DNA of 55,891 nucleotides from Planctomycetota bacterium (GTDB lineage Bacteria; Planctomycetota; Planctomycetia; JALXBF01). Within the stretch, counting starts at the first letter, position 1, and each line of letters opens with the position of its first letter. A program made the position numbers and the translations under genes. The notes beneath the pieces were generated by a model. The model did no database searches. It saw nothing but the letters and a program-made list of their open reading frames with translations, and was not told the DNA's origin. Positions 1 through 55,891 of this stretch are shown here, piece after piece. The stretch covers positions 1 through 55,891 of the forward strand of contig JALXBF010000104.1 of the NCBI GenBank assembly GCA_026991575.1. The letters run 5' to 3'.

Positions 1-118
1 ACTGGAAAAACAGGCGCCGGAGTCGGTTACCTGAACGGCGCGGGTGCGCCGCAGAAGGACCATCCGGAGTCTGGGCTTGAGTTCGGCAAGACCAAGAGTC
101 CTTTGGGGAAAAGCGGCC

Positions 119-346
119 ATGGCGCAGAATAGCAAAGCAGTCCCGTTCGTGGAGCGACGGCGCAACGATGGCCCCGCGCCAGGGGGAGTCGAACGCCGGC
201 AGTTCGCCGGATCGCGTGAGCACTTGAGCCCCGAGGCGCGAGAGCTGGCTGAGGCGATCGACGCGTACAAGCTGCAGCACGGCAGGCGGTATATTACGAT
301 CGAAGAAGTGCTGGAGGTGATCAAGAGCTTGGGCTACCACCGGTAG
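119..346 (+). CDS. small conserved hypothetical protein (75 aa)
   Basis: A 75-residue protein. The N-terminal half is rich in Arg, Pro and Gly (ERRRND, GGVERRQF). The C-terminal half looks helical and ends in ITIEEVLEVIKSLGYHR, a tail of the kind seen in short planctomycete proteins of unknown role. I chose the ATG at 119 because GGGGAA lies 8 nt upstream. An in-frame ATG at 44 would add 25 Arg-rich residues and has no such site. It ends about 30 bp before the MBL-fold gene and may be cotranscribed with it. There are no membrane segments or metal motifs. The function is unknown. Confidence 0.6.
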   Translation: MAQNSKAVPFVERRRNDGPAPGGVERRQFAGSREHLSPEARELAEAIDAYKLQHGRRYITIEEVLEVIKSLGYHR

Positions 347-376
347 TGGTCTTTGCGGCGGCCGAGGACCGGTTGC

Positions 377-1318
377 ATGCAGCTTCTCTGCCATGGCACA
401 TGGGGTGGACGCCCGGTTGCGCTGAACTGGGCCAGAGTCAAGGAGGTCATCGAACGACTCGGCCGCATGCCACGCGCCCCGACCGGAAGCGATGGCACAC
501 CCGTGCTGCCGGGGGGCGACCCCGTCTGCTACGGCGGCGAGACGAGTTGCCTGGAGCTGTCCTGGGGAGCGAGCGGTCGGTTGTTCCTCGATGCCGGCAG
601 CGGCTTCCGATCGGTGCGGCCGCTAGAGCCGCAAGAACGCGTGCATGTCTTCCTGACCCATTTGCACGTCGATCACGTGATCGGCTTGATCCTAAACCCG
701 TGGCTCTGGACGGGCGACCTACAGCCGGTGGTGCATGCGCTCAGGCAGAAGGCGGGAAAGCTGGACCGGCTGTTAGGCAAGTTGTTTCGGCCGCCGTTCT
801 GGCCGGTTTCCCTGGCCATGTTGGGTGACCGTGTGCGCTACGTGGAGCATGAGCCGGGGGAGGTGATTGCAGGCGACGCGATTGGCGGACCTGCAGAACT
901 GGAGCTTTCCTGTCTACCGGTGGCGCACACCGACGTGGCAGTCGCCTGGCGGGTGACGTGCAAGGCGAAGACGGTGGTGTTCGTGGCTGATCGCGAGGCA
1001 GGTCGCTGCGACCAGCCCGCCTTTGCTCGGTTCGCTGCCGGAGCAGACCTCCTGATCCACGATGCCCAGTACACCCCTGAGGAGTACAAGCGACACGTTT
1101 CGTGGGGGCACAGCGCGTACACGGATGCCGTGGACGCTGCCGTGTCGGCCGGGGTCAGGAGGCTCTGGCTCTGGCACCATGCACCGGACCGGTCCTACGC
1201 GGAGCTGGACGCGCTGGCGTGTGCTGCACGCCGCTATGCAGAAGAGCGGGCACAGTCCAGGGGGGCCAAGCCGGTGACGGTGGAGGCTGCCTACGACGGA
1301 CTCCGCAGCCGGCTGTGA
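377..1318 (+). CDS. MBL-fold metallo-hydrolase
   Basis: A metallo-beta-lactamase-fold hydrolase of about 313 residues, probably cytoplasmic and dinuclear-zinc dependent. The family signature HLHVDH is at residues 95-100. It is preceded by YGGETSCLEL (usual form YGGNTSC) and followed by the other expected ligands: His184 in VAHTD, Asp205 in FVADRE, and His245 in SWGHSAYTDA, then LWLWHHAPDRS. This order resembles the COG1235/PhnP-like group, which cleaves phosphodiester or related bonds, but the substrate cannot be told. The ATG at 377 is chosen because GAGGA lies just upstream; a TTG at 353 would add eight residues. About 100 bp separate it from the ABC permease. Confidence 0.85.
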   Translation: MQLLCHGTWGGRPVALNWARVKEVIERLGRMPRAPTGSDGTPVLPGGDPVCYGGETSCLELSWGASGRLFLDAGSGFRSVRPLEPQERVHVFLTHLHVDHVIGLILNPWLWTGDLQPVVHALRQKAGKLDRLLGKLFRPPFWPVSLAMLGDRVRYVEHEPGEVIAGDAIGGPAELELSCLPVAHTDVAVAWRVTCKAKTVVFVADREAGRCDQPAFARFAAGADLLIHDAQYTPEEYKRHVSWGHSAYTDAVDAAVSAGVRRLWLWHHAPDRSYAELDALACAARRYAEERAQSRGAKPVTVEAAYDGLRSRL

Positions 1319-1421
1319 CCGGGGCCGGCGGGGCCGATCCCGGCCGCTGTGCCCCACGTACTATAAACGATCCCTCCCGCTTCCAGTCGCGAAGCTGATC
1401 CGTTTCCAACGAGGACACACG

Positions 1422-3212
1422 TTGGTGGACTACGTACTGGGGCCGATATTTGCGCGCGAGTTCTTGACGGTGCCGCGTTCGCCGCGGCACTACCTGAGCC
1501 GCTGCATCTACACCGGTCTGCTGTTCATTCTGCTGTGGACCGCCTGGCAGACGATCGTCGGCTTCCAGCAGATCAGCTCCGCCGGTGACACGGCCCGGTT
1601 CGCGGCTCCGTTCTTCTACTTGCTGTCCTGGATCCAGGTGGGCCTGGTTCTCTTCGTGGCGCCGCTGCTGGCGGCCGCATCGATTACCACCGAAAAGGAC
1701 CGACGCACATTCCTGCTGCTGCTGGTCACCGACTTGACAAACTGGGAGATCGTGCTCGGGAAACTGGGCGCAAGCCTGTTGCAGTTGGGCGTGTTGTTGT
1801 TGTCGGCCGTGCCCGTGTTCCTGCTGTGTAGCTTGCTCGGCGGAGCGAGCGCTCAGCAGATCTTGCGGATCTTTGCAGTTACCGCGGCTACAGGCCTGGC
1901 TGGTGGCGCGTTGGGTATCTTCATGGCTGCGTGGCGTGACCGGACCTTTCAGACTCTGGCGCTGACCGTGCTGGTGCTGTCGTTCTATCTGGTCGGCTCT
2001 GAGGCCAGCGCGCTCTGGGTACCGCAGTGGCTCGGGCTGGGACGGCAGGAATGGATGGCAATGGTGAACCCGATCTACGCGGTCCGGGGCGTGCTGGAGC
2101 CGGTGGCGGCCGAGCAGAGCACGCCGCTGGCGGGCATGTACGAGATCGTCTTCATCGTCGGCTCGCTCGTTACCGCGACTGTCCTCGTGCTGACTACGGT
2201 CTGGAAACTGCGCGACTGGAACCCCAACCCGCGTGAACGGACGCTACCTCCTGAAGAAGTCGCCGAGTACAGCGACCAGGTGGATCCGCACACGCTGCGG
2301 CGTCAGGCCAAGCCGGTCCGGCCGCCGCGACACGTCTGGGACAATCCAGTGCTGTGGCGTGAGGTCCGCACTCGAGCGTATGGACGGCGGCCCGCGCTGA
2401 TAAAAGCAGCCTACGCGCTGCTCTTTGCCCTGTTGTGCGGGGTCTTCGTAACGACGGCCGAGGGCCCGGACACGGCGACCCGATTGACCGTCGGCCAGAT
2501 TCTCGTGCCGATCATCGTCGTCAGCCTGATGCTGATCAACGCTCAGGCCGTCACGTCGTTCACCACCGAAAGGGATCTGCGGTCGCTGGACCTGTTGCTG
2601 GTCACGGATCTGACCCCTAAAGAGTTCATCTTCGGCAAGATCTTTGGGGTCCTGTACAACACGAAAGAGATGTGGCTGTTGCCAATTGGGCTATGTAGCT
2701 ACTTGTGGTTTGCCGGGTATGTGGGATTCGAAGCCTGGCTGTATCTGGTGCTCGGCTTTGCTGTCCTTGCGCTGTTTGCCATTACGGTCGGGCTGCACGC
2801 GGGGATCACGTTTGAGAAGAGCCGGGTGGCGGTGGCCAATTCGCTGGGCATCGTGTTCCTGCTGTTCGTTGGTATCTTGATCTGCGTGTTTCTCATTCTG
2901 GCGGCGGGCCGGTTCGAAAGCCAGCTGGCCAGTTTCGTGGTGTTCATCTTTGCTGGCAGCGTCGCGCTGTACGCTTCCCTGGCTGCGCGTAACCCGTCGG
3001 CTGCGCTGGCCTTAACGGCCGCCATGTGCCCGTTCCTGACGTGGTGGTGCATTGTGCACCTGCTGCCCCGGGGCGTTTTCCCAGGCGGCGATCCGCTGGG
3101 AGGCTTCATCATCGTGTCGCTGGCGTATGGTTTTGCAATCCTGAGCATGCTCGTACCGGCAGTCAGCGAGTTCGACGTAGCACTGGGGCGCACCGTCGCC
3201 GAGGCCGAATAG
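1422..3212 (+). CDS. ABC-2 type transporter permease with internal duplication
   Basis: A polytopic inner-membrane protein of 596 residues with about twelve hydrophobic segments. It reads as two related halves. Half one starts with LGPIFAREFLTVPRS and contains ITTEKDRRTFLLLLVTDL. Half two starts with DNPVLWREVRTRAYGRRP and contains FTTERDLRSLDLLLVTDL. Each copy has the REF/REV amphipathic entry and the TTExDxxxxxLLLVTDL loop seen in ABC-2 permeases. A single polypeptide therefore probably supplies both transmembrane halves of an exporter. No ATP-binding subunit is in the window, so it may lie to the left. The start is TTG1422 or GTG1425, with GAGGA upstream. The substrate is unknown. Confidence 0.8.
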   Translation: MVDYVLGPIFAREFLTVPRSPRHYLSRCIYTGLLFILLWTAWQTIVGFQQISSAGDTARFAAPFFYLLSWIQVGLVLFVAPLLAAASITTEKDRRTFLLLLVTDLTNWEIVLGKLGASLLQLGVLLLSAVPVFLLCSLLGGASAQQILRIFAVTAATGLAGGALGIFMAAWRDRTFQTLALTVLVLSFYLVGSEASALWVPQWLGLGRQEWMAMVNPIYAVRGVLEPVAAEQSTPLAGMYEIVFIVGSLVTATVLVLTTVWKLRDWNPNPRERTLPPEEVAEYSDQVDPHTLRRQAKPVRPPRHVWDNPVLWREVRTRAYGRRPALIKAAYALLFALLCGVFVTTAEGPDTATRLTVGQILVPIIVVSLMLINAQAVTSFTTERDLRSLDLLLVTDLTPKEFIFGKIFGVLYNTKEMWLLPIGLCSYLWFAGYVGFEAWLYLVLGFAVLALFAITVGLHAGITFEKSRVAVANSLGIVFLLFVGILICVFLILAAGRFESQLASFVVFIFAGSVALYASLAARNPSAALALTAAMCPFLTWWCIVHLLPRGVFPGGDPLGGFIIVSLAYGFAILSMLVPAVSEFDVALGRTVAEAE

Positions 3213-3528
3213 CCGCGAAACGGCCGACAACGATGCTCTCCACAGCGTCTCCTTCTTTACCGCTGCCGGCCATCCTGATCGTCCCGTGAGCATCCTCGGT
3301 CACGCGATTTCGCCCGATAGAGACAATCGGGCGTACTTCTGTCGCCGCAGCCGCCCGATCGGGCCGTAGCGACTGTGGCAGAGCGCGCCGCATGCGCCGC
3401 TTTTTTGGCTGCCACGTTCGCTCGCCTTGACGCCAACCGGCCGTTGCTGTGGTCTACACAGGACGTGCGGTATACTACGTATGGGATGAGTCGCCTGAGC
3501 ACGTTCGGTTCACTGGCGGGGTGCCAGC
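3213..3528. other. intergenic region with stem-loops between the permease and protease genes
   Basis: No gene is visible. An 8-bp perfect hairpin, CGCCCGAT/ATCGGGCG with a 7-nt loop, lies at 3311-3333. A palindrome GCCCGATCGGGC follows near 3351. A second inverted pair, GTGGCAG (3375-3381) and CTGCCAC (3409-3415), encloses a T6 run at 3401-3406. These may end transcription of the permease gene, but none is a classical stem followed directly by T-run. Confidence 0.4.
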
Positions 3529-4611
3529 ATGCGTGATCCGCTGAGCTGGTCGTTGAGCGTCGGACGCATCTCCGGGATACCTGTCCGGCTGCACATGTTC
3601 TTCCTGCTGTTCGCAGGGTTTGAGCTTGTGTATGCCGCGCTCGAGCCGGAGCCGCTGACGCCCGCTGCTTCCGTCGCTCAGGTGACGGCGTTCCTGATCA
3701 TGCTTTTCGGCGCGGTTCTGCTGCACGAACTGGGACACTGTGGCGCAGCTCGCCGTGTGGGCGGGTACGCACGCGAGATTCTGATGTGGCCGCTCGGCGG
3801 GCTGGCTACCGTGGAGTATCCCCAGGCGCCGAAGTACGAATTTCTCGTCACGATTGCCGGGCCTGCAGTGAACCTCGTGCTCGGCACCTTTACCGCAGCC
3901 GTGCTGTTGGCCACCGGTTTCCGACCGCCACTTCGTCCGCTGGCGAGCGTGCAGAGTTTCGAGGGGGACCTGCTGCTGGACGGTTGGCCCTTCTGGGCGG
4001 GAACCTTCTTCGCCATCAACCTGATGATCGTGCTTTTCAACCTTCTGCCCGCGTTCCCAATGGACGGTGGTCGGCTGCTGCGCGCGATCTTGTGGAGCCG
4101 CATCGGGTACCGGCAGGGCACGCTGTGGGCCGTGCAGGTTGGCAAGCTGACGGCAATCGGCATGGTGCTCGTTGCGATCTATCTGGGTCTGCAGGACAAT
4201 CGGATCGGCCACACGGTGCTGTTGTTGGTCGGCATATTCGTGTACCACAGCGCGGAGATGGAGCGGTACCGGCTGGTGGCTGCCGATGACTGGGGAACCG
4301 TCGACGCGTGGGGACTCGGTGGCCTGGGCACCGGATATGGCACCGAGATCGACCTGGAGGAGCCGACAGAACTGGAGCGGCCGTTGCCCAAGGCGCGGCG
4401 GAAGAGTTGGTTGCGCCGCTGGATCGAGCGGTGGCGCCGTGCTCGGGAGGAACGCGCCAAGCGCCTGGAGCGGGAGGTCGAGCAGCGGGTGGATGAACTG
4501 CTCGACCGGGTACGGAAGTACGGCATCGAGAGCCTAACCGCAGCCGAGCAGCGGTTCCTGAAGCGTGCCAGCAAACGGTACCGCTCTAAGCTGGAAAGCC
4601 GTCAGGACTGA
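3529..4611 (+). CDS. site-2 protease family (M50) membrane metalloprotease
   Basis: An intramembrane zinc protease of 360 residues in the S2P/SpoIVFB group, which cleaves membrane-spanning substrates such as anti-sigma factors. The zinc motif HELGH is at residues 66-70 in a hydrophobic segment. The third ligand region, NLLPAFPMDGGRLLRA, has its Asp near residue 179. Between them sit MWPLGGLATVEYP and AGPAVNLVLG, both typical of the family. After the membrane core, about 90 residues form a basic, probably coiled tail (LEREVEQRVDELLDRV). The tail ends in IESLTAAEQRFLKRASKRYR, which resembles the small C-terminal domain (DUF6576-like) also found after rhomboid proteases. The start ATG is the first in the frame. 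The neighbours do not reveal its substrate. Confidence 0.85.
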   Translation: MRDPLSWSLSVGRISGIPVRLHMFFLLFAGFELVYAALEPEPLTPAASVAQVTAFLIMLFGAVLLHELGHCGAARRVGGYAREILMWPLGGLATVEYPQAPKYEFLVTIAGPAVNLVLGTFTAAVLLATGFRPPLRPLASVQSFEGDLLLDGWPFWAGTFFAINLMIVLFNLLPAFPMDGGRLLRAILWSRIGYRQGTLWAVQVGKLTAIGMVLVAIYLGLQDNRIGHTVLLLVGIFVYHSAEMERYRLVAADDWGTVDAWGLGGLGTGYGTEIDLEEPTELERPLPKARRKSWLRRWIERWRRAREERAKRLEREVEQRVDELLDRVRKYGIESLTAAEQRFLKRASKRYRSKLESRQD

Positions 4612-5016
4612 GCTCTCGCAGCCTCCCGCCGGCCGTGGAGCCGTCGGCTTCTGGCCCGGCTCGGAACACTTGGAACCTCGCCTCAGCAGGAAGTGGTCCG
4701 GCTCGCATTTCTCGCCACTCTGGCGCTACCGCTTTCTGTGGTGCATCCAACTGAGCTTTGACGCGCAGTGTGTGCGGGCAGTAGGGGGGGCGCGCGCAAA
4801 GCCGTGCAGTGTGGCAGGCGGATCCGAGCGGCAGCGCCTTGCCCGCGCATGGCTCGGTCATCCCTGTCCTGACCGTCCGCTAAGCATCCGTGCCGCAACT
4901 GCGCGGCTTAGTCACCGCGAGGCGTGCGGAGTGGAACGCTCTTGGTCTTGTCTGACGCTCACGTCGCCGGGCCGGTAGGGGAGGGGGAAGCAGGGGCCAT
5001 TGCCTTGCGGCGCGCG
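4612..5016. other. gene-free convergent region
   Basis: This region lies between the convergent protease (+) and HTH-protein (-) genes. I see no credible gene, RNA or repeat here apart from the minus-strand terminator that follows at 5017-5046. The open frames across it are short and of ordinary composition. Confidence 0.4.
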
Positions 5017-5046
5017 AAAAAAACAGAGAAGCGCCGAATGCTTCTC
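5017..5046 (-). terminator. intrinsic terminator of the SDSDV-repeat gene
   Basis: On the minus strand GAGAAGC (5046-5040), a 7-nt loop and GCTTCTC (5032-5026) form a perfect 7-bp stem. It is followed by TG and a run of seven T (5023-5017). It lies about 45 nt after the stop codon of the gene ending at 5091. Confidence 0.8.
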
Positions 5047-5090
5047 CGTGCGCTTCCCCGCTTGACAGGGTGTTTGTTCTCGGTGGGTCG

Positions 5091-6551
5091 TTAGAAGAAC
5101 AGGCCGCGGAGCCATTCGAGGATGGGGCTGGAGTAGAGGGACTGGTTCTCCCAACCCCACATCGTGCGGACAAGGTCGGCCATCATCAAGCCGGTGAAGG
5201 CCAACAGGACGGACGCGATTGACATGACGACAACCACCCACGTTGGCCAGTCTGGCTCGGGGGCCACTCGTGTCACGGGCACGCCGGCCATGGCAGCCTG
5301 CTCGATCGGAGCAGTCGGTGCGCCGACGGCTTGGGTCGGCGGGGCGGCTGCCATAGCGCCGGGCATTTCCATCACGCCGGCACCCAGCCCGCCTTCTTCG
5401 ATAGCTTCGGCAGGCTCTTCGTCCAACGCCGGGGCTGCCATCGCGGTTGCTGCGCTTTCGTCGACCGGGACCTCTTCCTCCAGATCCAGAATCTGGCTGT
5501 CGTCGTCCAGCAGTGGGATCTGGGCGGTGTCGTCGGAGAGGTCCAGGTCGAAGTCGGAGCCTTCCTGTTCGAGCTCGAACCCACTGGGTTCGACCGGTTC
5601 ACCGGGCACCAGCGAGATGTTCTCGGAGGACTCCTCCTGAACGGCCGCCTCATCGCTGGCGTCGCTTCCGAGGACGGCGTCGAGATCGGCGACACCGGCG
5701 TCGGTCTGTTCTGACAGGACGCTGGGGGGTTCTTCTAGCGAGATCCCGCTGTCGGCTGGGGAGTCGAGGGCGACGCCGCTTTCACTCGGTGATCCGGCGG
5801 TTACATCGACTGGTTTCGCCACGGCGCTGTCACCGAGCCCTTCGGCCTCTAGGTCGATGAGGTCTTCTTCGCCGCCGGAGGATGGTTCCAGACTAATCTC
5901 GAAGTCCGTGTCGGACGCGTCATCGGACAGCTCAAAGTCGCTGTCCGGTTCAGACACCATGACCGCTTCGGCCTCGGTGCCTTCCGACGCAGAGTCGGGC
6001 GGCACGGGGGCCGGCTCGGGAAGGCGCGCGTCGCTGTCGCTGGCCGCTTCGGCTGCAGGTGTCGCCAGCTTCACGTCGCTATCGCTCGGCTCCTCAGCCG
6101 CCTGCACCGGCCGCACGTCGCTGTCATTGGGAGCCGCGGCGGACGCGGCCGGCGCAATGCGCACGTCGCTGTCACTCGGGTTGTCCGATGGCTCGGCCAC
6201 GAGTCGCACGTCGCTGTCGCTGGGGCCGATGTCGCTGTCGGAGAACGTCACGACACGAGCCCCGGACGAGCCCGGCCCGGCGTCCGGCAACAGATGGTCG
6301 GCCAGTTGGACTTCGTCGCTGTGCGAGCTCTGAGACAAGAGCGCCTCGGAGCCGCTGCCCAGATCGACCTCCGCACCGCTGCCCAGCAGCCGCTGCCGCC
6401 CGAATTCCTCGATGTCCTGCTCGCGGAACTTGAACGTCCCCCGGTCAATGAACGCGCGGATTTCGCCCCGCCGGGCTAGCTGCTTCAGCTCATCCACAGA
6501 CATGCTCAACCGCTCGGCGGCTTCCTCGAGCGTCAAATACTTCTGAGCCAT
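5091..6551 (-). CDS. HTH (excisionase/MerR-like) protein with acidic SDSDV repeats and C-terminal TM
   Basis: A 486-residue protein. Residues 4-55 read as a winged-helix excisionase-type DNA-binding domain (LTLEEAAERLSMSVDELKQ, RRGEIRAFIDRGTFKFRE). The next 350 or so residues are very acidic and low in complexity. They include at least five near-copies of a short unit: PSDSDVRLV, PSDSDVRIA, PNDSDVRPV, PSDSDVKLA and ASDSDARL. One hydrophobic segment near residues 435-462 (WVVVVMSIASVLLAF) should anchor the protein, followed by a short tail. This architecture recurs in planctomycetes and its role is unknown. A GGGAGG ribosome site precedes the ATG, and a strong terminator follows the gene. The pairing of a DNA-binding head with a membrane anchor suggests a membrane-tethered regulator (inference). 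Confidence 0.8.
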   Translation of the reverse strand: MAQKYLTLEEAAERLSMSVDELKQLARRGEIRAFIDRGTFKFREQDIEEFGRQRLLGSGAEVDLGSGSEALLSQSSHSDEVQLADHLLPDAGPGSSGARVVTFSDSDIGPSDSDVRLVAEPSDNPSDSDVRIAPAASAAAPNDSDVRPVQAAEEPSDSDVKLATPAAEAASDSDARLPEPAPVPPDSASEGTEAEAVMVSEPDSDFELSDDASDTDFEISLEPSSGGEEDLIDLEAEGLGDSAVAKPVDVTAGSPSESGVALDSPADSGISLEEPPSVLSEQTDAGVADLDAVLGSDASDEAAVQEESSENISLVPGEPVEPSGFELEQEGSDFDLDLSDDTAQIPLLDDDSQILDLEEEVPVDESAATAMAAPALDEEPAEAIEEGGLGAGVMEMPGAMAAAPPTQAVGAPTAPIEQAAMAGVPVTRVAPEPDWPTWVVVVMSIASVLLAFTGLMMADLVRTMWGWENQSLYSSPILEWLRGLFF

Positions 6552-6948
6552 AGTGGCCTCCCGATGAACCCGTAGCCCCGCTCGTTCTGAAAAGAGCAGC
6601 GGGCCGCAGAATCAACCATCAGCGCACGTCGCCAGCGACGCTACAGCCTGTTACCCAGGGGAATGCTGTGTCTGACGGAACGGCTCACCACACATTGCTG
6701 GACGCGCCAGCCGCTTACAGCCGAACCGTCTGATCTGTCTCAGCCGTCCGTGAACTGAACGCTTGTCCCTGCTCAGACAGCATACTGGCGTGCAGAGCCG
6801 AAGACCGGTCCGTCTATCCCATTGTACTCGCTCCGCGCCGGCTTGCAATCAACCGGGTCCGCCTCCGTCGCGTGGATCAGCCCCGGGCCCTGCCTAAGCC
6901 GCCACGACCACTACAGGGCGTCCGCGCTCCTGTCGTTGACACGCACGG
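6552..6948. other. intergenic region upstream of the HTH gene
   Basis: Both flanking genes are on the minus strand. The stretch must contain the HTH gene's promoter, but I could not pick out convincing -35/-10 boxes. The ORFs across it have no recognisable features. Confidence 0.35.
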
Positions 6949-8031
6949 TTACCCAAGGGCAAGGCACTGGGAGTCAATCGCGGGCTGTTGCTGGGTGGCG
7001 CAGTGCACGGCACCCAGCCCCCAGATCAGCTCGCGGGCATCGAACGGAACCACCTGGCGGTCCGGATGGAGGCGCTGAAGCACAGAGCAAGCAGCAGCGT
7101 CCTCAGGACAGCCAAACACAGGCACGATGACAGCACCGTTGACGTAATAGAAATTAAGGTAGCTAGCGGGCAGACGCACACCTTCTCGTTCCAGCGGGGC
7201 CGGCAGCCGCAGCGGCACCAGCCGCCAGCGTACGCCCAGGGTATCCTGCGCCGCGCGCAGCTGAGCAAGCAGCTTCGCGCCCAGTCCCGCGTTCGCTTCG
7301 TCCCGCGGATGGTCCTGAGCGTACAGCACCGTGTCCGGCCCGCAGAAACGTACCAGCTGATCCACGTGCCCGTCAGTGTCGTCGCCGGCCAGTACAGCAT
7401 CGATCCAGACCGTGTGCGTCGCGCCCAGATACTGGCGAAACATGCTCTCCAGATCCCGGGCACCGACATGGCCGTTGCGCGACGGGGCCAGAAGACAGCG
7501 CGAGGCCAGCAGGACGCCGCGACCGTTGCTGTCGATGGCACCTCCTTCCAGCACAGCAGGCACGTCGACCGTCGAACAGCCCAGAAGCTGGGCGACGCGC
7601 CGCGGTACCAGGTCGTCCGCGTTCCAAGGAGGATATTTGCCACCCCAGGCGTTGTAACGCCAGTTGAGCACGACGGGCCGCAGGGGCGCCGCCCCCGCAG
7701 CACGTACGAAGATCGGCCCGTGGTCACGAATCCACGGCTCGTCAGAAGGGATCAAATGCAACTGCACGCGGTCGCAGCGGTCCAGGCCGCAAGCGGCCAG
7801 TCGACGAGCCACGACCCGGTAGAGGGCTGGCTCCGGTACGTTGACATGCACCGGCTCAAACGGCGCGATGGTGGCAACCAGTTCCAACCAGATCTGCTGG
7901 GCGCGCGCCTCCAACCCGGGAAAACTGATCGTCTCAGGCCGTGGCCAGCTCAGCCACGTGGCGACGTGCCAATCCCACTCGGCCGGCAAGACATACTGCA
8001 CGCGGTCCTGCGATCCAGGAACGAACGGCAC
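6949..8031 (-). CDS. aguA: agmatine deiminase family protein
   Basis: A member of the agmatine deiminase / peptidyl-arginine deiminase family, about 360 residues, which hydrolyses agmatine to N-carbamoylputrescine in polyamine synthesis. All signature blocks are present: LPAEWDWHVATWLSWP at the start, PWIRDHGP (near 99-106), LEGGAIDSNG (161-170), DDTDGHVDQ with the catalytic His (222), and GLGAVHCATQQQP with the nucleophile Cys344. The open frame runs on upstream to 8292, but that part is the translation of a tRNA gene. The true start is most likely GTG at 8031, just after the tRNA, or GTG at 8001. It lies 30 nt downstream of tRNA-Arg on the same strand. Confidence 0.9.
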   Translation of the reverse strand: MPFVPGSQDRVQYVLPAEWDWHVATWLSWPRPETISFPGLEARAQQIWLELVATIAPFEPVHVNVPEPALYRVVARRLAACGLDRCDRVQLHLIPSDEPWIRDHGPIFVRAAGAAPLRPVVLNWRYNAWGGKYPPWNADDLVPRRVAQLLGCSTVDVPAVLEGGAIDSNGRGVLLASRCLLAPSRNGHVGARDLESMFRQYLGATHTVWIDAVLAGDDTDGHVDQLVRFCGPDTVLYAQDHPRDEANAGLGAKLLAQLRAAQDTLGVRWRLVPLRLPAPLEREGVRLPASYLNFYYVNGAVIVPVFGCPEDAAACSVLQRLHPDRQVVPFDARELIWGLGAVHCATQQQPAIDSQCLALG

Positions 8032-8061
8032 TCCAAAGGCCCGCCAACAGGAATGGTTCAG

Positions 8062-8135
8062 CGTCCCCGGCAGGACTCGAACCTGCAACCTTTGGCTCCG
8101 GAGGCCAACGCTCTGTCCAATTGAGCTACGGGGAC
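8062..8135 (-). tRNA. tRNA-Arg (anticodon CCG)
   Basis: On the minus strand the 74 nt fold as a standard cloverleaf. The acceptor stem is GTCCCCG/CGGGGAC, the D arm GCTC/GAGC, the anticodon stem TTGGC/GCCAA with loop CTCCGGA (anticodon CCG), and the T arm GCAGG-TTCGAGT-CCTGC. The discriminator base is G. The 3' CCA is not encoded. It sits directly upstream of the agmatine deiminase gene. Confidence 0.95.
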
Positions 8136-8904
8136 GACCAGTTGACCGGCTATCTATTCTATCCGGTGGCTGGCCACAGACCAGCCCGGACGGCATTAGC
8201 TCGCGTTGCGCTCTGCCAGCAGGGGACGTCGCCAGCCCCAGCCAGATCCAGATCCTTGCAGCCCAAGCGTCCGACAAGAGCGTCGGGCCCAAGCCCCCCA
8301 GAGTAGATGGACTAACGCCCTATGAACCAGGATGCCAAACCGGCCGCTCCCACGCCGGCCAGTTCTCTCACACAGCGGGGACTATCGAATCGTGCCAAGC
8401 AGCAGCAAGGGCACAGGCACCGTGCCGCCGAGCTGCTGGTTGCGGCTCGGCTCGTTCACAGCACTCTCGCAGCAGGCTCAGTTCCATGAGGTGCTCGACA
8501 CGGCCCTGGTCATTGTGGACGTGCGCTAGCGCGAATCCCCGCTCCAGCAATCACGGGCAGTGCGGGCCGGCTGCTGGGCTCGGCCTTGCTCAGCACTGCC
8601 TGCCCTGGCATCTCGGGCCGCGGATAGAGCCAGCGGTCCAATTCAAATGCGGTCCGTTGTACCGATCAGCCCCGGCTCCGTCCGACCGGTTGCCTGGAGC
8701 GAACAACCCCAGCGCAGCAACGGCGGAGAGAACGATCGGCTTGGCGCGCGCGGACGACGGCGACGCACTCCCCGCGACGGCTGGGGCGCCTGGTCGGCTG
8801 ATCGGCTTGAGCGGGCTGCGGAGCTGCAGTTACAATGCGCTAGCCAGAACGGTCAGCTCGTCGGTCTGTTCTGGGCTGCGGGCCGGGGCAGGTAGGGGGC
8901 TCCC
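8136..8904. other. gene-free region between tRNA-Arg and the WD40-like gene
   Basis: Divergent intergenic region of about 770 bp. Long plus-strand open frames run through it (for example to 8923) but have no recognisable domain and read through the tRNA and aguA antisense. One copy of the 10-mer TCCGACCGGT lies at 8691-8700. I see no convincing gene. Confidence 0.4.
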
Positions 8905-10926
8905 ATGCGGAAGGGCACGATGAACATTTCCCGATGGCATCGTGGCTCGATGGTGTGGCTGCTGCTTTCCCCGCTGGTTTGCGTTCCACTGACCCTGTGG
9001 GCTCAGGCCGAGCACTACTTCCCGGGTGCTACCGTCGAGGTGCACTGGATGGGGGAGTGGCGCGTGGCCGAGGTCGTGCGTACCAACCCCAGCACGGGCT
9101 GGGTGCAGGTGCGCATGGTAATACACGGCGTGGAGATTCGGCCGATCTTGCCTCCCGCGCGCGTCCGTCCTGCCAAGAGGACGCAACGGCGAAGTGCCGG
9201 TCGTCCCTCGCACCGCTCCGGATTCGGTGCGCGCAGCGACGACGTGCTCAAACCAACCGTTACGGTGGACTGGGAGGACGCCACGAGGCTGCGCGTCCGG
9301 GACCTGCCGAAGAATCCGGTAAAGTGTGAGCCCGACCCATGTCCGTGGCATAGCGATCGCCCTCACCAGCCAGTCACTGTCGCAGTACAGAGCATGCAAC
9401 CGCCTGATGGTTCTTCACGCGCGCCAGTTCTGCAGGCGATCAAATGGGCCGGCCCGTACGCGGTTATCCGGGTAAGACGGCCGGGCGACGGTGAGGTGCT
9501 CGAACCGATCGACGTGCGCCATGGTCGATCCATCGGCTTTTATGGCGTCCCTCATGACCGGAAACTGGGGCCGCTGGCCCCGGACGGACGCACTTTCTTG
9601 TTGGAGATCCCGGCGTTCTTTGCTGCTAAGGTTCCCCTCGTGGAGCTGTGGCATGTGGTGGGCGGGAGGCCGGAGCTGATCGCACGCTGGGCTTGTGTGC
9701 AGGAGCGCGACAAGGAGTCGTTTCCGCCGGAGATTGTGAGTAGCCGGTTCCAGAGCACCAACGTCCTCGTGACTCGAACCGAAAGAAGGCTACTGGAGAA
9801 GGTTACATGGTGGGACATCCGGGGCGACCCGAAGCCGATCCAGATCTTGGCTGAGGAAAATGACCCACTTGCCATGATTCACGGGGTGGCCTTCAGCTGT
9901 GGAGGGCGGTACGCAGCGGTGTTGACCGCCAGAGGCGTGTTTCTTTTCGACGGACAATCTAGAAGATGGTTGGGGCAATGTATCGAGGGCTGGTACGGAT
10001 GCGCGGCTTTCAGCCATGACGGACGATATCTGGCTGCGTCAACGGCCGACGGGGTGTTCGTCGCTGATTTGACAGATCCGAAGCAGAGCATTTATGTTGA
10101 CTTTCCCCGCAAGTACGGTGGTTGTGTCGATACGTGGTGGGCGGACGATGAGCACATCGTCGTGAACACGGGACGTAGTTTCATCCTCGTGAACCTTAGT
10201 CTGCGTGCCGTACTTTGGATGTACCAGTACACCCCGAACGATGCTCGCATTGGCGGCGTGCCGCACCTGGGCATGTTTGTTGGGGTCAACAAAGCGGGTA
10301 CGCTGACGGCATGGCCTATTCCGCATTCTCCAGTGCGTGAGGCACTGCGAGAGTTGGTCAAGTCAGAGGCGTGGGCGTTGCGCCCCGGGGCTCGCGTTGA
10401 GCTCCGGCTGGGGCCGGGGCTAAGGGATGACCAGCGGGACGCGGCGCTGGCTGCGCTGCGCGCCATGCTCGAGCGGCGCGGTTTCGTGCCCGTGGATTCC
10501 GGCGCCAGGACGACCGTAGAAGTGAGCGTCGTGACGCAGGGCACTGAGCGCATGCGCTACGTCGAGGAGGAATCACGGTTTGGGGCCCCGGCATTCGGCC
10601 GTCCTGAAGAACCGTTCGCTGAACGGGAACAGGAGGTCGATGTGCCGCACTATGCCGTGAGGTTGCAGGTGCGAACTGGTGGCCGAGTCGTGTACTCGCG
10701 GGACTATCCCATCATACCCCCGTTCCGCTTCGAGCGGCGCAAGGGAGAGACGCTCCAGGAGGCGATTGAGCGAATCCAGAGGAATACCGCGCTATGGATA
10801 ATCCAAGACCTTGTCGACCTTCCACCCCGCATACTAGCGTACCCGGACGTAGGCTATTTCGGACGCACCCGTCTGACCGCTGACGGGTTCCAGGAGGTGG
10901 CGCGGTATGGCGTTCTCCGCCGCTGA
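8905..10926 (+). CDS. exported WD40/beta-propeller-like protein with N-terminal SH3-like domain
   Basis: A 673-residue protein. A basic start and hydrophobic stretch (MVWLLLSPLVCVPLTLW, about residues 15-32) form a signal peptide or anchor. A small beta domain follows (ATVEVHWMGEWRVAEVV, about 42-58), like the SHD1/Tudor-type module common in planctomycete exported proteins. Then comes an Arg-rich linker, and residues about 150-470 carry propeller-like repeats (FSCGGRYAAVLTARGVFLF, FSHDGRYLAASTADGVFVA). The last 200 residues are a separate alpha/beta domain (RVELRLGPGLRDDQRDAAL). The start is supported by TAGGGGG upstream. It may head a cluster with the two genes downstream (98 bp gap). The function is unknown. 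Confidence 0.7.
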   Translation: MRKGTMNISRWHRGSMVWLLLSPLVCVPLTLWAQAEHYFPGATVEVHWMGEWRVAEVVRTNPSTGWVQVRMVIHGVEIRPILPPARVRPAKRTQRRSAGRPSHRSGFGARSDDVLKPTVTVDWEDATRLRVRDLPKNPVKCEPDPCPWHSDRPHQPVTVAVQSMQPPDGSSRAPVLQAIKWAGPYAVIRVRRPGDGEVLEPIDVRHGRSIGFYGVPHDRKLGPLAPDGRTFLLEIPAFFAAKVPLVELWHVVGGRPELIARWACVQERDKESFPPEIVSSRFQSTNVLVTRTERRLLEKVTWWDIRGDPKPIQILAEENDPLAMIHGVAFSCGGRYAAVLTARGVFLFDGQSRRWLGQCIEGWYGCAAFSHDGRYLAASTADGVFVADLTDPKQSIYVDFPRKYGGCVDTWWADDEHIVVNTGRSFILVNLSLRAVLWMYQYTPNDARIGGVPHLGMFVGVNKAGTLTAWPIPHSPVREALRELVKSEAWALRPGARVELRLGPGLRDDQRDAALAALRAMLERRGFVPVDSGARTTVEVSVVTQGTERMRYVEEESRFGAPAFGRPEEPFAEREQEVDVPHYAVRLQVRTGGRVVYSRDYPIIPPFRFERRKGETLQEAIERIQRNTALWIIQDLVDLPPRILAYPDVGYFGRTRLTADGFQEVARYGVLRR

Positions 10927-11023
10927 AAGCCCGCCTGGAAAGGGGGGGCAGTAGGCCGGCAACCCAAACGTAGCTTCAGGCCCAAGCGGCAGGGCCCTAA
11001 GCCCGAAACCCGCTGATCGCAAG

Positions 11024-13582
11024 ATGGCCGTTGTCACCTGTGAATTCTGCAATCAGTCGCTTTCCATACCCGATTCCGCCCGCGGCAAGAAGGTACGGTG
11101 TCCGCGGTGTGGCTGGATATTCCGAGCGGGGGTTGGTGGCGGGAGCAGTGCCGGGCAGGTCAGGCAACGCCAGAAGCAAGACCTGAACGCCTGGTTTGAG
11201 GACCCAGCCACGCCTTCCGGTCGCCAGACGACCAGGACCGAGCAGCGGTCTTCGGATGCCTGGTTTGAACAGCCGAGCAAGCCCGGCGTTCTTGGCAGCC
11301 CGGTGCCTCACAAAGCGGCACCGGCGTCACCTGCGACCGGTGGCTCGGGACCGGCCACTGGGCCCTCTGCACCGTCGCTTACCCCAACGGCATCCCAAGC
11401 GCACGCGTCCGTGCATGGGGCAACTGGACCGACGTACGCGCTTCCCATGGCCATTCCCGTTGACCCGGCGCTGGTTCCGCATCCGATTCCAGTTGCCATC
11501 CCGATTACCCCTGGCGTACCGAGCCCAGGATCTATGCCATCGGTGGGGCCGGGCGAATTCTCGAATGCGGGAACTGCGGCGGCCGTTTCAGCTGGCACAC
11601 CGGTGGAATCAACCCTTGGCATACCGGCGCCGTTATTCACTCGCACGGTCCTGCATGCGGCCATCGGAGCGGTCGGCTTGCTGCTTCTCGTCTTTGGCGT
11701 GATTGCGTTAGCTGGGAACGATGACAGCGGGCCGGGGTTCATGGCAGCCCAGTTGCTGATCGCTGCCGCGGTTGGTGGCCTGGCGGGCGCCGGGGTGGCA
11801 ATGACCTGTGCCAGCGAGTTTGGCCAGCGGACTCGTATGCTTGGGCGCCGCCTGTTGGTGGGCTCCGGATGTATGGCGCTGGTGCTGTGTGTGCTTCTTG
11901 GGATGTCGCTGGGCTGGGCGGACCTTGAGTGGCTGCGCCGCGGGGGTATCGGCGCGAGGGCCGACCGATCAGCGGATGACGTCTTGGAGTCTGCCGACGC
12001 GCTGGAAAAGGCGACGCGTGCCTACCGAGTCGCGATCGAATCGCTGGACGAGTTGGCAGATGCCCTGGCGCGGACCGACCTCGACGACTTGCAAGACCGC
12101 GATTATGCGGATCAGTTGCGTGGACACATATCCGAGGCACTTAGCGCCACGCGCGCGGCCAGAAACGCCTTGTCGCAAGTCTCCTTGATTGATGCGTGTG
12201 AACTGGAGGAGAGGTACCTGCCGAAGCTCGCGCGCATCGTGGAACGGATCCATAGCGCGCTGGACCGTCTCGCGCGGGAGGACCAACGGGCGGACGATCT
12301 GAACTTCGTCTGGGCGCGCAGAGAACTCCGGAATCTTCAGACCGCATTCGATTCGTGGTGGTCGCTAAGTTCGTTGGCGTACGGACTGTCTCCCCTCAGG
12401 AACGCTCGGCGTCGCGTCGGCGATCGGTTTTACGTGCTGCGGATCGACGAGCTTCCTCAGACGGATACCCCGGCCACCCGATGCGCCCGGATTCTCTTCC
12501 GCCTCCGGCTGTACAAAGTCGTGTGGGAACTAGCAGGATATGGGCCAAGATCGATTATGTGGAGGGCGGCCGTATGGGATAAACCAAGCAGTTATCTGAT
12601 CCTTCGGTCGTTGAGGATGGATGCCTCTCGAATCGAGGACACTGTCGAGGGCGACTTTGTTGCATATTGCAATCCACTACCGACAGCCGATGAGGTCGTC
12701 GCCTTCTGCAGAGGCGAGCTGGCGCAGGTTCGGGAGCGGTTACAACGGGTCGTCGACATCGTGGACTATGACGACGAGGCCCGCTGGATCAAGGCGGTCC
12801 CCAATCAGGCGACGCGGAACGCCATGCTGGCCTGGACGCAGGCAGTGCGCGACGAAGTCGATGAGGCCATCCTGTACCTGGATCAGTCGCCCACCTGGAA
12901 TGCGATGGCCGGGTTTGCCTGCGAGCTCTTGCGCGCGCACCCCAGGGACGAACGGGCAGACCGAGTGGCGGCAGAGTTGATCAGGATGCTCCGAGATGCT
13001 GACCTACACGAGAAGGACAAGGTCGTCGCAGCACTGTCGCGGTGGATGACTGCTGATGTGGCCTTGGAGGCCTTGAGACTGCTCATAGAGTCCAAAGGAA
13101 ACACGTCGCAGTGGGAAAAGGAGTTCTTCGAGGCTCTGGCTGGGTCGGACCTCGTCGATGACCGGTTCATCGATCCGCTTCTGAAGATCTACTATAGCAA
13201 GACTGGAGTGATTGCGGAACAATGGTTTCCGTCGCTCTGTCGAATCCTGGCACGGTTCGGATCGCGCGTGGAGGAACGCGTGCTGACGGTAATGTGGCGC
13301 CGTGCAACGGCGCTACGCGCCGGGGCAGAGGTTCTGGCGGTAGTCCGGCTGCTCGGTGACATCGGTACCGAGAGGAGCATTCCTGTGCTCGAGGCGATAC
13401 GGACCTACGCGGAGATGGCTCAGGAGAAGGACAGAGCCCGTTTCAGCCCGGAGTTCTTCGGTACGCCGTTGGAGGAGATCATTTCGGCTGCAGAGGAGGC
13501 TATGGCAAGGATCCGGAAGCGCACCGGATCGGATGGTAGTAGGCGTCAGGTCTCGACGACAAGCAGGTCCTCCGACTCATGA
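11024..13582 (+). CDS. zinc-ribbon membrane protein with alpha-helical (HEAT-like) domain
   Basis: An 852-residue protein. An N-terminal zinc ribbon has Cys6, Cys9, Cys26 and Cys29 (CEFC...CPRC). A linker rich in Pro, Ala and Ser follows (about 40-205) and repeats a DAWFE-type unit (NAWFEDP, DAWFEQP). Three membrane segments lie near 209-231, 240-261 and 276-298. The remaining 550 residues are largely helical and end in repeat-like helices (ADRVAAELIRMLRDADLHEK). The C-terminal part is probably cytoplasmic or periplasmic scaffolding; no catalytic motif is visible. The stop codon overlaps the next start by 4 bp (ATGA), so the two are translationally coupled. Confidence 0.7.
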   Translation: MAVVTCEFCNQSLSIPDSARGKKVRCPRCGWIFRAGVGGGSSAGQVRQRQKQDLNAWFEDPATPSGRQTTRTEQRSSDAWFEQPSKPGVLGSPVPHKAAPASPATGGSGPATGPSAPSLTPTASQAHASVHGATGPTYALPMAIPVDPALVPHPIPVAIPITPGVPSPGSMPSVGPGEFSNAGTAAAVSAGTPVESTLGIPAPLFTRTVLHAAIGAVGLLLLVFGVIALAGNDDSGPGFMAAQLLIAAAVGGLAGAGVAMTCASEFGQRTRMLGRRLLVGSGCMALVLCVLLGMSLGWADLEWLRRGGIGARADRSADDVLESADALEKATRAYRVAIESLDELADALARTDLDDLQDRDYADQLRGHISEALSATRAARNALSQVSLIDACELEERYLPKLARIVERIHSALDRLAREDQRADDLNFVWARRELRNLQTAFDSWWSLSSLAYGLSPLRNARRRVGDRFYVLRIDELPQTDTPATRCARILFRLRLYKVVWELAGYGPRSIMWRAAVWDKPSSYLILRSLRMDASRIEDTVEGDFVAYCNPLPTADEVVAFCRGELAQVRERLQRVVDIVDYDDEARWIKAVPNQATRNAMLAWTQAVRDEVDEAILYLDQSPTWNAMAGFACELLRAHPRDERADRVAAELIRMLRDADLHEKDKVVAALSRWMTADVALEALRLLIESKGNTSQWEKEFFEALAGSDLVDDRFIDPLLKIYYSKTGVIAEQWFPSLCRILARFGSRVEERVLTVMWRRATALRAGAEVLAVVRLLGDIGTERSIPVLEAIRTYAEMAQEKDRARFSPEFFGTPLEEIISAAEEAMARIRKRTGSDGSRRQVSTTSRSSDS

Positions 13583-14883
13583 CCGGACCGTTGACCCCCC
13601 ACAGTGTCCGCTTCCGTGCATGTGCGTATGCGATTGTTTCGTTCCTTGCGGCCGCGTTAGCCGAATGGCAGAGCCTGGCCGGCGAGATGCAGTTCAAGCG
13701 ACTGCACGGGGAGCCGGTCTATCTGGCCGTGCCCAGGGATTTTGGCAGCGTGCCGCCTGAGCCGAACATGGCAGTCTTCGGGTCGCTCGGCCGACAGTGG
13801 GCGGAACGCTGGGGCCAAGAGCGCCTTGTCATCTTCCATTGCCGGTTGCTACCAGTGCTATTTGACAGTTCACTCGGTCGCTTTCCTCAGTTGATAGCCA
13901 CCGAACTGCACGATCGCGTGTCCGAACTTGCAGACCGTGGGCAACGGGTTTCGATCGCGTGCGTGCTGATGCATGCGGACGCGTTTGTGCTGGCTGCCCC
14001 CATGCCACCCATTGACGAACTCGTGCAGCGAATCAACTTTGGCATCGTACACGACGTGAATCGGCAGCATCGGGTTGTGACCGTGTTCGTCACGCAGCTG
14101 GATCGCGGGCCTGGTAAGTTGGCAGGGTTTGCTCCGAGCAGTCCGCGAAGAACCGGTTCCAGCGCTGGAGAAAGCAGGGCTGCTTCAGGGGCAGAGGGCA
14201 TGTCGACCTCGGATTCGTACGAGGCGGCGCTGGAAGGTTTGCGGTCAAACGAAGCGCACCGCATCATGGCCGCTTGCGCGTATCTTACGCGTCACATGCC
14301 GGAGAAGGGGCAGCTTGCGTCGGTGGTTGCCCGACTGCATGAATTGCTGCAACATGAGAATCTTGCCGTGCAGATAGCGGCCCTCGAAGCAACCACCGTG
14401 TGGTACAACGAAGAAACGCCACGCTACGTCGTCCGATGCCTGAAGAACCCGGCGACGCGCACGCAGGCTGCCATGGTGCTGGCCCTCATTGGTACGCCGG
14501 AAGCGATCCAGCGTCTGGCCGATCAGCTCGATGCACGAGATCCGCTCGTTCGGCGTGTCGTGGCGGAGGCCCTTCTGATCGTCGGGCCTGCCGCCGAGGA
14601 GTACGTCTGGCCGTACCTCAGCAGAGGCAGCGCACCGATACGAATCCTGGCGTGTCAAATCCTGCAGCGGATCGGAACCGGCAGGAGCTTGGATACGCTC
14701 AACCGCGTGGCCCGAACCGCTCGCAGCCCACAGCTGCGGCGCGCCGCAGAGCTTGCCATCGCAGCCATCACCAGCAACCGCGAACGCCTCAGCGCAGGGA
14801 GTGATAGTGGGCAGACGGAACCTCCAACGCCGGCGAGCCAACCAGAGGATGCTGCTGCTGGCCACGCGCTGTCGCCGCCGTAG
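13579..14883 (+). CDS. HEAT-repeat protein
   Basis: A 434-residue protein. The N-terminus has a hydrophobic stretch (YAIVSFLAAALAE). A domain of about 130 residues of unknown type follows (MQFKRLHGEPVYLAVPRDF to VVTVFVTQLDRG). After a Ser/Arg linker, residues 210-400 form HEAT-like helical pairs (LHELLQHENLAVQIAALEA, LADQLDARDPLVRRVVAEA, LSRGSAPIRILACQILQRI). HEAT arrays are protein-binding scaffolds. The 4-bp overlap with the zinc-ribbon gene upstream, itself helical-repeat-like, suggests the two products work together (inference). The function is unknown. Confidence 0.65.
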   Translation: MTGPLTPHSVRFRACAYAIVSFLAAALAEWQSLAGEMQFKRLHGEPVYLAVPRDFGSVPPEPNMAVFGSLGRQWAERWGQERLVIFHCRLLPVLFDSSLGRFPQLIATELHDRVSELADRGQRVSIACVLMHADAFVLAAPMPPIDELVQRINFGIVHDVNRQHRVVTVFVTQLDRGPGKLAGFAPSSPRRTGSSAGESRAASGAEGMSTSDSYEAALEGLRSNEAHRIMAACAYLTRHMPEKGQLASVVARLHELLQHENLAVQIAALEATTVWYNEETPRYVVRCLKNPATRTQAAMVLALIGTPEAIQRLADQLDARDPLVRRVVAEALLIVGPAAEEYVWPYLSRGSAPIRILACQILQRIGTGRSLDTLNRVARTARSPQLRRAAELAIAAITSNRERLSAGSDSGQTEPPTPASQPEDAAAGHALSPP

Positions 14884-15675
14884 TAGAGCAGAAGCTTAGC
14901 ACTTGCCCCAGCCCATGGTTAACTGAACCTGTCGCACAGAAGCGAACCAGCAGCGATCCGACGTCGTTGCTGCTGGGGCCGTGCGCGCCGGTACGCGAAA
15001 CGTACTTGTCAAGAAAGCCCGAGGGCCGGTCCTCTGGGCGATCCGAACGTTTCCGCGTGGTGCACCCCCGACCGCGCGGCTAGCTGGTCCATCGATCCGA
15101 GCCCGAGACATACGCGACGGAATCAGGGGCCGTTCGCCCCACACTGCTCCACGCCAAACGCACACGCGTTGCCCCAACTTGTCGCTCAATTGGAACAGGC
15201 CATGGGGCCGCACCTCCTCATCGTGTTCGGGACTCTGCACAATCAGGGTGGTACGTTCAAGCTGGTGGCAGCTGACTTAGCCATGCAGATGATCGCCCTC
15301 GGTAAGGTCCGGTCACCGGTTCGAGCCATCAAGAGGGGCGTGAAAGGCGTGTCGGTGGTGGGGTCCGGTCGGACGCGGTTTCAGTGGTGGTCCTTTGCAC
15401 GCGTTGCCGGCATCGTGAGCCAGTCTGCGGGACGAGACAGTGCCGTCGATTGCGGACCGCCGCGTACGACCGCTGGGTGGGAGCGATCGGACGGTCCACG
15501 CTTCGGCGACCGTCCTGCTAACGCCGGGCGAGACCGGCGGAACTGGCTATTTGCACGGGGCTTTGCGGACCATTTCCACGAGTTGGCGTATCGTGCCCTC
15601 GTGATCCCTTCCCGGCCGTAGCGGTTACAATGACGTGGCGGCTTTACAGGATTCGCAATCGGCGGTTCGGCAGGT
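14884..15675. other. gene-free region
   Basis: About 790 bp between two plus-strand genes. The longest plus frame (15169-15621) begins MPQLVAQLEQAMGPHLLIVF but shows no recognisable domain and degenerates after 50 residues. A short palindrome GTCCGGTCGGAC lies near 15363. I see no convincing gene or RNA. Confidence 0.4.
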
Positions 15676-16719
15676 ATGAGCGTACCAAGCCAGGTTGCGG
15701 TCAAGTGCCCTAATTGCTGGCAAGCCGTTGGGTTGCCGCCCCACACCCCCGAAGGAGCCGCGTTTCAATGTCCCCTGTGCCGTGGCTACTTCCGCGCGCC
15801 CGCTTCGTGGACGTCCACGTCGGATCAAGGAACTGGATCGGGGCTGGTGGGAGGGACAACCGGTGCGACCGGTGCTGCGTTCATGCCGGGAGATTACCCT
15901 TCGGCTGACCTGGGCAGCCTGGCGATGGAGGTGGAGCAGACCGGCACGACGCTGCCCCGACTGAAGCGTGAACGGATCAGCCCGGCTGGGGGGCGAGCCA
16001 AGCGGAGACGCGGCCGCAGACGCACTCAGGCCGCCGAGATTCACTGGGCGCAATGGTGGGCGCGCACGATCCGTACTTATCCCTCGTATGCGTTCCGAAG
16101 TGTTTTGGGCCTGGTTATCGGCACGGGCGTTGTTGTCGGCGGGGTCGCCATCGTCATGTTCCTCTTGTCGCTCATTTCACTGACGATCAAACTGGGCGTG
16201 CTCATCGTTCTTTCTGTGTGTCTGCTGCTCGGATCAATTGGTGGCGTCATCCGTGGCACCACGTTGACGATACTTGGATATCGTGTCTCTCTCGGTGATT
16301 TCATGCCCTTGGGCTCCGACGTCCTGTTTTTCAGCTCCGAGGCGATCCGGGCGGGCTTCCTGTTCTTGCTCGCGTTCGTGCTTCCGCTCCCCTTCGCGCT
16401 GCCTGTTGTCCTCCTGACGAGGGCGTTCGCCACCACCGGGCTTATCGTTGGGCTGCCCATCGCTGCACTGGGGCTGATTTGCTGGGCACGGCTCATCTTC
16501 GCCGCGAATGCATCCGTGGCCGAAGGTCTGACAGTTGGCCAGGCACTGGGGCGGAGTATCGAGTTGACGTCCGGGCGAGCGCTTCGCGTCAGCGGGGCGG
16601 TGCTAGCGGGATATGTCTGTACGCTGGCGCTCGCGTTGATCCCCGTGCTGGGCATTTTCGCCTGGCCGTTCTGGGTCGGCTACCTGGCCGCCGGGTACAC
16701 GGTGTTGGCCGAGGAGTAA
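15676..16719 (+). CDS. zinc-ribbon polytopic membrane protein
   Basis: A 347-residue protein. An N-terminal zinc ribbon has Cys11, Cys14, Cys32 and Cys35 (CPNC...CPLC). A flexible Gly/Thr-rich linker follows, then a strongly basic patch (RAKRRRGRRR) consistent with positive-inside topology, and then five or six membrane segments (for example GVVVGGVAIVMFLLSLISL, LGVLIVLSVCLLLGSIGG, LALALIPVLGIFAWPFWVG). The ribbon-linker-membrane plan matches the gene at 11024 and the giant gene at 20917. GGCAGG precedes the ATG. No catalytic motif is seen and the function is unknown. Confidence 0.7.
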   Translation: MSVPSQVAVKCPNCWQAVGLPPHTPEGAAFQCPLCRGYFRAPASWTSTSDQGTGSGLVGGTTGATGAAFMPGDYPSADLGSLAMEVEQTGTTLPRLKRERISPAGGRAKRRRGRRRTQAAEIHWAQWWARTIRTYPSYAFRSVLGLVIGTGVVVGGVAIVMFLLSLISLTIKLGVLIVLSVCLLLGSIGGVIRGTTLTILGYRVSLGDFMPLGSDVLFFSSEAIRAGFLFLLAFVLPLPFALPVVLLTRAFATTGLIVGLPIAALGLICWARLIFAANASVAEGLTVGQALGRSIELTSGRALRVSGAVLAGYVCTLALALIPVLGIFAWPFWVGYLAAGYTVLAEE

Positions 16720-17050
16720 CGTTGTCCTGTGCCCGCTCGTGGAAGTGACGCTCGGCAGTCGGACCGTGCAGGGCATCTCTTGCTTAGACCATGGGCAAGC
16801 GCCTCAAGTGGGACGGCGACCACTTGATGTGGCCGAGTCGTTAGGACTGATCTCGGCATTTGTGAAGCTTGGGGGCGACGCTTCCTTTGCGGAGCATAGG
16901 CTGTTCAGCCTGGAGGCAGCCCAGGCGGTAGCCTGTCGCACTTCTCGTGCGTAAGACCACCGGACGGAGCACTGTATAGCGGGAATAGCGGCTGTGGCGC
17001 TCGGAGACGGCGGGCTGCGGGCAATCCGCCCATGTGACCCCCTTCGGACA

Positions 17051-17076
17051 TTCTCTGAATAGCATCCGCGGTCTCC
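17051..17076 (-). repeat. dispersed short motif, copy 1
   Basis: Contains CTGAATAGCATCCGCGG followed by TCTCC. It resembles segments at 20561-20588 and 33177-33206, which share (T)TGAATAGC or TTGGATAGC, a GC-rich spacer and TCTCC. All three copies are intergenic. Confidence 0.45.
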
Positions 17077-17220
17077 TTTCCGATCTCTTTCGGCCCCACC
17101 GCCCCGGTCCGCGGCGGCAGGGCAGTGCTCGGGTGCCATACGGCGGAGAGTTGCCACACGGGGCACGGCCGAAGAAGACATCCCTTCACCGTCTCGGCCG
17201 CGTCTGCGGTAGGCGCACTC

Positions 17221-17321
17221 GGTCCGACCACGCCCTGGAGCCGATCGACCCCCTCTTACGCGGCCTCGATAGGTCCGACCATCTCGACCGGCTCCCATTC
17301 CGTTTGGCCACCGGTCCGACC
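17221..17321. promoter_or_regulatory. three direct copies of GGTCCGACC upstream of the Tat/sulfatase operon
   Basis: Exact copies start at 17221, 17272 and 17313, spaced 51 and 41 bp apart, close to five and four helical turns. The 9-mer is nearly palindromic (GGTC-C-GACC). The array ends about 190 bp before the ATG at 17508. It could be an operator array; this is inference from position and repetition only. Confidence 0.35.
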
Positions 17322-17507
17322 GTTGGGCCTATCCCACATGGCCCCTCCTGTAGGCTCTGTCCTGGTCATGCTCCTAGGCGACCCGGCAGCTGAACTGGCC
17401 AGCACTTCACACGTCCATGGTCGTCTGAAACGAGATGTGTTACGGTATCCACGTGTCCTTTGCCGTGATTGCCCGTCCGCGTTGCGGTCACAAGAGGGCG
17501 GCGTTCG

Positions 17508-18899
17508 ATGCACTCCGTGGAGCATCTGTCCGTCGACCAGACAGTCATCAGCCGGCGGCGGTTCTTGCACCACGCCGCTGCACTGGGCACCGGGCTACTG
17601 GCGGCACGTTCGACCTCCGGGGGCGGACACCTCGGGCCATTGGAAGTGTTGAACCCGCGGGACCGCGTGCCGATCTCCTTCGTGATCGACGACTCCACCT
17701 GCCTGGTGAACATGGGGCATTTCTGCATGCCTCAGTTCGCCGCGGCATGGTCCAAACGTGCCGAGTACCGCAAACCGTGGAGGGAGTGGCCCCGTGAGAT
17801 TCCCGACGCATTCGTGCGCGAGTTCCTGGAGTTCTGCGCAGAGTACGGCGTCCGCGGCAAGTACAGCGTTGTCCCGTACCCGGCGCTGGTAGGCTGGCTG
17901 GATCGTGAGTTGCCCGGGTGGTCAAGAAAGGAGCTGCGGGCCAGCCTGAAGCTGGTGCGCGACGAAGTGTGCCCCGCGTTCGACATCCATCCGGAGATGA
18001 TCACGCACACGCGAGTGATCGATCTGCGCACCGGGCGACCGCTGGAGCCCGTCAGCCCCGCCACGATGGAAAACAGCTATCCGCAGGAGAAGAAGAGCGT
18101 CGATGAGTTGGCCGCATACCTGGCCTACGCTCTGCGCATTTTGAAAAACTGCGACTTGCCCTGCGAAGGCATCACGACGCCCGGGGGATTCGGAAACCGA
18201 GTCAAACGTGAATTGTCGCTGGCGGTGCAGCAAGCCGTGCGCGATGTCTACGGCGCGGAAATCCCGCACTACTTCAAGTATGTGGTCGATCCTGGAGAGG
18301 ACCCGCAACCACGGCTGGAGCACGTCCGCCACGGCAACGACGGATCGATCGACCTGACGGTCAACGTGCCAGCGGGCACCGGCGATTGGTTCGGCGGCTG
18401 GGACGGGGCCCGGAAGCCGGAGCCGGACCGTTACGCCACGCCAGACGGAACCGAAGGAGCAATGGTCCACTGGATCCGCCGCGGTGGACCTGCCATCATG
18501 CTGTGCCATTGGCCTGGTCTGTACTGCAACGGGTCAAAGGACGGGTTCCGTGCCTTCCAGCAGGTGGTCCGTTCGCTGCACGAGCATTTTGCCGACCGGA
18601 TCGTGTGGCTCAAGTTGAGCGAGATCGCCAGGTACTGGGCCGTGCGTCAGCTTGCCACCCTGCGGCTGGCCGGGCGAAGCATCGAAATCGAGACCCCGTT
18701 TGCGTGCTCGGAGTTCACGTTTCGCTGGCACGGCACGCCCCGCCAGGAGCCCCGTCTCGAGCGGCCGGATCGAATGGTCCAGACCTTGCGTCGCGCTGGC
18801 CGCCGTACTGAGCTCCGCTCCGGCACCTACTGGGCAGACCGGGAAACGGTGGTTTTCTGCGTGAACGTTCCCAGGGGGCAATCGAGAATGCTGGTCTAA
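17508..18899 (+). CDS. Tat-exported polysaccharide-deacetylase-like protein
   Basis: A protein of about 463 residues. A twin-arginine signal is visible near residue 15 (SRRRFLHHAAALGTGLLAA), so it is exported folded. The mature part begins with VPISFVIDDSTCLVNMGHF, where the IDDS resembles the metal-binding start of NodB-type deacetylases. It continues with FVREFLEFCAEYGVRGKYS, GITTPGGFGNRVKREL, and a late His block IMLCHWPGLYCNGSKDGF. The overall order fits a NodB-like (beta/alpha) barrel, but I cannot assign the exact family. The ATG at 17508 is preferred to an upstream GTG-type extension because AGAGGGCGG lies just upstream. It is followed by the sulfatase gene after 60 bp, so the pair probably acts on a sulfated, acylated glycan. 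Confidence 0.65.
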   Translation: MHSVEHLSVDQTVISRRRFLHHAAALGTGLLAARSTSGGGHLGPLEVLNPRDRVPISFVIDDSTCLVNMGHFCMPQFAAAWSKRAEYRKPWREWPREIPDAFVREFLEFCAEYGVRGKYSVVPYPALVGWLDRELPGWSRKELRASLKLVRDEVCPAFDIHPEMITHTRVIDLRTGRPLEPVSPATMENSYPQEKKSVDELAAYLAYALRILKNCDLPCEGITTPGGFGNRVKRELSLAVQQAVRDVYGAEIPHYFKYVVDPGEDPQPRLEHVRHGNDGSIDLTVNVPAGTGDWFGGWDGARKPEPDRYATPDGTEGAMVHWIRRGGPAIMLCHWPGLYCNGSKDGFRAFQQVVRSLHEHFADRIVWLKLSEIARYWAVRQLATLRLAGRSIEIETPFACSEFTFRWHGTPRQEPRLERPDRMVQTLRRAGRRTELRSGTYWADRETVVFCVNVPRGQSRMLV

Positions 18900-18959
18900 C
18901 AAAGCGTTGTGCTGACTGGCGGCAAAGATGTTGGCACTCCGGAGTCGAGGAGAACGAAC

Positions 18960-20381
18960 GTGCGAACCGTCCTCGTATACATCCTCTGCTTGACGTTCAC
19001 CGCTTGTTTGTCCGCCCTCGGAAGTGAAGCAGATCGGCCCAACGTGTTGTTCTTTTTCACCGACGATCAGCGTCGGGACACGATCCACGCGCTTGGCAAC
19101 ACCTACATTGCAACGCCGAATATTGACCGCCTGGTGCAGGGGGGCGTGACGTTCACGAACTGCTACGTCCAGGGTTCGATGATCGGGGCCGTGTGCAAGC
19201 CGAGCCGGGAGATGCTCATGACCGGCCGGACGCTGTTCCACATCGACACGCGCGTACCGCTGTTGCCCGAAGTGTTCCGCCGGGCAGGCTATCAGACCTT
19301 TGCGACCGGCAAGATGCACGGTGCCCGGCCGTACTTCAATCGCATGTTCGAATCGGGCGACGAACTGTTCTTCGGCGGAATGGGTAGTCACACGAAGTTG
19401 ATGGTGTGGGACTACGATCCGAGTGGCCGGTACCCTCGCGAGCGTCGGCATCGGATCGCTGGCTTCAGCAGCGAGGTTTTTACAGACGCTGCGATCCGAT
19501 TCCTCCGCCGGCGCGACCGTTCCCGCCCTTTCTTCCTGTACCTCTCGTTTACCGCCCCTCACGACCCGCGCACGCCGCCGGAACCGTTTGCCTCCATGTA
19601 TCGGCCGTCAGGAATGCCTTTGCCTGCCAACTTCATGAGCCTGCATCCTTTTCATAACGGATGGATGACCGGACGAGACGAACGGCTGGCACCCTGGCCG
19701 CGCACGCCTGAAGTAATCCGCCAGCACCTCGCCGACTACTACGGCATGATCACCCACCTGGACGCTCAGATCGGGCGCGTGCTGGCCGAACTTGAGCGAA
19801 CCGGAGATCTGCAACGGACTGTCATCGTGTTCGCTTCCGACAACGGCCTCGCCATCGGGAGCCACGGTCTGATGGGCAAACAGAACCTGTACGAACACAG
19901 CTCGGGAGTCCCTCTGGTGTTCGCCGGACCGGGTATCCCGCACGGGGAAAGACGCGATGCGCTGGTGTACCTGCTGGATATCTTCCCGACGTTGTGCGAG
20001 CTTGCGGGCATCGACGTGCCGGACACCGTGGAAGGCAAGAGCCTGGTTCCTGTGATCCGGGGAGAATGCGAGCGCGTTCGCGAGACACTGTACACGGCGT
20101 ACCAGGTCCAGCGGGCGGTGCGCGACCAACGCTGGAAGCTCATCCGCTACACGCACATCAACAAGACGCAGCTCTTTGACCTCAGCGTGGACCCGTACGA
20201 GCTGCGCGACCTGTCGAACGATCCGTCGTACCGGACTCACGTTGACCGGTTACTTTCCGAGCTGCGCCGCTGGCAGGAACGACTCGATGACCCGCAGCCG
20301 CTGACAACCGATCGACCCGCCGATCCGACGTTCACCCCGCCGACTGCCAACGGGCGCGGCTCTGCTTCTGGGCGGATGTAG
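18960..20381 (+). CDS. secreted sulfatase (formylglycine-type)
   Basis: A type I sulfatase of about 473 residues, hydrolysing sulfate esters, probably on polysaccharides. A signal peptide (LVYILCLTFTACLSALGS) is followed by the metal-binding start NVLFFFTDDQ (Asp35, Asp36). The maturation motif is CKPSR with Cys79, so the enzyme is cysteine-type and needs formylglycine-generating enzyme, which is not in this window. The later metal ligand block is FASDNGLAIGSHG. The start is GTG at 18960, preceded by GAGGAGAAC. The frame opens at 18909, but that extension lacks a ribosome site and would bury the signal peptide. It forms an operon with the Tat-exported protein upstream. Confidence 0.9.
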   Translation: MRTVLVYILCLTFTACLSALGSEADRPNVLFFFTDDQRRDTIHALGNTYIATPNIDRLVQGGVTFTNCYVQGSMIGAVCKPSREMLMTGRTLFHIDTRVPLLPEVFRRAGYQTFATGKMHGARPYFNRMFESGDELFFGGMGSHTKLMVWDYDPSGRYPRERRHRIAGFSSEVFTDAAIRFLRRRDRSRPFFLYLSFTAPHDPRTPPEPFASMYRPSGMPLPANFMSLHPFHNGWMTGRDERLAPWPRTPEVIRQHLADYYGMITHLDAQIGRVLAELERTGDLQRTVIVFASDNGLAIGSHGLMGKQNLYEHSSGVPLVFAGPGIPHGERRDALVYLLDIFPTLCELAGIDVPDTVEGKSLVPVIRGECERVRETLYTAYQVQRAVRDQRWKLIRYTHINKTQLFDLSVDPYELRDLSNDPSYRTHVDRLLSELRRWQERLDDPQPLTTDRPADPTFTPPTANGRGSASGRM

Positions 20382-20916
20382 CGCGGCCGACCGTCTCGAT
20401 CAGCTCTTACGCCAGCTCCGCCAGAACCCGGCGGGGAACCGACGGAGACCACGGCGCGTGCGCCGCGGCTGACGCGAGAGCCGTAACGTGCGCCGGCGAC
20501 AACGCAAAGGCGACCTACTTCGAGCGGGCCGGGGGGGCTTTGTATTGTCCCGTCGGGAGGTTAATTGAATAGCACCGGCGGCATCTCCTTCCGAGGCGGC
20601 AGGGCAACAAGGAAGCTCGAAAGGGGCCCGCGGACGCTACGGCATCAGCCTCCGGCCGGGTGGGCGTAAAGCGCCCCGCGGCCCGGTTGACGTAGGCTTT
20701 CCGTTCAGTGTGTCTCCGGTGCGCCTGTCACCAAGACCGCGCCGGGCATCAGGCCAACCGATGGCACGAACGCGACGCCGAAGCACCGTGCCGGCCAACC
20801 CTGTGTGCTGCAAATGCCGGAATGCCCCCCGCCGAGGCGCTCACTTGGCATGAGAGCAGAATTGTCGCTTGCAGCCGCTGTTTAGCCAGTGGATGGCTGC
20901 CCGGGCACCGGTTCGC
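20382..20916. other. gene-free convergent region with hairpins
   Basis: About 535 bp between convergent genes. It contains the palindrome GGCGCGTGCGCC near 20454, a stem GGGCG/CGCCC with loop TAAAG near 20660 inside a CCGG-rich inverted repeat, and one copy of the dispersed motif at 20561-20588. No gene is visible. Confidence 0.4.
20561..20588 (-). repeat. dispersed short motif, copy 2
   Basis: Reads AATTGAATAGCACCGGCGG followed by CATCTCC. It matches copy 3 at 33177-33206 (ATTGGATAGC ... GGCGCATCTCC) and, less fully, copy 1 at 17051-17076. It lies between the sulfatase and the giant membrane-protein gene. Confidence 0.5.
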
Positions 20917-23900
20917 TCACCGGTCCCAGTGGCGTACCCTGCGCAGCCATTCGACGACCTGCTCGCGATGTGCTTCGACATACGCGAAGAAGGCCAGGAG
21001 AACGATGCCGAGCAATAGACCACTCAGGTACCACAGCCAGGTCCACGCCAGGACCATCGTCGCATGCCAGACCATCGCAAGCAGTGCCAGCAGCACGCCG
21101 CCGACACCAGAAACCACGTAACTCAACACGCTGGCGGCCAGCCCGAAACCAACCAGCCCAAGCGAGACGACCAGCAACAGTAGTGGCGACCAAAACGCCT
21201 CACCCAAACTGCGCACGAACACATCAACACAGCTCGCCGCATACGACACCATCAATGCCGCGTAGCGCAGCGCCGTTCGCTGCGCCGGGGAAAGCTGCCG
21301 CCTGTAGTGCTGCACGGCAATCAGGACCGCGATCGCTGCAGGCCAGACGATCACCTGCGGGTGGCGGTACCAGGTCCCGGGGAAATGTCGCTCGACAAAC
21401 ACGACGTACGTCATCACGGCAAACACGTACGCGGCAGCGGACAACAACCGGTTGCGTCTCAACGTTCCGCTGACGCCGTACAGGACCGCGGCCAGCGCTG
21501 TGGTGGCGTGGGGCGGTACCCTGGTGTCCACCACAAGGTGGCTCAGCATCGCCAGCACGGGCAACAGGGCAGCGTTGATTTCCAAAGCTCCTGGCACGGT
21601 CGGGATCCGGCGTCGCGAAAGGTACTCACCCAGCCCCCCGCCCACGATCGCTAGCCCGAGGAAGACCAATGGCAGATACGGGCGAATCCGTCCCGTGAAC
21701 AACTCGGGCCACACCAGGTATGCGTGGTACAGCATGCCACACAGCACCGCTTCAGCCGCATACACGTAGATCGTGCGTTGACGCTCGCTCAGTCCGAACG
21801 GGTCGGCGCCCTTGAGCACGGCAAGTGCCAGCAGGCCGACAGCTCCGGCCGCTAAACCGATCAGCGGACCCCACTGATACACGGGGCCGGAGGCAACGGG
21901 CGCTGCGCCGAATCCCGTCACGCCCCAGAGTGTGCTGACGGCAACCACGCCGAGCGCCGCGTCCACAAGGGCGGCAATCCGCGAAGGCACCAGCCACTCG
22001 CCGAGCCGCAGGCCAAAGCGATGCAAGCCCAGGGCAAGCACGGAGGCCACAATCCAGATCGCCGTGACCGCGGCTGCCAGATGCTCAGCCGTGTTGCCGA
22101 TCCAGCGACCGGTGACGGCCAACTGAGCTGCGGCCATCACTCCAACACTGGCTAGCACAATTGCCGCGACCTGCAACGGGCGCCGAAGCCGGTCCACGGC
22201 CATGAATCCCACGCCAAACGCTTGCGCGACAGCCGCCTGAGCGACGGCCACCGCCGTGGACCATCCAAGTGGCGAACTGCGGACCTGCGGCGACGCCAGG
22301 TACCACGCTGCCAGGTACGCCACGACAAGGCCGAGCAACGACTGTCCAACCACCAACACCACCTCGACCCAGCCGAACGCCTCTGCCGCCGACAGGCTCA
22401 CCGTTCTCAGGAGCAGAAGCTTTCGGCTCGTTAGCAGCTGCCGGTACAGAATCCCGATCGAGAGCAGGTATGCCGCGAGCGTCGTCGCCAGCAGGCCAAC
22501 ATAGGCCGTGGTCCCAGCCCGTACCACATATGTGGTGATCAGCACGACCGAGCCTGAGGCGTGGACGTACAGCCATCCGGCTGCACCGAGCCAGACACGG
22601 GCGGCATCCAGCAGCAATAACCCCGTTGCAACCAGCGCGACCACGCCGGCCACGCCCGTCCAGAACTCCACGGTCCCGGCCCCGAAACTCAGCCATGCTA
22701 GGGGGGCCATCAGGGCACCCGCGCACCCCGACCATTCCACCCACGCCACGATGAACAGCAGTCGAAGGCCAGTGCGTGGCCCCATGGTGCCGGCCAGCAC
22801 GAGTGCCCACAGTGCCGTTAGCGCCGTGGCCCAGACGTGGCCGATCGCCGCGGCCGATGGCGTCGTCGCACCAAGCACAAGAGCCATGCGGGCCCCGAAT
22901 GCCCCGAGCGCTGCAGCCACAGCAGCTGCCCAACGGAGACGGCTCCGATCGCTGAGTGCGAACACGTACCAAAACACGGTTGCCAGGAGGGCCGGGACCC
23001 AGTATGCAGCCGCTGACACGTGCAGCTTGCCCAGATCGAAACCTGGGCTTAGTGTCCGGGCCACACGCGGAGGCAGGCTGTCAGGAAACAGGTTGCTGAG
23101 CACAACGTGCAACCAGCGTATGCCTGCCGCGATCGGGGCCGTGAATGCTCCCCACGCGATGACGGCCAGCAGCACGCCAGCGTAGGCCTCTTTGTCCCAG
23201 ATCCGAACGCCCCTGCGGGCAATATCGTCGGCCGGCCGGGACGCATAGGTAACCAGCAATGCGTGCATCCCCAGGATCGTGATCGTCGCAGCCCGCAGCG
23301 TGGCCGCGTCCAGCTTCGGGACCCATGTCTGGATGACCGTCAGCAAGAGCAGGGTGGAGACTGGAACCACCGTCAGGTGGTAGTCCGGCCAATGCCTGAA
23401 GGCCAGACGGCGTCCCGTCAGGGACCAGGCCAAGAGGGCAATTCCGTATGCTGCGGCCAGGACAGTCAGCCCGATCGGTTCGACGGGTGCCAGGTCGCTG
23501 GCAGCCACGGCAACCAGCGCCGGGGCGAAAAGAAGCAGCAGTCCGTAAGCGGCGCAGCCGTGCAGAATCAGGCGGAACAGTGCGGGGGGAGCGGGGACCG
23601 ACGCGGCCGCCAGCCTGAGCCTTATTGCCGCGACCAATGCCACCAGGCTGGCGAACAGCAGACTCCAGCACGCGGGATAGCCCCCCCACTGCAGAAGTGT
23701 TAGCGGCGATGCCACGATCATCTTCCGCAACGGTGCGACAGACCACAGCACGGGCCCGGCGGCAAGCGCTGCGGAAATCGCGACCGGCACCTGCAGACCA
23801 CGCCGGTACAGGGTGGACGGCGACTCAACTGCCACGAGCACCAGCGCGATGAGGACCAGCGTCGCGGGCCGCTCGATGAGGAGCAATGTCCGAGGAAGTG

Positions 23901-26169
23901 GCTGCAGCGTGCCAGGGGCAGCTTCAAGCAGTCTCGCAGCACCAGGCAAAGCTGTGTCGGCGAGGGTCAGGATGGCGATCAACACGGCCAGCAGCAGCGG
24001 CAACAGCCGTTTTTCCGATGCTGGCCCCTTGTCTTGAGCGAGCGGATTCGGCCATCCGCCGGTTCCCATTGCGCTTGTGAGCCGGTGCCACAAGTACGTT
24101 GCCCACTGATGGACCAACAGTGTCGGTGTTTCGGGTCGTGGCAACCGCCGTGCCAGTCCCCGCATGAGCGGATCGGCCACGGCGCTGACAAGCCACGCCG
24201 CCAACAGCAGCCAGCGGACCGGGGTTGAGGATGGCAGCCAGGTGCCCCCCCACTGTTTAACCAACGCCCACACGGCAAAGGAAACCATTGGAACGGCCGG
24301 GGAGGAAAGAGCGCGGCCGAGGATGAAACGTCCCTGGACGTAGCTGAGCGCCAGCGCAGCGGTCAGCACGGCGGCCACGGCCCCGATCGGTTCGATGTAT
24401 GGTGGCAGGAATGTGATCAACCGAACGGATATGCCGTAGTCACGGAGACTGGCGGTTCCGGCGTGGAGGATGGCGCCGGTTGCCAGGAGGAGCGAGCAGC
24501 CCATGACGACAAGCTCGTTGCCGTGCACCACACGCGGGTGCACAAGCACGGCCAGCGGCTCGGGCAGCCGGCGCGCAAGCCAGCGGAGCAACATGGCAAC
24601 CGGCTCGACTGCGGCGGCCACCCCCACGGCCACCAGCAGCGGCCGCCAGAGGTCGTTGCATTGTGCGAGCAGTTTTCCGACAAGAGGGGTGTCGCTGAGC
24701 AAGTCCGCTGACACGACATAGCGGCCCAGGGCCACGTAGGCAGTGGCCAGCAGAAGCTGCCCCAGCTGTGCCAGTCCGAAGTGTTGCACCAGGGCGGCGT
24801 ACAGCAGGCCGACGGCTGCCAGTGCGCCCGCAACACCTGCGGCTACCGGAGGCCTGGCCCAGGAAGCCGCCACAGCGGCTGCGACAAGCAACCAGCATGA
24901 CAGGAGTGCGGCCAGGCGCAAGGTACGCCAGGGTTGTCTCAACTGAGCAGGCGGCAATTCCTGCTCGATGACGGCTGCTACACCGAGTGCCAGGAGTGCG
25001 TAGGCCAGGGGCCGACTGCCCAACAACGGGTCTGATACGCTGAGATCTGCAATCACAAGAAGCAAGAACGTTGACCCCAGGTGCAGAGCGGGCGTGATTG
25101 CCCGAGCGAACGATTCGCCGGGCAAACGGCGGTACCGGGGGAGGGCGACACATAGCCAGAGAATGTTGGCCCCAAGGATAGCGGTGGCCACAACCAGTTC
25201 AAGGTTCAGTCGCGGCAGCCGCCGGGTGAGTAGGACGGCCAGCAGCATTGCCACTGCCGGTGCCAAAAGGCCGAAGACGTGCAACAGCGGGTTATCGCGT
25301 GCGATGATCGGCGCGGTCAAGCGGAGCAGCACGAAGAACACGGCGGTGGTGGCTGCGAGCGAAATCAACAGCGTTTGGGCGGCAGGCCAGTCGGAAGTTG
25401 CAAGGCCGCGCATGGCGACGGCCAGTGTCAGAGGCACGAGCAAGTGTCCGACCGTGGCTAGAGCACCGGTCGTGACCGGCGTTTGCCAGCGTCGCGCCGT
25501 GTACGCCGCGCTGGCCAACATCGCGACGGCCGGCAGGCTGAACAGCAGCGTCCGTATCAGCTGCTGCTCAGCGAACTCGTGCCACAGGCTGACGGCCAGG
25601 GCGAGGGAACTGGTCAGGATGAGCAGGCCCGCGATCAGTTCGCCGACGTGAACGTTTGCTTCGCGGAGCCGGTTGGCTAGAGCCTGCCACGTGCCCGTTT
25701 CTTGCGCTCTGGGCGCTGCTGCTGCCGGTGTAGGTCTGGCTGCCGGAAGGCCGGTACCGACGGTGGCTCGCTGAGGTTGAGGCTCGGCAGTTGGTCGGCT
25801 GGCTGATACACGAGGGCTTGGCCTGGCGGGTGTTGGCGCTTTTTGTCGGTCGGTCGTAGCCGGGGTGGTGTCGCCGAACTTCTGTAAGTCTCGCGCGAGC
25901 GTCTCTGCGAGACCGGCTGACGCGGCGAACCGTGCCCATCGAAGGACGACGATCCGCGTAGGCCCGCCGACGGGGTAACCGCACTGCGCGCAGAAGCGGT
26001 CGCGACGCCGCAAGGGAAACGCGCAGTTTTCACAGCGAGGTGTGCCGCGGATCAGCCGCCACAACGCTCTAACCATCCGGTAAGCGATCCAGATGACCAG
26101 AAGCGGCAGTGCCACGTACAAGGAGAATGCCAACACCAGGATTTCGAGGTCCGCCATCGGTGGCACCAT
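20917..26169 (-). CDS. giant polytopic membrane protein with N-terminal zinc ribbon (DUF2339-like)
   Basis: A 1,750-residue protein, almost entirely hydrophobic, with several dozen predicted membrane segments. One helix (residues 8-35) precedes a zinc ribbon with Cys46, Cys49, Cys60 and Cys63 (CENC...CAQC). A linker rich in Pro, Ala, Thr and Arg follows (about 95-165). The segment LANRLREANVHVGELIAGLL then opens the multi-span region, as in very large DUF2339-type membrane proteins. No transporter or enzyme motif is visible. An in-frame ATG four codons later (26157, MADLEI) is an equally good start; neither has a clear ribosome site. An extended -10 promoter lies about 100 bp upstream. The C-terminus is basic (EWLRRVRHWDR). 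The role is unknown. Confidence 0.75.
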   Translation of the reverse strand: MVPPMADLEILVLAFSLYVALPLLVIWIAYRMVRALWRLIRGTPRCENCAFPLRRRDRFCAQCGYPVGGPTRIVVLRWARFAASAGLAETLARDLQKFGDTTPATTDRQKAPTPARPSPRVSASRPTAEPQPQRATVGTGLPAARPTPAAAAPRAQETGTWQALANRLREANVHVGELIAGLLILTSSLALAVSLWHEFAEQQLIRTLLFSLPAVAMLASAAYTARRWQTPVTTGALATVGHLLVPLTLAVAMRGLATSDWPAAQTLLISLAATTAVFFVLLRLTAPIIARDNPLLHVFGLLAPAVAMLLAVLLTRRLPRLNLELVVATAILGANILWLCVALPRYRRLPGESFARAITPALHLGSTFLLLVIADLSVSDPLLGSRPLAYALLALGVAAVIEQELPPAQLRQPWRTLRLAALLSCWLLVAAAVAASWARPPVAAGVAGALAAVGLLYAALVQHFGLAQLGQLLLATAYVALGRYVVSADLLSDTPLVGKLLAQCNDLWRPLLVAVGVAAAVEPVAMLLRWLARRLPEPLAVLVHPRVVHGNELVVMGCSLLLATGAILHAGTASLRDYGISVRLITFLPPYIEPIGAVAAVLTAALALSYVQGRFILGRALSSPAVPMVSFAVWALVKQWGGTWLPSSTPVRWLLLAAWLVSAVADPLMRGLARRLPRPETPTLLVHQWATYLWHRLTSAMGTGGWPNPLAQDKGPASEKRLLPLLLAVLIAILTLADTALPGAARLLEAAPGTLQPLPRTLLLIERPATLVLIALVLVAVESPSTLYRRGLQVPVAISAALAAGPVLWSVAPLRKMIVASPLTLLQWGGYPACWSLLFASLVALVAAIRLRLAAASVPAPPALFRLILHGCAAYGLLLLFAPALVAVAASDLAPVEPIGLTVLAAAYGIALLAWSLTGRRLAFRHWPDYHLTVVPVSTLLLLTVIQTWVPKLDAATLRAATITILGMHALLVTYASRPADDIARRGVRIWDKEAYAGVLLAVIAWGAFTAPIAAGIRWLHVVLSNLFPDSLPPRVARTLSPGFDLGKLHVSAAAYWVPALLATVFWYVFALSDRSRLRWAAAVAAALGAFGARMALVLGATTPSAAAIGHVWATALTALWALVLAGTMGPRTGLRLLFIVAWVEWSGCAGALMAPLAWLSFGAGTVEFWTGVAGVVALVATGLLLLDAARVWLGAAGWLYVHASGSVVLITTYVVRAGTTAYVGLLATTLAAYLLSIGILYRQLLTSRKLLLLRTVSLSAAEAFGWVEVVLVVGQSLLGLVVAYLAAWYLASPQVRSSPLGWSTAVAVAQAAVAQAFGVGFMAVDRLRRPLQVAAIVLASVGVMAAAQLAVTGRWIGNTAEHLAAAVTAIWIVASVLALGLHRFGLRLGEWLVPSRIAALVDAALGVVAVSTLWGVTGFGAAPVASGPVYQWGPLIGLAAGAVGLLALAVLKGADPFGLSERQRTIYVYAAEAVLCGMLYHAYLVWPELFTGRIRPYLPLVFLGLAIVGGGLGEYLSRRRIPTVPGALEINAALLPVLAMLSHLVVDTRVPPHATTALAAVLYGVSGTLRRNRLLSAAAYVFAVMTYVVFVERHFPGTWYRHPQVIVWPAAIAVLIAVQHYRRQLSPAQRTALRYAALMVSYAASCVDVFVRSLGEAFWSPLLLLVVSLGLVGFGLAASVLSYVVSGVGGVLLALLAMVWHATMVLAWTWLWYLSGLLLGIVLLAFFAYVEAHREQVVEWLRRVRHWDR

Positions 26170-26263
26170 GCTGGGGCTTTTCAGAGGTGGCGGACAGGAT
26201 CGTGTGGCTATCCCCTGCGGGGGGGACGGTCCGTAAGGTCCGGGCCGGCGACCGGAATCGACC

Positions 26264-26279
26264 CGGTGGGATTATAGCA
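26264..26279 (-). promoter_or_regulatory. extended -10 promoter for the giant membrane-protein gene
   Basis: The minus strand reads TGCTATAAT (26279-26271), a perfect -10 hexamer with the extended TGn element. It is correctly oriented for the gene starting at 26169. No good -35 is evident, as expected for extended -10 promoters. Transcription would begin near 26264, giving a leader of about 95 nt. Confidence 0.55.
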
Positions 26280-26633
26280 GACCCGCGCGCCGGCTGCGCC
26301 CCAAGCATTCGGAGCCGCGTCAGCTGTCGTGCCAGAGGAGCCGTCCAACTCGGCATGGCCGATCGTTTTCACCCCGGGATCAGTTCTCTCTCGTTGGTCC
26401 TTCTCACCAACCAAGGGCCGTTACCTTGCAAGCATCGACCTGAAACAGGCCCACGCCCGCCTCGGGCGGCCTCAGTGCCAAACGAACAAAGTGAAGTACG
26501 GCCTATGAAAAGCGTGCAAATGGCCCGAAAAGGCTGGCTGGCACGGCGCCGAGAGGATTGCGCCAGCTGCGGCACACGCGTCGTTTTGTGCAGACAGTCT
26601 CGATACCGGCTCGCTTCCGTGAACGGGTTGACA

Positions 26634-26654
26634 AGAGAGAGAGAGAGGGAGAGA
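26634..26654. repeat. GA dinucleotide microsatellite
   Basis: A tract of about ten consecutive GA units with one interruption, about 185 bp upstream of the MauE-like start. It is unusual in this G+C-rich setting and could be a slippage-prone site upstream of the redox operon. Confidence 0.7.
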
Positions 26655-26836
26655 ATATAGCACCCGTCCGGGAACCCCGGGTTAGCACAAGCAGCTTGCG
26701 GCGCAACACACATCAGCGAGCGGACAACGAGAGGCGGCGCCGAGGCGGACCGTCGGGGTTTCGGGCAATCGCTGTCTGCGACCGGGCGTATCGGGGAATT
26801 GCGGCCGTTGGACGTAGGGTGCCCGGGGGGACGCGA

Positions 26837-27736
26837 ATGAGCCGGGCGCGTTGCGAGTCGAGGGTCCGCAAGCAGAGTGGCGCGCGGGGCAAATCTCTGG
26901 TGGCAGTAGCCGTCCGCGTCGCGGGTGTCGTGTTGCTCGTCGGAGGCGTCAGCAAGCTTTACCAAGCTACCGTCGAGCCTGTTTTCACACTTGCCGGAAT
27001 CGACTTGCCCCGCGCCGCCGGCGCGGCGGTAGGGATCGGCGAACTGGCAATGGCGACGGTTGCACTCAGCAGCCGTCGGCCCGCATCACTGGCACTGCCA
27101 CTGGCCCTGCTGTTTGCTGCCTTCTTCCTGACGCTGGTCAGTTTGTCCCCCGGTGAAGATTGCGGTTGCCTGGGGCCAATTCCCGTCAGCGCCACCACGC
27201 TGAAGTTCCTCGATCTTTCATTAGCGGCCGCCTTGCTGCTCGCGCACGTACACGTGTCGTCTGCTTCCAGGAGTTGGCGTCCTACTGCTGCTGTCCTGGT
27301 GTGGACCGTCCTGGCCGCGGGTGCGGCTGCTGCGTGGGTTGCGCCAGCCGAACCCCAAGCGATGCGGCTGGCTATACCCGATGACTTCCTCGGCCGCCCG
27401 ATCGGTGAGCTTGTCGGCAGGCAGGTGGGGATTCGTGACGTGGCGGTCGGCTACGTTGTCAACTCCGACTGTCTGCGCTGCGTGCAGCATGCATGGAACT
27501 ACCATCAGGAGGCACGCAAGCGTTACAGCCAGGCGGTGGCCCTCACGATACTCGACGTCGGCCACCGCCCTGAGCGTGTGCTGGCCGTATTCGGAGACAG
27601 CGTACGTCTCATGCACGCCAGGCCTGGTGTGGAGCTCGACGCATTGCCGTGGCTGATCTCCGTAGAAAGGGGAACGCTGGTGGATGTTCAGTCGGTGTCT
27701 CCGCATGAGGGGGCAAAGCGGGAGAGATGGCCGTGA
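26837..27736 (+). CDS. MauE/DoxX-like membrane protein fused to a CxxC periplasmic domain
   Basis: A protein of about 299 residues. The N-terminal half is a four-helix MauE/DoxX-type unit (VVLLVGGVSKLYQATVEPVF, GIGELAMATVALSS, ALLFAAFFLTLVSL) with the family's vicinal cysteines in EDCGCLGP (Cys109, Cys111). After a further membrane helix (about 150-168), the C-terminal part carries VVNSDCLRCVQHAW (Cys212, Cys215), which resembles a thioredoxin-like active site. MauE-type proteins handle disulfide formation or electron flow across the membrane. The ATG at 26837 is chosen because GGGGGGAC precedes it. The stop overlaps the next start by 10 bp, and four genes are packed together. A role as a disulfide exchanger for the Cys-rich protein two genes down is inference. 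Confidence 0.75.
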   Translation: MSRARCESRVRKQSGARGKSLVAVAVRVAGVVLLVGGVSKLYQATVEPVFTLAGIDLPRAAGAAVGIGELAMATVALSSRRPASLALPLALLFAAFFLTLVSLSPGEDCGCLGPIPVSATTLKFLDLSLAAALLLAHVHVSSASRSWRPTAAVLVWTVLAAGAAAAWVAPAEPQAMRLAIPDDFLGRPIGELVGRQVGIRDVAVGYVVNSDCLRCVQHAWNYHQEARKRYSQAVALTILDVGHRPERVLAVFGDSVRLMHARPGVELDALPWLISVERGTLVDVQSVSPHEGAKRERWP

Positions 27737-28854
27737 CTTCGCATTTAAGGCGGCAACCCGTGGCCCGGGCTCCTTTCCGTCTCCCACTAGCACTGGGGCT
27801 TGTGGTGCTCTTCCTGATCGGCTGCACAAACCGTCCGGCGACCGAGAAGCACCACGTAGACCTCGGAACGTTCATCTACCCAGTGCGGATGGCGTGTGAA
27901 GATGCCGAACCGTTGATTATCAAGCACACCTTCACCGTCCAGAATACGACGGATCACGTGGTACGCATCGAGCGTGTACGCAAATCCTGTGCTTGCCTGA
28001 GTGCCGATGTTAGTAGCCGCGTGCTCCAGCCCGGAGAGGTGGCGCAGCTCGAGTTGACCTACACACCCGGAATAGGCGGTCGCGGACCGGATTCCCTGTA
28101 TGCGGATCTGTTCTTTTCCGACGGTAGGGTAGCCCGCTATGTCGTCACACTAGCAGTGTTCCCGCGAGTGCACGTTGAACCGAGTTATCTATCGGGCGGA
28201 CGCCTGCGCCCGGGAACAAAGCGCGAATTTGAGGTGACGGTGGATGTCTACGGGGCGAGCGAAGACGAGCTGCTGGAGCTGAGCAGGGCAGAGGCAAAGC
28301 TCTGGGACGTGACCGTTACTCCGGGGGACCTGTCGATGGGCAGGATTCCAGGGGTGGTGGGTAAGCGGTACCGCATCGCGTTGTCAGGACCACGCACCTG
28401 GGAGGTCGGCCCGCAGCAGGATCAGTTGCGAATCGCGTTCCCGGGATCGGAGCACGAACACGTCGTCGACGTGCCCATTAGTTGGTATGTCGAGCCCGCG
28501 GTGCACGTGACCCCGCAGAAGCTGGTGCTGTCCCCGGCATCCCCGCAAGGGACCGTGACGATCGAGCCGGCGAAGGGCCAGACACTGGGTGAAGTACGCG
28601 TGGTGTCGGCCGAAGGTCTAGCCGACGCTGGCTTTCGGATTACACTGCAGCGCGACGACAACGCAGACGATCCGGCGTACCGATTGCTGGTAGATGCCCG
28701 TTCGGTTCAGGCGCCTACCGTGGGCTCCTACCGCATCGAGCTTGCCACCGGAGTTCCCGATCAGCCAACAGTGTTGGTTGAAGTGTTCTTCGTGCCGTAC
28801 CGCCGTCAGGCTGAGCTAGAGGTTCGGGCCAAGACGGAGGCTAGCCATGATTAG
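27727..28854 (+). CDS. DUF1573-type lipoprotein
   Basis: A 375-residue exported protein. The signal peptide ends in a lipobox (FLIGC, Cys33). The segment IIKHTFTVQNTTDHVVRIER followed by SCACLSADVSSRVLQPGE (about residues 65-104) matches the DUF1573 pattern: an immunoglobulin-like domain with a CxC pair and a PGE turn. The rest is made of further beta-rich modules. DUF1573 proteins are abundant surface lipoproteins in planctomycetes and Bacteroidetes, with no established function. It overlaps the MauE-like gene by 10 bp and the Cys-rich gene by 8 bp, so all three are probably translated from one message. Confidence 0.8.
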   Translation: MAVTSHLRRQPVARAPFRLPLALGLVVLFLIGCTNRPATEKHHVDLGTFIYPVRMACEDAEPLIIKHTFTVQNTTDHVVRIERVRKSCACLSADVSSRVLQPGEVAQLELTYTPGIGGRGPDSLYADLFFSDGRVARYVVTLAVFPRVHVEPSYLSGGRLRPGTKREFEVTVDVYGASEDELLELSRAEAKLWDVTVTPGDLSMGRIPGVVGKRYRIALSGPRTWEVGPQQDQLRIAFPGSEHEHVVDVPISWYVEPAVHVTPQKLVLSPASPQGTVTIEPAKGQTLGEVRVVSAEGLADAGFRITLQRDDNADDPAYRLLVDARSVQAPTVGSYRIELATGVPDQPTVLVEVFFVPYRRQAELEVRAKTEASHD

Positions 28855-29299
28855 GTCCACCTTCATCGCCACTCTAGGGACTGCTGTCGTCGTTGGTACG
28901 CTCGCCGTTTCGGGAGCAGTGGCTCAATTGCCCGAAGATTGCTACCCCTGGCCGCCAGTGTTCGGTGACTGCGTGACCACACGTCCGGGAAAAGTGTACT
29001 GCCACTACCATTTCACGGTAGTGGACCGCATGAAATGTGACACATCGGGCGACCCGACGTGCACGCCGTATCGAGCATGCCTTCCCTGCGAAAATGGTCT
29101 CTATTGCAAGTCCATCGACCCGCAGAAAGCGATCAGCGCATACCGCTGTGAGGACTCAGACGATCCGAGCGATGCATGCTTTTACTGCGGTGCCTTGCTC
29201 GCCTGCGACGCTGGATACAAGTACGAGGATCCTCTGTGTGTTTTGGCGCCCGTCGCAACATATGAGGAGTTCGCGACCGATGGCTGCCGGGCACAATGA
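28847..29299 (+). CDS. secreted 14-cysteine protein
   Basis: A 150-residue protein. A clear signal peptide (residues 1-26, ending SGAVA) leaves a mature part of about 124 residues with 14 cysteines, an even number suited to seven disulfides. Cysteines occur in pairs and clusters (YRACLPCENGLYC, DACFYCGALLACDAG). I do not recognise the family. It overlaps the DUF1573 gene by 8 bp and lies downstream of a MauE-type redox protein, so it may be a client or partner of that system (inference). It shows no membrane anchor or sorting signal. Confidence 0.75.
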   Translation: MIRSTFIATLGTAVVVGTLAVSGAVAQLPEDCYPWPPVFGDCVTTRPGKVYCHYHFTVVDRMKCDTSGDPTCTPYRACLPCENGLYCKSIDPQKAISAYRCEDSDDPSDACFYCGALLACDAGYKYEDPLCVLAPVATYEEFATDGCRAQ

Positions 29300-29353
29300 G
29301 CGTCTAACGCAAACGGTGATTCTGCCGATGCTTTTTGCGAGGAGATATTTGTC

Positions 29354-30643
29354 ATGTCGTGCAAAGACGTAGTGGTGCTCATCGTGCTGTGGCTGTGCGT
29401 CGGCGTAGCTTTGGCTGGCGACACGCCGCCTCGTAACGCAGAAGAGGGTGCAAACGCGAGCAAAGAGGGACTTGCGCTGATCCGCACGTGGCTGGCGCTT
29501 GCCGAGGAGCCGCCTTACACGACGTACCGGTTCAAGAAGAAGGAGTGGCTGGCCGAGTCGGTCGAGGCGGCTCTCGCGGGGAAGTGGGAGGAAAATCCGT
29601 ACGAGGGGCTCCAAGAAGGTCTGGTGTATACGCACCGCGGACTGCTTTGGTTCCACCGAGAGCAACAGAGGTCAAAGAAGTGGTGGCGGTCGGAAAGGAA
29701 GCATCAGACGGCCGGGGGTGCGTTTCTCGTCAGCGGCGCGGGAACGGGTCACGAACTCCGTACGGTGCTTGCGGGAAATGGATTCGCACTGGGGACGACG
29801 GTCCGCAAGGACGCACCACAATACGCATGGGCTAACTCATGGCGGCTTGCGCGAGCGGATGGGTGGCGTTGGGCAATGACGGAATGGCGGGATGATCCCA
29901 TGCAGATCGGAACGATCGCGCACTCGATCGTGAAGCTGGTGCAACACATTCTAGAACATGGGGAGCTAACCGCTGAGCCGGTCCACACGGCAAATGGACA
30001 CCAGTGGCGGGTTGTGAACATGGCCCTCAAGCAGGAGTTCCGAGGTCGAGACTGGGAGGAGCACCTTCGGATGGTCTTCGACGTGTGCTGCCCGGGACCG
30101 CCGCGAGAAGTGGAAAGGGTAGGGGGCGTCGATGGGCGACGGAACCAGAGCTGGGTTCGCGTGGAGCAGGTCACGGGACTGGACAGCGGAATTGCGGTGC
30201 CCACCCGGGTAGTGTGGATCTGGACGACCAGAGGGATTGAGCCAGACCACCCGTTGGCCGGCAAAGTGCGGGTGGCGGTGAGAGAATTCACGGAAATCGG
30301 CACCGCGCCGCCGGATCCTAGCGTGTTTGCAGTGACCCTTGAACAGGGCGTCATTGTGCGCTGTGACCACGAGCCGCCACACAGCATTGTTGTCGCCAAG
30401 AAACGAGTGGTGCGGCCGGAGGACCTTGGAAAGCTCGCCCAGGAAATCTGTGGCAGCGCTCCTCCCGGTGCTGGGCCCAGCGTAGCGGCTGCAAGTGTGC
30501 CTCCCATATCAGATACGGCCCTGGAGAAGTCAGAAAATCCACGTACTCGCTCGCTGCGTTGGTTCGCGCTGGCATTGGCCGCGCTGGCGGCCGCGTGGCT
30601 GCTGATCGCGTGGTACCGCAGTCGCCTGGCCGCCGATACCTAG
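29354..30643 (+). CDS. exported protein with C-terminal membrane anchor
   Basis: A 429-residue protein. A signal peptide (VVVLIVLWLCVGVALAG) is followed by a mixed alpha/beta region of about 370 residues with conserved-looking aromatic stretches (YTTYRFKKKEWLAES, GLVYTHRGLLWFHRE, WANSWRLARADGWRW). It ends with a single membrane helix (WFALALAALAAAWLLIAW) and a short basic tail. It probably sits on the outer face of the inner membrane. GAGGAGATA precedes the ATG. It is 54 bp after the 14-Cys gene and likely the last gene of that operon. The family is not recognised. Confidence 0.7.
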   Translation: MSCKDVVVLIVLWLCVGVALAGDTPPRNAEEGANASKEGLALIRTWLALAEEPPYTTYRFKKKEWLAESVEAALAGKWEENPYEGLQEGLVYTHRGLLWFHREQQRSKKWWRSERKHQTAGGAFLVSGAGTGHELRTVLAGNGFALGTTVRKDAPQYAWANSWRLARADGWRWAMTEWRDDPMQIGTIAHSIVKLVQHILEHGELTAEPVHTANGHQWRVVNMALKQEFRGRDWEEHLRMVFDVCCPGPPREVERVGGVDGRRNQSWVRVEQVTGLDSGIAVPTRVVWIWTTRGIEPDHPLAGKVRVAVREFTEIGTAPPDPSVFAVTLEQGVIVRCDHEPPHSIVVAKKRVVRPEDLGKLAQEICGSAPPGAGPSVAAASVPPISDTALEKSENPRTRSLRWFALALAALAAAWLLIAWYRSRLAADT

Positions 30644-30940
30644 CCGGTGTTCCCAGGACGCGTGCGGTTTGACCGTGTGCGTAGCCGAGCCGTGCCCGGT
30701 CCCGCAACCCGTGGCCCTGTGCGCCGCACGCGGCGCCACGACAGGCAGCGTTCGGAACGGGGGCAGGCCGGCAACTGTCACTGAGCGACAGCTCCCTGCA
30801 TTGCGAGGCTGAGGCTGTGCGACATCGCGTGACGGCGGTCTCCGACCGGTTGCGGCCATTCTGAGCGGGCCCGAATCAGCGGTCGTAAACCGCCTGGTGC
30901 ACTGTTCGTATGGACGAGTGGTGCGCGGAGGGACAGCACC
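30644..30940. other. intergenic region upstream of the GT39-like gene
   Basis: No gene is visible. One exact copy of TCCGACCGGT lies at 30841-30850, about 90 bp before the GTG start. No terminator or promoter is clear. Confidence 0.35.
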
Positions 30941-32752
30941 GTGTGGCGCTGGACGGCGACTTGGGACGGCTTTGTCGCGGCGCTACTGCTGGCAGGCCAG
31001 GCCATGCTGCTGTGGTGGGCAGCACGCAGCGACTCGCCCACCGAGCTGGAATTGCTCTACTTCAGCAACGGGCTGCACTGCTGGTACACCGGCAGCAATG
31101 AGCAATTCCACCAGAATCCGCCGCTTGGAAAGTTGCTTGTTGCTGCCGCGGGAGCCTGGCGAGGAGTGGCACGGGACGCCATACTCGATAACGAACGACG
31201 CAGGCTTCGGCTCGCGCCCAGGCAGGTCCTCGCGCGGGTGATCGGAGAGTATCCAGAGACACAGGGCAGGGCGACCATCGAAGCAATCTTCCGTGCCCGC
31301 GTCCTGCTTGCCATGGCAGCTGTGGTCGCCGGTGCTCTGCTGTATGTGTGGTTGCGTCGCCGAGTCGGTGCGCTTCCGGCCCTGGCGGCTTGCGCTTTGT
31401 GGAGCTTCAGCCCGATATTGCTGACCGCCATGCATCTAGCCGCCGCCGACGGCTGGGCCACAGTGATTGCCCTGCTGTCGGTGCTGGCCATGGGAAGCTA
31501 CCTGGAGCGACCCACCTGGGCAAACGCCCTGTGCGTAGGGGTGCTGCTGGGCGCGGGACTGGCAATCAAATTCACACTATTGGTGCTGATTCCCGTCTGG
31601 CTCTGCATACAAGCAGTGTGTTGGTTTCAAGAGAGGGCAGCCGCCCTCGGACTCGCCGCACACACCCTGGCCGTCCTAGCACTTTGCTGGTTCATCCTGG
31701 CACTGGCCTATCGATTCGAAGGGGTGGGCCAGGCGCCACCGATCGAAGAATTCCGCGCAGCGACCACCTGGGCCTACATCGGTAGCCGCGACGCCGAGGG
31801 ACCTTCCCTGGGGTGGCGCATCATTTCCCGTTTGCTGCCCAACCACTTCCTGCTGGGTCTGGATACGCAGGCGTACAACTTCGAAATGATCCCCGACTGG
31901 TCGCGCGTTTGGGGAAGATGGTATCAGGTGGGCCCCATTCACTACTACGTATCGCACCTGTTAATGAAGGACGCGGTTGGGTTTGCAGCGGTGTGGATTG
32001 CTACGCTGATCGTCGCTGCGCTCCTGTGCGTTCGCGGGCCGTTCCTTCCTGCTAACGCGGTTGCGTGGCTGCCTGCCGCCCTTGCCGGAGGAGCCCTTCT
32101 ACTGGTCGTATCGGTCGAGGGACGCTATATGGACCTGCGCTACGCCTTCCCAGCGCTCGGTGCTGTGCTCCCGGTTTTCGGGTGGTGGGTTGCCAGGGGC
32201 GACCGGAAGACAGCCGTAGCCGCAATCGTACTGCTAAGCTTAGGTCTAGCCGAAGTTGCGCCCCATTGGCCGCGGTTCGTTGGCTTCTGTTCTTTGCTCA
32301 TCGGCGGCCCAGGCGATCCCTGGCAGTTGGCGGACCCAAAAGTCACCGCCCGTGGCCAGGATTACTTCCGGCTCCGACGCTGGCTGACGCAACATTCCGA
32401 GAAGGATGGCATTACTCATATTCACCTCTGGCAGCATTACCCACAGGCTACGTTGCCTAGAACAATCTGCAAGCTGGGGCTGTCGCGAGGACCAACGGTG
32501 GCCGCCGTCCGCTCAGAGCATACCCCCGTGTTTCCCGGCTGGCACGCCGTGGACCGCCGGGTCCTGGAGAGACTCGCCTGGGAACAGCAACTGGCGGCAG
32601 AGGCTCAGCCGTTGGCGGTTCCGAGAGGGGCAGGCGACTTCGCACGACTGGTACCGCGATACACGGTCGGCGACTCGTTGTTGGTCTACCGTGTCGACAT
32701 GGAAGATCTTTCCAAAGTGTCGGCTACTATCGCGGACGACCGCCCCAATTAA
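30941..32752 (+). CDS. GT39-like (ArnT/PMT-type) membrane glycosyltransferase
   Basis: A 603-residue GT-C-fold protein that would transfer a sugar from a polyprenyl-phosphate donor on the outer face of the membrane. The first periplasmic loop holds PTELELLYFSNGLHCW and then NEQFHQNPPLGKLL, matching the acidic residue and N/H-PPL pattern of ArnT/PMT proteins. About eleven further hydrophobic segments follow. A soluble C-terminal part has RRWLTQHSEKDGITHIHLW and DSLLVYRVDM. The start is GTG, with GGAGGGA upstream. It stands alone between intergenic regions. Donor and acceptor are unknown. Confidence 0.75.
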   Translation: MWRWTATWDGFVAALLLAGQAMLLWWAARSDSPTELELLYFSNGLHCWYTGSNEQFHQNPPLGKLLVAAAGAWRGVARDAILDNERRRLRLAPRQVLARVIGEYPETQGRATIEAIFRARVLLAMAAVVAGALLYVWLRRRVGALPALAACALWSFSPILLTAMHLAAADGWATVIALLSVLAMGSYLERPTWANALCVGVLLGAGLAIKFTLLVLIPVWLCIQAVCWFQERAAALGLAAHTLAVLALCWFILALAYRFEGVGQAPPIEEFRAATTWAYIGSRDAEGPSLGWRIISRLLPNHFLLGLDTQAYNFEMIPDWSRVWGRWYQVGPIHYYVSHLLMKDAVGFAAVWIATLIVAALLCVRGPFLPANAVAWLPAALAGGALLLVVSVEGRYMDLRYAFPALGAVLPVFGWWVARGDRKTAVAAIVLLSLGLAEVAPHWPRFVGFCSLLIGGPGDPWQLADPKVTARGQDYFRLRRWLTQHSEKDGITHIHLWQHYPQATLPRTICKLGLSRGPTVAAVRSEHTPVFPGWHAVDRRVLERLAWEQQLAAEAQPLAVPRGAGDFARLVPRYTVGDSLLVYRVDMEDLSKVSATIADDRPN

Positions 32753-33176
32753 CGGCTCCGGCCGATCCGCGGCGTAAGCAAACCCGAGTGCAGCGGCCAG
32801 TCCTGTCTGTTCAAGGGGGGCGTTTCAGCATTTGCAGCACTCGGGATTAGCCTGGGCGTTAGTTCGGCGTCGCGTGGTCGGTTGGGCGCGTGCCTGTGCG
32901 GTTTCGGTGACAGGCGAACCGGAGACAAACGGATTGGGCTGCCTACGTCGAACGGGCCGGGGGCCATTATGGCCCTGCCCCCAGTGCGCGCCGGAGCGCG
33001 CCCGTTCGACGAGGTAGAAGTCCTCGCCCGGGTATGGTGTGGACCCTGCGACCGAACGTGACTGGGTGCTTGCGACCGGGGGTGGACAGCGGCAACCCCC
33101 GGCGAGGGGATGGGCAAACCGAGCCGGTAGCTTGCGTTGATGGCCGGCAGGGGAGCTATATGCCCCCGCTGCCGCG

Positions 33177-33206
33177 AAATTGATTGGATAGCGCGGGCGC
33201 ATCTCC
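33177..33206 (-). repeat. dispersed short motif, copy 3
   Basis: Reads TTGATTGGATAGCGCGGGCG followed by CATCTCC. It matches the copies at 20561-20588 and 17051-17076. Here it lies inside the hairpin-rich intron fossil. Confidence 0.5.
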
Positions 33207-33234
33207 AAGAGATTTTGATTTTTTGCCTTCCCGG

Positions 33235-33298
33235 CCGCGGGCGGGTCGATCCCGCCCGCAGCTCGGGTGGTGCGGTTCGCTTGGGCTGGCGGTGAGCA
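33235..33298. repeat. 64-bp hairpin element, copy A
   Basis: About 83 percent identical by hand alignment to 42360-42423 (11 differences in 64 positions, mostly transitions). The core is an inverted repeat, GCGGGCGGG/CCCGCCCGC, around the loop TCGAT. The flanking GCTCGGGT and GGGC...GGCGG blocks are also conserved, so similarity extends beyond the hairpin. Confidence 0.6.
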
Positions 33299-33877
33299 CA
33301 AGCAGACATGGCTTAAGTCCGGCACGAGCGCGCATCCACCGCAGCGACGCCGCGAACGGCGGTCCGCTTGGTCCCCAGCGGACCGGGACAAACCAGAGCA
33401 TTGAACCGACAGGAGAAGCGGGCTATCAGGTGTCAGAGGGTCACAAGTAAGCGAGGCAGCGGGGTAATGGCCGTGGAGCGAAGGGACCCAGGAAGGTGGA
33501 TGCGTGGAGAACAGAGCTACGGAAGTGACCCCACCGTCAGTGCCCGAGAGGGCTAGACAAGGTGGAGAGACGGTACTTCCGGGGACGGGAGTGCGCGTCA
33601 AACCGTGGGGCTGGACGAAGCGCATGGCAAGGGCTTCCGCCAGAGTGGGCGGAGGGGCTGAACGCACCCTCTTCTCAGCAGTCAGCACATCGGATCGTTG
33701 TCCGAGAGCCGCTCGAAGTGCTCCGCAGCCACCGGACCGGCTGTGGCCGGAGCCGACCGTGTGCTCGGAAACTCCGAACGCCCACGCTCAGCGACGCCCT
33801 TCGCGCGGCCCTTCGGCGCAACACACGGCCAGAATGGCTACAATGCGGCACAGTGCCGGTTCAAGCGGGAGCCGCTC

Positions 33878-35284
33878 ATGCAACGTCTTCCGACCGTGAC
33901 TGCCTTCGTTCTGGTCTCGATTGCCACCGTTGCCAGCGCCGCTGCTGATGACGGCATCCGACCCTACCGGCAGAACCCCTGGTACTGGCAATACCACGGC
34001 GAGCCTGTCCTTCTACTGGGCGGTAGCAAAGACGACAACCTGTTCCAGATTCCCGATCTGGTCGAACACCTGGACGAGATCGCCGCCGTCGGCGGCAACT
34101 ATGTGCGAAACACGATGAGCGACCGGCGGATCGGCGGATTCGAAGTCTACCCGTTCGCGCAACTGCCCAGTGGCAAGTACGACCTCAACCAGTGGAACCC
34201 GGAGTACTGGGCTCGCTTCGAACGGCTGCTGGCTGAAACGCACAAGCGGAAGATCTTCGTCCAGATCGAAGTGTGGGACCGGTTCGATTACGTTCGGGAA
34301 CACTGGGAGAACAGTCCCTACAACCCAAAGAACAACGTGAACTACACATACGCCGAAAGCGGCTTTCGCCGTCACTACCTGGAGCACCCCGGGCAGAACC
34401 GACAGCCGTTCTTCTTCACCACGCCACTGCAACGCAACAACCGCGTCGTGCTGCCGTTCCAGGAGCGATTCGTGCGCAAGCTGCTTGCCCATTCGCTCAA
34501 CTACGACCATGTCCTCTACTGCATCGATAACGAAACGTCCGGAGATCCGGCCTGGGCAGCGTACTGGGCCCGGTTCATCAAACGAGAAGCAGCCAGACGG
34601 AACAAGACCGTCTACGTCACCGAAATGTGGGACGCCTGGGACCTGCGTTCCCCCCAGCACCGCCGCACGTTCGACCATCCTGAGTTGTACGACTACGTGG
34701 ACGTGTCGCAGAACAACCATCAGAAGGACCAGGTGCACTGGGACCGTTTCCAATGGGCTCGGCGATACCTCATGCGTGCACGGGTCCGTCCGATGAATAC
34801 CGTCAAGACGTACGGAGCCGACGGTGGCCGCTTCGGTAACAGCCGCGATGGCATCGAACGATGGTGGCGATCGCTGATAGGGGGTGCGGCTGCTGTCCGG
34901 TTCCATCGTCCGCCGTCGGGGCTGGGACTGAGCGACCCGGCTAAGGCGTGCATCCGTACCGCTCGCGTGATCGAACGATTGGTGCCATTCTGGGACTTGA
35001 GCCCGGAGCTTCGCCTGCTGGCCGACCGCGATCCGGATGAGGCCTATCTGGCCGCATCACCCGGGCATGCCTATGTGGTCTACTTCCCCGATGGCGGTGC
35101 CGTGCGGTTGGACCTCACCAAACACCCGGGACGATACGAGTTACACTGGCTCGACGTGCTCGCTGCCCGGCGCGCAGCCACGCAACGCGTTGAGGGTGGG
35201 CGGCAGATACCGCTTGAACCACCTGCGAATGGCCATTGGGTAGCGGTCGTTGTACGACAGCATCTGCCGCGACGGAGTGAGTGA
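33878..35284 (+). CDS. secreted glycoside-hydrolase-like (TIM-barrel) protein
   Basis: A protein of about 468 residues. A signal peptide (TVTAFVLVSIATVASAA) is followed by PYRQNPWYWQYHGEPVLLLG. The repeated use of catalytic-barrel-style segments (AVGGNYVRNTMS, KRKIFVQIEVWDRFDY, YDHVLYCIDNETSGD, NKTVYVTEMWD) indicates a DUF4038-like or related glycoside hydrolase barrel. The acidic residues in IDNETSG and TEMWD are candidates for catalysis. A beta domain at the C-terminus (HAYVVYFPDGGAVRLDL, HWLDVLAARR) matches the collagen-binding-like module that often ends such proteins. The ATG at 33878 is chosen because the signal peptide begins there; the frame opens at 33698. The mfnB-like pseudogene begins about 50 bp downstream. 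The substrate is unknown. Confidence 0.7.
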   Translation: MQRLPTVTAFVLVSIATVASAAADDGIRPYRQNPWYWQYHGEPVLLLGGSKDDNLFQIPDLVEHLDEIAAVGGNYVRNTMSDRRIGGFEVYPFAQLPSGKYDLNQWNPEYWARFERLLAETHKRKIFVQIEVWDRFDYVREHWENSPYNPKNNVNYTYAESGFRRHYLEHPGQNRQPFFFTTPLQRNNRVVLPFQERFVRKLLAHSLNYDHVLYCIDNETSGDPAWAAYWARFIKREAARRNKTVYVTEMWDAWDLRSPQHRRTFDHPELYDYVDVSQNNHQKDQVHWDRFQWARRYLMRARVRPMNTVKTYGADGGRFGNSRDGIERWWRSLIGGAAAVRFHRPPSGLGLSDPAKACIRTARVIERLVPFWDLSPELRLLADRDPDEAYLAASPGHAYVVYFPDGGAVRLDLTKHPGRYELHWLDVLAARRAATQRVEGGRQIPLEPPANGHWVAVVVRQHLPRRSE

Positions 35285-35334
35285 TCCGAACCGGCAACGG
35301 AACCAGTCGAGGAACGGCCAGAGGGGCGGCGGTC

Positions 35335-36002
35335 TTGAGTGTGGAAGTCTTTGTCAGCGTTCAAACGGTCAGCGAACCTCGCCTGCCCGCGCGCTACCGC
35401 TGCATCGTGGACGTGAACAACCCACGGCGCGGCAGTCTCGGCGCCGCTTCGCTCCGACCGGTTGCGCTGGTGCAAGGTCTGGTTCGGCCGCTGCGGTGTC
35501 CGTAGAGTGTCGCTCTGGGGGGATGGACCTTCGCGGCAAACGGCCAATGAAGTGCAGGTCGACCATCTGGCCGCTTCACTCGACGTTCAGTTCGTGAAGC
35601 TGGGGTTTTCGGTGGTGGTGGTGGTGGTGGAGATATGCACGTCGGTGAAGCTGTTGGACCTGATCTGTGAGACGGTGGTCCGGATCCGGCGTGCCAACCG
35701 GCACGTGGCGATCACGCTGGGGGGGGGTGCCGACTACCACCGGTGTGCCGCCCCAGCTGCCGGGGCAGCTGGTGGAGCTAGCCGCGCTGTGTGGGGCCGA
35801 CTGCGTGCTGGGGGACCCGTACGAGAAGCGTCCGAACGAATCGCTGGTTACGCGCTTGACGCGGCAAGAGCTGCACCATCTGCGCTACTGCTGCAGGGCC
35901 TTCGCCCTCCGCTTCGCGGTAGCGGGCAATCTGCAGCCGGGGCATGAGCTTCTGTTGAAGAACGTGCAACCGCGCACTATGTCGGGTTTCGCTCCGCACT
36001 GA
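35335..36002 (+). pseudogene. frameshifted mfnB-like (DUF556) gene
   Basis: Three reading frames together resemble (5-formylfuran-3-yl)methyl phosphate synthase, MfnB, of methanofuran synthesis. Frame one (35335-35505) gives VEVFVSVQTVSEP and IVDVNNPRRGSLGAA, equivalent to the family's N-terminal IIDVKNP.EGSLGA. Frame two gives VQFVKLGFS and HVAITLGGG (to about 35735). Frame three gives LCGADCVLGDPYEKRPNESL and RFAVAGNLQPGH, equivalent to the family's LDT..KDG...L and ALAGSL blocks. The second shift falls at a run of nine G (about 35719-35727). The lysine of DVKNP, an active-site residue in characterised MfnB, is Asn here. Both the frameshifts and the lost lysine argue for a dead gene. It follows the hydrolase gene by about 50 bp. 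Confidence 0.6.
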
Positions 36003-36319
36003 CCCGGACCCGTTGCCGCCGCAGCACGCTGGACGAGCACCGGCTTGCCTCTCTGTGCGAGATGTTGTTCGCTACCCGCCAGGTTCTGCGAGCGTCACAG
36101 TCTGTCCGAAAACGCTTGGCGCACACAAGTGCCTGCTCCTGAGGGGGTTGTGGTAGGCGGCCACAACCTCCCTACGCAGGGAGGCGTCGCAAGGACGCAT
36201 GCTATCGCTGTCCGGAACCAATTGTGCCGTTGGTCGACGTGGTTGTGCGGTCCCTGGGCGTTGGGCAGCGGTCTGGCGCGGGTTGACGGGGTTGTCCGGC
36301 AACATCGCTGAGGCCGATC

Positions 36320-37045
36320 TGTGATTCGATCTCGTACCGGATCCCCGCGGGCTGCCAGTGGAAAGCCATTCCAGCCACCGACGAGCTGGCTAACGGGAGC
36401 ACGGCACCCGAGTGGTTCAAGAGATGGGCGGAGGCTGAGGTGTTCGCGTTGTTGCACCTCGTGGCGGTGGGGTTGTGCGTGGAGGGCGGCCGGGCGCCGC
36501 TGCATCGGCAAGGGATCGACAGCACCGTGGGCCGGCATTCTGTGGGAACTCCTGTACGCCATCAAGCCGCAGGCTTCGGCGAGGGTTCGACTGCCTCCCC
36601 TGGTGCGGAGGCCGTTGGGATGCGAGGGCTGCGGCCCATGGTGGACCGAGCCAAGGAGGGGATGAAGGTTTCGTCGGTGGTGGTGGTGATGGATGAGGCG
36701 GCTGTACCGCTGGCGGGCCATGTTGCTGGGGCGAACATCGGGAACTCTTAGCTGCTCGGCGCGACGTCGGCGGAGTTGGCTGGTCCAGTGTTGGGCGCGT
36801 TGGCCCAGGGCAAGAAACGACCTGAGATGGTCGCAGACAAGGCCTATGACTACGGCCAGGCACGTGAGCAAGCAGCCGTCTACGGCTTCATGCTGCGCTT
36901 CGCCAAGCGGCGTGACTGCCCCAAGCGGCCGCCGAAGAAGGTGCGTCGAGTGGGGTCCAACACGGAACGTGCTTTGGCCTGGCTGAAGTTGTTCCTGGGC
37001 GTACGCCCATGCTCGGCCGGTAAGCGGTGCACCGATCTAGCTTAG
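36320..37045 (+). pseudogene. IS5-type DDE transposase, broken by an in-frame stop
   Basis: One frame reads SYRIPAGCQWKAIPATDEL, PEWFKRWAEAEVF, RQGIDSTVGRHSVG, VDRAKEGMKVSSVVVVMDEA, then a TAG at 36749-36751, and continues VADKAYDYGQAREQA and VGSNTERALAWLKLFLG. This is the order of blocks in IS5-family transposases: GCQWRxxP, IDS, the vD block, ADKAYD, and ERTxAWL. The N-terminus is eroded and the spacing between IDST and VDRAK is filled with unrelated sequence. No terminal inverted repeats were identified. It lies between the mfnB-like pseudogene and the PEP-CTERM genes. Confidence 0.7.
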
Positions 37046-37342
37046 ATGGCCTCGCCAAGAAGCTCGTCCGTGCGATCGGCCCTTGTTGGGGTAGTGCGCA
37101 TCTGCCTGTTTGCTACTTGCGTTTGCGCCTTCAGCTCAACCCTATCGGGCGCCAGTCCTCTAGCCTTCTGGGAGCCGTCTCTACTTTGAGGACCAGCCTC
37201 CGGACCCGGCGACTGAATGCGCTGGCCTAGACCGCCCTTCGCCACCGTCCAGTGACCTGAAGACGCGCTTTCCCCCAGTCGGCACAAAGAATGCCCGGAC
37301 AGTTTCTAAACCCGGCGCGTGACACTGGCGTGTTCCGCGAAC

Positions 37343-37373
37343 AAAAAGAGGCCGTCCCAGATGGGACAGCCTC
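37343..37373 (-). terminator. intrinsic terminator of PEP-CTERM gene 1
   Basis: On the minus strand GAGGCTGTCCCA, a 2-nt loop and TGGGACGGCCTC form a 12-bp stem with one G-T pair. It is followed by TTTTT (37347-37343). It lies about 34 nt after the stop codon of the gene ending at 37407. Confidence 0.85.
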
Positions 37374-37406
37374 GGAAGCATTAGGCGTTCGATCGGGCTA
37401 AAGCGG

Positions 37407-38255
37407 TTAGCTGACCCGGCGACGCCTCAGGTACGTAGCGCCGGCCGCACCGATCAGCCCCCAGAGTGCGAAGGTGGCCGGTTCCGGCGCGGCGTTGATC
37501 CGGAAATTCGACAGGTCACTGAAGTCGTATCCGTTGGCACCTGGCGCGAAGATCGTGCCTTCGAGCGAGACTTCTACCGAGTGGGTCACGCCGCCCAGGT
37601 CAGTCACAGTTACCGGAATGTAGATAACGCTGGGGCTGTTGCCGTAGGAACCGGACGCGTCCATCACGGTGAAGCCGCCTCGCTCGTTGTTGGCGCCGAC
37701 GCCGAGATCAGCCTCGAAGAAGTCCTCCGGCCCAACCAAACCAAGTGTAGCCTCATACTGATAGCCCACATTGAACGCATTGCCGGCAGCGAAGACGTTC
37801 GGGTCAATTACAGGCGACACCGGGTTGGGTCCGGAGATCACTACTGCGATCTCGTCTTGCCCAAGGGTACCCGTCCGGCCATTCTTCGGGTGGAGAGCCG
37901 GAGGCAAGAGGTCTAGCAGATCGTGGCTGTCGGTGTCGTTGTAATCTAGCGTGTACCGGGTGCCGCTTTGGGAAACGATCTTGGCCGAGAAGACGATGAC
38001 AATGCGATTGGGCTGCAGCCCGTACCCGTTCGGGTCTGGGTTCACGCCGGAGATAGCCACCCAGCCGTAAATGACGTCGCCGACCGTCACGCTGCCGCTG
38101 GAGTCCAGGTCGTCTAGCAGAGCTCTACTAGTATCGGTCAGTTCGTCTTCGACACCGTCTGCGACCACATAGGTGTCGACCATGCCGGCCTGAGCAGGCG
38201 ACACCAACCACGCAATGAACGCGAATGAGACGGCAGAACACAGTAGTTTCCGCAT
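37407..38255 (-). CDS. PEP-CTERM sorting-domain protein 1
   Basis: A 282-residue exported protein. It has a signal peptide (1-23), then a short calcium-loop-like segment, LDDLDSSGSVTVGDV (about 47-61), of the dockerin/EF-hand type (DxDxSGxVxxxD), then a beta-rich body. The C-terminal sorting signal is PEPATFALWGLIGAAG followed by TYLRRRR (from about 257). PEP-CTERM tails are recognised and cleaved by exosortase at the membrane, usually in organisms that make exopolysaccharide. GGAGG precedes the ATG and a strong terminator follows. A close paralogue lies upstream at 39724-40569. The body family is not recognised. Confidence 0.85.
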   Translation of the reverse strand: MRKLLCSAVSFAFIAWLVSPAQAGMVDTYVVADGVEDELTDTSRALLDDLDSSGSVTVGDVIYGWVAISGVNPDPNGYGLQPNRIVIVFSAKIVSQSGTRYTLDYNDTDSHDLLDLLPPALHPKNGRTGTLGQDEIAVVISGPNPVSPVIDPNVFAAGNAFNVGYQYEATLGLVGPEDFFEADLGVGANNERGGFTVMDASGSYGNSPSVIYIPVTVTDLGGVTHSVEVSLEGTIFAPGANGYDFSDLSNFRINAAPEPATFALWGLIGAAGATYLRRRRVS

Positions 38256-38343
38256 AGGAAGTCACCTCCACTTCGTTGCTAGATCGCACCAAAAAACGCC
38301 GTGACGAACACTGGGAATGGCCCACTAGTCACGCGGAAGCGAC

Positions 38344-38706
38344 CTAGCACCGCGGCGGAGGTGTGGGTGGACGCTGAGCGCACGGGAACACAGGAAGATT
38401 GCCGGTAGACAGGAAGCGGAACGCTGTGCGCGTCTCGGTCCCGTTTGAGCGGAGGAGGGTTGCGTCGGTCGGGACGGCAACGTTCCCTGAACACGACAGG
38501 CGTGGAACCGGTTGGCTCGAGACAACGGGATGTTGGCCAGATGTGTCCGGTAGGGAGAGGGACACGGGGCGTGAATCTACCACGCCCTGGGCCGTCCCAT
38601 CGGGCTGTCCCAGGGACCGAGTAGCCAAAACCCCACCCGCCGCACGATCAGCAATCGCGACCGCGGCGAGAATCGCCCAGCTTGTGAGCAACCAGGTTCT
38701 TGTCAT
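38344..38706 (-). CDS. possible small exported protein upstream of PEP-CTERM gene 1
   Basis: About 120 residues beginning MTRTWLLTSWAILAAVAIA, a good signal peptide, followed by a Ser/Thr/Pro-rich part (SLPDTSGQHPVVSSQPVP, AVPTDATLLRSNGTE) with two cysteines. AGGG lies 9 nt before the ATG at 38706. It ends about 90 bp before the PEP-CTERM gene on the same strand and could share its transcript. No family is recognised and the frame could be fortuitous. Confidence 0.35.
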   Translation of the reverse strand: MTRTWLLTSWAILAAVAIADRAAGGVLATRSLGQPDGTAQGVVDSRPVSLSLPDTSGQHPVVSSQPVPRLSCSGNVAVPTDATLLRSNGTETRTAFRFLSTGNLPVFPCAQRPPTPPPRC

Positions 38707-38709
38707 CAC

Positions 38710-39723
38710 CTCGTGCCCTGCGCATCTTCAGATTAGCCGGCTGTCCTCCGCCTGTCAACCCCTCTCTCGAAGCCCGCCGGTCTGCAGGGTGGGGCGGCCT
38801 GGCCGGAGGCGGGATCCAGCGGAGGGGTCGCAGCCGGCACGGTTTGGGGACGGCGTAGTGGGGGCGGCTGCAAACTTCCGGCGCCGCACACAAGCATCTG
38901 TACCTGGAGACGCCGTCGGCACACGGCCCGCGCTGTGTCCGGCCGTAAGGGAGCCGACGGGGCAAGAGCGCTGGCCCTTTGTGGCGGCCCGGCGCATCCC
39001 TCGGCGGGTTCACGTCGTCCCCAGGAGCTGCTCGTGGCCGCAGTCGCACGCGTAGCCTGCCTCGCGACAAGCTTCGCCGGGGGAAAGATGCTCGCCGAGC
39101 GTGTACACGAGGGCTTCTCAGAGGGGCCGTCCGCGTGAGCAGCCTGCGTCACCGGGCCCAGCAACCCGGGCGGGTTTCCCGCTGCGAGCCGGGTGATCCG
39201 TTCAACGCAATGCCGTGCAGACGCCGTAATCGTCTGAACGTCAGCCAGTTCCGAACCGAGAGCCTAGAACAGGGCCAGGCGTGACAAACCCTGACGTACC
39301 GGCTCCGCAGCCAACGGTGCGGACGGTGGCATTCCCACCACTGCGTTGTGCTACGGCTACCGCTTTGGGCCTGACGCATGAGCCCGGTTCCATGGGCCCA
39401 GAGCCTGAGCTTCGGAGGCAAACGCTTGCGTTTCCCCATGTGCCTGAGACCTACGTTGTTGTCGGGCACAGGCACGCCCGGCTCAGGCCCAAATGACCAA
39501 TCAGCCAACGCCTGTTGCCACGCATACGGTCGGCTGCGGCTCCGACCGGTGCTACGTGGCGCCGCACGCTGTTTGACGAGCCAATGATCTACTGGGATCT
39601 ACTGGCGAGCTGGGGGGTGGGCCGTTCAGTCACAGGTGGCGCTGTTGTCCGCCGGCGCAACAGGCAGCGGGACCAGCGATGCGCTGGCCCCGCGTGCCCT
39701 TGCAATCCCTGCTTTGGAGGCAC
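38710..39723. other. gene-free region between the two PEP-CTERM genes
   Basis: About 1 kb with only unconvincing open frames. One exact copy of TCCGACCGGT is at 39541-39550. An inverted repeat, GGGACCAGCG/CGCTGGCCCC, lies near 39670-39692, just downstream of PEP-CTERM gene 2. It could slow transcription but has no T-run. Confidence 0.4.
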
Positions 39724-40569
39724 TCAGCTTCTACGTCGTCGGACGTAACCGGCAACACCAGCGCCCACCAAGCACCACAGCGCTAGCGAGCTTGGTTCGG
39801 GCGCAGCATTAATGGTGAACGTGGTCAAGTCACTGAAGTCATAGCCATTCGCGCCAGGGCTAAAAATCGTACCAAGCATGCTGACCTCGACGGAATGGGT
39901 TACGCCACCGAAATCCGTGATGCTAACAGGAATGTATATCACCCCTGGGCTGTTGCCGTACGAGCCCGACGCATCCATGACCGTAAAGCCACCTCTCTCG
40001 TTATTGGCGAAGGCGCCCAGGTCGACCTGGAAGAAGTCGTCTGGTTGCACAAGCCCCAGCGTCGCCTCATACTGGTAACCGCTCGAGAACCCGTTGCCGG
40101 CAGCGAACGTAGCGGGATCGACCACCGGCGAGACGGGGTTCGGCCCGGAGATCACTACAGCGATCTCATCTTGGCCGAGAGTACCAGTTCGCCCGTTCTG
40201 GGGATGAAGTGAAGGCGGAAGCAGATCAGTCAGGTCATGGCTGCCAGTGTCATTGTAGCCAAGCGTTGCAATCGTTCCTGAAATGGAAACGACCTTAGCT
40301 GAGAAGACAACTACAATGCGGTTGGCCTGCAGACCGTACCCGTTCGGGTCCGGGTTGACGCCAGAGATAGCAGCCCAACCGTAAACAACGTCGCCGACAC
40401 TGACACCGCCGCTGGCGTCTAGGTCGTCCAGGAGGGCGCGGCTCGTGTCGAGGAGCTGATCTTCAACGCCGTCTGCAACGACATACGTGTCCACCATGCC
40501 GGCCTTCGATGCGGTTGCGGCCCAGCCGAGAACCATGAGGATACCAGTTGCTAGGAAGAATCGTCGCAT
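39724..40569 (-). CDS. PEP-CTERM sorting-domain protein 2 (paralogue of protein 1)
   Basis: A 281-residue exported protein colinear with the one at 37407. Long blocks are identical or nearly so: AGMVDTYVVADGVED, DPNGYGL, TGTLGQDEIAVVISGPNPVS, NNERGGFTVMDASGSYGNS and GANGYDFSDL. The calcium-loop-like segment is DDLDASGGVSVGDV. The tail is PEPSSLALWCLVGAGVAG followed by YVRRRR. The ATG at 40569 is chosen because the signal peptide (RRFFLATGILMVLGW) starts there; the frame is open to 40644. Divergence is higher at the signal peptide and tail than in the body, which suggests an old tandem duplication followed by constraint on the body (inference). Confidence 0.85.
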   Translation of the reverse strand: MRRFFLATGILMVLGWAATASKAGMVDTYVVADGVEDQLLDTSRALLDDLDASGGVSVGDVVYGWAAISGVNPDPNGYGLQANRIVVVFSAKVVSISGTIATLGYNDTGSHDLTDLLPPSLHPQNGRTGTLGQDEIAVVISGPNPVSPVVDPATFAAGNGFSSGYQYEATLGLVQPDDFFQVDLGAFANNERGGFTVMDASGSYGNSPGVIYIPVSITDFGGVTHSVEVSMLGTIFSPGANGYDFSDLTTFTINAAPEPSSLALWCLVGAGVAGYVRRRRS

Positions 40570-42276
40570 CGGAAAACCCTCGCTTACCAAGTTACCAAGT
40601 GTCGTGAGACCAGGTGCCAGCAAGCGCTGGTCCGAACGTGCCACTGCTCGAACACAACTCGTGGGAGATGTCGGTCACGCGGCAGGTATTCGTCAGGGTG
40701 GGGGGCTGGGCGGAGCAGATCCAACTCGCTTGCGCGTTACTTGTGTGGGGGACAAGGCACGTGAGTTGGAGTCGCTTGCGATCGCGTCCGCAGGGTCTAC
40801 TAGAACCTCCGTGTTGTGCGCCCGTGCGTGATCATGCCGAACAGTCGGGATGAGGAGATCTGAGCAGAGTGTCTTGTCGGCATCGACGGGTAGGGGAACC
40901 AGGCAAACAAGGGACGATGTCTGGAAACCGACGGCGTGGATGGGAGCTGGAGCGCGTAAGTAAACGCTGGGAGAAATGTTGGGGCTGACGATGCCGGCAA
41001 CCGCCCAGTCGCTTGTTCGGCTCAGGAGGAGCACCACTGCAACACGCCATGCCAGGCCAGGGCTCAGCAACCTCAGCGTGGCAGGACCTGCTTCTTGTGG
41101 CTTACGCAAAGGGCGCATGGGTCACCGGGCGTCTATAGGCGATCAGTTCAAAGCGGTGCCGGCAACACTTCCGACACGCTCCTTTCGATACTTGCACCGT
41201 CACTGTCACAGATGGCCATGGGGTACTGTTGTGACCGGGAGCCGTGAGCTGCATGCAGCTGGAGGGAATGGCTTTGCGGATTTTGGCGGTCGCGCGGCTA
41301 TGGAGTGTGGTTTCCAACGCTCATGCCCGGGGAGTTGCTCGGCTGCCCGGTGAGTGCTGCACCGCGCCCGCTGGGGCGGCACGGGCGGTTGACGTTGATG
41401 CCGCAGGCAGAACCACGGAGGAGCGGGTCGGGATTGGGGGGCACCGGTTTGGCGATGACGGTGCATGTTCTGCGTGACGGAGGCGAATCGGGCATACCTG
41501 CCCGAACCAGGCAGCCAGATACGGATCGGAGGCCGGTGGAACAGGCACTACCGTGGGGCATTCTGAGTCGCAGTGTTTCGTGCCGCTTTGGACAAGCTGT
41601 CAGAGTCGGAGCAGCAGGTTCCTTCTGTCGGCCCAAGCGCGTTACTCGGCGCAGCATGCCGGCTACCGTGGAGGCCTCGCGGAGCGAGGGACCCGGGAAG
41701 GTGAAGGGCATTGAGTCGGAGGAGGCTGTGCGGTGGAACTGGAACCTGTCGTGATTTCTCGACCGGTTGGGCGGGGGTGGTCCGTGGATGCGTTGGTGGC
41801 AGGTTTGGGGAGGGATAAAGGTGAGCTGACTGGCGAGGTGCTCCGGGTCCGTGCACGATCGGGCCATGGGCACGGCGCAATCGAGCTTGCAGCACGCCAG
41901 CACGGTGCCCCCGGGAGATTAGCGAGGTGGTACCGCTTTGCGGACCGAGAGGGAGCATTGGGCGCCATCTTCGGCGTCACGGAACGCCAGCGGTCTGCCC
42001 TCGTGAGCAAACCAGCGGCTCGCGCAAGGGGGTTGCCACGCGGATGGGGTGGCAGATTCACCCGGCGGCGGCGCGCGGTGGTGACCTGCGGGGGCACTGC
42101 CGTGGGCCCGGCGGCGCGGCCCCGTGCACCCGCCCGCGCGGGGGGTTGGGAATCCATCTGCGATAGCGAGAACGGAACGATTCCCACCCGGGACCCAGCC
42201 GAGGAGAATTGCCTGGCGGTCTCGCCGAGTTGCCTTGATGGGCGGGCAGGGGGCTAGGCACTGACCAAGTCCGGCT

Positions 42277-42423
42277 GGGGGCATGGGCTTTATGCCCCCT
42301 TCCCGGAGAGCTGACGGGTCGCCCCGGCCGCAGTTAAAGGAAGTCCCAGCCCGACCGAGCCGCGGGCGGGTCGACCCCGCCCGCGGCTCGGGTACTGCGA
42401 CTCCCTCGGGCCGGCGGCGTGCA
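42277..42423. repeat. 64-bp hairpin element, copy B, with flanking hairpin
   Basis: Positions 42360-42423 align with 33235-33298. Here the hairpin is longer, a perfect 16-bp stem (42355-42370 with 42376-42391) around the loop TCGAC. Just upstream GGGGGCAT/ATGCCCCC forms an 8-bp stem (42277-42299). Zone A has a comparable stem (GGCAGGGG...CCCCCGCTGCC, about 33147-33173) at a similar distance, and both are preceded by TTGATGG. Confidence 0.6.
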
Positions 42424-43059
42424 GATCTCCGCTCCAGGTATCCACTGTATCCCGATGTATTCCGACCGGTGAGCGACGCTGGTGCTACTGGACTGCTACC
42501 GGCGGCACCGAGGGGCCGTCGCGGTCGGATCGGGGCGGAGCACCGGGCTGCTGTCCTGGGGGCCAACGACGTGCGTCGGCCCCGGTGGCGGCAAGCACCC
42601 TCGGCCGATACACGGGGTAGCATCGTGATCGCCACGGAGTTGAGGCAGGTGTCACTATTGGCAACAGAGGCGCCGCGAGAAGGAACAGTTCTCAGCAGCG
42701 ATTCGCCAAGCTGTGTTTCCAAAGACCGCGTAGACCGGCAGCCAAACCGTGGGATCCAGCCGTCTTGCGGCGGGACAACGATTTGGCACGCTAGTTGCAA
42801 AGCCCAGGACGTCTGACAAGGTGCTGGGCTGGCTCTCAGGGAGACGGCCCAGCCCGGCCGGGAGCTTGGCTGGTCGTTGTCACGGAAGGGACATGGCGGA
42901 CACTACCGCTCGTGAACATCACGTTCGCACGGAAGAGGGCTTGAAACCAGTCGCACCGGCTGGTAAACTGGCTGCTTGCGGAGATCTGGGTGAAACGGGC
43001 TAACGGGGTGGTGTCCTGCTGTTCTTCGGTCTGTCACGGATGGGGGATTGATACAGACT

Positions 43060-43665
43060 CCGCGCTGGAGGAAAGCGCGCCACCGGACCGCAACCGCGGC
43101 AAGCGCCACACTCGGAACGCGTGAAGGAGTGCCGCTTGCAGCGGTCGGGTCGCGGGTGCGTGGTGACGACGAATTGGGAGGTTTGGAGTAGAAGCAAAGA
43201 TGTGGTAGCCTAGAGAAACTGACTGATCCCGTAGGGTAGCGCTGTCCGGTTGACGCCGTAGGCCCTCGACACCGGGCAGCGGCCGGGGCCTTCCCTCTTC
43301 AGGGAAATGACAACGGAGCCAAAGGGGGATGTCGGGCGGGTTGGACGACAGCCTGCCACCACACGTTCGGAGAACTCGATCGAAAAACACCCCGAACCAG
43401 GTATGCCCCACATTGTGTTCGTGCGAGCGTGGGGTCCGACGCCAGAGGACGTCGTGTAAACCTGTCAACCACGGATGCGCGGGATGACGCTCGCGGCCTG
43501 ATGGCCGCTTGAGCGCCCCGTGATCGGCACAGGACGCGGGGCTCCGAGTGTATTCGAACGCCCCGCAGTCCGTGTGCCAACAAGCGGCACGGGCGGAACG
43601 GTCCGGTGAAGGAATCACCGCGTGAGGCGTTCGACCGTTCGGCCTGCTCGGGCTTCGCCCTAGCA
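43060..43665 (+). ncRNA. candidate structured RNA (cluster of long hairpins)
   Basis: Consecutive strong stems lie here. CGCGC/GCGCG is at 43061-43079. A 16-bp interrupted hairpin at 43094-43144 has CCGC, GCAAGCG and CACTC pairing with GAGTG, CGCTTGC and GCGG. TTCCCT/AGGGAA is at 43291-43306 and CGACG/CGTCG at 43437-43454. CGCTC plus GCGGCC pair with GGCCGC plus GAGCG around the loop TGAT (43488-43515). A 17-bp hairpin with two single-base bulges is at 43526-43578. GAACGGTC/GACCGTTC encloses CGGTGA/TCACCG (43596-43640). Minus-strand transcription would form equivalent stems, so the strand is a guess. I do not recognise a known RNA family. Confidence 0.35.
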
Positions 43666-44285
43666 CCTTGCGGTGGCTTACTGCGCTGCCGGCCAGCGCC
43701 ACCGACGAGGGTTTGGTCTGCAGTGCACTGGCGAGCCAGGTAACCGTTACTCGCGCCACATCAAGCAACACGATAGGTGCACGTTCGGCAACCAAACTGC
43801 GTCTGAGCGCCGGTAGCTCTGGCCCGGCTCGACGGAGATCGATTGCGTTTGGCCGATCGCCGCTGATCGACAGGCCAAGGCAGGCTCAGCAGACGGAGCT
43901 TCATTGCCAAAACGGAACGGACTGACGAAACGGTTAACCCCTCCTGCACATTTCAGCACACCCGGCGTAACGTCCCGCTGCTGTCATCAGCGTCGTATGC
44001 CGATGAGCCAGGCCCGAAACATGTTCCCTCCCTGTCTCCGCTTGCGGTACGCTGCGTGGGCAGGGCCGACAAACAATCCCCCTGTAGCCGCGGTGCTATT
44101 GAACCAACCCTTCGGATAGGGAGGCACAAACCCCCCCAATCGCCCATCCAAGCATGCCTGTGGACCCACCCCGTCGGACCTCCGAGCTCTATCGCTCATT
44201 CTTCCAGTGCTTGCATGCCCAAGACGCCGGCACAGGTAGCTAGCGACGTGTCGGGCCGCGCAAGAAGCGAACTGAACGGACCGGT

Positions 44286-45440
44286 GTGTTAGAGCGACGC
44301 ATACGCATCGCGCTGGTGACTTACTCCTTTGATTGCGGCGGCATCGAACGGTCGATCGCTTACCTGGCCAGCTACCTGCCCATCGAGCGGTTTGAACCCA
44401 TTATCGTGAGCCTCACGAGCAACGGCCCGGCTGCCCGCTGGCTTACGCGAGCGGTCCCCGTGCTGGAGCTCCACAAACCGCCGCGGAACGATGCCAGAAT
44501 TGTGGCCAGGCTGTCGCGCGTGCTTGCTCAGCACCGAGCCCACATCGTGCATTCCCACAATTGGGGCACGTTGGTTGAGACCGCGGTGGCTCGGCGCCTC
44601 TCCGGCACGCCCGTGCACGTGCACTCCGAACGTGGCACGGTCTTGGGCACGCTCGATCGATCGAGCTACCGTGCTCGGGCGCGCGCGATCGCGATGCGTG
44701 CCGTCTTGGCTCAGGTCGACGCTGTCGTCTCCAACGCGGCAGCGACAGCTGCCCGTGTTCATCGTGCCTGTGGATACCCGATACGCAAGATCCACATCAT
44801 CCCGAACGGGCTTCCCTGCCCGCTTGCGGCATCGAATGGCACGCGAGAACAGCTGCGCCGGCGTGTCCGCCAGCAGCTCCGGATCGCGCCAGACACGTTC
44901 GTGGTGGGGACCGTGGCCCGGCTGGATCCGGTGAAGCACCTCACCATGCTGATCGAAGCGGTCGCACGTGTTCGAGACCGCGAGCCGCGAGTCGAAGCCG
45001 TGATCGTCGGTGACGGACCCGAACGGGATCGGCTGGAACGAACCGCGCAGAACCTGGCTATTGCCGACCGGGTCCATTTCGTCGGTTACCAGGCCGACAC
45101 AGGACCATATTACGCTGCGATGGATGCGTACGCGAACACGAGCCTGAGCGAAGGCATGAGTCAGGCAATCGTCGAGGCGATGTCGGTGGGACTGCCGATC
45201 GTTGCAACCCCGGCTGGCGATACGCCACGGCTTATTGGCGGTTCACCGCCCTGCGGACTGCTTGTGCCACACGGTGATGTCGATCAGCTCGCGGACGCTC
45301 TGCGCCAGCTGGCGACCCGGCCGGAATGGCGCCGCCGACTTGGCGACGCGGCTGTCGCACGGTACCGCTCCGCTCACGACCTGCGGACGATGATCCAACG
45401 ATATGTCGAACTGTACGAACGGCTGGTGGCATCGAACTGA
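44286..45440 (+). CDS. glycosyltransferase family 4 (GT-B)
   Basis: A 384-residue transferase that adds a sugar during exopolysaccharide repeat-unit assembly on the cytoplasmic face. The N-terminal Rossmann half has SFDCGGIERSIAYLASYLP and VHSHNWGTLVETA. The C-terminal half has VGTVARLDPVKHLTMLIEA, VIVGDGPERDRLE, and the EX7E nucleotide-sugar motif in SEGMSQAIVEAMSVGLPIV. GDTPRLIGG and GLLVPHGDVDQLADAL follow. The frame begins with GTG at 44286; no strong ribosome site is seen. It opens the polysaccharide cluster and is 26 bp upstream of the nucleotide-sugar dehydrogenase. Confidence 0.85.
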   Translation: MLERRIRIALVTYSFDCGGIERSIAYLASYLPIERFEPIIVSLTSNGPAARWLTRAVPVLELHKPPRNDARIVARLSRVLAQHRAHIVHSHNWGTLVETAVARRLSGTPVHVHSERGTVLGTLDRSSYRARARAIAMRAVLAQVDAVVSNAAATAARVHRACGYPIRKIHIIPNGLPCPLAASNGTREQLRRRVRQQLRIAPDTFVVGTVARLDPVKHLTMLIEAVARVRDREPRVEAVIVGDGPERDRLERTAQNLAIADRVHFVGYQADTGPYYAAMDAYANTSLSEGMSQAIVEAMSVGLPIVATPAGDTPRLIGGSPPCGLLVPHGDVDQLADALRQLATRPEWRRRLGDAAVARYRSAHDLRTMIQRYVELYERLVASN

Positions 45441-45466
45441 GTCGCACCTCTGACGGGAACCGTTCG

Positions 45467-46783
45467 ATGAAGATCGCCGTCTTTGGCACTGGCTATGTCG
45501 GTTGCGTGACGGCTGCGTGTCTGGCACGCGATGGCCATCAGGTTATCGGTGTTGATATCGACACGTTCAAGGTGGCGCAGATCAACAGTGGCGAAAGCCC
45601 GGTCGAAGAGCCCGGTCTTGGGAAACTCATCGAACAGGCCGTCGCAGCCGGGAGACTGAAGGCTACCACAAACGCTCGCGAAGCGGTCGCGGCCACCGAG
45701 CTTGCACTCGTCACCGTGGGCACCCCCTCGAACGGTGACGGATCAGTTTCCACTCAGGCCGTGCTGCGGGTGACCGAATCCATCGGTGAGGCCCTCCGCG
45801 ACCTGCAGAAACCGTACGGCGTCGTGATCCGCTCGACGCTGCTTCCCGGTGTCCTCGAGGAGCAAGTCATCCCCCGGCTGATGGCAACCATCGAACCGGG
45901 CTTCCCCGGTGAGGAATACCCCGAGACCGTCTGGGTGGCTAACAATCCCGAGTTCCTGCGCGAGACGACGGCCATCCGGGACTACGACGAGCCCCCGTTC
46001 ATCCTGGTCGGTGCCGACGAACCGTGGCAGGCAGAGACCGTGTTCCGCCTGTATGAACGGGTCAAGGCTCCACGGTTCGCCACGGACACACGCACAGCAG
46101 CACTGGTCAAGTACGCGTGCAACGCGTTCCATGCCGTCAAGGTGGCGTTTGCCAATGAAATCGGCGCGTTGGCCCGCGAGCTGGGCGCGGACGGCCACGT
46201 GGTCATGGATTTGCTGTGTCGCGATACGAAGCTGAACATCTCCCCGGCCTATCTCCGCCCCGGATTCGCCTTCGGTGGCTCGTGCTTGCCTAAGGACCTG
46301 CGTGCACTGGTCCGTTGCGCCGAGCTGCACGCCGTCCGGCTGCCGATGCTGTCAGCCGTGCTGCCTTCGAATGAGGAGCATCTGGAGCGAGCGGTCCGGC
46401 TGATCCGCGAACGGGGCGTTCGACGGATCGGCATGGCCGGATTGAGCTTCAAGGCTGGTACGGACGACCTCCGCGAGAGTCCTCAGGTGACCCTTGCCGA
46501 GATCCTTGTGGGCAAGGGTTACGACCTGCGCATCTGGGATCCACACGTCCAGGTGACGCGGCTTCGAGGCCAGAACCGGGCCTACATCGACCGGCACCTT
46601 CCTCACCTGGCCGCCCTGCTAGTCGAGACGCCGGAGCAGCTGCTGGAGCACGCCGAGCTGCTGGTGCTGGCTACGGGCGTGGCCGATCAACTGGACCTGG
46701 ACGGATTTCACGGGCCTGTGCTTGACCTGCGAGTCGACCTCTGTCGCCCGCCACGCCGCGCGGCAGCTGGTTCGCCGGTGTAG
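45467..46783 (+). CDS. nucleotide-sugar 6-dehydrogenase, GDP-mannose (AlgD-like) type
   Basis: A 438-residue NAD-dependent dehydrogenase that oxidises a nucleotide hexose twice to the uronic acid. The Rossmann start is KIAVFGTGYVGCVTA. The catalytic block GFAFGGSCLPKDLRAL contains Cys273, preceded by CRDTKLNISPAYLRP. That wording is closer to GDP-mannose dehydrogenases than to typical UDP-glucose enzymes, so GDP-mannuronate is the more likely product, though UDP-glucuronate cannot be excluded. The third domain has GLSFKAGTDDLRESP. The ATG at 45467 coincides with the Rossmann start; the frame opens at 45326 inside the previous gene. It supplies precursor for the polysaccharide made by this cluster. 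Confidence 0.85.
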   Translation: MKIAVFGTGYVGCVTAACLARDGHQVIGVDIDTFKVAQINSGESPVEEPGLGKLIEQAVAAGRLKATTNAREAVAATELALVTVGTPSNGDGSVSTQAVLRVTESIGEALRDLQKPYGVVIRSTLLPGVLEEQVIPRLMATIEPGFPGEEYPETVWVANNPEFLRETTAIRDYDEPPFILVGADEPWQAETVFRLYERVKAPRFATDTRTAALVKYACNAFHAVKVAFANEIGALARELGADGHVVMDLLCRDTKLNISPAYLRPGFAFGGSCLPKDLRALVRCAELHAVRLPMLSAVLPSNEEHLERAVRLIRERGVRRIGMAGLSFKAGTDDLRESPQVTLAEILVGKGYDLRIWDPHVQVTRLRGQNRAYIDRHLPHLAALLVETPEQLLEHAELLVLATGVADQLDLDGFHGPVLDLRVDLCRPPRRAAAGSPV

Positions 46784-46786
46784 TCA

Positions 46787-49342
46787 GTGCCCCACGATCT
46801 CGCCTCACCCGTCATGGTTTCCCTGCCCAAGTTGGCTCGGCTGTCAGTTGCCGAAGCGCGCGCTCGGCTGGAAGAAAAGCTTTCCACCGCGCGCGAGCGG
46901 CTCCGGCCGTGCCGCGACGGGGTTCGCTTCGATCCCGACCGCTTCCGCCGAAACCTCCGGCGGTTGCTACCAGGAGCGAACCCGGGGGCGATCCGTGCCC
47001 TGGAGCAGCAACATTCCGATTTCGTCGCTCGCATCGCGGACCGAGTCCGCACGCGGGTCGATCAGATCGAAAGCAACCGACTTCACCTGCTGTGGCATCC
47101 GGCAGACCTTACGCCCCCCGTTGACTGGCACCGCGACCCGAAGGTGCCATCATTCCGCTGGCCCGCCGATCGCTTCTACGCGGACATCGACTATCACGCT
47201 GCGGACGTTCCCGATGTGAAGTTCGTCTGGGAGCTGAACCGGCACCAGTTCTTCGCTGATCTCGGAGCGGACTGGTTGATCCGGCAGCGTGCCGCATCCG
47301 CAGACCGGCTGCGGCAGTACCTGCTGAGCTGGATCGATCAGAACCCGCCTTATCACGGAGTCAACTGGACCAGTGCCCTGGAAGTAGCCGTCAGAGCCAT
47401 CAGCTGGCTGTGGTCGCTAGCCCAGACGGCCGACTGGTCTGGATGGACGGAAGGCGACCTTACACGCATCGCCCACTGCCTGACAGACCACGCTCGGTAC
47501 CTCGTCCGGCACCTGTCGCTGTATTCCAGCCCGTACAACCATCTGATGGGCGAGGCGGCCGGGCTGTACTGGATCGGGCAGGGACTCCGAGGGCTGGTGC
47601 CCGAGGCCAAACGCTGGCGCGAACGCGCTGCATGGGTTTTCAGACGCTATGCGAACGATCAGTTCGGACCGGATGGGTTTACTGTCGAACAGGCTACCGG
47701 ATACCACTTCTTCACGCTTGGATTCCTGGTGCTGGTGCAGCAAACCGCGGAGCGACTGGCCGACGGACGGCTTGCCGAACTGCTGAGGCCGGTGGTCCAT
47801 CGAGCCTTCCGAGCTGGCGCGGCCTTCGCTGGCCCGGACGGCCGCTGGCCGGCGATCGGAGACATCGACCTCGCACGGTCCTTGCCTGTCATTCACCCGA
47901 ACCTAGACGAATTCTGGGACTTCCGCTCGTTGTGCAACCTCGGGGCGGTCTTGTTCGAGGATCCGGAAATCTACTTCCCGGAGGCTGGGCCGTCGGAGGA
48001 AGCCTACTGGTTGCTGGGGCCGAAATCGGTCGAAGCCTACAGGAGACTCGAGGCCAGAGCAGTCCCAGTCGCTAAGGCCTCACCGCTGAGGCCAATCGGG
48101 CTGTGTTCTCCCGTGATCTGGTCGCGAGGCGACAGCACAAAGCCGGGTCGGAAAGCCCGGGTTGGGTATGCACACTACGGTGGAAGGTTTCTGCTGGATT
48201 GCGCTCCGATCGCCGGAGGGCTCTTTCCGGACGACACACCATCGGCCGCTCACGGTCACCTGGACCTGCTTCAGGTTCTCGTGTGGCTGGATGGAAAGCC
48301 GGTGGTCGTCGATACCGGGATGACCAGCTACCGTCGTGAGCACCCGCTGTTTCGTTACCAGCGTTCGGCGGCCGGCCACAACACCATTGAGGTCGTGGGC
48401 TGCCCGTGGGCGGAATACGCTGGCGGGCTGGCGTGGCGGCGAGCCATCCAGCCGGATCGACTGGATCTGAGGTATCTGTTCAGCGAGGAGTTGGGCGTGG
48501 CAACCGCCGAGATACGCCTTCCCGGCGGTGGGCGGCTGCGCCGCACGGTCGCATCGTTTGCCTCCGACGGCATCTGGGTCGTGGATGAGCTTCGCACGGG
48601 CCCGAAACTCAGTACGGTCGATCGTCCCGATCGGCCGTCAAACCGGTTCCAGCACCTGTATTCGTCCCGGCGGGAACGCCCAAAGACACCGCCGGCTCGC
48701 AGCACACAGCGGGCAAGTACCGAGTTCGCGTCGCGACGACCGTGCGACCCACGCGAGCTACGCTGGTACTGGCACCCGGCGGAGACCGTGGACAGCTTTG
48801 ACGGGGACCCGTCGGCCGTGTTGGCCGCCAACCGCAATGCCGGCAGTAACCGCCGCAACGGCAACCTGATTTCGCCTTCCATGATGCCGCGCGTCCTGCG
48901 TGCTCGTTGGGGCGGCGTCATGTGCCGTGTCTGGATGGGGGGCTGGGACCAGGTTCGCACTGAGCATTGCCTCGCCAAGGACGACGAGTCCGATCCCGCA
49001 GGCTGGAGGTCGCTCGGCTACGGTCATCAGCAACCCGGGTCGCAGATTTCGATCGCCGCACGGCCGACGTCTCGGCACGCCGTCGCCGTCACGTGGTTCG
49101 GGCTGAACGAACCGCGGGCGGCCCTGCGTATCGGTCCGTACGAGTTCGACCTTGGCCTGCGGGTACCAGCAGTGGAACGATTCGGGATCCACAGTCCTGG
49201 CGAGGAGATGACCTGGTTCCTGCCGGACGGCGCGCAGTGGGTGGTGGCACTCGCAGTCGGCAACATAGCCGCGTGTTCTGAGCGGGCCGTTGCGGTCGAG
49301 GGCGTCGGCGAACTCACCGTGCTGCGCTGGAGCGTCCCGTAA
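46787..49342 (+). CDS. heparinase II/III-family protein
   Basis: An 851-residue polysaccharide-lyase-like protein. The N-terminal half is an (alpha/alpha) toroid with VWELNRHQFFADLGADWL, VNWTSALEVAVRAISWLWSL, SSPYNHLMGEAAGLYWIG and VEQATGYHFFTLGF. The C-terminal half is the heparinase II/III beta-sandwich with SAAHGHLDLLQVLVWLDGKP (HGH motif), VDTGMTSYRRE and RSAAGHNTIEV. Such proteins cleave uronic-acid polymers by beta-elimination and are common in exopolysaccharide clusters, where they trim or release product. No signal peptide is obvious. The start is GTG, three bases after the stop of the dehydrogenase gene; an ATG at 46814 is possible. Confidence 0.85.
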   Translation: MPHDLASPVMVSLPKLARLSVAEARARLEEKLSTARERLRPCRDGVRFDPDRFRRNLRRLLPGANPGAIRALEQQHSDFVARIADRVRTRVDQIESNRLHLLWHPADLTPPVDWHRDPKVPSFRWPADRFYADIDYHAADVPDVKFVWELNRHQFFADLGADWLIRQRAASADRLRQYLLSWIDQNPPYHGVNWTSALEVAVRAISWLWSLAQTADWSGWTEGDLTRIAHCLTDHARYLVRHLSLYSSPYNHLMGEAAGLYWIGQGLRGLVPEAKRWRERAAWVFRRYANDQFGPDGFTVEQATGYHFFTLGFLVLVQQTAERLADGRLAELLRPVVHRAFRAGAAFAGPDGRWPAIGDIDLARSLPVIHPNLDEFWDFRSLCNLGAVLFEDPEIYFPEAGPSEEAYWLLGPKSVEAYRRLEARAVPVAKASPLRPIGLCSPVIWSRGDSTKPGRKARVGYAHYGGRFLLDCAPIAGGLFPDDTPSAAHGHLDLLQVLVWLDGKPVVVDTGMTSYRREHPLFRYQRSAAGHNTIEVVGCPWAEYAGGLAWRRAIQPDRLDLRYLFSEELGVATAEIRLPGGGRLRRTVASFASDGIWVVDELRTGPKLSTVDRPDRPSNRFQHLYSSRRERPKTPPARSTQRASTEFASRRPCDPRELRWYWHPAETVDSFDGDPSAVLAANRNAGSNRRNGNLISPSMMPRVLRARWGGVMCRVWMGGWDQVRTEHCLAKDDESDPAGWRSLGYGHQQPGSQISIAARPTSRHAVAVTWFGLNEPRAALRIGPYEFDLGLRVPAVERFGIHSPGEEMTWFLPDGAQWVVALAVGNIAACSERAVAVEGVGELTVLRWSVP

Positions 49343-49479
49343 ACGTCCACATCAGCGCATCCGTAGTGCGGGTCGATCCGATCGGCTTGATCGGGGCCAG
49401 ATTCCGTCCGGTTGCCAGACCTACCGCTAACACGAAACCAATACTCCTCAATAGCCAAACGCCCCCACCGACGTACCCG

Positions 49480-50409
49480 ATGCTAAACGCGTTCACGGTT
49501 GACGTCGAGGATTACTTCCATGCCGCGAACCTTGCGGTACCACCACGCGATTGGGAGACGCTGCCCCAGCGAGTTGTCCCCAACACATTGAAACTCCTCG
49601 AACTGCTGGCTGAGCACGGTGTGAAGGCGACTTTCTTCGTGCTCGGCTGGGTGGCGAAGCGCTACCCTCACCTGGTGCGCGAAGTCGATCGAGCCGGCCA
49701 CGAAATCGGCAGCCACAGTTTCTGGCACCGCTACGTGTACGAGCTGTCGCCGGAGGAATTCCGCAGGGATCTGCGCGAGAGCCGGGCGGTGCTGGAGGAC
49801 CTGACGGGCAAGCCGGTGACGGCTTTTCGCGCACCGACGTTCTCGATCACAGACCGGTCCCTGTGGGCGCTGGACGTCTTGGCTGAGGAAGGATTCACGC
49901 TGGATTCGAGCATTTTCCCGATCCATCATGACCGTTACGGCATTCCGCACGCCCCGGCAGAGCCGTTTGATGTGTTGACTGCTTCGGGAAGGATCCGCGA
50001 GGTTCCCCCGGGCGTGTGTCGGCTGGGATCGGGAAGGCTTGGATCTGGGCTGAATTTTCCGATCGGCGGCGGAGGGTATTTCCGGTTGCTTCCGGTTCGG
50101 CTGTTTGTCTCGTTGGTACGTCGCGTGAACGAGGTGGAAAAGCGGCCGGTGGTGTTTTACCTCCATCCGTGGGAGCTGGATCCGCATCAGCCCTGTCTGG
50201 CCACCGGCGTACTCAACCGCTGGCGTCAACGTCAGGGCCTGAGCAGCTGCCTCCCCAAACTCCGCCGCCTTCTGCGCACCTTCCCCTTCGGGCCCCTCAC
50301 TGCCATTACCGCACCCGCTCGCACACTCGTCCCGGACGACCTGCAGGGGCGTCTTAACGGCAAGCCCGTTTTGGCTACGGCTCCGTTCACCGTCAGGGTG
50401 CTTGGCTGA
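49480..50409 (+). CDS. XrtA-type polysaccharide deacetylase (NodB + DUF3473-like)
   Basis: A protein of about 309 residues removing N- or O-acetyl groups from the polymer. The NodB metal site starts with LNAFTVDVEDYFHA (Asp8, Glu10, Asp11). It continues in AGHEIGSHSFWHRYVYELS (His79, His83) and FRAPTFSIT. The C-terminal part (FPIGGGGYFRLLPVRLF, VVFYLHPWELDPHQP) matches the DUF3473 tail of deacetylases linked to exosortase (XrtA) loci. The start is ATG at 49480; 38 upstream in-frame codons look non-coding. It lies about 140 bp after the heparinase gene. Its presence predicts an exosortase elsewhere in this genome. Confidence 0.85.
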   Translation: MLNAFTVDVEDYFHAANLAVPPRDWETLPQRVVPNTLKLLELLAEHGVKATFFVLGWVAKRYPHLVREVDRAGHEIGSHSFWHRYVYELSPEEFRRDLRESRAVLEDLTGKPVTAFRAPTFSITDRSLWALDVLAEEGFTLDSSIFPIHHDRYGIPHAPAEPFDVLTASGRIREVPPGVCRLGSGRLGSGLNFPIGGGGYFRLLPVRLFVSLVRRVNEVEKRPVVFYLHPWELDPHQPCLATGVLNRWRQRQGLSSCLPKLRRLLRTFPFGPLTAITAPARTLVPDDLQGRLNGKPVLATAPFTVRVLG

Positions 50410-50648
50410 GGGCGGCAGAAGAGCTGCGTTGGGCAGGCGCCGACAGAAACGCTGGATCGGGTAACCGGGGGGCCTGGTTCGGTAGCACGGGGGCGGCGCA
50501 TTTCACGGCGCAACAATGTGCGCGTATCGCGTTTCCCGCGCGATCGAACGTGGGGAACCCGGACGCGGGGAAAAGGCAAAGGCCAGTGGCTGCTTTCCAT
50601 CGATGCGCGGTGCCCGTAGAGAACCACAACGTGGGGCGAACCGAGAGC

Positions 50649-51524
50649 ATGCACCGAGACGTCCGTTGGCTTGTACTTGACCAGTGGGTTGAGGGTGACG
50701 GTGAGTTTCTTAGGCGCTACCGGACACCAGGTTGGAAGAGCGTGATGGACCTGGGACTGGGGATCCCGTTGTTCCTGGTGTCGCTGCCTTTGATGCTGGT
50801 GATCGCCATTCTCGTGCGCCTGACCTCCAGAGGGCCTGCTCTGTTTACTCAGGAGCGGGTTGGTGAGCGTGGCCGCATCTACACGCTATACAAGTTTCGG
50901 TCGATGAGAGTGGATGCGGAGGCAAAAACGGGGCCACGGTGGGCAACGCAAGACGACCCTCGCCAGACGCCGCTCGGCCGGTACCTACGGAAACTCCATC
51001 TAGACGAGCTGCCGAATCTCTGGAATGTCCTACGCGGCGAGATGTCGCTTGTCGGCCCCCGCCCTGAGCGCCCGCCCTTTGTGCGCACGCTGGCGGCTAC
51101 GATACCGGGTTATGTGAATCGGTTAGCGGTCCGGCCAGGAATCACGGGGCTTGCTCAGATCCTGCTACCGCCGGACACGTGCACGGACGATGTACGAAGG
51201 AAACTCGTCGTTGATATGTACTACATCCAGAACCAGAGTGTAACTTTGGATCTCAAGATCCTCGCTGTGACGTTCCTTAGGCTGTGCCGGGTTCCGCTAT
51301 CCTGGTGCTTATGGCTGACTCGCTTACCTTCGCTCGAGGATATAGGTGTGCCTAATAGGGAAGAAAGACGAGAGGACACGTGTCGGGCCGCAGGAAGGGA
51401 AACAGATGCGTCCGCAGACCAGAGTTTGGGAGGCGCGCGTAGGTCTCTATGGCGTTGTCAAGGTGGACCGGCGGACGCATCCGGAACGGAAATCCTGGCT
51501 CACAGGCACCCGGATCAGGGGTGA
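50649..51524 (+). CDS. priming sugar transferase (undecaprenyl-phosphate phosphoglycosyltransferase)
   Basis: A protein of about 291 residues of the bacterial sugar-transferase family that starts polysaccharide repeat units by moving a phospho-sugar onto undecaprenyl phosphate. A re-entrant hydrophobic segment (VMDLGLGIPLFLVSLPLML) precedes SRGPALFTQERVGERG, YKFRSMRVDA, and the catalytic stretch LHLDELPNLWNVLRGEMS followed by LVGPRPERP. The later RPGITGLAQIL and DMYYIQNQSVTLDLKIL blocks are present. The N-terminal multi-span part of WbaP-type enzymes is absent. The last 45 or so residues after SLEDIGVP are unusually charged and may be read-through into non-coding sequence. The start is ATG at 50649. 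Confidence 0.85.
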   Translation: MHRDVRWLVLDQWVEGDGEFLRRYRTPGWKSVMDLGLGIPLFLVSLPLMLVIAILVRLTSRGPALFTQERVGERGRIYTLYKFRSMRVDAEAKTGPRWATQDDPRQTPLGRYLRKLHLDELPNLWNVLRGEMSLVGPRPERPPFVRTLAATIPGYVNRLAVRPGITGLAQILLPPDTCTDDVRRKLVVDMYYIQNQSVTLDLKILAVTFLRLCRVPLSWCLWLTRLPSLEDIGVPNREERREDTCRAAGRETDASADQSLGGARRSLWRCQGGPADASGTEILAHRHPDQG

Positions 51525-51879
51525 GAGATGATGTTCGGGAACACGGTTCGCCTTTCGTGACATCGATCCTGATCAGATTCTGAGCGTAGGGTGGGGAGGC
51601 CAATTGAGCCAGTGCAGAAGGTACTGTGCCCGAATCACCACACTTGGCCCCTGGATTCGTAGCTGACGCGGTAGCGGAGTGCCTACACCCGCCGGCGGAG
51701 GATGGCATGGCCCGGACGATGATGGTTGTTGTTGGGGGGTATCTCCGGAAGATACAGGCCCCAAGTCGTCACTGTGCCAATCGCACCGTCCGCTGGTGAG
51801 CATGCTTGTGCTGGCCTCGTCGTGGGTGCTGTAGGGAACGAGGAGTTCTTAGGCGATAGAGGAGTGGTGCCTTAGGACG
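51525..51879. other. gene-free stretch after the sugar transferase
   Basis: Nothing recognisable. It separates the priming transferase from a run of transposase remnants and is probably mobile-element debris. Confidence 0.35.
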
Positions 51880-52335
51880 GAGAAGTTCTATCCCAAGTGG
51901 TTCAAGCTACCGCATGGGATTCTGTCATATCAAAGATCTGCATGCGTGTTTGAGGTCATAGAGCCAAGGTGGGTGATCGGAGCGTCGACCCGGTGGGGAT
52001 CGGAATTGCATGCACGTCGCGGGGTGGGTGGGCGGCCGTTGGTCGCGATAGACGAACTGGCGTTGTGAGGGGCGCCGCGTGGCCGGCGGTGAGGGGTGCT
52101 GGAGGTAGTGATGGCATGAGCCACGAAGGAGGGCCGTGTGTTGGGCGAGATTGGGGCGAATCGGATTCCAATAAGACAGGCAAGCCCGAATGTAACTGAG
52201 ACGCTTGAAGTGAAGGGCGCCGTCGTCACAGGCGAAGCGGGTCGGTCACATCGCACAAGGGGGTGTGGCGGGCTGCGGGCTGTCATTGGAGGGAAAGCAG
52301 CCGACGGCCTACCAGCCGGTGCAGGAGGAATCTGT
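51880..52335 (+). pseudogene. ISAs1-family transposase remnant
   Basis: Scattered frames match the ISAs1 pattern in order. EKFYPKWFKLPHGILSYQRS is followed by VFEVIEP (family form: LELPHGIPSHDTFGRVFALLDP). IPIRQASP...TLEVKGAVVT follows at about 52157-52230 (family: IPxLLxxLDLxGxIVTxDA). LSLEGKQPTAYQPVQEE is at about 52279-52330 (family: LALKGNQPTLxxxV). Stops and frameshifts separate the blocks, so it cannot be active. Confidence 0.6.
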
Positions 52336-52553
52336 GACCACGGGTCGAACTGGACACCTGTCCAGATCTCCGATCTGTTTCCGCGCAGGAGCGTGCGCAT
52401 GGCCGTAGCGAGCGTCGTAGCGCGAAGACAGCGCCGGCACCGTCGGAGAGTCGCGCGCTGCCTGGCCGGGGCGATGTCGGGGCGATGAACACACTCACCC
52501 TCGTAAACATACTCATCGGTGCCTAGCGTCCGGCCCAAACGACCACCCCTCCT

Positions 52554-52990
52554 AGCCCCTCATGAGATTCCGCTGCAGCTTGCTCTCATCTCCAAACACC
52601 ACCATCTCGTCCACCCCACCCTCTGCAGCTGCCGCTGGATGTGCCGTAACCCGCGCAATGCGCGCCACTTAGGTCACGGCCTGACAACAGACTGCTTCGA
52701 TTGCACCCAGCGAATACCCAGTCCCCGCAGATAACGCCACATCGTCGCTAGCGGCACCCGCACCACCAAACGATCCGCCGCCAGCCGAACAAACCGTCTC
52801 ACTGTCCAGTAGTTCCAGTCATAACCAAACGCCCACCGTCCCTGCCGCGCTGTCTAGCAGCAACCTGGCAAACTCTGCCATCAAGCGCTTCGGCCGGTCC
52901 CGAGCGCGCCGCCCGTCGGACAAAGCCTCGCGAGCTTTCTGGATTAGACGCTCCGTCGCCACCGGAAAAACTGATCACTGCGGCTAAGCG
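52554..52990 (-). pseudogene. IS630-family transposase remnant
   Basis: On the minus strand the frames give, in order, ERLIQKAREALSDGRRARDR, KRLMAEFARLLLDSAA, YDWNYWTVRRFVRLAADRL, LATMWRYLRGLGIRWVQSK, a stop, and DEMVVFGDESKLQRNL. This is the order of IS630-type proteins: the HTH/winged helix region with GYDxxxWTxRR and TVWRxLRRLGxRW, then the VxFxDE catalytic block. At least two frameshifts and one stop separate them. It sits next to the ISAs1 remnant in the opposite orientation. Confidence 0.65.
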
Positions 52991-53645
52991 GGCCCCTTCC
53001 CCGTAACTCAGCTTGCCCATAGGATAAGGAATCCCAGAGATGGGCATCCGTAGCGTGCCGTCCCTGGTATGTTGGCCCAACCGCTTCGACCGATTCCGCT
53101 CACCACACAGCAGCCAACTCCAACGGCGTTTTAGTGTTCTCTGCCGCGCTCCTCGGCCCACGGCGGCTCCTCCTCGTGATTCTCGCGCCAGCATCCTTGC
53201 ACGGGAGCGACCGAGAAGGAAGCTACTCTGCCCCCCCGACAAGCCAGCGGCCGATTGGCGAGAACCCGGTATGGCCGGACCGACAGAAGCGACGACGGAA
53301 AGGCACCACTTTGGCCGGCCCTAGAGCCACGGGTGTCGTGTGCCCCATGTCGGCCGCGGGGACCAAGTGAAAGAAGGCCTTTCCATGGGCCTCCCGGGCA
53401 CCCGCTGCTGTGCTACGTTGCAGTGTATGCCCCTTACCGCGACGTGGATGGGCGATGCGGCCGACTCGCCCGGGACGCGGACTAGTGCCCATACAGTGTG
53501 CACGCGACTTCGCCGGGCCGCAACCGTATGCGACTATCCGGAGCGACGCAATGCCATGGGCCGCCCCGGTGTCCGGATTCGGTGTTCCTGAGAAGAAGCC
53601 TCGCCGGCGAGGCGACTCTATCACTTTTATCGCAAATTGTCGCAG
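52991..53645. other. gene-free stretch before the polymerase gene
   Basis: Open frames on both strands lack recognisable domains. It is probably debris from the neighbouring transposons and must also hold the promoter of the downstream polymerase gene. No promoter boxes or ribosome site stand out. Confidence 0.35.
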
Positions 53646-54998
53646 ATGAGTCTCACAGCGCTTGCCTGGATCCTGGGCCTCCTTGTCCTAACCATCGGCG
53701 CCGTAGCCCGCTCCAGTTGGGCAATCGGGCTCTACTTCTATACGTTCTTCATGTTACCTGACTTCTGGTGGTGGGGACGCTCCGCCGGGCTGCACGGCTA
53801 CCGGTGGTCGCTAATGAGCGGTGTACTGTCGCTCATCCTCATTTGGGTGCATTGCCGTCGCCGCGGACGCCGGTTTATGAGGGTCGATGGCGCGGTGGAT
53901 CTGTTGGCAATCGCCATCTTAGTGAATGCGACGCTCGTCCATATGTTCCTGGCACCAAACTGGGCTATCAGCCTACATGCCTACCAATACGTGGCGAAGT
54001 TCGTGCTCTTGTACTTCATGATTCGTGATGCCATTGCGACCAGGAAGGACCTGTGGACAGTAATGCTGATGCTGCTCCTCTTCGCTGGCTACATAGGCTA
54101 CGAGGTGACAATCAACGACCGCGGCAATATCCAGCGCGGCCGCCTTGAGGGGGTGGGAGCCCCCGGGGCAAGGGGGGCGAACCAGCTAGCTTGCCTAATG
54201 ATAACGATCCTGCCATTGGTTAGCACGAACCTTATCGGCCCAGGTTGGACGCGTAAGGCATTGACGGTATGCCTTGCACCGCTCGTCTTGAACGTGGTTC
54301 TCGAGGCGAACAGCCGCGGTGGATTTCTAGCCGGCATCGGATCGGCGATCGTCTTCTACCTGATGAGCCCTCGAGGTGCCCGGCGTTATGCTGCATACGG
54401 CTTGTGTGCGGGGGCGATGGCGCTATGGGTGCTGCTCGGTGATCCGAGGATTGTGGAGCGCTTCATGACGACCTTCGTGCCGAGTTGGGAGCGGGACCGG
54501 GCGGCGGCGGAACGTTTGATTCTGTGGCGGGCTGGGCTTGCGATGGTAGCCGACCACCCGTTCGGGTCTGGAGGGGCTGGGTTCAAACTAGTACGCGGCA
54601 GGGCGTACATGCCGGACGTGGGGTTGCAATATAACGTGCGCTCGGTGCACAATGGATATATTAACGAGATGTGCGAGTGGGGGATCCAAGGATTGCTGTT
54701 GAAACTGGGCTTCCTGGGGTTGGCTGCGGTCGGTGCATGGCGGACGTCCAGAATGCTGAGTGCGCGCGGGGAGACGCGGGATGCGCTCGTTGGGGCAGCG
54801 ATCGTGGCGGGAATGGCGGGATTCGGTGTAGCTGCTGTATTTGGGGATTATATGGATGCAGAATGGGGCTACTGGATGGCGGGCTTCGCAGTAGCGTATC
54901 GTAGGATATTTGGTGGAGGTGAGAGGAGAGCCACAGGGAGGACGATCCGACATGTGGCGGAGGTATGGAGGGAGCGGGCTGCTCCGGTTGCGGTGTGA
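53646..54998 (+). CDS. O-antigen ligase/polymerase (Wzy)-like membrane protein
   Basis: A protein of about 450 residues with ten or more membrane segments, of the O-antigen ligase/Wzy type that polymerises or ligates lipid-linked repeat units at the outer face of the membrane. The diagnostic region is the large late loop, where ERLILWRAGLAMVADHPFG is followed by SGGAGF and then VRSVHNGYINEMCEWGIQGL. This matches the family's W..al.m...hPl.G.G...f and vHN.yl....e.G..gl pattern. An earlier EANSRGGFLAGIGSAIVF is also typical. The ATG at 53646 is preferred to a TTG three codons earlier. It is separated from the rest of the polysaccharide cluster by 2.1 kb of transposon debris. Confidence 0.8.
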   Translation: MSLTALAWILGLLVLTIGAVARSSWAIGLYFYTFFMLPDFWWWGRSAGLHGYRWSLMSGVLSLILIWVHCRRRGRRFMRVDGAVDLLAIAILVNATLVHMFLAPNWAISLHAYQYVAKFVLLYFMIRDAIATRKDLWTVMLMLLLFAGYIGYEVTINDRGNIQRGRLEGVGAPGARGANQLACLMITILPLVSTNLIGPGWTRKALTVCLAPLVLNVVLEANSRGGFLAGIGSAIVFYLMSPRGARRYAAYGLCAGAMALWVLLGDPRIVERFMTTFVPSWERDRAAAERLILWRAGLAMVADHPFGSGGAGFKLVRGRAYMPDVGLQYNVRSVHNGYINEMCEWGIQGLLLKLGFLGLAAVGAWRTSRMLSARGETRDALVGAAIVAGMAGFGVAAVFGDYMDAEWGYWMAGFAVAYRRIFGGGERRATGRTIRHVAEVWRERAAPVAV

Positions 54999-55891
54999 AA
55001 GGAGAACAGGCGCGAGGAGCGCGCTGGGCTGAGGCGGGGGCGGCGGAGCGAAAGGCGGCTCTCGGCCAGGGCCTTAGGTCCCTCTGACTTGGGGGCGTCG
55101 CCGGGCCGGGTTCTGGTGGCCAGAGGGTGGTCGTAGATGCTGAGGGCGGTGAGGCCGTACAGAGGGACGTATCGGCTCTGGGGTAGGCCTCCGTGGGATG
55201 GGCTAGTCAGGATAGGCGCGTGAGAGGCGGAGAGCTGCGGACGAGCGCAGGGCGACGGTGGAAAGCGATTCGCTACCACAGGATCCTCAGCTGGGATGCA
55301 TTCAAGGAACCTGGCGCGCAGCGAATCTGTTCTCTCGCCATACGCTGACGCTAAGCAGGAAGGCCTGCTCGTTCCGTTGTGGACGGCTCGGTCCGGCAAT
55401 CGGCAAGCAGCAGCCGCAGGAACGCAGTTCAGCTCGCATGGTGATAGCGCGGATGATGTGTGTGCGCTATCTCGCTGGTGTGCTGTCGTGCACGTGAGTA
55501 GTAACGCACTGGATGCCATCACGAAGGAGTTCCGAGGGGCGGCTGGGGCAGGTCGAGCTGAGGTCCAGTGGGATTCCTGGCAGGCTACACAGGGAGGCGG
55601 AGGCCTTTCACGTAGGGATGGCAAAGCGGTTGCCGGCGAGCGCAGCCCCCACTCCATTGTGTCGACTGTGACGTCAACACCGTCGCCGTACAAGCGTATC
55701 AGCGATGACGGTCGTTGTCCACGACAACTCGGCAGGTCGCTGACGTCTGCTACGTTTCAGTACGGGCGTGTCCGCGGGGAGGCGCAGCTTTCACTGCGCG
55801 TGGTCTGGGACTGAGTCCGTAGGCAGCGCCCGCGGGCCCGCAGGCACCGGCCATTCCTGTCGTGGACGTGGCCAGGGAGCGGTGCAGAGAG
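54999..55891. other. unassigned right end
   Basis: About 890 bp after the polymerase gene. A plus frame (55296-55814) and a minus frame (ending inside the polymerase gene) have no signal peptide, membrane segment or recognisable motif. I see no supportable gene, repeat or RNA. Confidence 0.4.

Follow-up and report, generated by a model that had tools for sequence, protein, structure and literature searches.

The hairpin-rich stretch at positions 43060-43665 of the window (the whole 55,891 nt of planctomycete DNA analysed here) probably overlaps a noncoding RNA gene with its own promoter. Its visually striking hairpins are not the conserved part, which consists of the promoter and a core at 43175-43304. 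The original prediction of a non-coding RNA is supported, at the level of sequence comparison, by the conservation of a sigma-70-type promoter and of a non-coding core, and by the presence of three paralogous copies in the genome. From the predicted folds and the gene neighbourhoods of these copies we favour, tentatively and at somewhat under even confidence, a cis-acting attenuator or antitermination leader, serving an exopolysaccharide operon in the window and a NusG-paralogue gene on contig C50.

A search with 42900-43700 of the genome from which the window comes (G000; 191 contigs, 4.96 Mb) found one other place, on contig C114. The match was 79% identical over 126 nt, defining a core common to both sites at 43175-43304 (+), and weak homology extended it to about 184 nt (43175-43358). 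The core alignment scored 75, compared with a highest score of 20 among 300 shuffle pairs. Since mismatches within the core show no codon phase (8/4/6), it is not a hidden gene. Scanning for promoters revealed a sigma-70-type promoter at 42941-42969 (+), composed of TTGAAA, a 17-nt spacer ending in TGG (extended −10), and TAAACT; this was the sole promoter-like site in 41400-44400 (0.3 expected). On C114, TTGAAA-17-TAGACT with an extended −10 occupies the aligned place (L010 6233-6261), again as the sole site in the scanned region (0.2 expected). Allowing one mismatch at most, TTGAAA-N17-TANACT was found a single time on the two strands of the whole window and a single time in the 14-kb C114 locus, at matching positions. 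The score of the promoter-block alignment was reached by 2 of 300 shuffles, and the promoter-to-core distances at the two sites differ by only about 7 nt. The roughly 200 nt between promoter and core are unconserved, their local alignment being matched by 195 of 300 shuffles. They make up the variable 5′ part of the putative transcript (42976-43174, +; start near 42976 placed from the −10 box), which includes a 16-pair hairpin at 43094-43144, located as originally predicted. Such selective keeping of promoter and core would be the pattern expected of a transcription unit.

The other hairpins that had drawn attention to the region were likewise found in place: one at 43526-43578 folding at −34.3 kcal/mol, one at 43488-43515 with 11 pairs and a TGAT loop, and one at 43596-43640 that folds as had been described. 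The proposal that they form an unusual cluster did not hold. Perfect stems of at least 7 bp number three, which is ordinary for such G+C content: dinucleotide shuffles gave 1.96 ± 1.34 such stems and reached three or more in 62 of 200 cases, and 50 of the 183 bins of the window equalled the count. The expectation of a folding energy better than that of shuffled sequence was borne out modestly on the plus strand, with z-scores of −2.17 and −2.58 (2 of 100 dinucleotide shuffles as good), and in a scan of 372 windows of 300 nt, 43261-43560 (+) ranked as the fourth most extreme (z −3.3). The fold of 43060-43665 is therefore somewhat exceptional, unlike the clustering of its stems. Unexpectedly, the same region folds more exceptionally still on the minus strand (z −5.6 and −4.5), although the promoter lies on the plus strand. 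By far the most extreme folding energy in the window belongs to 5461-6060 (+), with a z-score of −8.1 for 5761-6060 (+), opposite a minus-strand open frame at 5091-6551.

No relative of the hairpin cluster at 43365-43665 (+) was detectable in the window's own genome or in the C114 copy, and the other copies contain nothing that corresponds to the hairpins originally cited at 43488-43640. We consider it about evenly balanced whether 43365-43665, apart from the core, is simply a functionless G+C-rich intergenic stretch whose stems arose by chance. Its shuffle-level stem count and its lack of a relative speak for that reading; the local z-score of −3.3 in 43261-43560, which derives partly from the conserved core, speaks against it. 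The original prediction had also proposed that GTGCC at 43574-43578 could pair with either of two partners in exclusive folds. It can indeed pair with either GGCAC and a two-state fold does seem possible, but the predicted one lies about 250-300 nt upstream of GTGCC and GGCAC.

As had been observed from the letters alone, no protein family accounts for the region, in which no Pfam domain was found. The suggestion of a ribozyme-type element was not upheld. A search with 4227 Rfam models, including group II introns, GOLLD, ROOL and HEARO, found nothing in 41400-44400, even with the threshold relaxed to E ≤ 5; these large ornate RNAs and group II introns are also long, noncoding, G+C-rich folds. 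The idea of a degraded intron fared no better, with no Intron_gpII match and the domain V pattern absent from the window. At gathering thresholds, the whole window contained only a tRNA at 8062-8135. RNase P RNA was considered and set aside, as a clear one sits elsewhere, on C158. The element may thus be an RNA switch for slime-sugar genes that has gone unrecognised, and not a ribozyme or a dead intron.

Searching the genome with the C114 copy brought out a third copy, at C50:19055-19130 (84% identity, E 4.7e-15). What the window (contig C104), C114 and C50 have in common is an 89-nt module, detected by BLAST and by model R2, at 43216-43304 (+) in the window and C50:19051-19134, with pairwise identities of 65-84% among the three copies. 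Model R2, built from the three modules, scored C114 at 107.4, the window at 90.5 and C50 at 86.4 bits; since R2 derives from those very copies, its scores characterise them and are no proof of them, for which the BLAST matches supply the independent evidence. A weak match on C20, a candidate fourth copy, was rejected as due to chance, as it falls inside an open frame that presumably encodes an alanyl-tRNA synthetase.

The folds predicted for the module are mutually exclusive and resemble those of a transcription attenuator. Near its start is a small hairpin, CCC-GUA-GGG at 43228-43236 (+), which reads CCCC-GAA-GGGG in C114 and C50. An early hairpin, P, is predicted at 43240-43281 (+) with arms at 43240-43250 (CGCUGUCCGGU) and 43271-43281 (ACCGGGCAGCG); folding gives its stem 11 bp in the window and about 7-8 bp in the other two copies, where the arms are GCGGUGUC/GGCACCGC (C114) and GUGCGGU/ACCGCGC (C50). 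A terminator-like hairpin, T, is predicted at 43233-43296 (+), pairing AGGG (43233-43236) with CCCU (43293-43296) and UCCGG (43245-43249) with CCGGG (43283-43287), followed by CUUC. The two exclude each other. Without its last 20 nt or so the module is predicted to fold as P; once the 3′ arm is added, T, which uses up the P arms, becomes the minimum in C114 (−44.9 kcal/mol) and C50 (−39.6 kcal/mol) and is followed there by a pyrimidine-rich tail. T is strong in these two copies and weak in the window copy, where P is the stabler fold (−31.4 versus −21.5). T is followed by a weak U-tract and is not called by the terminator scan. Covariation among the three copies amounted to one two-sided change, with 280 of 500 shuffles as good, and the two-copy alignment folded on the plus strand no better than column shuffles (z about +1).

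The three copies differ in what lies around them. On C50, 22 nt separate the end of the module (L079:7135) from the first ATG of an open frame at L079:7157-7864. Similarity to homologues starts near residue 22-24 of the encoded protein, and an in-frame ATG is present there, so the true gap between module and gene may be about 90 nt. The protein, of 235 amino acids, carries NusG (NGN) and KOW domains and resembles the antiterminators UpxY (E 4.5e-20), LoaP and RfaH, in every case below the curated cut-off. In the window, the copy precedes an exosortase-A-type (XrtA) polysaccharide cluster on the same strand, about 980 nt from its first gene and with no convincing gene between. The first same-strand gene downstream encodes a GT4 glycosyltransferase of PEP-CTERM/XrtA type (44286-45440; TIGR03088-like, below cut-off). 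It is followed, also on the plus strand, by genes for a UDP-glucose/GDP-mannose dehydrogenase (45326-46783, the listed start overlapping the preceding gene), a heparinase II/III-like protein (46787-49342), an XrtA-system polysaccharide deacetylase (49366-50409; TIGR03006, above cut-off), an exopolysaccharide sugar transferase (Bac_transf, 50550-51524), and an O-antigen-ligase-like protein of the exosortase A system (53637-54998). Two proteins encoded on the minus strand, at 37407-38255 and 39724-40644, show weak PEP-CTERM signals at their C termini (below cut-off), which fits the exosortase-type polysaccharide cluster. With respect to attenuation, promoter and operon stand far apart in the window; on C50 the gene is adjacent and the promoter is uncalled, no site matching 9 of 12 promoter positions having been found on the plus strand before the copy. 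C114 has the promoter and no same-strand gene close downstream, and a LysR gene (7097-8056, minus) faces the copy.

In the mechanism we propose for the leader, the promoter at 42941-42969 would drive a noncoding transcript starting near 42976. As the module is synthesised it would form the short hairpin P, and once the 3′ arm emerges it would rearrange to the long G+C-rich T followed by the pyrimidine tail, where RNA polymerase would stop or pause. If P were kept, or a factor recruited, transcription could read through in cis into the exopolysaccharide operon or the NusG-paralogue gene. The factor could plausibly be the NusG paralogue whose gene lies right after the C50 copy.

The same elements could instead make up a family of free-standing, trans-acting RNAs of about 330 nt, each with a promoter, a variable 5′ part and a conserved 3′ part, T serving as its own terminator and the neighbouring genes being incidental. 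We judge this somewhat unlikely. It accommodates the self-contained C114 and window copies, whose promoter-to-T lengths are similar (about 330 nt), the lack of a same-strand target gene close downstream on C114, and conserved blocks such as GAAGCRAAGATGTGGTA inside the core. It fits poorly with the position of the C50 copy immediately before a regulator gene and with a T tail that is no good U-tract, and no target is known.

A rather less probable explanation is that the copies are what is left of a mobile or duplicated noncoding element, low in copy number and carrying a promoter by chance, their sequence kept by recent duplication and not by selection. Three observations speak for such an origin: a decayed insertion sequence, of which further copies exist, occupies the neighbouring stretch at 41669-42422; the module is limited to three copies, and a search of about 650 other genomes gave no convincing relative; and its structural conservation does not rise above that of shuffles. 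Plain decay of a recent duplicate, however, would not keep the promoter hexamers and the core and lose the 200 nt or so between them, and the repeat search gave no pair of terminal inverted repeats bounding the element.

The insertion sequence itself was traced in the window (41669-42422 and 33094-33367) and at L011 1113-2434 and L012 5725-7004, its copies lying on C117 and C184; in the C184 copy what reads as a broken transposase fragment (one stop written as X) matches Pfam DUF772. A perfect 16-bp hairpin at 42355-42391 recurs beside the other copies. A sub-threshold remnant resembling group II intron domains V/VI (L012 7098-7174; Intron_gpII 21 bits, E 0.065) adjoins the decayed insertion sequence.

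The search for relatives covered 298 genomes of the class by DNA comparison, with no convincing relative, and, with model R1, the same class sample plus 392 genomes of the phylum, in which only the window's own genome was found apart from a match in G250 that is weak and looks like a G+C-rich terminator. The two samples together comprise about 650 different genomes. The relatives listed in the first search were all 'same class' only, so close relatives are probably absent from the sample. Plasmid and phage collections gave no credible match. Viral contigs contained CCGGTTGACGNCGTAGG in 24 matches, about the chance estimate, and none extended convincingly. Two exact patterns gave 0 and 22 matches in genome contigs, the 22 falling in unrelated taxa and finding no support from R1.

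With model R2, genus g4 (family f4) gave weak matches, the best at E 2.6e-4 per genome. These belong to a genuine intergenic repeat, dispersed and about 200 nt long, that has no Rfam match and also occurs on one contig of the viral collection. We claim no homology to the module, as model R3, built from the g4 repeat, misses all three copies here; the short string GCAGNGGCCGGAGCCG was no commoner than its reversed control. The repeat, which is possibly an undescribed RNA of this genus of the same class, was located at L116 1501-1725, L117, L123, L130/L185, L171 and L170, and at L165 2700-2940 (minus); it is present at least three times in a single genome, and its GGGTACTCACGCC and CGGGCAG blocks are invariant.

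A minus-strand protein gene of 253 amino acids at 43034-43795 is very improbable: the open frame exists and its strand is strongly folded, yet it has no Pfam match, several frames show similarity simultaneously, and the mismatches lack codon phase.

Returning to the attenuator or antitermination leader, we compared it with known systems. A documented precedent is LoaP, a NusG paralogue whose action depends on a hairpin in the leader together with an intrinsic terminator. The LoaP/dfn system of Bacillus velezensis resembles the present one in combining such a paralogue with a 5′ leader that carries both elements ahead of a biosynthetic operon (PMC12691694). In contrast to LoaP targets, none of the three leaders here contains a UNCG hairpin with a stem of at least 4 bp, and the C50 paralogue scores 37 bits against a LoaP cut-off of 125. 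In enterobacteria, RfaH with its ops/JUMPstart element ties a NusG paralogue to surface polysaccharide genes and a leader element, a combination also seen here; however, the three leaders lack an ops-like GGYGGTAGY, and the C50 protein reaches 36 bits against the RfaH cut-off of 144.5. Without the UNCG hairpin and the ops-like sequence, the leaders belong to neither system; by analogy, they may work in a similar way. UpxY, a protein of Bacteroides capsule loci, is the best-matching family of the C50 protein, which differs in scoring 72 bits against a curated cut-off of 100 and in being encoded outside the polysaccharide operon. EAR, in the eps leader of B. subtilis, is a structured RNA of a polysaccharide-operon leader that promotes antitermination and, to our knowledge, involves no NusG paralogue; the likeness is one of description, and no Rfam family matches here at E ≤ 5.

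Homologues of the UpxY-like NusG paralogue are encoded in 142 of the 298 sampled genomes of the class, about half, and the regions upstream of its 29 best relatives contained neither the module nor an enriched 9-mer. That the module represents a new class of planctomycete RNA element, through which a UpxY-like NusG paralogue controls processive transcription from its own leader and that of a polysaccharide operon, with an autoregulatory copy before its own gene, is a broader proposal that we regard as quite doubtful. The literature searched held no RNA signal for UpxY-like NusG paralogues, and a promoter-linked module common to the leader of the paralogue and to a polysaccharide operon offers a specific candidate that can be put to the test.
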